Source: Capnocytophaga sp. | Lineage (GTDB): Bacteria; Bacteroidota; Bacteroidia; Flavobacteriales; Flavobacteriaceae | Assembly (NCBI GenBank): GCA_030530525.1 | Contig: JAUMUT010000020.1 | Span: forward strand, 1 to 36,931 | Reading direction: 5' to 3' | Length of the DNA stretch: 36,931 nt | In this document: in pieces, positions 1-36,931 of the stretch | How positions within the stretch are numbered: the first letter of the stretch is position 1 | How the letters are laid out: each line of letters opens with the position of its first letter | Position numbers and translations under genes: made by a program | The notes under the pieces: generated by a model | Database searches by the model: none | Told to the model about the DNA's origin: nothing | What the model saw: the letters and a program-made list of their open reading frames with translations, nothing else

Positions 1-59
1 TCTACCGAGTTAATATTGCATTCTACGGAGCAATAAAAAAATTGTATAATAATTTATTA

Positions 60-2294
60 TTAATTATTTTCAGAAATACCCATCATCATATTATAATGAG
101 CTATATGTCCTGAGTATTCAAATATTTTTCTAAATACTTTCATATATATTTCTGTAGTTTCATCTTGTGTATCTATTTCCAAAGCATCAGGAAAACAATG
201 AGAACCATCGTTTATCCAATAATATAGAGATCTACATATTTGTTGTTCTTCTAAATTAGGAAAATCTTTTATGATTTTCTCTTCATCTTTATAAGATCCC
301 AAAACTTTAAAGTAGTTTTCCAAAATTCTTCGCATTATATTTTGTATTGTTATTGTAGAAGTTATATTTTTAGATTGCAATTCTTTCCATAACAACTGAT
401 AAGAGGAATTTATAGGATTTTCTTTATCATATGATTGTATAGAACTAATATTTCCATTTTTACGCAAAATCCAATAATTTAATTTATCACTTTTTGCTCC
501 TCTATCCATAAAAGAAACCTCTTTATGGAAATAAACATTATGTGTTAGTAAAATAATTTGTTTTATATTTCCTTTGTATTCATTGTCTTTCATCTCTTTT
601 ATCAAATCTTTTATCAAAGTACTAACAATAAATAATACATTACTATCTAAACTTGAAATGGGATCATCAATTACTAAAATTTTATCCTCGTTTACAACAT
701 CTGCAGAATCTCCTCCTTTGACCTTTTGATAATAATATAAAAAGGTGATAAAGGTTATTTCTCCTTCGCTTAATGTTTTTTGTGCGTCAGACCCATCTTC
801 TCTTTGAATTTCATAAAAACCATTCTCAGAAGAAGGTACTATTTTAAAATTAAGAAATCCAAACGAATTTAAAAGCCTATTAATTTCATCTATGGTAGGT
901 TGTATACTTGTTACATTTTGATTTAATTCTTTTATTTTTTTGTCAATCTCTCTATAATCATTTCTATTTTTTTCTAAAGAATTATTTAATCCGTTTATAC
1001 TTTTCTCTAAGTTATTTTTTTCTTTGTTGAAAGATTCTATCTTTGATTTATATTCTTCTGTAAGATATTTCCACACTAAAGTTATTAATTTATTTTTTTC
1101 TGTTTGGAAATTTTCAACCGTACGATTATAATTTTCTATCTCTTTATTAGCTGAAACGATTAAGTTTAATATAAGTTCTAATTGCTCTTTTAGAAAAACT
1201 AAATCAATACTTCTACTAGGTTCTTTTAGTTTGCTATTTAATAATTCTTTATTGTTGTCATATTGACTAATTAAAGTTCTTATATATGTGGAAAAGATGT
1301 CCAAATTTAATTTTGAAGAATTGATATTCTTCTGGTTAGTTTCAATAATACTTAATTGATTTATAAGATTTTGAACTGACATCTCATATTTTTGTTTTAG
1401 TTCTTTTAAACAAGATATATCACTAATATAGTTTTCATTAAAAAAGCTATTCAATTTTTCTCTAAAATCTTCTGTAATTGTTCTTTCTTGACAAAAAGGA
1501 CAAATATCACTTTCCTCTTGTAGATAATTTTTCCCTTCATATACCCAATCACTAATATTTAAATGGTTTATTAATCCTGCTATATCAATATCAGCTTTTC
1601 CTACTATTTTCTTCTTCCAAATGGGATTATTTTCTATTTCTAAAATAGTATCAAATGAAATAGTATTTATTAACTCTATCATTTGAGGATATTTTCCAAA
1701 AAGAATATTAGCTTTTTCTTTTAATTGTTCATAAGTTAATATATTTGAATTATTACTTTTAAATTCATCTTCCAATCTATTTCTAAACTTATTTTTGCTT
1801 TTTATAGCCCCTGAAAAAGCTTCTGAAAAATCATTTTCATATTCCCTTTTTAAGTTATTCCAACAATCCTCATCAAATTTATTTTCAAGATTTTGTTTTT
1901 CTAACTCTATTTTTTCTAATTGCTTTTTTCTTTCTAAACCTTGTTCTTTAATAGAATTTAATTTTTCTTTTAGGGTATTGATTTCAGCAATTTGTTCTGT
2001 AGTAGCCTGACCAAGAGTGAAAATTCCTTTTAATTTTTCTTGTCCAAAATTTATTTCACGAAATTTTCTATTATACACGAGTGTTTTTATAGGAGTATTA
2101 TTTCTCCATTCAATAGAACATTCTTTATATTTACTATCATTTTCAATTTCAATATCACCAACAAGGTAATTAGAGATAGTTGTTTTTCCTGTTCCATTAG
2201 CTCCATAAATAAAATTTACTTTTTTTAAATTATTGATCTGAATACCTTCATTATTATAGGTTGCTACATTCTTTATTGTAATAGAGTTTATCAT
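60..2294 (-). CDS. AAA_13 family ATPase, RloC/PrrC-like anticodon nuclease candidate
   Basis: Soluble 744-residue protein. It has an N-terminal P-loop (GANGTGKT, residues 31-38), a long coiled-coil middle (about 100-490) interrupted by a CPFC pair (C265, C268) resembling the zinc hook of Rad50 and RloC, an ABC-type signature LSEGE (508-512), a Walker B/D-loop VIDDPISSLD (541-550) and a switch His in the motif LLTHN. The last 90 residues carry R655-x3-E659 and, 40 residues later, H699 in the motif NDGSH. PrrC-type anticodon nucleases use an Arg-x3-Glu...His triad, so an RNA-cutting C-terminal domain is inferred, not proven. Members of this family are tRNA anticodon nucleases that act as phage-infection or DNA-damage effectors. 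The gene is very AT-rich compared with its upstream neighbour, which suggests acquisition. No restriction-modification genes are seen here, but the window ends just downstream. Alternative: an SMC-like defence ATPase without nuclease activity. Confidence 0.8.
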   Translation of the reverse strand: MINSITIKNVATYNNEGIQINNLKKVNFIYGANGTGKTTISNYLVGDIEIENDSKYKECSIEWRNNTPIKTLVYNRKFREINFGQEKLKGIFTLGQATTEQIAEINTLKEKLNSIKEQGLERKKQLEKIELEKQNLENKFDEDCWNNLKREYENDFSEAFSGAIKSKNKFRNRLEDEFKSNNSNILTYEQLKEKANILFGKYPQMIELINTISFDTILEIENNPIWKKKIVGKADIDIAGLINHLNISDWVYEGKNYLQEESDICPFCQERTITEDFREKLNSFFNENYISDISCLKELKQKYEMSVQNLINQLSIIETNQKNINSSKLNLDIFSTYIRTLISQYDNNKELLNSKLKEPSRSIDLVFLKEQLELILNLIVSANKEIENYNRTVENFQTEKNKLITLVWKYLTEEYKSKIESFNKEKNNLEKSINGLNNSLEKNRNDYREIDKKIKELNQNVTSIQPTIDEINRLLNSFGFLNFKIVPSSENGFYEIQREDGSDAQKTLSEGEITFITFLYYYQKVKGGDSADVVNEDKILVIDDPISSLDSNVLFIVSTLIKDLIKEMKDNEYKGNIKQIILLTHNVYFHKEVSFMDRGAKSDKLNYWILRKNGNISSIQSYDKENPINSSYQLLWKELQSKNITSTITIQNIMRRILENYFKVLGSYKDEEKIIKDFPNLEEQQICRSLYYWINDGSHCFPDALEIDTQDETTEIYMKVFRKIFEYSGHIAHYNMMMGISENN

Positions 2295-2340
2295 AAAATC
2301 ATTCTTTTAAATTCTTACTACATATTTTTCATTACAAAAG

Positions 2341-2374
2341 ACTTTGACAAAGTCTCAAAACTTTGTCAAAGTTA
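2341..2374 (-). promoter_or_regulatory. Double palindrome overlapping a -7 element, upstream of the AAA_13 gene
   Basis: Two 13-bp palindromes, ACTTTGACAAAGT (2341-2353) and ACTTTGTCAAAGT (2360-2372), are separated by 6 bp and are exact reverse complements of each other. The element can therefore fold as one 13-bp hairpin or bind two dimers. On the minus strand TAACTTTG (2374-2367) fits the Bacteroidota -7 consensus TAnnTTTG and overlaps the right palindrome. No convincing -33 TTG is seen. It could be an operator/promoter of the AAA_13 gene, or a terminator for the ABC-F gene whose stop codon lies just upstream; the T-run after the stem is weak. Confidence 0.5.
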
Positions 2375-2384
2375 ATGTAAGTTA

Positions 2385-4028
<1,644 letters not shown>

Positions 4029-4032
4029 TTAA

Positions 4033-4524
4033 TTAAAGATCTACGGTAAAAATAACGTTAAGTTGGTTGTCTAAGGCGTGCTGATAAAATTCTAAAATAC
4101 CTTTGCTCCAATCTAATAAATAGTTGAGTTCGTCTTCATCTTTTGGTAGAGAATATTCGTCTTCTCGAATATCTTCAAAATTATTTTTTATGATTTCTTG
4201 AAGGTTGTTTATTTCTAAGTAATCTACGATTTCTTTAATGTCTTTGGCTTTTTTCAAAGAAATGATTTCATTATTATAATCACAGATAATTTCTCCTCCG
4301 AAAATAATATTGTAAGGCACTTTATTTCCTTCTTTCCACGTGCCTTCTCCAAGACAAAACTGAATACCTTCCCACGCCATATCCAATTCCCAACAATCTT
4401 CTGTGGCAAATAATTCTGCTTGGATTTCATCTACCATATATTCGTATCGTTCTTCTATTTTTTGGGCTTTCAGTTGTGCTAATTCTTCATCAGTAATAGC
4501 GTAAAGCATTCCTAATCGTGCCAT
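4033..4524 (-). CDS. DUF1877 (YfbM-like) family protein
   Basis: Small acidic cytoplasmic protein of 163 residues without signal peptide or membrane segment. The start (ARLGMLYAITDEELAQL), the central WEGIQFCLGEG segment and the closing stretch in which residues form a helix then FTVDL fit the DUF1877/YfbM family by eye. No biochemical function is known for the family. It is first in a probable minus-strand pair with the ABC-F gene and is divergent from the Sus-like operon. A TATTTTTG -7 element lies 28 bp upstream of its ATG. Confidence 0.75.
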   Translation of the reverse strand: MARLGMLYAITDEELAQLKAQKIEERYEYMVDEIQAELFATEDCWELDMAWEGIQFCLGEGTWKEGNKVPYNIIFGGEIICDYNNEIISLKKAKDIKEIVDYLEINNLQEIIKNNFEDIREDEYSLPKDEDELNYLLDWSKGILEFYQHALDNQLNVIFTVDL

Positions 4525-4551
4525 AATATATTGATTTTAAATTTAAAAATG

Positions 4552-4559
4552 CAAAAATA
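4552..4559 (-). promoter_or_regulatory. -7 element for the DUF1877 gene
   Basis: TATTTTTG on the minus strand matches TAnnTTTG and is suitably placed before the ATG at 4524. No clear -33 TTG is seen, so this is a partial match. Confidence 0.4.
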
Positions 4560-4674
4560 AGTAATATTTGTAAGATACGAAAAATAATTGTAAATATTAG
4601 ATTAAAAAGATAATAAAAAATTCAAAAACGATTATCAATTTAATGTTAAAGTTAATCTTATTTTTTATTTAGAT

Positions 4675-4695
4675 AAGATAAAAATACTATCTTTG
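4675..4695 (+). promoter_or_regulatory. Promoter of the Sus-like operon
   Basis: TATCTTTG (4688-4695) is an exact Bacteroidota -7 element 24 bp before the susC-like ATG. It is overlapped by an inverted repeat AAGATA-N7-TATCTT (4675-4693), a possible operator. The -33 region is AT-rich with no clear TTG, so an activator or alternative sigma factor may be needed. Confidence 0.6.
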
Positions 4696-4719
4696 CAACC
4701 CAAAATTTAGAATAACGTT

Positions 4720-7700
4720 ATGAAATACATATTATTAGGTTGGATAAGTATTCTATCCTTTGCCTTATCTGCCCAAAATATTTATACGCTTAAAGGCTTG
4801 GTAAAAGACCAAGAAGGTGTTCCCTTAGAAGGGGTAACGTTACAAATATCAGGTACTTACGAAGGAATTACAACTACCAAAAACGGAACTTTTGTTATTC
4901 AAACACATCTTCCGCAAGGAGAATTGGTATTTACTTTTATAGGTATGAAAACCATAAAGCGTCCTTTTCAAGGCAATACCAATTTTCAAATAACAATGCA
5001 AGAAGATTTATTGGTGCTTGATGGTGTGCAAGTTACTGCAAAACAGAATATTAACGAAATTGATGTACGAGCCAAGACAGGTAATGTTGGTTCGGTAAAA
5101 GTAGAACAAATCAAAAATATTCCTGTGGCAAGTATGGCTCTCGCACTACAAGGAAAAGTACCAGGATTGCGCATCATCAATAGGGGAGAGTTAGGGCAAA
5201 AACCTCAAATTCGCATTCGCGGAAATTCGTCTTTGCGCAAAGGAGATGACGCCAATCAGCCACTTTTTATTTTGGACGGAAAAATGATTTCCGCCGATAC
5301 ATTTTATTATCTAAATCCAGAAGATATTAAGGATATGAAAGTCCTTAAAGATGCCGTAGCTACTGCTCTTTACGGAATAAAAGCCTCTAACGGAGTGATA
5401 GAAATTACTTCCAAGCGAGGAGGAGAAAAACGTTTTAATTATCATACGCAAACGGGTTTTACTTTCGCCTCCCCTTTGAAAGTACAACTGATGAATAGCT
5501 CCGAAAAACTCGAATTGGAGCGTTTATTAAAAAATGAAGGAACGCCAGGCTATTTGTACAGCGAAGAATATATTAACAGACGATATGGCGGTACTTCGGA
5601 GCTTACGGCACGCCTTGCCGAGGGGCAACATAAGCTCGATTCTCTTCGGGCTATCAATACCAATTGGCATAAAGAATTAACCAATTTACAGATTTTTCAA
5701 AAGCACGACCTTAGTTTCCAGAATGGGAAAGAAAAAAGTGCTTATTATTTCTCCTTAGGCTATTTACAACAAGATGGACAGATAAAAGGCAATGATTTAC
5801 GCCGTATTTCGGCTCGTCTTGCTCTTGACCAAGCTCTGGCAGAGAATGCGATAATCACGCTTTCCGTCAATGGGGCTTATGCAAAAACGAACACCCCAAA
5901 CGGAGCAAATTTTTCCACAGAAGAACTTATTTATCGGCTCAATCCGTACGAAACGAAAAATTCTAAACGACTTTATTCGTACCCCAATCGTAGTTATTCG
6001 GATTTATTTAATCAATTTTCGCAAGAAAATACAACAAAAAACTTAGGAACGTCTCTTAGTTTTAACTGGAAAATACTTCCCAATCTGGAACTTTCTGCTA
6101 TCACTGGTTTAGATTTTTCTCTTACAGAAGATTTACAAATTACTCCTGAAACAGCCTTTTCCGAAAGAAATTCAGGGCGCGCTCGTAATGCACTTGGCAC
6201 ACTTGTTCAATCCAAAAATACATTAACTAATTTTACTTCCAATATACGTGTAAATTATGAAAAAGCCATTGGCAAACACGAATTTACAATCGGTGCAAAT
6301 GCCGATAATTACACTTCTATTACCGATAATCTTTCTGTTACAGGACACGGATTGTACGGAAACATTCGTTCAGTAGCTGCCATTGACAATTCCTTGACAG
6401 GAGCAGGCGCACCATCGGTAGGCGGAAGGAAACAAACAGACCGCAATCTCGGTTTTGGTGGGCTTTTGGGCTACACCTATAACAGCATTTATAATCTATT
6501 CGGGACGTATAAGCTCGATGCGGCTTCTATTCTTCCTGCTCAAAAGCGTTGGAATGCCGCTTGGGCTATCGGAGCGAGTATTAATGTCAAAAAATATCCT
6601 TTTTTAGAGCAAACAGATTGGCTTAGCCAGTTGGATATTCGTGGTTCGTATGGGCAAACGGCTAACGCTCAGGCTATTTCGCCTTCGCTTATTACCGCTA
6701 CGTTTAAGTATCTTTCTCAAAATTATGCAGATACTCGGCTAATGACTATCAATGCCTTGCCAAACCCAAATTTGAAAGCAGAACAGAATCTTATTACTGA
6801 TTTAGGAATTTCGGCTACTATTTTTAAAACCAATTTTCAATTTTCAGTATATAAAAGAACTACCAAAGATGCTTTGCTCTCTATTCCTATCCCGTCTTCT
6901 TCTGGCTTTGATGTGCAAATGCAAAATATTGGAGTTTTAGAGAATAAAGGAATAGAAGCAAGCCTTTCGCAACCCCTTTACACTTCTGATAATTGGCGAA
7001 TTGTTGTAGGCGGAAATATTTCTTATAATGAAAATAAGGTTATTGACCTCTACGGAAGAGACCGCATTTATACCAGTGCCGACCAAAAGCTCCCCGAATA
7101 CCAAGTTGGCAAATCTACCGAAGCTCTTTACGGGCTCAATTCCACAGGGATAAACCCCATCACAGGCTTACCCGAGTTCATCACGGCCGATGGTAGGCAA
7201 GTGAATGCTACTACTACCTTAACAGGAAATGATTTTATCTATTTAGGACAATCTACCCCGCCCATTAGCGGAAGTATTGACTTTTATATCAATTATAAGA
7301 ATTGGCAATTAAACGCCGATTTCTATTATGCACTCGGTGGTGTGCGTAGTTATTCCAATAGGTATATCAGAGATATTGATAATGCCAGATTTAACGCCGC
7401 CAAAGCCCAACTTACCGATATGTGGTGGCAAATAGGCGATGAAAACAAACGCTACCCAACAGCCTTTTATTCGTCAAGCGCTATTGAGAATCTTTCACAG
7501 GCAAATAATAAAACGTTAATGAAAACAGATTTTATCCGATTTGCTAATTTGTCTTTGCGTTACCAATTTACAAGAGAGCAACTCGCTTCTATCGGAAAAA
7601 TACAATATGCCACCCTTGGCGTAACGGCTACCAATATTGGCGTATGGTCTTCCTATAAAGAAAGTGACCCTGAAACGAGTAATATTGTCAATCCGTTGCC

Positions 7701-7737
7701 TCCAACTATCACTTTAAACCTTAATATTGCCTTTTAA
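4720..7737 (+). CDS. SusC/RagA-type TonB-dependent outer-membrane receptor
   Basis: Outer-membrane importer of 1005 residues. It has a signal peptide (1-18, cleavage after LSA), a carboxypeptidase-regulatory-like domain (about 22-95), a plug domain with the SusC-type segments ALQGKVPGLRI and PLFILDGK (about 110-235, ending ALYGIKASNGVIEITSKRG), and then a large beta-barrel ending in an aromatic residue (NLNIAF). Together with the SusD lipoprotein 9 bp downstream it should form the lidded SusCD pair that takes up large ligands using TonB energy. No glycosidase, sulfatase or sensor lies in the operon, so the substrate may not be a glycan: RagAB imports peptides, and a Sus-like system of C. canimorsus takes iron from transferrin. 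The substrate cannot be read from the sequence. Confidence 0.95.
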   Translation: MKYILLGWISILSFALSAQNIYTLKGLVKDQEGVPLEGVTLQISGTYEGITTTKNGTFVIQTHLPQGELVFTFIGMKTIKRPFQGNTNFQITMQEDLLVLDGVQVTAKQNINEIDVRAKTGNVGSVKVEQIKNIPVASMALALQGKVPGLRIINRGELGQKPQIRIRGNSSLRKGDDANQPLFILDGKMISADTFYYLNPEDIKDMKVLKDAVATALYGIKASNGVIEITSKRGGEKRFNYHTQTGFTFASPLKVQLMNSSEKLELERLLKNEGTPGYLYSEEYINRRYGGTSELTARLAEGQHKLDSLRAINTNWHKELTNLQIFQKHDLSFQNGKEKSAYYFSLGYLQQDGQIKGNDLRRISARLALDQALAENAIITLSVNGAYAKTNTPNGANFSTEELIYRLNPYETKNSKRLYSYPNRSYSDLFNQFSQENTTKNLGTSLSFNWKILPNLELSAITGLDFSLTEDLQITPETAFSERNSGRARNALGTLVQSKNTLTNFTSNIRVNYEKAIGKHEFTIGANADNYTSITDNLSVTGHGLYGNIRSVAAIDNSLTGAGAPSVGGRKQTDRNLGFGGLLGYTYNSIYNLFGTYKLDAASILPAQKRWNAAWAIGASINVKKYPFLEQTDWLSQLDIRGSYGQTANAQAISPSLITATFKYLSQNYADTRLMTINALPNPNLKAEQNLITDLGISATIFKTNFQFSVYKRTTKDALLSIPIPSSSGFDVQMQNIGVLENKGIEASLSQPLYTSDNWRIVVGGNISYNENKVIDLYGRDRIYTSADQKLPEYQVGKSTEALYGLNSTGINPITGLPEFITADGRQVNATTTLTGNDFIYLGQSTPPISGSIDFYINYKNWQLNADFYYALGGVRSYSNRYIRDIDNARFNAAKAQLTDMWWQIGDENKRYPTAFYSSSAIENLSQANNKTLMKTDFIRFANLSLRYQFTREQLASIGKIQYATLGVTATNIGVWSSYKESDPETSNIVNPLPPTITLNLNIAF

Positions 7738-7746
7738 ATCCGTAAA

Positions 7747-9135
7747 ATGAAAAAAATAAACCTACTTTTAGTCTTTTGTATTGCATTTTTTAGCATAAAT
7801 TGCTCCTTAGACCTCCCACCAGAAGATGAAGTAAGCGATCCAGACGCTATTACTTCGGTTATTTCTGCGGAAAGAGCCCTCGCTTCGGCGTATATTTCTT
7901 ATGATGCCTTTAACGATGCCTTCTATTGGGTGCTTCGGAGTGATGATTTGCAGCCAACTACCTATCTTTCTCGGGATATTAGCCTAAAAAACTCCTACGA
8001 TTGGACAGATAGACAGCTCATTTTAGATGCCGATAACCTCTGGAAGAACCTTTATAACACCATTGCCCGTTGTAATGTCCTTTTGGAGAGATTGCAAAAC
8101 GTAAATACCACCTCAACGGCAGAAGAACGCGAGCTTCAACTTATCCGTCAGAGAACTTCTTACCTAAAAGCACTCTGTTATTTTGATTTGTTACGTATTT
8201 TTTGCCCTACTTTTGGAGTTTCAGGCAATGAAGCATACGGAATTTTAGAAAAATCAGCCTTTAACCTGACTAACAATCAGCAAAGACTCTCTCAAAATCA
8301 ATCCGTATCGCTAATAAATAGCCTATTATCTATTTCCGCAGTAGAAGATACCAATACTTATTACATTACCCCCGATGTGGCAACCATTTTACAGGCAAAA
8401 TTAGCCCTTTGGACAGGCAACACTTCCCAAACCATTACTTTGGCTCAGCCTATTTATGATAAATATAAAGCGCAAATCACTTCGCAGGCGGTGGCTACTA
8501 TTTGGTCAAGGAATACATCTCCTTTACGACTATTTGCCTTAGATACCAAAAATACAACTACTTCTCCGTTTATGAAATTGGAGTATAGCGCAACCTTAGA
8601 TGACTATCTGGTAGTAAATTCTTCTATTACTTTTGCGAATAAAGACCTTCGTAAAGACGTGTATAGCATTGCTAACCCAAATGGGCAAGCTACTTTTCTG
8701 TTAGGAAAGTACAGAAAACAAGCCAGAGAGCGTGAGCAAGCCTCTTATTTTACTATTATGCGCGTGGCAGAGCTTCCGTTTCTTTTGGCAGAAGCCTACA
8801 TAAAGCAAGGCGACAAAAATACAGCCTTTTCTATGATAAATGAAGTGCTAACCGCTCGTGGAGCTACCAATATTTCCTCTTCGGAAACCGATATTTCGGC
8901 TTTGCTTTCTATTCTTTTTACAGAAAAACGAAAAGAATTTGTTGGCGAACCCCTTCGTTTCTTTGACTTGAAACAAAACCAATTACCCATAGACCGAACC
9001 ACCTCTATTAACACCACAATTACCATTCCAGCGATCGATTATCGTTGGACACTCCCCATTCCTGCCTCTGAAAAACTATACAACCCCACCATTTTACAAA
9101 ATAATGGCTGGAATGTAGGCGAAGGAAGAAACTAA
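7747..9135 (+). CDS. SusD/RagB-type outer-membrane lipoprotein
   Basis: Surface lipoprotein of 462 residues with lipobox FSINC (Cys19). A SusD-like helical fold is indicated by the N-terminal SusD region (ALASAYISYDAFND, about 43-56), the tetratricopeptide-like helices with the motif ELQLIRQRTSYLKALCYFDLLR (about 140-160; family typical LRA-Y-dL-R), and the C-terminal segment EKRKEFVGEPLRFFDLKQ that is diagnostic of the family. It is expected to act as the lid and ligand-capture subunit of the SusC-like barrel encoded 9 bp upstream. Ligand unknown. Confidence 0.93.
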   Translation: MKKINLLLVFCIAFFSINCSLDLPPEDEVSDPDAITSVISAERALASAYISYDAFNDAFYWVLRSDDLQPTTYLSRDISLKNSYDWTDRQLILDADNLWKNLYNTIARCNVLLERLQNVNTTSTAEERELQLIRQRTSYLKALCYFDLLRIFCPTFGVSGNEAYGILEKSAFNLTNNQQRLSQNQSVSLINSLLSISAVEDTNTYYITPDVATILQAKLALWTGNTSQTITLAQPIYDKYKAQITSQAVATIWSRNTSPLRLFALDTKNTTTSPFMKLEYSATLDDYLVVNSSITFANKDLRKDVYSIANPNGQATFLLGKYRKQAREREQASYFTIMRVAELPFLLAEAYIKQGDKNTAFSMINEVLTARGATNISSSETDISALLSILFTEKRKEFVGEPLRFFDLKQNQLPIDRTTSINTTITIPAIDYRWTLPIPASEKLYNPTILQNNGWNVGEGRN

Positions 9136-9159
9136 GTAACATATTTAATTCATTATAGT

Positions 9160-10374
9160 ATGAAAAAAATTAAATTTTCATTAAAAATTGCTGCTCTTGC
9201 AGTACTAACATTCATTGGCTGTTCCAAAGATAATGATAGCCAAGTACAATATTCCGGAGAAAATCGGGTATATATCACTGCCGAAGGCGATAAAAGCCTT
9301 ACCATAGGCGAGGCTGACCAAAAAATAGAAGCCAAAATATCTCTTACTACCAAAGTAGATACTAATACATCTCTTCAATTAAAGGTAGTAGATGCACAAG
9401 GGCAAACATCAGACCTTGTTAGCCTTTCCGCTAATCCTATTTCTATACAAAAAGATGGAAAAGAAGCTACTTTTACCATCACTTTGGCAGAAAATAAGAG
9501 CGTAACTGAAGAGCAACGCCTTAAAGTTACCTTTGAACCTGTAACAGGGCTTACCGCACAAGAAGATTTGCAAATCGTAGTAAAACCAAGCCTTACTATT
9601 GCCTCACTTACCACAGCACAACGTCAATTGTTAGATGCTTATAAGGCAAAAGGAATGGATTTGTATCCTTTTATGGGTAAAGTAAAGGTAACAGGAAGTA
9701 TTTTTAGCCCTGCGGACGGTTATGATGACTTTGCAACAGAATTTACAAGACCAATTGAAGGAAATTCTATTATTTCTCTTAGCGAAACTGCTTCCGATAC
9801 TCCTGTATTAACAATGACAGAGAACCCAATGGGATTAACTGAGTTTTGGTATTACCTTCTTAGGAAAAATACAGTAGAAAATACCGCTTATTTTCCTCTA
9901 ACGGAAGAAGAAAAAGAATACGCATCTCCTGTGGCTCAGGCTATTAGTCGTCTGATAAATTGGAATGCAAGTAGCCAAGAAACTTTGGCGGTTACTTTAG
10001 ATAATATAAAGATAGGAACACCTACCAACGGAGTTAGCCAAATAGAATTTATCCATAAACAAACGAATAAATACGATACCGAAATAAGTGTAGTGCCTTT
10101 CCAATTCACATATTCTGCTAACGAAAGATTTAAAAAGCTAATAGCAGAAGGTAATGCCGAAGCCTTAGAGAATGATGGGCAAGATGGAGGCCCCAACCCT
10201 GCATTGTATCTAAACCATACCGATATTTTAAAAGATGAATATAGCGGAGTAGGCTTTAAAGCATCTTCGGGAACGATTAATTTCACTGAAAAGAAAATGA
10301 CGTTTGAGTTTTTAATCTCTCACGAGAAAGGCGGAGGCTACATAAATGTAAAAGTAGAGTACCAAGCCTTATAA
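9160..10374 (+). CDS. Lipoprotein of the Sus-like operon, function unknown
   Basis: 404-residue lipoprotein with lipobox TFIGC (Cys21), followed by SKDND, which fits the acidic/Lys surface-export signal described for Capnocytophaga lipoproteins. Residues about 30-150 look like a beta-sandwich (alternating strands, ENKSVTEEQRLKVTF) of the Calx-beta/Ig type that often precedes ligand-binding domains. Residues 150-404 form a mixed domain with a glycine/asparagine-rich NDGQDGGPNPALY loop and a closing beta-sheet. It sits third in the operon, the place usually held by SusE/SusF-like accessory binding proteins. It may belong to a Bacteroidota-specific DUF family (DUF4929 is my best guess, unverified). 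No enzymatic motif was recognised. Confidence 0.8.
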   Translation: MKKIKFSLKIAALAVLTFIGCSKDNDSQVQYSGENRVYITAEGDKSLTIGEADQKIEAKISLTTKVDTNTSLQLKVVDAQGQTSDLVSLSANPISIQKDGKEATFTITLAENKSVTEEQRLKVTFEPVTGLTAQEDLQIVVKPSLTIASLTTAQRQLLDAYKAKGMDLYPFMGKVKVTGSIFSPADGYDDFATEFTRPIEGNSIISLSETASDTPVLTMTENPMGLTEFWYYLLRKNTVENTAYFPLTEEEKEYASPVAQAISRLINWNASSQETLAVTLDNIKIGTPTNGVSQIEFIHKQTNKYDTEISVVPFQFTYSANERFKKLIAEGNAEALENDGQDGGPNPALYLNHTDILKDEYSGVGFKASSGTINFTEKKMTFEFLISHEKGGGYINVKVEYQAL

Positions 10375-10419
10375 AAAGCAAGCAAAAATCCAAAATTTTA
10401 ATGATAAACAAAACTAAAA

Positions 10420-12183
10420 ATGAGTAACATTCGTAATTACACTATGGTTGCCCTTGCAATGAGCGTGGCAATCGGCTGTCAGAAGAACGAAGACAGCGAA
10501 ACACCAGCACCAGATAATAAAAAAACAACTACACCTTGGACAGAGCTCACCCCAGCGACTCCCATTTATGACGACCCAAAAAGCGTAGCAAACTGTAATG
10601 CTGATGATGTGAAATTCCTTCGTGAAATAGCCAAAATGAATGGCTTTGAAGAGGATTTTAAAACTGATGATCCTTCCCAATGGAAAAAGGAACATTTAGC
10701 AATTATCTGGAAAAAAGAAACAGCCAATGGTAAAGATACCTATTTCGTTTCTGAACTTGGTGGAGCAAGAGGTAGTGGAAAAGGTATTACCAAATTAGAC
10801 TTTTTTGATGTTAATAATGCCTTTACTAAGTTAGAAAAAGTAGAACTTACTACTCCAGACCTTACCACCGTGTATATTGATGGTAGTATTCCGTCTTTAA
10901 AAGCTATTATCCTAAAAGGAAAAGACACCGAAAAGACTTCTACGTTAGAAAAAATTACTATTCGCAACTTAGAAGGCTTAGAAACACTTTCCTTAACCGA
11001 TTTTCCAAGCCTAAAAACTACTAATGATGAGGATTATTTCGCTGTAAGTACCTATTATTATAACGGAAACTTGGTAAATGTTACTTTAAATAACATAGGA
11101 GCAAGTAGTATTCAGATAAGTGCCACAAAAACACTCCAAGAACTTAGTTTGCAAAACAATCTTAATGTAGAAACACTCAATATTGAAGATGCAACACTGA
11201 CAAATTTGGATTTTAATGCCTCTACTTATCCTAAATTGACTTCTTTGACGCTTAAAAAACTTACGAATAACTCTGCGCAAAGCCTTAATATAGAAGGATT
11301 AGCCAATTTAACAGATATTAATATCAGTAAAATCCCTTCGGTTACTAAGGCTTCGGTTAGCGGTTGCCCAAAAGTTACTTCGCTAATGATACAAAATGGT
11401 AATTTTACACATATTACCCTACAAGGGCTGAGCGAACTTAAAACGATTGACCTTGCAGGGAATAAAATTGCGAATATAGATATTTCTTCTTTTAGTAAAG
11501 TAACAAAAGTATATCTGAATGATAATGAACTAAAAGGCGCAACTCCTTTTAAACTTCCTACAACGGTAGAAACATTGAGTTTGCAAGGCAATGAAGGGCT
11601 TACAGCGGTTGATTTGTCGCCTTATAAAGAGCTTACATTAGTAAATATCAACGGATATAAGAAAGGAGCTACTTCTGCAACTACGCCAAGTACTTTGTCT
11701 TATCTTAAAATTGCTGGTCTTACCAAGTTAGAACGTTTATTAGCAAATTGGAATGCTCTTTCTACCATTGACACCGATGGGCAAGAGAATATTTCAGAAA
11801 AAATAAGCCTTATAGAGTGTGAGAATAATGAGCTTACCCCTGATGCTATCTATGCACTTAAAAAAGCATTCCCTTCGCTTGATTTTTCACTATCAGGAGC
11901 TGGTAGTAGTTCCAAATCGTGTAGTTATGTAAAACAACGTGCTTTTAAAGTAGGTACAATTACCAATAACCAAGTAACTTTTGCTATTAGCCAAGACCCT
12001 AATTATGGTCAGCAAACCCAAGTGAGCCTAAAAGATACAGATAGTAGTGTTTATCAGTACGATAATTCTTCTGGAATACTAAGTATAAAGAAAGCAGGAA
12101 GCTATGAAATTATTGTGAAAAACGATAAACTTTTAGGACAAATTAGAAATGGCTTTGTAAGTGAAAAAATAACAGTTAAATAA
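10420..12183 (+). CDS. Leucine-rich-repeat surface lipoprotein
   Basis: 587-residue lipoprotein with lipobox VAIGC (Cys20), followed by QKNED (probable surface-export signal) and a Pro/Thr-rich linker. From about residue 125 to 470 there are repeated LxxLxLxx segments (LEGLETLSLTDFPSL, LSELKTIDLAGNKIANIDI, VETLSLQGNEGLTAVDLS) with a spacing of about 20-24 residues, the pattern of a curved LRR binding scaffold. The last 80 residues form a beta-sandwich-like tail. It is the last gene of the Sus-like operon, closed by a strong terminator 15 bp downstream. An LRR adhesin or binding protein in a SusCD operon suggests a protein or glycoprotein ligand; this is inference. A downstream ATG at codon 9 would also leave a workable lipoprotein signal. 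Confidence 0.85.
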   Translation: MSNIRNYTMVALAMSVAIGCQKNEDSETPAPDNKKTTTPWTELTPATPIYDDPKSVANCNADDVKFLREIAKMNGFEEDFKTDDPSQWKKEHLAIIWKKETANGKDTYFVSELGGARGSGKGITKLDFFDVNNAFTKLEKVELTTPDLTTVYIDGSIPSLKAIILKGKDTEKTSTLEKITIRNLEGLETLSLTDFPSLKTTNDEDYFAVSTYYYNGNLVNVTLNNIGASSIQISATKTLQELSLQNNLNVETLNIEDATLTNLDFNASTYPKLTSLTLKKLTNNSAQSLNIEGLANLTDINISKIPSVTKASVSGCPKVTSLMIQNGNFTHITLQGLSELKTIDLAGNKIANIDISSFSKVTKVYLNDNELKGATPFKLPTTVETLSLQGNEGLTAVDLSPYKELTLVNINGYKKGATSATTPSTLSYLKIAGLTKLERLLANWNALSTIDTDGQENISEKISLIECENNELTPDAIYALKKAFPSLDFSLSGAGSSSKSCSYVKQRAFKVGTITNNQVTFAISQDPNYGQQTQVSLKDTDSSVYQYDNSSGILSIKKAGSYEIIVKNDKLLGQIRNGFVSEKITVK

Positions 12184-12197
12184 ATTAAAAAAATAGT

Positions 12198-12228
12198 AAA
12201 AACTTTTCCGATTATAGGAAAAGTTTTT
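12198..12228 (+). terminator. Rho-independent terminator of the Sus-like operon
   Basis: Perfect 12-bp stem (aaaaacttttcc / ggaaaagttttt) with a 7-nt loop and a downstream T-rich run, 15 bp after the LRR gene stop. Confidence 0.85.
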
Positions 12229-12267
12229 ATTTTTTGTAGTGAAAAAATTAAAATTTTCTTAATTGTA

Positions 12268-12297
12268 TTGCTTATTAGAAATTTTTTAGTAGATTTG
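12268..12297 (+). promoter_or_regulatory. Promoter of the 12340-12822 gene
   Basis: TTG (12268-12270), a 19-bp spacer and TAGATTTG (12290-12297): a full match to the Bacteroidota vegetative promoter. It lies inside the longer possible reading frame from 12268, which therefore cannot be the translated start. Confidence 0.75.
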
Positions 12298-12339
12298 CAA
12301 ACAAAAAAAGGAATTATTAACCCATTAAAAACAAAAATT

Positions 12340-12822
12340 ATGGCATTAGAAAATCTTATTAACATTGAATTTTCAGCCGAAGAGCTTGAAAAAATTGACG
12401 GACTTCTTTCGCAATTGGAAGAAGTGGTAAAAAGTAAATTCATTAACCTTACCGCAGAAGAGCGTAAGGAATACGGAAGAGTAGGGAGTAGAACAGAAGA
12501 CTGGATTACTCGTGTGCGAAACTATATGAACCAATACCCAGACCTTGTACTCCGTCATATTGATACGCAAGAGTTTGAGAAAGATTTTGCAGCACGTCAG
12601 GCACTTCTTCCACGCCTTAAAAGACTACAAGCTATTACCACTCGTTTTGATGATACTACTTTGTTAGTAGGTACAGACCTTTACAATGCATCTATTTCTT
12701 ATTATAAAGGGGTAAAAGCATCTGCACAAACCAATGCGCCTAATGCAAAAGTAGTGTATGAGGATTTGAAAGACCAATTTCAGGGTAGAGGAACTACAAA
12801 ACGTAAAGAAGTAACCGAATAA
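12340..12822 (+). CDS. Small helical cytoplasmic protein, unknown function
   Basis: 160-residue protein with no signal peptide and no membrane segment. It is rich in charged, helix-forming sequence (residues 10-45, amphipathic; 85-100, a basic helix LLPRLKRLQAI) and ends in a basic disordered tail (QFQGRGTTKRKEVTE). The start was chosen at 12340 because a complete promoter ends at 12297, inside the longer frame. It stands alone between two strong terminators, so it is a monocistronic unit with its own promoter. I do not recognise the family and assign no function; an all-helical structural or nucleoid-type protein is one possibility. Confidence 0.75.
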   Translation: MALENLINIEFSAEELEKIDGLLSQLEEVVKSKFINLTAEERKEYGRVGSRTEDWITRVRNYMNQYPDLVLRHIDTQEFEKDFAARQALLPRLKRLQAITTRFDDTTLLVGTDLYNASISYYKGVKASAQTNAPNAKVVYEDLKDQFQGRGTTKRKEVTE

Positions 12823-12846
12823 ATGGATTTATTAGTTGTAAAAATA

Positions 12847-12885
12847 ACCTCTGAAACTATTAAATATAGTTCAGAGGTATTTTTA
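12847..12885 (+). terminator. Rho-independent terminator after the 12340-12822 gene
   Basis: Stem acctctg(a)aacta / tagttcagaggt with one bulged A and a 7-nt loop, followed by attttta, 24 bp after the stop codon. Confidence 0.8.
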
Positions 12886-12930
12886 TTCGCTATCGTAAGG
12901 ATAACAATTAGTAAAAAAGGAGTTTTTATT

Positions 12931-13083
12931 AGTAATGTAGAGGCAATTACCTGTTAATTAGAGGTTGTAAGTGTTAAATTAGATATTATTAGTCGTAATT
13001 TAGAGATAATAACTTGTAAATTAGAGGTTGTAAGTATTAAATTAGAGATTGTTAGTTGTAAAATAGAGATAGAAAATAGTTAA
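12931..13083 (+). repeat. Degenerate 21-bp tandem repeat array (7 units)
   Basis: The core NTAGAG/T recurs at 12937, 12958, 12979, 13000, 13021, 13042 and 13063, exactly 21 bp apart each time. Consensus is about gtaaattagaggttgttagt. Read in one frame the units give heptads such as VKLDIIS, CKLEVVS, IKLEIVS. That frame is open from 12958 to a stop at 13081 but has a TAA at 12955 and no ATG. The array lies within the gene-poor stretch 12823-13388, which otherwise shows two terminators and AT-rich sequence. Confidence 0.8.
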
Positions 13084-13205
13084 ATAGTTATTTTTTATAC
13101 TAAAAATAGAATAAAAATAAGTAAAAAAATAATTATAGTTTCTATTTAAGGAATTAAAATATCTTTTTTAGGGTAAATAATAACTAAAAGTATATTAATA
13201 ATGAT

Positions 13206-13247
13206 TAATGAAGAAGCATTTAGGAGTAATGAAGAGGTTTTAATTAC
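13206..13247 (+). repeat. Two further 21-bp units related to the array
   Basis: taatgaagaag (13206) and taatgaagagg (13227) are again 21 bp apart. The second unit (agtaatgaagaggttttaat, 13225-13244) resembles the first array unit at 12931. This looks like a detached or eroded outlier of the same repeat family. Confidence 0.5.
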
Positions 13248-13317
13248 TAAATAAGTAATTATAAATAGAGTAGGAGAGAAGAAGGTAAGTAAATAAGCTA
13301 TTTTAATTATAAAATAA

Positions 13318-13353
13318 AAAAAGAGACTTCCTTATTTTGGGAAATCTCTTTTT
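13318..13353 (-). terminator. Bidirectional terminator after the sugar-kinase gene
   Basis: Stem aaaaagagacttcc / ggaaatctcttttt with one mismatch and an 8-nt loop. It is flanked by an A-run on the left and a T-run on the right, so it can work in both directions. Confidence 0.7.
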
Positions 13354-13388
13354 GTAGTATATAATTTATATCCTAACGGAAGGATAGT

Positions 13389-14249
13389 TTATCTTTGTGT
13401 TTTGTGTGTAATGTGGTGTTCTACCAATCCGTCAATTGGCTTACGGAGAATTTTCCCTACATTAAGCCCATTTGCAGTAATAACTTCTTTTACGATGTCT
13501 TGCAGATAAAAAGCGATACTTCCTACAAAGTTAATAGGTACTTCGTTACGCTCTTCATATTGAGAAACCCAGTGGTCAATGAATAATTGAACGCCACTTT
13601 TGGCTATGTTATAGCAATATTCTTCATCTTTATTCTCTACTAAGAAACGCGCAAAGGTAGCAAGGAAGCTATTAGGGTTTGGTAGTTTATAAAGATGGTT
13701 TTTTACGACATCAGAATTTAATTCGTACTGATGTTCAAACTTTTTAGCCAGATGCGGAGGCATTCTATGGAAATAATAATCAACTAAAAGTCGTTTCCCG
13801 AAGAAGTTGCCGCTACATTCGTCCATTAAAATATATCCCATAGAATCAACGGCTTGTACTAATTTCTCTCCGTTCCAAAAACTACAATTAGAGCCTGTTC
13901 CTAAGATACAAACGATGGCTTTTTCAGCGGGGTTGGTAGTAGCATAAACGGCGGCAAAGGTATCTTCACGCACTACGATTTCTGCTCTTGAAAAGAAGCG
14001 TTGTAAAATAACTTTTAAGAAGCTCACCATACGCTCTGTTCCGCAACCTGCACCGTAAAAATATACATTGGTAACGTGTCTTCTGTTTTCAAAAAGGAGT
14101 TCATTGGTAGTAAGTCGTTCTGTAACAATTTCTTCAGTAAGTACTTCGGGGTTAAGCCCTAAGGTTTGTGTTCCGAAAAGTTTAATACCTTTATCATTTA
14201 AAGCTGTCCAGTCTGCTTTGGTAGCTCCACTATCTACAATTAAAATCAT
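13389..14249 (-). CDS. BadF/BadG-type ATPase, N-acetylglucosamine-kinase-like sugar kinase
   Basis: 286-residue cytoplasmic kinase of the actin/hsp70-like (ASKHA) fold. The phosphate-1 motif is DSGATKADW at residues 6-14, and the phosphate-2/adenosine segment CILGTGSNCSFWNG lies near 115-128. The family phosphorylates amino sugars such as N-acetylglucosamine or glucosamine, feeding them to glycolysis or cell-wall synthesis. It follows gapA on the same strand, after a terminator at 14314-14343, so it is partly uncoupled from gapA-pfkA. Its placement beside glycolytic genes supports a sugar-kinase role; the exact sugar is not determined by the sequence. Confidence 0.85.
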   Translation of the reverse strand: MILIVDSGATKADWTALNDKGIKLFGTQTLGLNPEVLTEEIVTERLTTNELLFENRRHVTNVYFYGAGCGTERMVSFLKVILQRFFSRAEIVVREDTFAAVYATTNPAEKAIVCILGTGSNCSFWNGEKLVQAVDSMGYILMDECSGNFFGKRLLVDYYFHRMPPHLAKKFEHQYELNSDVVKNHLYKLPNPNSFLATFARFLVENKDEEYCYNIAKSGVQLFIDHWVSQYEERNEVPINFVGSIAFYLQDIVKEVITANGLNVGKILRKPIDGLVEHHITHKTQR

Positions 14250-14313
14250 TTTAAAAATCGTTTAAGTTTTAATTTATTGTACAATAAATCAAAATAGTTG
14301 ATGAAATAACATA

Positions 14314-14343
14314 AAAAATGCCTGAAAAGGAACAGGCATTTTT
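14314..14343 (-). terminator. Terminator of the pfkA-gapA transcript
   Basis: Perfect 11-bp stem aaaaatgcctg / caggcattttt with an 8-nt loop, 14 bp beyond the gapA stop. The minus-strand T-run corresponds to the A-run at 14313-14318. Confidence 0.85.
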
Positions 14344-14357
14344 ATAGATTTTTTTTC

Positions 14358-15386
<1,029 letters not shown>

Positions 15387-15404
15387 TTAGATTGAATTTT
15401 TGTT

Positions 15405-16391
15405 TTATACGCTCATAATTTCAGCGATACGAATAAGTTCTGGGTCTAATTTTGATTCACCGCCTTTTATTGCTTTTTCCAAAGGCGTTAAATCAATTTT
15501 ATCATTATTGATACCCACCATAAAATTAGATTTTCCTTCTAATAATGCTTCTACGGCTTTTACGCCCATACGGCTTGCCAATACTCTATCAAAGCAAGAA
15601 GGCGCACCTCCGCGTTGCATATGCCCTAAAACGGATACACGAATATCGTATTCTGGGTGTTTTTTCTCGATATATTCTTTTAGTTCAAAAACATTTTTGC
15701 CGGTTTTATCTCCTTCGGCAACGACAATAATATTAGAGGTTTTTCCTTTATTATGGCTTTGTTCAATTTCAGATAGAAGTTCATCAAGATTGCTATGATG
15801 TTCAGGGATTAATATTTTTTCGGCTCCGCCACCAATACCTGTATTTAGAGCGATAAAACCTGCATCGCGCCCCATTACTTCAATGAAAAACATACGATTG
15901 TGAGAGCTTGCCGTATCACGAATTTTGTCAATTGCTTCCACAACGGTATTAAGAGCAGTGTCATAACCTAAGGTATAAGTAGTACCATAAATATCATTAT
16001 CAATAGTACCCGGAATACCCATAACAGGGAAGCCAAATTCTTGATTAAAAAGTAAAGCCCCAGTAAAAGAGCCGTCACCACCTATAACAATAAGCGCATC
16101 AGCACCAGTGTTTTTTAGGTTTTCATAGGCTTTTTTTCTTCCTTCTGGGGTTCTAAATTCTTGCGAACGCGCAGATTTTAAGAATGTTCCGCCTCGGTTG
16201 ATTATATTACGAACGCTACGAGCATTCAGTTCTTCAAAATCATTTTCAATCATTCCTTGATATCCACGATATACGCCAAGAGTTTTAATGTTATGGTAGG
16301 CACAAGTGCGCACCACAGCTCGTATAGCAGCATTCATACCAGGGGCATCTCCTCCCGAAGTAAGAATGGCTATTTTTTTAATTTCTGACAT
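15405..16391 (-). CDS. pfkA: ATP-dependent 6-phosphofructokinase
   Basis: 328-residue PfkA-type enzyme phosphorylating fructose-6-phosphate. ATP-binding residues TSGGDAPGMN (11-20); GGDGS (104-108) with Gly rather than Asp at the position that separates ATP from pyrophosphate enzymes; catalytic PGTIDND (127-133, Asp131); substrate-binding MGRDAGF; and GHMQRGG near the C-terminus. First gene of a pfkA-gapA transcript. The promoter at 16422-16457 mirrors that of the divergent sugar transporter. Confidence 0.97.
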   Translation of the reverse strand: MSEIKKIAILTSGGDAPGMNAAIRAVVRTCAYHNIKTLGVYRGYQGMIENDFEELNARSVRNIINRGGTFLKSARSQEFRTPEGRKKAYENLKNTGADALIVIGGDGSFTGALLFNQEFGFPVMGIPGTIDNDIYGTTYTLGYDTALNTVVEAIDKIRDTASSHNRMFFIEVMGRDAGFIALNTGIGGGAEKILIPEHHSNLDELLSEIEQSHNKGKTSNIIVVAEGDKTGKNVFELKEYIEKKHPEYDIRVSVLGHMQRGGAPSCFDRVLASRMGVKAVEALLEGKSNFMVGINNDKIDLTPLEKAIKGGESKLDPELIRIAEIMSV

Positions 16392-16421
16392 TTTTATTAT
16401 TATTTTTTCATTTTTTTCGCA

Positions 16422-16457
16422 GGTGCTAAATTACGAAAATTTCTTCATTTGGGCAAA
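16422..16457 (-). promoter_or_regulatory. pfkA promoter, left half of a mirrored promoter pair
   Basis: On the minus strand TTTG (16457-16454), 20 bp, then TAATTTAG (16433-16426), which differs from the -7 consensus only by A for G at the seventh consensus base pair region. The segment GGTGCTAAATTACGAA (16422-16437, plus strand) is the exact reverse complement of 16551-16566. Confidence 0.6.
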
Positions 16458-16550
16458 TTTTTTGTAGTATTTTTTATAAAATAAATTATGCACTCCAAAG
16501 TATAATATTAGAAAAAATTCACATATTTTAATTTTTTATTTCGCTAAAAA

Positions 16551-16566
16551 TTCGTAATTTAGCACC
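16551..16566 (+). promoter_or_regulatory. Sugar-transporter promoter, right half of the mirrored pair
   Basis: TTCGTAATTTAGCACC contains TAATTTAG at 16555-16562, a near-match -7 element. The same 16 bp occur upstream of pfkA on the opposite strand. No TTG was found at the -33 position here. Confidence 0.5.
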
Positions 16567-16619
16567 CAAATTTTATAGCTAATCAAAATAAATTATAAAT
16601 AACAAAATATTAGAAAAAT

Positions 16620-17867
16620 ATGTCAGTACAAAATTCAAGCAAAAATTATGCAATTCCGTTAGCTTTTATAGGGCTAATGTTTTTTTCCATTGGCTTTGCC
16701 TTAGGGATAAATTCTTATCTTATTCCTGTTTTGAAAGGGACTTTGCACATTACTTCGGCAGAGAGTTATCAGCTTTTGGCAGCTACTTTTATTCCGTTTC
16801 TTATTTTTGGTTATCCAGCATCTTTATGTATTAAGAAAATGGGTTATAAAAGAACGATGGCGTTTTCGTTTTTATTGTTTGCCATAGCTTTTGGCTTTTT
16901 TATTCTTTCTACCAATTCGGAAAATTTTTATCTTTTTCTATTAGCGTCTTTTGTTAGCGGAACGGCGAATGCTTTTTTGCAAGCATCGGTTAATCCTTAT
17001 ACTACTATTTTAGGACCTATTGATAGTGCGGCAAAACGCATTAGTATGATGGGGATTTGTAATAAATTGGCTTGGCCTATTGCGCCATTATTTTTGGCTT
17101 CGGTTATTGGGAAAAGTACCGATGATGTGTTGGTTTCTGACCTTAGTTTGCCTTTTTACATTATTATAGCTGTGTTTCTTCTTTTGGGAATAGTTTCTTT
17201 AAAAGCTCCACTACCAGAAATAAAAGCAGAAGGCGAGGAAGTTAGTGATAATCAAACAGTTGCAGAAGCAAACAAAAAAAGTATTTTTAATTTCCCGTAT
17301 CTTATTTTAGGAGCAATTGCTTTATTTTTGTATGTAGGGGTAGAGACTATTTCTTTGGCTACAATGGTAGATTATTCCAAAGCGTTAGGCATTGATAATC
17401 AGCAGATAAATATATTGGGTTGGGAGTCTAACATTGGTAATTTAGCATCTTTTATTCCTTCATTTGGGTTGATAATTGGTTATATTTGTGGGGTTTTATT
17501 TATTCCGAAATATATTTCTCAATCCAAGGCATTGGTTATCTGTTCTCTTATCGCAATTTTTGGTACGATAGCCGCAGCGGTAATGCCATCGGATATTTCT
17601 ATTTATTTTATATTTTTTATGGCGTTGGGCTGTTCTTTGATGTGGCCTGCTATTTGGCCTTTGGCTATGGACGGGCTTGGTAATTTCACCAAAACAGGAG
17701 CTTCTATCCTTACGATGGCAATTGCTGGTGGTGCGGTATTGCCTACCTTGTTCGGGGCACTCAAAGATAGTTACGGAATGCAAAATGCATATTGGCTCTG
17801 TTTGCCTTGTTTTGTATTCATTTTATATTATGCTTTATTAGGGCATAAAGTAGGGCGAGGAAAATAA
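16620..17867 (+). CDS. FucP/GluP-type sugar MFS transporter
   Basis: 415-residue inner-membrane proton-coupled sugar importer with about 12 hydrophobic segments. The first covers residues 11-30 (AIPLAFIGLMFFSIGFALGI), and a cytoplasmic loop KKMGYKRTM (68-76) holds the MFS A-motif remnant. The segments SGTANAFLQASVNPY and the C-terminal MWPAIWPLAMDGLG are characteristic of the fucose/glucose/galactose permease group. It is divergent from pfkA-gapA and shares their promoter sequence, which makes glucose or a related hexose the likely substrate (inference). Monocistronic: a terminator follows at 17908. Confidence 0.92.
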   Translation: MSVQNSSKNYAIPLAFIGLMFFSIGFALGINSYLIPVLKGTLHITSAESYQLLAATFIPFLIFGYPASLCIKKMGYKRTMAFSFLLFAIAFGFFILSTNSENFYLFLLASFVSGTANAFLQASVNPYTTILGPIDSAAKRISMMGICNKLAWPIAPLFLASVIGKSTDDVLVSDLSLPFYIIIAVFLLLGIVSLKAPLPEIKAEGEEVSDNQTVAEANKKSIFNFPYLILGAIALFLYVGVETISLATMVDYSKALGIDNQQINILGWESNIGNLASFIPSFGLIIGYICGVLFIPKYISQSKALVICSLIAIFGTIAAAVMPSDISIYFIFFMALGCSLMWPAIWPLAMDGLGNFTKTGASILTMAIAGGAVLPTLFGALKDSYGMQNAYWLCLPCFVFILYYALLGHKVGRGK

Positions 17868-17907
17868 TTTTCATTCATTATTTCTTTTAAAAATTTGTTG
17901 ATAGATG

Positions 17908-17937
17908 AACGCTAATTTCGGTTAGCGTTTATTTTTT
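17908..17937 (+). terminator. Terminator of the sugar-transporter gene
   Basis: Stem aacgctaa / ttagcgtt with a 6-nt loop (tttcgg) followed by a T-rich run. Confidence 0.85.
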
Positions 17938-17941
17938 TCTG

Positions 17942-17987
17942 TTAATTTAGAATTAATTAAAAAATATTCACGTTAATTTGGAATTAA
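17942..17987 (+). promoter_or_regulatory. Tandem palindromic boxes upstream of the haem-uptake operon (candidate operator)
   Basis: TTAATT-TAG-AATTAA (17942-17956) and TTAATT-TGG-AATTAA (17973-17987) are 15-bp palindromes 31 bp apart (about three helical turns), inside a 22-bp direct repeat with one mismatch. The second ends 15 bp before the -7 element. Confidence 0.55.
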
Positions 17988-18010
17988 TTAAAATAAAATC
18001 ACTATCTTTG
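17977..18010 (+). promoter_or_regulatory. Promoter of the TonB receptor-hmuY operon
   Basis: TATCTTTG (18003-18010) is an exact -7 element. TTTG at 17977-17980 sits 22 bp upstream, slightly longer than usual, and lies within the second palindromic box, so a protein bound there would block or contact RNA polymerase. Confidence 0.65.
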
Positions 18011-18033
18011 CGCCCGTAAAACGATTTTTAAGA

Positions 18034-20139
18034 ATGAAATTTGCTTTGTTTTTTTCAGTTCTCTTTTTAGGAACGCAAAATATTGTAGCTCAGAAAGATA
18101 CATTAAATACAAAAAAAATTATCAAGCTTGATGAGGTAGTGGTTTCGGCGCAAATAGAACCACAATCTGTAAAAAAATCCATAAAAAACGTACAAGTAAT
18201 CTCGCAACAGCAAATAAAAAACTTAGGAGCTACTAATCTTGGAGATGTACTCAATCAATATATAAATATTACCGTTGTGCCAGATGTTAATTCTGGTGGT
18301 TCTACCGTTTCTCTTTTCGGGTTAGATGGAAGTTATTTTAAGATATTAGTAGATAATGTTCCGCTTGTCAATGAAAATGGATTTGGTAATAATACCGATT
18401 TATCTCAAATAAATTTAGATGATATTGAGCGTATTGAAATCATAGAAGGCTCAATGGGAGTAACACACGGAGCCAATGCTGTTAGTGGTATTTTGAATAT
18501 TATCACCAAACGAAAAGCTAATAATAAGTGGGATATTCTCTACTCGGCACAAGAAGAAAGTATAGGAAAAGAATATAATTTTACGGACAAAGGGCGACAT
18601 ATACAAAGTGTTAAAATTTCGCATAATCTAACAGAAAATTGGATGATTACCGCTGGTACTGTCCGAAATAAAAATAATGGTTTCTTTGATGATTTCGGTG
18701 GGAAAAATGTGCTTTCTGACACTCAAAAACGTGGCTATAAATTTTTACCTCGTACCAATATACAAACCAACGCTCTTCTTAATTATAAAAAAAATAACTT
18801 CAATGCGTTTTATAAGTTTGAGCTTATGAATCAAGATGTTAGCTTTTTTAATAGAAATGTACAATCTGGTTATGGGCAAGCTTATGGAGCGTATAAATAC
18901 GGAAATGATAGGAGATTGTATTACGACAGACAATTCCATCATTTGAATTTTAATGGTACTTCTTTTATCAATTATAATCTTTCCTTTTCTTACCAAAAAC
19001 AAACTCGGGAAGAAGAGAAATTCAGATACATTATCAATCACCGAAAAGAAATAAATAACGAACGAAAAAAAGCAGAGTCTATGCAGGTGTTTTATTCCAA
19101 AGGAGATTTTGCTAAGTCTTTCTATGATAAGAAATTAGCTCTTTCCTTAGGTTATGAAATTACTCTAAATAATGGCTTTGCTATTGTAAGTGCGCCACAG
19201 AATAGAACCAAAGAAATTAATGCAAATCTGGATAATTACGATGCTTTTTTAGTTTCTGAATATCATTTTACAGATAATTTTTCTATTAGTGCAGGTGGTA
19301 GATATTCTTGGCAATCTTTATTTGAAAACCAAAATTCTCTTTCTTTTGGCACAAGATATTTATTACCTTATAATATAGAATGGCGAGCTTCCTTAGGGAA
19401 ATCTTTCCGAACTCCAAGTTTTGAAGAATTATATTCCGAAGTGATATTTTCCAATCATTATGTAGTAGGAAACCCAGACTTGTTGCCAGAAAATAGTCTT
19501 TCTTTGGATACAAGTTTTAAGAAAACCACCTCTTTCGCTAACGGAACAATGCTTAAAAATCAAATATCATTGAGTAGAAACCGAATAAAAGATTGGATAA
19601 CAAGAGTAAGAACAGGAACAGAAGGAGGAACGCCTATTTATAAAAATATAAATGTTAGCGAATATAAATACATTAACTTGGCAACTACCAATAATGTACT
19701 GATTCATAATTTTGATATTAATTTGGGGGCTTCTTTTACTTGGAGTTCGCAACTCATTGATACATACCAATATCAAACGGACGATAGAGTATTCCTTAAT
19801 GTCGCAGCGAATTTGGGAGTTACTTACAAAATACCAAAATGGGACGCTTCGGTATCGGCTTATTATAAATGGAAAGGAAAAACACAAGAATGGGTTACCC
19901 TTTTTGATAATTATGCTTTTGGGAATATAGACACCTATGATTGGTTAGATGTATCTGCTAAAAAAACATTTTTCAACAAAAATTTAGAACTTATTTTAGG
20001 AGTAAGAAATGTATTAAATATTATTGATGTTCGTACTTCCTTAGATATGTTAGGACGAGAATATATCCGAAATACACCATTAGGAAACGGAAGAACATTT
20101 TTCGTAAAACTTGCTTATAATTTGAATATTAATTATTAA
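18034..20139 (+). CDS. TonB-dependent outer-membrane receptor, probable haem/HmuR-like
   Basis: 701-residue receptor. It has a signal peptide (1-19, cleaved at IVA-Q), then directly a plug domain (about 30-155: LDEVVVSAQ, DDIERIEIIEGSMGVTHGANAVSGILNIITKR) and a 22-strand-type barrel. It lacks the N-terminal carboxypeptidase-like domain of the SusC-like receptor. The barrel carries the FRTPSFEELY segment common in siderophore and haem receptors. A HmuY-family lipoprotein starts 12 bp after the stop, as in the HmuR-HmuY haem system of Porphyromonas, so haem is the favoured ligand. Other metal chelates or cobalamin remain possible. Confidence 0.9.
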   Translation: MKFALFFSVLFLGTQNIVAQKDTLNTKKIIKLDEVVVSAQIEPQSVKKSIKNVQVISQQQIKNLGATNLGDVLNQYINITVVPDVNSGGSTVSLFGLDGSYFKILVDNVPLVNENGFGNNTDLSQINLDDIERIEIIEGSMGVTHGANAVSGILNIITKRKANNKWDILYSAQEESIGKEYNFTDKGRHIQSVKISHNLTENWMITAGTVRNKNNGFFDDFGGKNVLSDTQKRGYKFLPRTNIQTNALLNYKKNNFNAFYKFELMNQDVSFFNRNVQSGYGQAYGAYKYGNDRRLYYDRQFHHLNFNGTSFINYNLSFSYQKQTREEEKFRYIINHRKEINNERKKAESMQVFYSKGDFAKSFYDKKLALSLGYEITLNNGFAIVSAPQNRTKEINANLDNYDAFLVSEYHFTDNFSISAGGRYSWQSLFENQNSLSFGTRYLLPYNIEWRASLGKSFRTPSFEELYSEVIFSNHYVVGNPDLLPENSLSLDTSFKKTTSFANGTMLKNQISLSRNRIKDWITRVRTGTEGGTPIYKNINVSEYKYINLATTNNVLIHNFDINLGASFTWSSQLIDTYQYQTDDRVFLNVAANLGVTYKIPKWDASVSAYYKWKGKTQEWVTLFDNYAFGNIDTYDWLDVSAKKTFFNKNLELILGVRNVLNIIDVRTSLDMLGREYIRNTPLGNGRTFFVKLAYNLNINY

Positions 20140-20151
20140 TTTATTTTTATA

Positions 20152-21333
20152 ATGAAAAAACACATATTACTTTTTTCTCTTGTAGCAACAATGTTAGCAT
20201 CTTGCTCCAAGGATAATGATGAACCAATCAATACAGGCAACTCAAGTGGCGGAACAGAAGAGCCTTCAAAGCCTAATACGCAACCAGGAATTTCAGTAAA
20301 TGGGAGTGTTTATCAGCCAAATGTAGGTGGTCCAAATCAGCCCAATCAAGTATTTATAGACCTTTCCACAGGTGAGCAAACTGCCGTAAAAAGAGACACT
20401 TGGGATTTTGCTTTCTATTGCGGAAAAGGGAAAAACAATGGAAAAGAAGAATTCCGAGTACTTCTTAATAGCACCATAGGAATGGCTGCCAAAGAATTGC
20501 CTACCAATAATATAACCTTATTGCAAAACGAAGATAACGATGTTGCTCCTGGTCCTTCTACTTATATTGATCAAGGATATGTAGATAGTCCTTATGGAAA
20601 CTTTTTAGGTTCTAAAACAGGTACAGCCATTAAACCTGTATCGGTTAATGATGCTGAAAATAAAGTACATTTAGTAAATATGGGAAAATCCGTAGGTTTA
20701 GAAACACCTGAACTTGGAAGTACCAATTTAGACAGCGGAATACACAGAGGCTGGAAAAAAATTCGGGTTACTATTAATAAAGATGGAGATTATGTCTTTC
20801 AATATGCAGGGCTTAAAGAGAGTACATATAAAGAAATGATAATAAAAAAAGATACAAATTACAACTTTGTTTATATTAATATAGAAGAAGGAAAAGAAGT
20901 AAAAGTACAACCAGAAAAAGCAAAATGGGATATTTCTTATACCGCTTTGGTAACTTATCGAAGTGGGGGAGGTTTAAGCATATATACTTATTTTTCATCA
21001 GATATTGTTATTCATAATGGATATGGTGTAAAAGTAAAAAGAGTAACCTCACAATATGGCAATATAGATAATTTATATAAAAATTTTACAAAAATTAGCG
21101 TAGGAGATGTAGATAACTATTTCAAAATAAATGCAGGTGCTCGTAGCAATTATTTAATGGAAATTGGTAAATCTTGGCGAAAATCAGCATTAGAAGGCGG
21201 TGGCTTACAAAATAATATTTTCTATGTTATCAAAGATGTAGATGGTAATTTATATAAATTAAAATTCTTATCAATGACTAATGAAAAAGGCGAACGCGGT
21301 TATCCTACCTTTGAATATGAATTGTTAAAATAA
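20152..21333 (+). CDS. hmuY: HmuY-family haem-binding lipoprotein
   Basis: 393-residue surface lipoprotein with lipobox LASC (Cys18) followed by SKDNDEP, a good surface-export signal, and a Ser/Gly/Pro-rich linker. The HmuY-type fold is suggested by FIDLSTGEQTAVKRDTWDFAF (about 65-85), a later KWDISYTALVTY repeat of the same WD-x-x-F/Y pattern, and the closing FYVIKDVDGNLYKLKFLSM. HmuY-type proteins capture haem and hand it to a TonB receptor. At 393 residues it is longer than Porphyromonas HmuY (about 216), with extra sequence between the strands. Haem-ligating His or Met residues cannot be assigned from the sequence alone. Confidence 0.8.
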   Translation: MKKHILLFSLVATMLASCSKDNDEPINTGNSSGGTEEPSKPNTQPGISVNGSVYQPNVGGPNQPNQVFIDLSTGEQTAVKRDTWDFAFYCGKGKNNGKEEFRVLLNSTIGMAAKELPTNNITLLQNEDNDVAPGPSTYIDQGYVDSPYGNFLGSKTGTAIKPVSVNDAENKVHLVNMGKSVGLETPELGSTNLDSGIHRGWKKIRVTINKDGDYVFQYAGLKESTYKEMIIKKDTNYNFVYINIEEGKEVKVQPEKAKWDISYTALVTYRSGGGLSIYTYFSSDIVIHNGYGVKVKRVTSQYGNIDNLYKNFTKISVGDVDNYFKINAGARSNYLMEIGKSWRKSALEGGGLQNNIFYVIKDVDGNLYKLKFLSMTNEKGERGYPTFEYELLK

Positions 21334-21336
21334 AAC

Positions 21337-21382
21337 AAAAAATCTTTATTTTGTTAGAAATAGCAAAATAAAGATTTTTTTA
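21337..21382. terminator. Bidirectional terminator between hmuY and pnkp1
   Basis: Perfect 17-bp stem aaaaaatctttattttg / caaaataaagatttttt with a 10-nt loop, between two converging genes. It has an A-run on one side and a T-run on the other. Confidence 0.85.
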
Positions 21383-21385
21383 TAA

Positions 21386-22324
21386 CTAAAAATCACCATA
21401 ATTTACCTGAAAACAAGGCAAACCAAGTTCTTCACGCCACATATTTACCACTTGGTCGCGGTCGTCTAAGATAAATTCTATAAAGTATTTTCCTTGTATT
21501 TCTCGCTCAAAAATTTCTCGTTTTATAATGTTATCTTTTCGGAAATCATTAGTATTTCTCATTATAAGTAAATCATAATCAATATGATATATAGTAAGAA
21601 AACGTTCCGTCGGCTCACGATAAGCCGACTCTCGCCCCGATAAAAGAATAATTTTATAACCTTGTGCTTTTGCCATTGCAAGTGCTCGAGCAACGGGAGT
21701 ATTTAACAAATCTTTATCGCAAGTGCTTGCATCATAAGGGTTTCGCCCATTGAGCAAAGAAAGAGTGCCGTCCAAATCACAAATTATCGCCTTTGGTAGA
21801 TTGGTGTTTTGTTCTACATAATGATTTTTATTTTCTTTAATTGTTCTGCGAATAAGCGAGAAGCTAAATTTTTCTTTCGTATATTGCAACTGCGTAATAT
21901 GTTTTTCTAAGACACTTTTAGAGATAAATTTGCCTGTTTCCGCATAACGTTTATCACAACGAGCCACCAATTCTTCCAAAGATAATTCAAATACTTTAAA
22001 AGAAATATCGGCATATTCCGTAAAAACCCGTACCATATCTTCCAGCGTACGCAAAGAGCTATTTGTGGCGTCTATTATTACGTTGGTATTGTTTTTTAAC
22101 AAAGTAATAACAGAAGCATTTACCATTTTGCTAATACGTTCTTCGTAGAAAGGGGACATCAGCGAGTCGCCAAACTGCATCATTCTAAAATCATCACGAT
22201 TTATGCGTACCCAATTATCTTCCGTCCGAAGAAAATAACGCGCAAAAGTAGATTTTCCAGAGCCTGGCGCACCTACCAAAATCAATAATTTAGGGTTTGG
22301 CTGATTATTTTTATATATACTCAT
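21386..22324 (-). CDS. pnkp1: Pnkp1: RNA 5'-kinase / 3'-phosphatase of the RNA-repair complex
   Basis: 312-residue bifunctional RNA-end-healing enzyme of the T4 polynucleotide kinase type. The N-terminal kinase has P-loop GAPGSGKST (18-26) and the NRDDFR acidic motif (42-47). The C-terminal HAD phosphatase has DLDGT (183-187), NGRNPYD (192-198) and LSGRES (228-233) and ends DDRDQVVNMWRE. It phosphorylates 5'-OH ends and removes 2',3'-cyclic or 3'-phosphates. This differs from the classic bacterial Pnkp, where kinase, a metallophosphatase and ligase are one protein; here the ligase is the separate gene just upstream. Start and stop overlap by 4 bp with rnl, indicating translational coupling. 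Matches the Pnkp1 subunit of the complex characterised from Capnocytophaga gingivalis. Confidence 0.93.
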   Translation of the reverse strand: MSIYKNNQPNPKLLILVGAPGSGKSTFARYFLRTEDNWVRINRDDFRMMQFGDSLMSPFYEERISKMVNASVITLLKNNTNVIIDATNSSLRTLEDMVRVFTEYADISFKVFELSLEELVARCDKRYAETGKFISKSVLEKHITQLQYTKEKFSFSLIRRTIKENKNHYVEQNTNLPKAIICDLDGTLSLLNGRNPYDASTCDKDLLNTPVARALAMAKAQGYKIILLSGRESAYREPTERFLTIYHIDYDLLIMRNTNDFRKDNIIKREIFEREIQGKYFIEFILDDRDQVVNMWREELGLPCFQVNYGDF

Positions 22325-23505
22325 AGTCTGTTATCTAATTGATTTTCAATTTCTTCTCCTAAAATTCTATCCAAAACCAAATTCTTGAAATAATAATTTT
22401 CTTCATTAATTTCTCGGTAAGGAGTTTCTACCAATTTGCGTTGTATTGCCCAGTCATTAATAGAGCAACTTAGCTTACCTTTTATGTTTCGTTTATCTAT
22501 TTGTTCCTTCAATTGATCTTGAAAATCAACGCCATAAATTAATGTTAAATACTGGTTATTACGAACTTTAAACGCAGGCGGTATTCCTTGCAAAAAAGCC
22601 GTTCGGGGCTTGATAACCACGCCTTCTTCATTACTTTGATTTACTTTTTCTACCCAATTTTGTATTTCAGCAAATTTTCTGTTCAAATCTTCTTCATTTT
22701 CTAACGAATAATGTAAAAAACCATCATCGTTAATTTGCTGAAAACTAAGATTATCATTCACAAAATATTCCGAACCATCGGTGTAAATTTCTTTTAAAAT
22801 GTTAAAAGGTTTAAAGTAAATAGCAGCTTCTTTCCCAAAAATATCTAATTGTTCTTTAAAAAGGTTAATATTTTTATGATAACGTTCTAAATCCAGAAAT
22901 TTAAAATGTTCTATGGCAAGATATTGCCGAAGAATATGGAAAGGATATTTTTCTTTTAACTCTTTGTTATTTAGTGTTTTAGCATCTTCAATGAAAGTAC
23001 GATATTCCGTAGTTTGTTTTATTTTTTGGAGTTTTTCATACAAATTACTATTAGACAAATATTCATAATGAATTTGATGAGAAATGTAATATGCTGAAAA
23101 TTCGTCAGTTATAAGACCTTTTCCCATAGCCGACCACGGCATTAATTCCGACTGAATGATACGAATTTCTACCTTTTCCCAATCCAATCGGGCGTGCAAA
23201 TCTTGCAAAGCAGAAAGCCATTTCTCTCGGTTCAGGTGATTAATTAGGTAACCATTTCTACTTACTAAATAAGTGTTATTCAGGTCTTTATGTAAATAAA
23301 TATCACAATATGAGCCCATATATTTTTTCTGAATAACTATCTCTTTCACTCCTTTTTGAACGAACCAAAGCAATCCCTCATAAAGACTTTCTATTTCGTT
23401 GTTTTTCAATGATTTAGGAGCAGGAGAAATAGTAGGCGCAAAAGCATTTATTTTATTTTTACAAAACCAATCAATACGTTTTTTTAACAAAATTTTATCT
23501 TCCAT
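22321..23505 (-). CDS. rnl: Rnl: stand-alone Pnkp-type RNA ligase
   Basis: 394-residue ATP-dependent RNA ligase that corresponds to the C-terminal ligase domain of canonical Pnkp. Nucleotidyl-transferase motif I is KYMG (Lys61 expected to be adenylylated, inside QKKYMGS). Motif IV is EEGVVIKP (293-300). Motif V is KVRN (313-316) in the family-specific setting PPAFKVRNNQYLTLIYG. The C-terminal helical part (334-390) matches the Pnkp-ligase tail. It is expected to seal the ends healed by the kinase/phosphatase, with activation by the Hen1 N-terminal domain. It starts 3 bp after the hen1 stop and overlaps pnkp1 by 4 bp, so the three are one operon. Confidence 0.92.
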   Translation of the reverse strand: MEDKILLKKRIDWFCKNKINAFAPTISPAPKSLKNNEIESLYEGLLWFVQKGVKEIVIQKKYMGSYCDIYLHKDLNNTYLVSRNGYLINHLNREKWLSALQDLHARLDWEKVEIRIIQSELMPWSAMGKGLITDEFSAYYISHQIHYEYLSNSNLYEKLQKIKQTTEYRTFIEDAKTLNNKELKEKYPFHILRQYLAIEHFKFLDLERYHKNINLFKEQLDIFGKEAAIYFKPFNILKEIYTDGSEYFVNDNLSFQQINDDGFLHYSLENEEDLNRKFAEIQNWVEKVNQSNEEGVVIKPRTAFLQGIPPAFKVRNNQYLTLIYGVDFQDQLKEQIDKRNIKGKLSCSINDWAIQRKLVETPYREINEENYYFKNLVLDRILGEEIENQLDNRL

Positions 23506-23508
23506 ATT

Positions 23509-24816
23509 TTATTTATTTTTTTGAATAACCACAGCTTGTGTAGGGCAAATTCCGTTTATTTTATCTCCAATTCCTACAAAATGATAAGAAAAAGCGGTTT
23601 TATTTATACATTTTGTTATAAAATTCTCAAATTCTGTTCTATTCCATTCAAATTTATGGTCATCGTGGCGCATATTTTCTCCTTCAAAATAATGAATGTT
23701 AAATTCACTATTAGGAGTAGTTATGATAATTTTGTTAAAATTAAGAGTTAAAATATATTTTACTAATTTCTCTGCTTCTTCCTCTGTATTATGTTCAATT
23801 ACTTCTGTTAAGATAATATTTACAGTCTTATCATATTGAAAATCAGATAAATTGGTAAAGAAAACTAAATTATCTGCTTCATATCTTTGTTTTAATATTT
23901 CTGCAAAATTAGCCGTTTTTTCGTCTATATCCATTGCGAAATATGGGTGTGTGTAGTTGTAATTTTTTCGCATAAATCGGCGGTAATATTTCAGCTCGCC
24001 GCAGCCAATATCCAAAATAGGAAAATCAAAGCCTAATTCTTTGACAATGAATTTCATACGGCTTCCGTGAGTGTCTTCAAATTGGAAGTCAATATCCATA
24101 TTTTTTCTTTTAAAATAGGCTTCAAAAGAAGGTTTTATTTCTGCGAGTTGTCGTTCGCTTTTTACCGCTTTTTTTATAAAAAGATAGAAAACGAAATAAG
24201 GAACATCGTTAATATTAGTTAAAATACGTACATATTTTTGAGCAAAAGAATCATCAATATATGTATATTCTCCATATTCATTGGTAATATGTGTAGTTAC
24301 TGCAATGAAATTCAATAAGTTAAACGCTTCAAAAATGGTATTTCCTTCCAAAGAAATAGAAATATTATTTCCTGATAAAGGCTTTATTTTCAGTGTTTTA
24401 AAATATCTTTCTAATATGAAATGTCCGTTTTTGTACCAATTGGAATGTACGTACAAATTCTTCACTTCAATACGGCAGGGGAGCGTGTCTATTTCTTGCC
24501 GAGTTTTACCTAACCACTTGATTTCTTGGCTAAAATAAGTTTCTTTTTCTTGTAATAATTCCTTAAAAAATTCATTACAAATATGTAAAATAACCAAAGG
24601 CGAGCAATAGCTCTGAAAATCAATTTGGTTGCTTTCTTCGGCGAGATAGCTGTACCGAGTGTCTTGGAAGAAAACATCGTACTGGTTAGGGCTTACAGCA
24701 TTCCCGATAATTTGCCCATTTCGTAAAGATTTGGCATAAATTCCAAAATCTGTATTTGGGTTTTTGTTTAAAATATCTAATAATTTAGAGTTTTCTGAAT
24801 AAATTTGTATAATCAT
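23509..24816 (-). CDS. hen1: Hen1: RNA 3'-terminal ribose 2'-O-methyltransferase with ligase-activating domain
   Basis: 435-residue protein. Residues 1-220 match the bacterial Hen1 N-terminal domain that activates the partner ligase (NPNTDFGIYAKS; VFFQDTRYSYLAEES). Residues about 240-435 are the methyltransferase: SAM motif ILDIGCG (267-273), metal-binding EVIEH (E338, E341, H342) and the Hen1 signature RHDDHKFEW (H384, H387). It methylates the 2'-OH of the 3' end of cleaved RNA, so that the repaired site resists being cut again. First gene of the hen1-rnl-pnkp1 set; trpS ends 73 bp upstream on the same strand and the gap has no TAnnTTTG element on that strand, so the upstream promoter is likely that of trpS (inference). 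Confidence 0.93.
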   Translation of the reverse strand: MIIQIYSENSKLLDILNKNPNTDFGIYAKSLRNGQIIGNAVSPNQYDVFFQDTRYSYLAEESNQIDFQSYCSPLVILHICNEFFKELLQEKETYFSQEIKWLGKTRQEIDTLPCRIEVKNLYVHSNWYKNGHFILERYFKTLKIKPLSGNNISISLEGNTIFEAFNLLNFIAVTTHITNEYGEYTYIDDSFAQKYVRILTNINDVPYFVFYLFIKKAVKSERQLAEIKPSFEAYFKRKNMDIDFQFEDTHGSRMKFIVKELGFDFPILDIGCGELKYYRRFMRKNYNYTHPYFAMDIDEKTANFAEILKQRYEADNLVFFTNLSDFQYDKTVNIILTEVIEHNTEEEAEKLVKYILTLNFNKIIITTPNSEFNIHYFEGENMRHDDHKFEWNRTEFENFITKCINKTAFSYHFVGIGDKINGICPTQAVVIQKNK

Positions 24817-24889
24817 ATAGTAAAAAATTAAAAAAAGTAAAGGGAAAAGGAAAATAAAAGCCTTTTAGAGGTGATTTTGTTGGTAGTTT

Positions 24890-25858
24890 TTAATAACCTA
24901 TCTTTTCTCTTACACGTTTTAGAGTGTTTTCTGCTATTTTAGCTGCTTTTATAGCACCTTTTTCTAAAATTTGGTCAATTTCGTTGGTGTTATTTATATA
25001 ATAATCAAATTTTCGTCTTGGTTCTGCAAATTTTTCCAAAATAAGTTCTAACAAGGCAGTTTTAGCGTGTCCGTAGCCATAGCCTCCCGCTTGGTATTTT
25101 GCTCGCATTTGTTTTACATCTTCCTCAGAGGCTAATAGTTTGTAAATAGCAAAAACGTTGCAAGTATCGGGATTTTTAGGTTCTTCTAATGGTGTGCTAT
25201 CGGTTTGTATAGCCATTACTTGTTTTTTTATTTCTTTTTCAGAAAGGAAAATATTAATAAAATTATTCCGAGATTTGCTCATTTTTTCGCCATCTGTGCC
25301 AGGAATTATCATAATATCTTCTTTTATTCGAGCCTCTGGCAATACGAAAGTTTCGCCCATTTGGTGGTTGAATTTGGCTGCCACATCGCGAGTGATTTCA
25401 ATATGTTGTAGTTGGTCTTTCCCGACAGGAACAAATTGAGCATCGTACAGAAGAATGTCAGCCGCCATAAGCATTGGGTAGGTGAAAAGTCCTGTATTTA
25501 CATCGTCCAATCGGTCTGCTTTATCTTTAAAAGAATGCGCCAAAGTAAGCCTTTGATAGGGGAAAAAACAGCTCAAATACCAAGAAAGTTCGGTGGTTTG
25601 TGGTACGTCACTTTGTCGGTAAAAAGTAATACGCTCATAATCTAAGCCAAAAGCGAGCCAAGTAGCGGCAACTCCGTACGTATTTTCACGAAGTAAAGCT
25701 CCGTTTTTTATTTGAGTGAGCGAATGCATATCTGCAATAAACAGAAAAGAGTCGTTCTGAGGCTGATTTGCCATTTCAAGGGCAGGAAGGATAGCACCTA
25801 AAATATTTCCTAAATGAGGCACTCCTGTACTTTGTATGCCTGTGAGTATTCTTGCCAT
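24890..25858 (-). CDS. trpS: Tryptophanyl-tRNA synthetase
   Basis: 322-residue class I aminoacyl-tRNA synthetase charging tRNA-Trp. HIGH-type motif PHLGN (14-18) within the first 20 residues, KMSKS in GEKMSKSRNN (about 200-210), and the segment LLYDAQFVPVGKDQLQHIE. Length and sequence are normal. A good promoter (TTTG-N19-TACTTTTG) lies just upstream. The gene precedes the RNA-repair genes with no visible promoter between. Confidence 0.97.
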   Translation of the reverse strand: MARILTGIQSTGVPHLGNILGAILPALEMANQPQNDSFLFIADMHSLTQIKNGALLRENTYGVAATWLAFGLDYERITFYRQSDVPQTTELSWYLSCFFPYQRLTLAHSFKDKADRLDDVNTGLFTYPMLMAADILLYDAQFVPVGKDQLQHIEITRDVAAKFNHQMGETFVLPEARIKEDIMIIPGTDGEKMSKSRNNFINIFLSEKEIKKQVMAIQTDSTPLEEPKNPDTCNVFAIYKLLASEEDVKQMRAKYQAGGYGYGHAKTALLELILEKFAEPRRKFDYYINNTNEIDQILEKGAIKAAKIAENTLKRVREKIGY

Positions 25859-25877
25859 AATTTTTTATTTAAGAGTA

Positions 25878-25908
25878 CAAAAGTAAAAAATAATTATCAA
25901 TTAGCAAA
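25878..25908 (-). promoter_or_regulatory. trpS promoter
   Basis: Minus strand TTTG (25908-25905), 19-bp spacer, TACTTTTG (25885-25878): a full Bacteroidota promoter. A 10-bp inverted repeat AAATAATTAT-N10-ATAATTATTT (25888-25917) overlaps it and the sulfatase stop codon, and may serve as a weak terminator for the sulfatase. Confidence 0.8.
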
Positions 25909-25911
25909 TAA

Positions 25912-27420
25912 TTATTTGTTGGTATTTATTATGTTATTTAAAATTTCTTTTAGTTCCGCTACTTTTTCGGGGTATAATTTGGCAACATTAGCCAATTCTG
26001 CAGGGTCTTCTTTAAGGTCATAGAGTTGTTCTTCTGGATAATTGCCTAAATGGCTACGTGTAAGTGCGTTATAAGCGAGTTGATTGCTTGGGGCAATGTA
26101 TTTCCATCTTCCGTCAGTTATAGCAAGCGAACCACCTGACGCAATAACGTAAGGTCTTCCTTTTTTATCTTTTCCTAATAATGTATTTAGGTAATTTTTA
26201 CTATCCGTAGCCACTCCTGTTGGAATATCTTTACCAATAAATTGCGCTAACGAAGCAAATAAATCTATCTGAGAGAAGAGCGCATTTGTAGTTCCTTTTT
26301 TTATTTTTTTAGGATAACTTACAATAAAAGGAACACGCGTTCCTGCTTCATAGTTGCTATATTTTCCGCCGTGATTATGAAAAATACTCCACGGGCGATG
26401 TTTGCCCAAGAGTTCTTCGGCTTGATCTTGGTAGCCATCATCTATAACAGGACCATTGTCACTACATAAAATGATAAGTGTATTATCATAAATTTTGTTA
26501 TTTTTCAATGTTTTAACAATTTCACCTACTGTGGCATCAAATTGTAAAATAACATCTCCTCTGTAACCCATACCACTTTTACCCATAAAACGAGGATTAG
26601 GATAGCGTGGCACGTGTATATCATTAGTACCAACGTATAGAAAAAAAGGATTATTTTTATTATTTTTGATAAAATTAGTTGTTTTAGCGATAATAGTATC
26701 GGCTAAATGTTCGTCTTCCCACAATGCTTTTCCTCCGCCTTTCATATAACCAATACGCGAAATACCATTTACTATTGCTTGGTCGTGTCCGTGGTTGGGA
26801 GAAGGTTTTAGCTTGGTAAGTAGCTCAGGGTGTGTTTTCCCAGTGGGTTCGCCTTCAAAAGGGGAGAGATAATCCACCTCAATAGGGGCAGAAACGTCAT
26901 AATTTGCTACTTGTTGATTTTCTATCCAAACACAAGGAACGCGGTCGGCAGTAGCAGCCATTAAAAAAGAGTAGTCAAAGCCAATATCAGCGGGTCCAGG
27001 TGAAATTATTCCGTTCCAGTTTTGTCCTCCTTTCTCTGCGCCCAAACCTAAGTGCCATTTGCCAATAGCTGCTGTGGTGTAGTCTGCACTTTTAAAAATA
27101 TCGGCAATGGTAGTTTGTTCAGGACGAATAACCATTGCAGCATCACCATCGGCAATGCCTGTATCTTTTCTTCGCCAATTGTAATGCCCTGTCAGGATAG
27201 AATATCGCGACGGAGTGCAGGTAGCGGCGGTAGTGTGAGCGTTGGTAAATCGTAATCCTTGTTGCGCCAAAGCATCAACGTGAGGCGTATGAATGGTCTT
27301 TTCGCCATAACAACTCAAATCGCCATAGCCCAAATCATCAGCAACAATAAGAATAACGTTAGGTTTTTGGTTTTGCGCCATTAACAAAAATGGACAAAGA
27401 AGTAATAAAAAATATTTCAT
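25912..27420 (-). CDS. Secreted/periplasmic sulfatase (arylsulfatase A-like)
   Basis: 502-residue sulfatase with signal peptide (1-15, cleavage at LLMAQ). Metal site DDLGYGD (28-34, Asp28/Asp29); Cys-type formylglycine motif CTPSR (Cys68-Arg72) followed by YSILTGH; later LCSDNGP with the second Asp-Asn pair. The enzyme removes sulfate esters from sulfated glycans or glycolipids, and needs an anaerobic-type sulfatase-maturing enzyme or FGE encoded elsewhere. The ATG at 27420 was chosen: the longer frame from 27474 overlaps a full promoter (27444-27475). It is not in a Sus-type operon in this window, so the substrate is open. Confidence 0.93.
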   Translation of the reverse strand: MKYFLLLLCPFLLMAQNQKPNVILIVADDLGYGDLSCYGEKTIHTPHVDALAQQGLRFTNAHTTAATCTPSRYSILTGHYNWRRKDTGIADGDAAMVIRPEQTTIADIFKSADYTTAAIGKWHLGLGAEKGGQNWNGIISPGPADIGFDYSFLMAATADRVPCVWIENQQVANYDVSAPIEVDYLSPFEGEPTGKTHPELLTKLKPSPNHGHDQAIVNGISRIGYMKGGGKALWEDEHLADTIIAKTTNFIKNNKNNPFFLYVGTNDIHVPRYPNPRFMGKSGMGYRGDVILQFDATVGEIVKTLKNNKIYDNTLIILCSDNGPVIDDGYQDQAEELLGKHRPWSIFHNHGGKYSNYEAGTRVPFIVSYPKKIKKGTTNALFSQIDLFASLAQFIGKDIPTGVATDSKNYLNTLLGKDKKGRPYVIASGGSLAITDGRWKYIAPSNQLAYNALTRSHLGNYPEEQLYDLKEDPAELANVAKLYPEKVAELKEILNNIINTNK

Positions 27421-27443
27421 TTTATGATTAGTTTTGATTCTTG

Positions 27444-27475
27444 CAAAAATAGTATTTTTTTCTCTAATTAACAAA
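27444..27475 (-). promoter_or_regulatory. Sulfatase promoter
   Basis: Minus strand TTTG (27475-27472), 20-bp spacer, TATTTTTG (27451-27444). Full consensus match, 24 bp before the ATG at 27420; this fixes the start codon. Confidence 0.8.
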
Positions 27476-27532
27476 ATATTATTAATTTATAAGTGTTTTT
27501 ATTATTTGTCAATTCATTATAAAAAATAAATG

Positions 27533-27540
27533 TAAATTTG
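27533..27540 (+). promoter_or_regulatory. -7 element of the alkyltransferase gene
   Basis: TAAATTTG, 12 bp before the ATG. The nearest TTTG (27505-27508) is 24 bp upstream, longer than usual. Confidence 0.45.
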
Positions 27541-27552
27541 CAAAAAAAATAA

Positions 27553-28065
27553 ATGAATAAAATTTACAGAAAAGAAATATATTCGCCGTTAGGCACACTT
27601 ATTGTTTGTGCTTCGGAAAATGGGATTTGTTTATTAGAATTTTCAGACGGAAAAGGGCTAGAAACGGAGCTAAAACAAATAGAAAAATCATTAAAAGCAA
27701 AAATAAAAGACGGAGAAAATCCTTTATTTGCCATATTAGAAACAGAATTAAATCTTTATTTTCAAGGTAAATTAAAACAATTTTCCGTTCCTTTACAACC
27801 TATCGGGACAGATTTTCAAAAGAAAGTTTGGGAAGAACTTTGTAAGATAAGTTACGGGAAAACAATTAGTTACCAGCGACAAGCTAATAATTTAGATATT
27901 CCTAAATCCGTTCGAGCAGTAGCCAATGCCAATGGGCAAAATAAAATAGCAATTCTTATTCCGTGCCACAGAGTGATAGGAACAAACGGGAAGCTAACAG
28001 GCTATGCGGGAGGCATTTGGCGAAAAGAAAAACTTTTGGAAATAGAAAAAAATCATTTTATTTAA
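27553..28065 (+). CDS. ogt: Methylated-DNA--protein-cysteine methyltransferase
   Basis: 170-residue suicide DNA-repair protein that moves an alkyl group from O6-alkylguanine to its own Cys138, in IPCHRVIG (136-143). It has the N-terminal ribonuclease-H-like domain (YSPLGTLIVCASENGICLLEF) and the DNA-binding helix-turn-helix segment with the arginine finger (SVRAVANANG, 119-128). Length is typical of the Ogt/MGMT single-domain class, without an Ada regulatory domain. Monocistronic: own promoter upstream and strong terminator downstream. Confidence 0.96.
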   Translation: MNKIYRKEIYSPLGTLIVCASENGICLLEFSDGKGLETELKQIEKSLKAKIKDGENPLFAILETELNLYFQGKLKQFSVPLQPIGTDFQKKVWEELCKISYGKTISYQRQANNLDIPKSVRAVANANGQNKIAILIPCHRVIGTNGKLTGYAGGIWRKEKLLEIEKNHFI

Positions 28066-28070
28066 AAAGA

Positions 28071-28105
28071 AAAAGCATCAATTATGATAAATAATTGATG
28101 CTTTT
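28071..28105. terminator. Bidirectional terminator between ogt and the DUF5686 gene
   Basis: Perfect 15-bp stem aaaagcatcaattat / ataattgatgctttt with a 5-nt loop, between converging genes. Confidence 0.85.
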
Positions 28106-28110
28106 ATTAT

Positions 28111-30618
28111 TTAAAATTCAGGACGAATTTTCACGCGGATACCAAATTTTGGATTTCTAACCCCGTTGAGGTCAAGGAAATCATTTCTCCAAATAAAATC
28201 TACTCGAATAGGTCGGAAATTTCCTAAACCAATATTCTCCACTCCAAATCCATATTCCCAATACAATTGCTCTGGTGCGTTATAAATAATGTTAGATTTG
28301 CTAATATTGATATTTTGTTCCGAAATGCTTCCGTAAGCCATTCGTCCGAAAATAACGCTTCGCCATTTTGTTTTCTTAATAAGAGGTAACTTATTGAAAA
28401 TAAATCCGTTAAAATGATGTTCGGCATATACATTAACATAAGCATCTGTTACGAAATCATAATAATCTAAGAGCATAAAGGTTCTATCCACGATAGAATA
28501 CGTTTGGTTGGCAGGCGTTGGGCTAAGCAATGGCAAAGGTACATTCCCGAAGGTTTTCCCTGCTTCAATGGTGGCTCTAAGCATTCCAAATTGCCAAACA
28601 GGAATAGGGACGCTCGCCATAGCTTCTATTTTTTGATAATCAAATGCACTATTGCGTATTCCTTTTATTCCTTGTGTATATTTTAGGCTAAATGTAGGGA
28701 AAACATTCCGCCCATACAATTGTTCCACTCCATAGCCATAAACATTTCGTTTTGGCGTGTAAGTTATTGTAGCTCCGATATTTGCATCTGCATAAATAGT
28801 GTCAATTTCTCCACTTTCTTTTTGGTACCCGATAGAGAAATGAGTGGGGTCGGCAGCTTTATTTTGCGAATAAATCCCCGATAGGGTAAAATGTAAATTA
28901 CTTCCTAAAAGACCAAAATCTACAATTCCTTGTAATTTTTTTGTTCTGGTTAAGAAATAATTTTCCCCCCTTGCAAACCAAAAATTAGTATAACTTTTTA
29001 AATTTAGCTGAGAATTATCTTGTTGTAAAAGGCTACCAAGTTGCAAATAATCATCTTGGAACGCTCCTCCAACTACTACTCTTGGCTGGTGAGTGAGTAG
29101 GTATTTAGCACTAATTCCGTATTTTAGCGTTTTATCTTTCGTTCCGTAAGCCCCATAGGTATAAGCACGAAATCTATCTTCTGGGGAAGAAAATGAACGA
29201 AAACCAAAGCGCAAACGTGCTCCTTCCACATTGTTAAACGTTATAGCCTCCCAAATAGAACCATATTCTATATATTTGCCAATCGGGACGTAACCTGTTG
29301 CTACTATGTTAATTACATCAGAAATTCCTTTTATTCTACGATTGTCGCCTACTTTCTGGATAAGGTCTTTTGTTTTACTCATTTCTTTATTTCCTATGGT
29401 ATATTCGTCCCAATATTCCACAGGTTTTTCAAACTGATTAGCTTTTATTTTTACAATGCTATTATCATAAAAATCAGGAGTTTGCGGTGTATTTAGTTGA
29501 TAATTGAAATACGAAATATTCTTTTTTACATAAATCCCTTTTTGGTCATCTTTTTTGGAGAGAATTGTAAAATCTCCTTCATAAACATCTCGTAAAGGCA
29601 AATATAAACTATCTCCAATAATTTGGAAAGATTTTTCAAAAGCCAAACTACGCACAAGGTTCATATTTATGTCTTTGGTAGTGTACATTTGTATTTCCTC
29701 AATGGCGTAATTTTGGTCATTTACTTTAAAATTTCCTTGCAAAAGCAAATCTTGGTCTTCACGAGGGAAAAAATGAACCGTATAAGTTTTTTTATTATCC
29801 GTAACGAGCGAATCACTAAGCACATACGAATAAACACTATATCCAAATTCAGAAATAGGGCTAACAAAAGTTTTATCTAAAATTAAGAAAGAATTATCAT
29901 AAATATCAAATTCTTGAAAAGCACGAGATATACGTTCCAGCCCAAAACCAGTCTGTACCACTCCCTGAATGCGTTCGGCTATTAAGTCTGTACGTGTTTT
30001 TTGTATTTCATTGTTTCCGTAAATATGCTCTATTTCTTCTTTCAAATACATTGGCATAGAAAAATATTCTTTATATTTTTTTTCTGAAAGAATATTTCTA
30101 ATCTCTTGATATTCAGATTGTAATGCTTTTTTTAAGAAAACAGAATCCAAATTATTCAATCCTAATTCTATCGTAGAATAGCGTTCATAATCGTATGAAT
30201 TTACTTGTTTTAGTCCATTTTTACGCTTATGCGCCCATATTTGTTGTAATATTTTATACGCAGGATTTTCCTTTTTAGAAAGATGTTTTTTTGGCTTTGC
30301 AATAATAGTTACCGCTTCCAATTCCTCTCCTTCTATTAAGACAATTTTAAGATTTTGATTATCATTTCCTTTCAGTTTTACATCTTTGCTGGTGTATCCA
30401 ACGCAAGAAACTTCCAAAGTGTTAAAATTTTTTTCGGTATAAAGAGAAAATTCTCCGTGTTCGTTAGATGCCGTTCCTATATTACTTTTCTTAAAAATAA
30501 GATTGGCAAACGGGACAGGATTTCCGTGTTCATCTATCACTTTTCCCGCTATCCGAGTTTGCGCATTTATGCATAAAGAATAAAAAAATATACAAAAAAA
30601 TAAAAAGATATTTTTCAT
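28111..30618 (-). CDS. DUF5686 / carboxypeptidase-regulatory-like outer-membrane protein
   Basis: 835-residue protein with signal peptide (1-19, cleaved at NAQ), a carboxypeptidase-regulatory-like beta-domain (22-105: GKVIDEHGNPVPFANLIF, GEFSLYT), and then the DUF5686 region (about 115-835: NPAYKILQQIWAHKRKNGLKQVNSY) with a C-terminal beta-barrel-like part ending in Phe, as outer-membrane barrels do. The family is common in Flavobacteriia and its role is unknown. It has no TonB-plug motif, so a transport role is not supported. Single gene with its own -7 element. Confidence 0.85.
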   Translation of the reverse strand: MKNIFLFFCIFFYSLCINAQTRIAGKVIDEHGNPVPFANLIFKKSNIGTASNEHGEFSLYTEKNFNTLEVSCVGYTSKDVKLKGNDNQNLKIVLIEGEELEAVTIIAKPKKHLSKKENPAYKILQQIWAHKRKNGLKQVNSYDYERYSTIELGLNNLDSVFLKKALQSEYQEIRNILSEKKYKEYFSMPMYLKEEIEHIYGNNEIQKTRTDLIAERIQGVVQTGFGLERISRAFQEFDIYDNSFLILDKTFVSPISEFGYSVYSYVLSDSLVTDNKKTYTVHFFPREDQDLLLQGNFKVNDQNYAIEEIQMYTTKDINMNLVRSLAFEKSFQIIGDSLYLPLRDVYEGDFTILSKKDDQKGIYVKKNISYFNYQLNTPQTPDFYDNSIVKIKANQFEKPVEYWDEYTIGNKEMSKTKDLIQKVGDNRRIKGISDVINIVATGYVPIGKYIEYGSIWEAITFNNVEGARLRFGFRSFSSPEDRFRAYTYGAYGTKDKTLKYGISAKYLLTHQPRVVVGGAFQDDYLQLGSLLQQDNSQLNLKSYTNFWFARGENYFLTRTKKLQGIVDFGLLGSNLHFTLSGIYSQNKAADPTHFSIGYQKESGEIDTIYADANIGATITYTPKRNVYGYGVEQLYGRNVFPTFSLKYTQGIKGIRNSAFDYQKIEAMASVPIPVWQFGMLRATIEAGKTFGNVPLPLLSPTPANQTYSIVDRTFMLLDYYDFVTDAYVNVYAEHHFNGFIFNKLPLIKKTKWRSVIFGRMAYGSISEQNINISKSNIIYNAPEQLYWEYGFGVENIGLGNFRPIRVDFIWRNDFLDLNGVRNPKFGIRVKIRPEF

Positions 30619-30681
30619 TTTAATATTTGATTTTCAGTAAATTAAATAAAAAATCTTATAAAAAAGATAGTTTTTAGGGCG

Positions 30682-30711
30682 CAAAGATAGGAAATAAAAT
30701 ACAAAAACAAA
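30682..30711 (-). promoter_or_regulatory. Promoter of the DUF5686 gene
   Basis: Minus strand TTTG (30711-30708), 18-bp spacer, TATCTTTG (30689-30682). The -7 element is exact. Confidence 0.65.
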
Positions 30712-30712
30712 A

Positions 30713-31768
30713 TTATTTTATACGTGCATCTATCATTTTATAAAAAATATCCACTGCCATATTTATAAAAATAAATAAAATAGAAATGACCAATACAGCT
30801 CCCATAATTACTGGTAAATCAAGGGTTTGGAGTGCATTTACCATTTCTTTTCCTATGCCATTCCAACCAAAGATATACTCAATAAAAACGGCTCCTGCAA
30901 GCATACCCGCAAACCAGCCTGAGAGAGCCGTAACCACAGGACTTAAAGAATTTTTTAAAGCGTGCCGAAATACTACTTGTTTGAAATTCAATCCCTTAGC
31001 AAATGCTGTTCGGATATAATCTTTTCCTAATACTTCCAAAAGAGAATTTCTCATCAATTGTGTAACCACTGCTAATGGGCGTACTCCCAGAGCCAAAGCA
31101 GGAAGAATTAAATTGCTGATTTTTAAATATTTACCCGTGCCGTAATCATCAATTTCATACAAATTTCCTGTCATTGGCAAATGTGTATAAGAATGTAAAA
31201 CAAAACCAAAAAACCAAGAAAATAAAATAGCACTAAAAAAAGAAGGTATGCTAACTCCCAGAGTACTAATTAGTTGTATGCTTTTATCCAACCAAGAATC
31301 TTTATACAATGCGGAAACACTTCCTAAGAAAATTCCTAAAAAAGTAGCAATACAAATAGCAACCGTAGCCAAAATAATAGTATTAGGTAACGTTTCGGCT
31401 ATTATTTCATTAACTTTTTTTCCATTTTTTTGAAAAGATTCTCTTAAATATGGTGTTTTTATATAAATTTCATATTTTTTTATAGAAAAAAGTTTTACTC
31501 CATTATATTTTTCTTTGTTAAAAAAACTATAATTCTCTTTATCAGTAGAATGAAAAGAAATCGGAGATAAATCATTAAGATAATATCCGTATTGTGTTAA
31601 AATTGGCTTATCAAAACCATATTTTTTCTTAATTATTTGAAGTTGTTCGCTATTCTCATTTTGGTCTAACATCATTCTGGCAGGGTCGCCAGGCAAAATG
31701 TTAAATAAAAAGAAAATAATACTTACTACTCCCCAAATAGTAAATAAAAAATGAAGGAATTTTTTCAT
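30713..31768 (-). CDS. DppB/OppB-type ABC transporter permease, orphan
   Basis: 351-residue inner-membrane protein of the binding-protein-dependent permease type. First membrane segment 7-24; FNILPGDPARMML (family hallmark at 23-35); a periplasmic loop; then about five further membrane segments with the EAA-type coupling loop in RTAFAKGLNFKQVVFRHALKNSL. The loop at about 65-110 is longer than in E. coli DppB. No second permease, ATPase or binding protein lies next to it, so it must pair with products encoded elsewhere. Dipeptide or oligopeptide import is the default guess. Confidence 0.88.
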   Translation of the reverse strand: MKKFLHFLFTIWGVVSIIFFLFNILPGDPARMMLDQNENSEQLQIIKKKYGFDKPILTQYGYYLNDLSPISFHSTDKENYSFFNKEKYNGVKLFSIKKYEIYIKTPYLRESFQKNGKKVNEIIAETLPNTIILATVAICIATFLGIFLGSVSALYKDSWLDKSIQLISTLGVSIPSFFSAILFSWFFGFVLHSYTHLPMTGNLYEIDDYGTGKYLKISNLILPALALGVRPLAVVTQLMRNSLLEVLGKDYIRTAFAKGLNFKQVVFRHALKNSLSPVVTALSGWFAGMLAGAVFIEYIFGWNGIGKEMVNALQTLDLPVIMGAVLVISILFIFINMAVDIFYKMIDARIK

Positions 31769-31943
31769 TAATTTATAAAATATAAATATCTAATAATCAA
31801 TATAAAACATTATTTTTTTATTTAAAAAAAGATGGAAGCAAATATAATAAAATCTCTACAAAGTATAAAAAAATAGAAAATAAAATTCAAAAAACTTTAT
31901 TTTAAGAAAATAAAAAAAGATTTTTTGTTAGAAAAGATAAAAG

Positions 31944-31982
31944 TGGCACAAAAATTGATGTTCGTTTTCGTTAATATATTTA
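31944..31982 (+). promoter_or_regulatory. Promoter region of the lolA operon (sigma-54-like or weak vegetative)
   Basis: TGGCAC-N5-TTGA (31944-31958) resembles a -24/-12 sigma-54 promoter. TTG (31955-31957)-N17-TATATTTA (31975-31982) is a weaker vegetative alternative. The 224-bp gap before lolA holds nothing else recognisable. Confidence 0.35.
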
Positions 31983-31992
31983 TACTAAAAAG

Positions 31993-32634
31993 ATGAAAAA
32001 AATTTTTCTATTTTCAGCAATATTATTTGTTAGTTTTGCCCACGCACAAGCTAATAAAGCGAAAAATTTATTAGATGAAGTCTATAATAAAGTAATTTCT
32101 TATAAAAATATTTATGTTGATTTTCGTTATTCATTTGAAAATACAAAAGAAAACATAAAACAAGATACTCGCGGAAATGTAACCATTAGCGGAGATAAAT
32201 ATTTTCTTAATTATATGGGAATAACTAAAATGTTTGATGGGAAAAAAATATATACCATAGTTCCTGAAAATGAGGAAGTTACCATAGAATCTGCGGATAA
32301 TAAAGATGCAAATATGATTATGCCTTCTCAAATGCTTACTTTTTATAAAAAAGACTACACCTACAAATGGGATATTGAGCAAAAAGTGAAAGGAAGAAAA
32401 ATACAATATATTGAGCTTAAACCAGTTACAGCAAATTCTGAGGTAAAACAAATTCTTTTAGGAATTGATACTACCACCAAACATATTTATAATCTTATCC
32501 AAATAGGGAAAAATAATACTCGTACAACTATTGTTATCAACGAATTTAAAACCAATCAGCCTCTTAGCGGAAACGAATTTAAATTTGATGAAGCAAAATA
32601 CAAAAAAGAAGGATACTATATTAATAAATTTTAA
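31993..32634 (+). CDS. lolA: LolA-family outer-membrane lipoprotein carrier
   Basis: 213-residue periplasmic protein with signal peptide (1-18, cleaved at AHA-Q). It has the open-barrel LolA pattern: KAKNLLDEVYNKVISYKNIYVDFRYSFE, GNVTISGDKYFLNYMGITKMFDGKKIYTIVPE, and later KQILLGIDTTTKHIYNLIQI. It ferries lipoproteins from the inner to the outer membrane, a heavy duty in this organism given its many surface lipoproteins. The LptF/LptG permease follows after 26 bp, the order seen in other Flavobacteriia (lolA, lptFG, ribB). Confidence 0.85.
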   Translation: MKKIFLFSAILFVSFAHAQANKAKNLLDEVYNKVISYKNIYVDFRYSFENTKENIKQDTRGNVTISGDKYFLNYMGITKMFDGKKIYTIVPENEEVTIESADNKDANMIMPSQMLTFYKKDYTYKWDIEQKVKGRKIQYIELKPVTANSEVKQILLGIDTTTKHIYNLIQIGKNNTRTTIVINEFKTNQPLSGNEFKFDEAKYKKEGYYINKF

Positions 32635-32660
32635 GGTAATTAAAATAAAATTAACCATTA

Positions 32661-34136
32661 ATGAAAGTATTAGACCGCTATATTTTAACAAGATTTTTAT
32701 ATAATTTTGTTAGTTCTTTTCTTATTATTGTCCTTATTTTTATTTTTCAAACTATATGGCTTTATATAGATGAGATAGCTGGTAAAGGGCTGAGTATCTG
32801 GGTGATAGTAAAGTTTGTTGCATTAATGTTACCCAATCTTATTCCGCTTATTTTACCACTAACAGTGGTGCTTTCTTCTATTATGACACTTGGCGCATTT
32901 GCAGAAAGTTATGAATTTGCCGCAATGAAAGCCTCTGGGGTATCTTTACTTAAAGGTACGCGAACGCTTATTGTATTTATGTTTTTGCTTAGCGTAGGTG
33001 TTTTTTTTACTTCTAATAATTTACAGCCTTGGGCGCATCGAAAAGCAGGAACAATTCGGGATAATATCAAAAACAAACAACCTTCCCTTGCCATTAGCGA
33101 AGGAATTTTTAACAATGTGCAGTCTTTTTCTATAAAAGTACAAAAGAAAACGGGCGAAAATGGGGAGTTTCTGCACGATATTATCATTCACCAAAATGAT
33201 AATGACAATGTAAATAGAACCGTTATCAAAGCCAAAGAAGGCGAGCTTATTGGGGAAAGCAAAATAGCTAACGTTTTGCAACTAATCCTTAAAGATGGAA
33301 CGTATTATAAGGAAGTAAAAAATGCAAAAACGAATATTACTTTTCCTTTTGCAAAATCTAAATTTGATACTTACACACTTAATATTGATGTAAGTAGCCT
33401 AAACCAAGAAATTAATTTTGACGCTAACGAACGAGGAGATTCTTATAAAACAATGAATGTCAGAGAGTTATCGTATTCTTTGGATTCTTTACTTACAGAT
33501 TATAAGCAAGATATAACCGAGTTTGGCGAGAGTTTTTATCGTAGATTAGGAGTTAATTATATTATAGACGCCAATAATACGCTTCATTTTCAGAAAGATA
33601 CACCAGAAAAAATTAAAGATACTATCCGAAATATAGAGGAATTAAAGAAAATTTATCAAGAAAAGGATAAACTTTCACAAGTGTATAATTTAGCGAAAGA
33701 CAATAACAAATCCCTTTGGAATAATTTGGATTTCAAAGTAGAAGAGCTTCAATATAAAGATACATATATCAGTGTGTATAGGCTTACTTTGAGTGATAAA
33801 TTTGCACTTGCGATAACTTGTTTTGTGCTATTTTTCGTGGCCGCACCCTTGGGCGCACTTATCCGAAAAGGAGGAATAGGCTTGCCTTTGGTGGTGGCTA
33901 TTGGGTTGTTCTTATCCTATTATTTCTTAGGAATGCTTACCAAAAATATGGGAACCAATGGAGGTTTGAACCCTGTTATAGCCCCTTGGATTCCTACTTT
34001 TATACTCTTTCCGCTTGGTTTGTATTTAACTATTCGAGTTAATGAAGACCAACCTGTCTTCCAATTAGGAGAATTTATTAGTAGAATAAAAACTTTTTTC
34101 AAGAAAAATAAAGAAAATTCCATAAAAAAAGTATAA
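32661..34136 (+). CDS. LptF/LptG (YjgP/YjgQ) family LPS-export permease
   Basis: 491-residue inner-membrane subunit of the lipopolysaccharide transport complex. Membrane segments are at about 12-36, 47-75 and 98-115, then a large periplasmic beta-jellyroll (about 120-395), then three C-terminal membrane segments (about 398-420, 428-448, 458-475). The N-terminus MKVLDRYILTRFL and FAESYEFAAMKASGVS are family hallmarks. The jellyroll is longer than in E. coli LptG. Whether it acts as LptF or LptG cannot be told from this copy alone. Likely operon with lolA and ribB. Confidence 0.9.
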   Translation: MKVLDRYILTRFLYNFVSSFLIIVLIFIFQTIWLYIDEIAGKGLSIWVIVKFVALMLPNLIPLILPLTVVLSSIMTLGAFAESYEFAAMKASGVSLLKGTRTLIVFMFLLSVGVFFTSNNLQPWAHRKAGTIRDNIKNKQPSLAISEGIFNNVQSFSIKVQKKTGENGEFLHDIIIHQNDNDNVNRTVIKAKEGELIGESKIANVLQLILKDGTYYKEVKNAKTNITFPFAKSKFDTYTLNIDVSSLNQEINFDANERGDSYKTMNVRELSYSLDSLLTDYKQDITEFGESFYRRLGVNYIIDANNTLHFQKDTPEKIKDTIRNIEELKKIYQEKDKLSQVYNLAKDNNKSLWNNLDFKVEELQYKDTYISVYRLTLSDKFALAITCFVLFFVAAPLGALIRKGGIGLPLVVAIGLFLSYYFLGMLTKNMGTNGGLNPVIAPWIPTFILFPLGLYLTIRVNEDQPVFQLGEFISRIKTFFKKNKENSIKKV

Positions 34137-34215
34137 ATTTGTACCGAAAATAAATTTTTTTTATTAAAAAAAGAGAAAAGTAAAACTAACTTTAAGTAAA
34201 TCAATACATTATAAA

Positions 34216-35343
34216 ATGTCACACAAAATTCAACTTAATACCATAGAAGAAGCCATTGAAGATATTAAACAAGGGAAAATGATTATCGTTGTAGATGATG
34301 AAGACCGCGAAAATGAAGGCGATTTTGTTGCTGCTGCGGAGAAAGTTACCCCTGAAATGATTAATTTTATGACCCTTCACGGGCGTGGTTTGCTCTGTAC
34401 TCCTCTTCCTGAAAAGCGTTGTAAAGAACTTGGCTTAGATATGATGGTGGAAAACAATACCGTTCTGCATCATACCCAATTCACCGTTTCTATTGACCTA
34501 AAAGGAAATGGTTGTACCACAGGTATTTCCGTTTTTGACAGAGCAAAAACCATAAAAGCACTCGTAGAACCAACTACAAAGCCAGAAGATTTCGGTAGGC
34601 CAGGGCATATTTTCCCTCTTAAAGCCAAAGAAGGAGGCGTTTTACGAAGAACAGGCCACACCGAAGCCGCAGTAGATTTGGCGCGTTTAGCAGGGCTCAA
34701 TCCTGTGGGGATTCTCATAGAAATCCTCAACGAAGACGGCTCTATGGCTCGCCTACCACAGCTTGCAGAAATTGCAAAAAAACATAATCTCAAATTAATT
34801 TCTATTGAAGACCTCGTTGCATATCGTATGCGACACGATAGCTTGATTCAGAAGAAAGAAGATTTTATGATTGATACCGATTATGGGCAATTCCGCTTAC
34901 GAGCTTACGAACAAACTACCAACGGACAGATACATTTGGCTTTTACCAAAGGAAATTGGGCTAAAAACGAAGCAGTTTTAACTCGTATCCACGCAAATTT
35001 TATCAGTAATGATATTTTAGACCTTATTGTAAGCAAAAAAGATAACGAATTAGACCGAATTTTCCAACAAATAAGCAATGAAGGCAAAGGAGCTGTCGTT
35101 GTTATTCATCAAGAAGGCTATTCTCACAACTTATTGCAACGAATACAAGCTATAAAAGCCACTCAAAGTGGAGAAATACAGCAAAAAAATACTTCGCAAG
35201 AAACAAAAGATATAGGAATAGGAGCGCAAATCGTTTTAGATTTAGATATTACCCGTATGAAACTCCTTACCAATTCAGAAAAGTCACGTTATGTAGGAAT
35301 GTCTGGCTACGGATTAGAAATTGTAGAATACATTAATTATTAA
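34216..35343 (+). CDS. ribB: 3,4-dihydroxy-2-butanone-4-phosphate synthase with degenerate GTP-cyclohydrolase-II domain
   Basis: 375-residue RibBA-shaped protein of riboflavin synthesis. Residues 1-205 are an intact RibB domain: [12 protein letters not shown] (27-38), the segment [20 protein letters not shown] and [13 protein letters not shown], giving dihydroxybutanone-phosphate from ribulose-5-phosphate. Residues 206-375 align to GTP cyclohydrolase II ([20 protein letters not shown]) but contain no Cys at all, so the three zinc-binding Cys and the RCDC motif are lost. It should be inactive as RibA, and a second, true RibA must exist elsewhere. Last gene of the lolA-lptFG-ribB set, with a terminator 25 bp after. 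Confidence 0.93.
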
Positions 35344-35367
35344 AATAAAAAATAATACAGAAAAAAG

Positions 35368-35399
35368 AAAAGGTTAGTGAATAAAGCTAACCTTTTTTT
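35368..35399 (+). terminator. Terminator after ribB
   Basis: Stem aaaaggttag / ctaacctttt with a 9-nt loop and a T-run (ttttttt). Confidence 0.85.
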
Positions 35400-35473
35400 A
35401 TGTTAAAACCGAAGCAAAATAGAATAAAAAGAGTAAAAAATAATAAAATAAAGTCTATTTAAAAAATTAAAAG

Positions 35474-36811
35474 ATGAAAACACTTATTAAAAATGCTAAA
35501 ATGGTAAATGAAGGAACTATTTTAGAAGGCGATTTGCTTATAGATAATGATAGAATTAGTAAAATAGCAAAAAATATTTCTTCTAAAAATGTACAAAAAG
35601 TAATAGATGCCAACGGAAAGCTACTTATACCAGGGGTAATAGATGACCAAGTACATTTTCGTGAGCCAGGACTAACGCATAAAGCCAATATAGCAACGGA
35701 AAGTGCTGCCGCAATAGCAGGAGGCGTTACCACATTCTTTGAGCAACCCAATACCATTCCGCAAACGACAACCATAGAACTTTTAGAAGAAAAATTCGCT
35801 ATTGCAAAAAACACTTCTTATGCTAATTATTCCTTTTTTCTTGGTGGAACGAATGATAATTTGGAAGAACTCAAAAAAATAGACAAAAAGAATGTCGTAG
35901 GGGTAAAATTATTTTTAGGTTCTTCCACAGGAAATATGCTTGTAGATAATGAAAGTGTGTTAGAAAATATTTTTAACAATATAGATAGTGTTATAGCTAC
36001 CCATTGTGAAGATGAGCAGACAATACGGGCAAATACCCAACGTTTTTTAGAGCAATATGGAGAAAAAATCCCTGTTGCAATGCATCCTATGATTCGTAGT
36101 GCGGAGGCTTGTTATCTTTCATCAAGTAAAGCAGTTGCATTAGCAAAGAAAACAGGAGCAAGATTGCACGTTTTTCATATTTCCACAGGCAAAGAAACTA
36201 CTTTATTTGATAATTCTATTCCTTTAAAAGATAAAAAAATAACCGCAGAAGTATGTATTCACCATTTATGGTTCTCTGAGGAAAATTATAACGAGAAAGG
36301 AGCGTTTATAAAGTGGAATCCTGCGGTAAAAACCTCGCAAGATAGAACAGAACTATGGAATGCATTGTTGGATAACCGATTAGATGTTATCGCAACAGAC
36401 CACGCACCCCATACAATAGAAGAAAAACAGAGTGAAATATATTCCAAAATACCATCAGGAGGTCCTTTGGTACAACATTCCCTTTGTGCAATGTTAGAAA
36501 ACGAACGTTTAGGTAAAATATCCTTAGAAAAAATAGTAGAAAAGATGTGCCATAACCCTGCAATACTCTTCCGAGTACAAGAAAGAGGATTTTTACGAGA
36601 AGGATATTACGCCGATTTGGTATTGATAGACCAAAATAAACCATTTAATGTAGATAAAAGTAATATATTATATAAATGTGGGTGGTCTCCTTTTGAAAAT
36701 ATTACATTTCACAACCAAGTTACTCATACTTTTGTCAATGGATATTTAGCATACGAAAATGGAAAAATATCTAATGAAAAAAATGCTAAACGAATACAAT
36801 TTTATGAATAA
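35474..36811 (+). CDS. pyrC: Dihydroorotase (type I)
   Basis: 445-residue amidohydrolase of pyrimidine synthesis, converting carbamoyl-aspartate to dihydroorotate. Metal site DDQVHFREPG (57-66): the first His of the usual DxHxH is Gln59, while His61 is kept. Further ligand and catalytic regions are ATHCEDE, FHISTGKE and ATDHAPHT with the catalytic Asp. KLFLGSSTG (about 143-151) is the segment around the carboxylated-Lys region. The Gln for His change seems typical of flavobacterial copies (from memory, not checked). No convincing promoter was seen in the 74 bp after the ribB terminator. Confidence 0.93.
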   Translation: MKTLIKNAKMVNEGTILEGDLLIDNDRISKIAKNISSKNVQKVIDANGKLLIPGVIDDQVHFREPGLTHKANIATESAAAIAGGVTTFFEQPNTIPQTTTIELLEEKFAIAKNTSYANYSFFLGGTNDNLEELKKIDKKNVVGVKLFLGSSTGNMLVDNESVLENIFNNIDSVIATHCEDEQTIRANTQRFLEQYGEKIPVAMHPMIRSAEACYLSSSKAVALAKKTGARLHVFHISTGKETTLFDNSIPLKDKKITAEVCIHHLWFSEENYNEKGAFIKWNPAVKTSQDRTELWNALLDNRLDVIATDHAPHTIEEKQSEIYSKIPSGGPLVQHSLCAMLENERLGKISLEKIVEKMCHNPAILFRVQERGFLREGYYADLVLIDQNKPFNVDKSNILYKCGWSPFENITFHNQVTHTFVNGYLAYENGKISNEKNAKRIQFYE

Positions 36812-36856
36812 TAAAGATAGTAATTTTATAAAAAAATAGAATAAAAAATAATAAAT

Positions 36857-36890
36857 AATAGCTCGTATAAATATTTATATGAGCTATTTT
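36857..36890 (+). terminator. Terminator after dihydroorotase
   Basis: Stem aatagctcgtataaa / tttatatgagctatt (one G-T pair) with a very short loop, followed by ttgtttt. Confidence 0.7.
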
Positions 36891-36931
36891 GTTTTATAAA
36901 TGATACTTTAATGACAGATAATAAATAAAAA

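Follow-up and report, generated by a model that had tools for sequence, protein, structure and literature searches.

The closest described system is the Pnkp1-Rnl-Hen1 complex of Capnocytophaga gingivalis, which has been crystallised as a heterohexamer (Wang 2015, PMC4411300; PDB 4XRP/4XRU). According to the accessible part of that paper, the repair reactions were demonstrated in vitro, where the mending of cut tRNA required all three proteins, and colicin-D-cut tRNA was mended to a methylated product more resistant to colicin D. The same part of the paper places hen1 far from rnl-pnkp1 in C. gingivalis and in the other species it covers, and states that the in vivo substrates are unknown, in keeping with the initial annotation of the present locus, which had called the physiological trigger unsettled. 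The biochemistry is already known.

The window, a stretch of 36,931 nucleotides of Capnocytophaga sp. DNA, contains at 21386..24816 a complete three-gene operon (Table 1), whose three full-length open reading frames reproduce exactly the outer coordinates first proposed for it. The genes are read in the order hen1-rnl-pnkp1, all on one strand, and overlap or abut as originally described, with a gap of 3 bases between hen1 and rnl and an overlap of 4 bases between rnl and pnkp1; internal stops are absent. Hen1 combines a ligase-activating domain at its N-terminus (Pfam Hen1_N, residues 2-235) with a 2'-O-methyltransferase domain. Rnl matches Pfam PNKP_ligase over an open reading frame of its own, which bears out the claim of a separate ligase, and Pnkp1 joins an N-terminal 5'-kinase with a P-loop to a C-terminal HAD 3'-phosphatase, confirming a T4-type healing enzyme (1ltq, E 1.8e-37; HAD_PNKP, E 6.6e-50). 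The catalytic motifs said to be intact were all found, with no named active-site motif missing: GAPGSGKST at 18 and DLDGT at 183 in Pnkp1, KYMG at 61 and EGVVIKP at 294 in Rnl, and EVIEH at 338 and RHDDHKFEW at 383 in Hen1.

Table 1. Positions of the features discussed, numbered from the first letter of the window.
Feature	Position	Strand	Remarks
hen1	23509-24816	-	435 aa; first gene of the trio; from the ORF list
rnl	22321-23505	-	394 aa; separate ligase gene; from the ORF list
pnkp1	21386-22324	-	312 aa; from the ORF list
A+T-rich hairpin	21337-21380	.	likely shared terminator; convergent gap between an HmuY-type gene and pnkp1
trpS	24890-25858	-	upstream of hen1, 73 bases away
Promoter-like site, presumed Bacteroidota type (TTG-spacer-TAnnTTTG)	25878-25907	-	weak; directly upstream of trpS
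PrrC/RloC-like anticodon nuclease candidate	60-2294		AAA_13 (PF13166), 610 bits

Resemblance to the C. gingivalis complex extends over the full length of each protein. The lengths are 312/394/435 aa in the window and 312/394/436 aa in C. gingivalis (Pnkp1/Rnl/Hen1), with identities of 77.2/74.4/71.2%, and the PDB search returned 4xrp_A for Pnkp1 (E 2.2e-164), 4xrp_B for Rnl (E 9.3e-200) and 4xrp_C for Hen1 (E 7.5e-215), values that exclude identity by chance; full-length matches were also obtained to chains A, B and C of 4xru. In the alignment to this complex, as earlier proposed, the motifs are kept, and the interface residues named by Wang 2015 for the Pnkp1 dimers and the Pnkp1-Rnl contacts are identical at 21/22 positions: 6/6 in the kinase dimer, 7/8 in the phosphatase dimer (V214 being replaced by A), and 4/4 and 4/4 at the Pnkp1-Rnl contacts. 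Judged by sequence comparison, the window trio is orthologous to the known Pnkp1-Rnl-Hen1. The phosphatase that the initial annotation regarded as swapped is indeed of HAD type, but this is a trait of the known complex and not peculiar to the window, and the system is therefore not new. Similarly, the attribution of the complex to C. gingivalis stands at 71-77% identity, but the accessible part of PMC4411300 has the three-gene operon missing there; as hen1 lies far from rnl-pnkp1 in C. gingivalis and adjoins them in the window, the compact operon differs from that of the described organism. A contiguous operon may already have been drawn in the supplements of Wang 2015 or in the Burroughs and Aravind 2016 review.

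Across the genus, Rnl and Hen1 co-occur in the same 9/20 Capnocytophaga genomes; the operon-negative genomes number 11, G311 and G313 among them being less than 90% complete. pnkp1 adjoins rnl in all nine operon-bearing genomes, the trio being contiguous in four (the window and three others) and split in five, that of C. gingivalis included, and it is contiguous in 6/6 Flavobacterium-type relatives. Since the trio is adjacent in all six of these, the published split is probably derived, and compact hen1-rnl-pnkp1 most likely represents the older state. The split genomes form a monophyletic group with good support in Rnl (99/94), and with weaker support in Hen1 (90/94) and Pnkp1 (63/39). In the Rnl tree the window clusters with this group (100/100), whereas it is of unresolved placement in the 15-row Hen1 and Pnkp1 trees and lies outside the other eight Capnocytophaga in a 29-row Hen1 tree (87/80); the trpS tree, which represents a single gene, is at odds with one split event. 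Presence in the genus is patchy, with at least five gains or losses forced on the trpS tree, on which operon-bearing genomes group no more closely than after label shuffling (476/500 shuffles as low). No clean empty site was found. At the pheT site, where the operon is located in three contiguous genomes, sucC had no match in stretches of 12-20 kb from six other genomes, and in G312 three other neighbours are retained about 5 kb from pheT. Around trpS, 14 neighbour proteins of the window (trpS excluded) had no match in ten loci of 19-20 kb, and the window's chromosomal site is not common to the 10 relatives examined there. The comparison of gene orders suggests a derived layout in the crystallised organism, and the compact operon lends itself to being knocked out or expressed as one natural unit.

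Co-transcription of hen1-rnl-pnkp1 is supported by their spacing, their common strand and the hairpin predicted after pnkp1, which together form its whole basis. The hairpin has a folding energy of -14.5 kcal/mol (z -4.94; 0/200 shuffles equally stable) and is not listed by a scan for G+C-rich terminators. It is possible that trpS acts as the lead gene of the operon transcript in the window genome. A conserved trpS linkage was rejected, as trpS is present in 20/20 genus genomes, yet is not beside the operon in the other eight that bear it. The promoter-like site upstream of trpS follows TTG-spacer-TAnnTTTG, which we take to be the Bacteroidota-type promoter consensus; over the window as a whole the pattern occurs 12 times on the minus strand, but not in the trpS/hen1 gap. 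A sigma-70 scan was without signal, giving 21 promoter-like sites where 25.9 were expected. No tRNA genes were found in the window, and Rfam gave no match within 19000-27600.

The closest relatives found outside Flavobacteriaceae are viral. hen1 and rnl occur together in two large viral contigs (L077 and L078), which may be fragments and whose sequence has no Pnkp1 match, and three records from phages or viruses, namely Vibrio phages RYC and vB_VpaM_sm033 and the IMG/VR contig of locus L093, carry rnl next to a Hen1-kinase-HAD fusion, the last with RDDDH as its RHxDH motif. These three share with the window a stand-alone Rnl beside Hen1, kinase and HAD phosphatase, whereas their fusion of 709-726 aa yields a two-protein version. 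A viral scan with the sm033 fusion as the only query gave no match, and an alignment of two fusions as viral query matched Hen1 relatives and no fusion. The viral records support one module common to Flavobacteriaceae and phages. In the Rnl tree the two phage contigs are sister to the bacteria, whereas in the Hen1 tree they form successive branches with incomplete support; because the two trees differ and many branches are long, the direction of exchange between phage and bacterium is not given by phylogeny. It may be proposed, tentatively, that this is a mobile repair-and-immunise module common to Flavobacteriaceae and large phages, in which a two-protein phage machine undoes host tRNA-cutting defences and the bacterial operon has been domesticated, the contiguous form being the older and C. 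gingivalis being split later. If this is true, the phage machine would leave repaired tRNAs resistant. The phage fusions are independent evidence for joint action of the three proteins, and in the search for a trigger they point to a conflict over tRNA between phage and host.

The model that is very probable for the window, as read from its sequence, proposes that the trio mends toxin-cut RNA and protects it from recutting, its role being recovery from RNA-cutting attack. A cut by a metal-independent ribonuclease toxin would leave RNA with 5'-OH and 2',3'-cyclic phosphate ends. Pnkp1 would then phosphorylate the 5' end and take off the 3'-end phosphate, Hen1 would methylate the exposed 2'-OH, and Rnl, which the N-terminal domain of Hen1 is thought to activate, would seal the ends to give RNA resistant to the same toxin. 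We infer these reactions for the window because full-length identity is 71-77% and the active-site motifs and interface residues are kept. The compact order could supply all three subunits from one message. The role is most likely recovery of the translation machinery from RNA-cutting attacks, whether by rival bacteria or by anti-phage nucleases of the cell itself. The window genome also encodes a further RNA ligase, RtcB, and the trio therefore need not be the sole repair route. Complementarity with RtcB was considered and discarded; it is present in 16/20 genus genomes and in 9/9 with the operon (Fisher p 0.09), and there is no replacement pattern.

As to the source of attack, the accessible part of Wang 2015 (PMC4411300) takes the view that the operon chiefly counters RNA-cleaving toxins from adjacent oral-biofilm bacteria, which is quite plausible, if somewhat short of probable. 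The colicin D results on mending and resistance agree with it, as does the patchy presence, which would be expected of an accessory shield. However, a Pfam scan found no toxin or immunity families among the five flanking genes, and the operon is present in Flavobacterium-type genomes too, so that an oral setting is not required. Alternatively, the operon could chiefly mend self tRNAs after a PrrC/RloC-like nuclease or Cas13 fires, allowing survivors to recover, although we consider this rather unlikely. The window does encode a full-length AAA_13 protein (PADLOC PDC-S06, E 6.5e-271; PrrC, E 2.1e-11), and its C-terminal R655-x3-E659...H699, kept in the three genus copies found, window included, presumably resembles the R-E-H nuclease triad of PrrC. 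The protein fits an ABC-type ATPase family and has no solved-structure match. In addition, a Cas13a cuts tRNA anticodons, according to the accessible part of PMC11042736, and the sole genus genome with Cas13b (G315) has the operon. However, the PrrC-like gene occurs in 2/9 operon genomes and in 1/11 without the operon (Fisher p 0.57), which rules it out as an obligate partner, and it lies 19 kb from the operon with unrelated genes intervening; Cas13b, in 1/20 genomes and absent from that of the window, is likewise ruled out as a partner. These two were the nucleases looked for across the genus, and none was found to track the operon. Hen1 homology could suggest that the trio acts on normal small RNAs of the cell, processing them or protecting their ends as eukaryotic HEN1 does, and not on damaged RNA, but this is highly improbable, given that Hen1 is strictly accompanied by kinase-phosphatase and ligase and fused in phages, that its distribution is patchy, and that cut-tRNA repair in vitro required all three proteins (PMC4411300, accessible part). 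Least credible by far is a decaying acquired leftover, for which the site not common to relatives around trpS would speak, but against which stand the lack of stops, the kept motifs, the full-length identity and a dN/dS of 0.02-0.06 for all three genes in two related species pairs, dS between the window and C. gingivalis being saturated and so giving no ratio.

The window trio may also be set against other known systems. Putative Pnkp1-Rnl-Hen1 clusters, so named by the authors, are reported from Borg extrachromosomal elements in the accessible part of PMC11208441; these elements are archaeal, and the clusters are likened to the window trio by description alone. Bacterial Pnkp-Hen1 carries out the same four reactions with a Hen1-dependent ligase (PMC4411300, accessible part), whereas the window has a separate ligase and a HAD phosphatase instead of a metallophosphatase in one fused protein. 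Membership in that group was rejected, NCBIfam bacter_Pnkp scoring no higher than 30.1 and 62.0 where the cut-off is 750, and the trio falling far below the TIGR04075 and TIGR04074 cut-offs. Phage T4 Pnkp has the domain order and HAD phosphatase of Pnkp1, as the 1ltq match indicates; compared with T4 Pnkp and Rnl1, however, the window ligase belongs to the Pnkp-ligase family, and Hen1 is additional.

The proteins encoded by hen1, rnl and pnkp1 in the window each match one chain of the crystallised Capnocytophaga gingivalis Pnkp1-Rnl-Hen1 complex (PDB 4xrp/4xru) over their full length, with E-values of 2.2e-164 (Pnkp1), 9.3e-200 (Rnl) and 7.5e-215 (Hen1). Identity with the copies in the C. gingivalis genome is 77.2% for Pnkp1, 74.4% for Rnl and 71.2% for Hen1. 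Wang et al., 2015 (PMC4411300) name 22 residues at the interfaces of the Pnkp1 dimer and between Pnkp1 and Rnl; all but V214, replaced by alanine, are identical in the window (21 of 22). The initial annotation had claimed a complete Pnkp1-Rnl-Hen1 operon; its coordinates coincide exactly with three minus-strand open frames, all the catalytic motifs it named are found in the proteins, and its identification is correct. Judged by sequence, the window trio is the same complex as that of C. gingivalis. A classic fused Pnkp-Hen1 system was ruled out, as scores fall far below the NCBIfam cut-offs. A gap of 3 bases separates hen1 from rnl, and rnl overlaps pnkp1 by 4 bases; trpS lies on the same strand, 73 bases upstream of hen1. 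With a Bacteroidota-type promoter consensus, the sole promoter-like match on the minus strand of 21300-26100 lies before trpS, and the minus-strand scan gave none in the trpS-hen1 interval; this evidence is weak, with 12 matches strand-wide in the window. The convergent gap 3' of pnkp1 holds a hairpin (z -4.94).

Coordinates of the window genes and of related features at compared loci
Locus	Feature	Coordinates	Strand	Assignment
Window	hen1	23509-24816	-	ORF; Pfam Hen1_N
Window	rnl	22321-23505	-	ORF; Pfam PNKP_ligase + RNA_ligase
Window	pnkp1	21386-22324	-	ORF; Pfam AAA_33 + HAD_PNKP
Window	trpS	24890-25858	-	
Window	PrrC/RloC-like gene	60-2294	-	AAA_13; PADLOC PDC-S06
Window	ABC-F-type and DUF1877 genes	2385-4524	-	ABC_tran + ABC_tran_Xtn (listed start TTG); DUF1877
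L029	Side genes of Flavobacterium-type cluster	6811-8630		
L030	Side genes of Flavobacterium-type cluster	6824-8630		
L044	Side genes of Flavobacterium-type cluster	11693-14262		
L139	Side genes of Flavobacterium-type cluster			
L140	Side genes of Flavobacterium-type cluster			
L077	Further RNA ligase, 335-kb viral contig	1585-2673		PF09414
L079	Fusion beside stand-alone Rnl	7155-9335		Hen1-kinase-HAD
L080	Fusion beside stand-alone Rnl	7119-9272		Hen1-kinase-HAD
L093	Fusion beside stand-alone Rnl	7351-9480		Hen1-kinase-HAD
L083	tRNA(His) guanylyltransferase, Paenibacillus plasmid	7727-8437		Thg1-type

In the C. gingivalis complex, Pnkp1 heals both RNA ends through its kinase and phosphatase, Hen1 methylates the 2'-OH and Rnl seals the ends, repair requiring all three proteins; colicin D resistance is stronger in tRNA mended with SAM present, and the in vivo substrates are stated in that paper as unknown (PMC4411300). 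By homology, the window Pnkp1 would likewise heal both ends, with methylation of the 2'-OH by Hen1 and sealing by Rnl. Nothing found among PrrC/RloC-like ATPases, Cas13b and RtcB over the genus genomes accounts for the trigger of the operon: the ATPase gene occurs in 2 of 9 operon-bearing versus 1 of 11 operon-free genomes (n=20), Cas13b in one of 20, that one operon-bearing, and RtcB alongside the operon in all nine. The PrrC/RloC-like gene of the window, found in three of the 20 genomes, has a conserved C-terminal R-x3-E...H pattern, and its product is a candidate tRNA anticodon nuclease; the ABC-F-type and DUF1877 genes adjoin it.

Hen1 and Rnl occur in the same nine of the 20 genus genomes (probability of identical sets by chance 6e-6 if independent, kinship ignored; two of the 11 genomes lacking the operon are <90% complete), and rnl precedes pnkp1 in all nine. 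Wang et al., 2015 describe hen1 as far from the rnl-pnkp1 operon in all 10 of their species (PMC4411300). Here the trio is contiguous in four genomes (window, G252, G303 [C. felis], G315) and split in five (G304 [C. gingivalis], G307 [C. periodontitidis], G309, G310, G314 [C. sputigena]), by ~1.2 Mb on one contig in G310 and onto different contigs in the others. A SucC-type gene (ATP-grasp + CoA-ligase domains) and pheT flank the operon in G252, G303 and G315. Since hen1 still lies near pheT in G304 (within ~18 kb) and G309 (~12 kb), there are hints that rnl-pnkp1 departed from an ancestral pheT site. The window operon occupies another site. The operon has an aminoacyl-tRNA synthetase gene as its neighbour at each of two unrelated locations: in the window this is the upstream trpS, and in three other species (L031, L032, L033) the downstream pheT. 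This may be chance.

The trio hen1-rnl-pnkp1 is contiguous in 6/6 Flavobacterium-type outgroup genomes (two Flavobacterium and four of one genus), and the compact order is therefore probably ancestral and the split order derived. The Rnl tree unites the split genomes in a single group (99/94) and joins the window to it (100/100); support for the split group is weaker with Hen1 (90/94) and Pnkp1 (63/39), and a larger Hen1 tree places the window outside the other eight Capnocytophaga (87/80). The trpS tree conflicts, with G304 and G309 beside the window and apart from the other split genomes, and operon presence is scattered over it, so that the operon may have been transferred horizontally or split on two occasions. 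Stand-alone Rnl of the window kind is present in 3/299 family genomes (seven matched Rnl, four being of the fused-Pnkp type in 860-870 aa open frames) and in 5/395 phylum genomes (E 1e-10). The Flavobacterium-type clusters also carry a second RNA ligase upstream of hen1 (PF09511, T4 Rnl1-type; best PDB match T4 RNA ligase 1; 5/6), an uncharacterised protein of 242-256 aa with faint similarity to ABC-3C CTD12 (4/6) and TatD 3' of the trio (6/6).

The nearest Rnl found outside Flavobacteriaceae, 39-40% identical, is on two contigs from IMG/VR, one of 335 kb and one of 184 kb, with hen1 upstream of rnl and two and one small ORFs between them, respectively; neither contig gave a Pnkp1 match. Of five proteins examined per contig against PHROGs, three matched on the 184-kb contig (terminase, portal, tail sheath) and three on the 335-kb contig (weak tail matches, GroEL, dehydrogenase), so that the phage nature of the latter leans more on IMG/VR. 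Their Rnl and Hen1 group with bacterial proteins in both trees (100/99, 100/95), with caution due to long branches. The 335-kb contig has a further ligase ~0.9 kb upstream of hen1, so that here too a single Hen1 is flanked by two ligases. The gene after rnl in Vibrio phages RYC and sm033 encodes one protein combining Hen1_N, a methyltransferase, a kinase and HAD_PNKP, and a third such pair occurs in an IMG/VR locus (L093). All three fusions keep the kinase, HAD and ExxEH motifs, and two keep RHxDH (RDDDH in L093). Queried with the RYC fusion, 1,903 of 50,697 phage records match, two covering at least 80%, RYC itself being one; with window Pnkp1, 2,597 match, 1,990 over at least 80% of its length. 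In phages XacN1 and CM1, hen1 and rnl lie next to a gene for a kinase-only protein, with no HAD profile match at either locus; CM1 does have, 1.4 kb beyond rnl, a short ORF with a DLDDT motif, HAD-like, close to its beginning. Paenibacillus and Enterococcus plasmids pair hen1 with an ~860-aa protein ending in a ligase domain, and on the former a Thg1-type gene lies closely 3'.

By title and abstract, among the matches listed in full-text searches, only Wang et al., 2015 treats the bacterial complex, and neither the contiguous order nor the phage fusion appears in any title or abstract opening among them, subscription papers and supplements lying outside the search. Putative Pnkp1-Rnl-Hen1 clusters are named in a Borg paper (PMC11208441), the XacN1 paper mentions its own PNKP and Hen1 homologues (PMC5852040), and a jumbo-phage survey treats RNA repair, with Hen1 and Pnkp absent from its main text by term count (PMC7824862). 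The greatest interest lies outside the window, in the versions carried by phages and in the gene order that is likely ancestral; the window itself holds an already known machine, with its genes in an order that has been described less.
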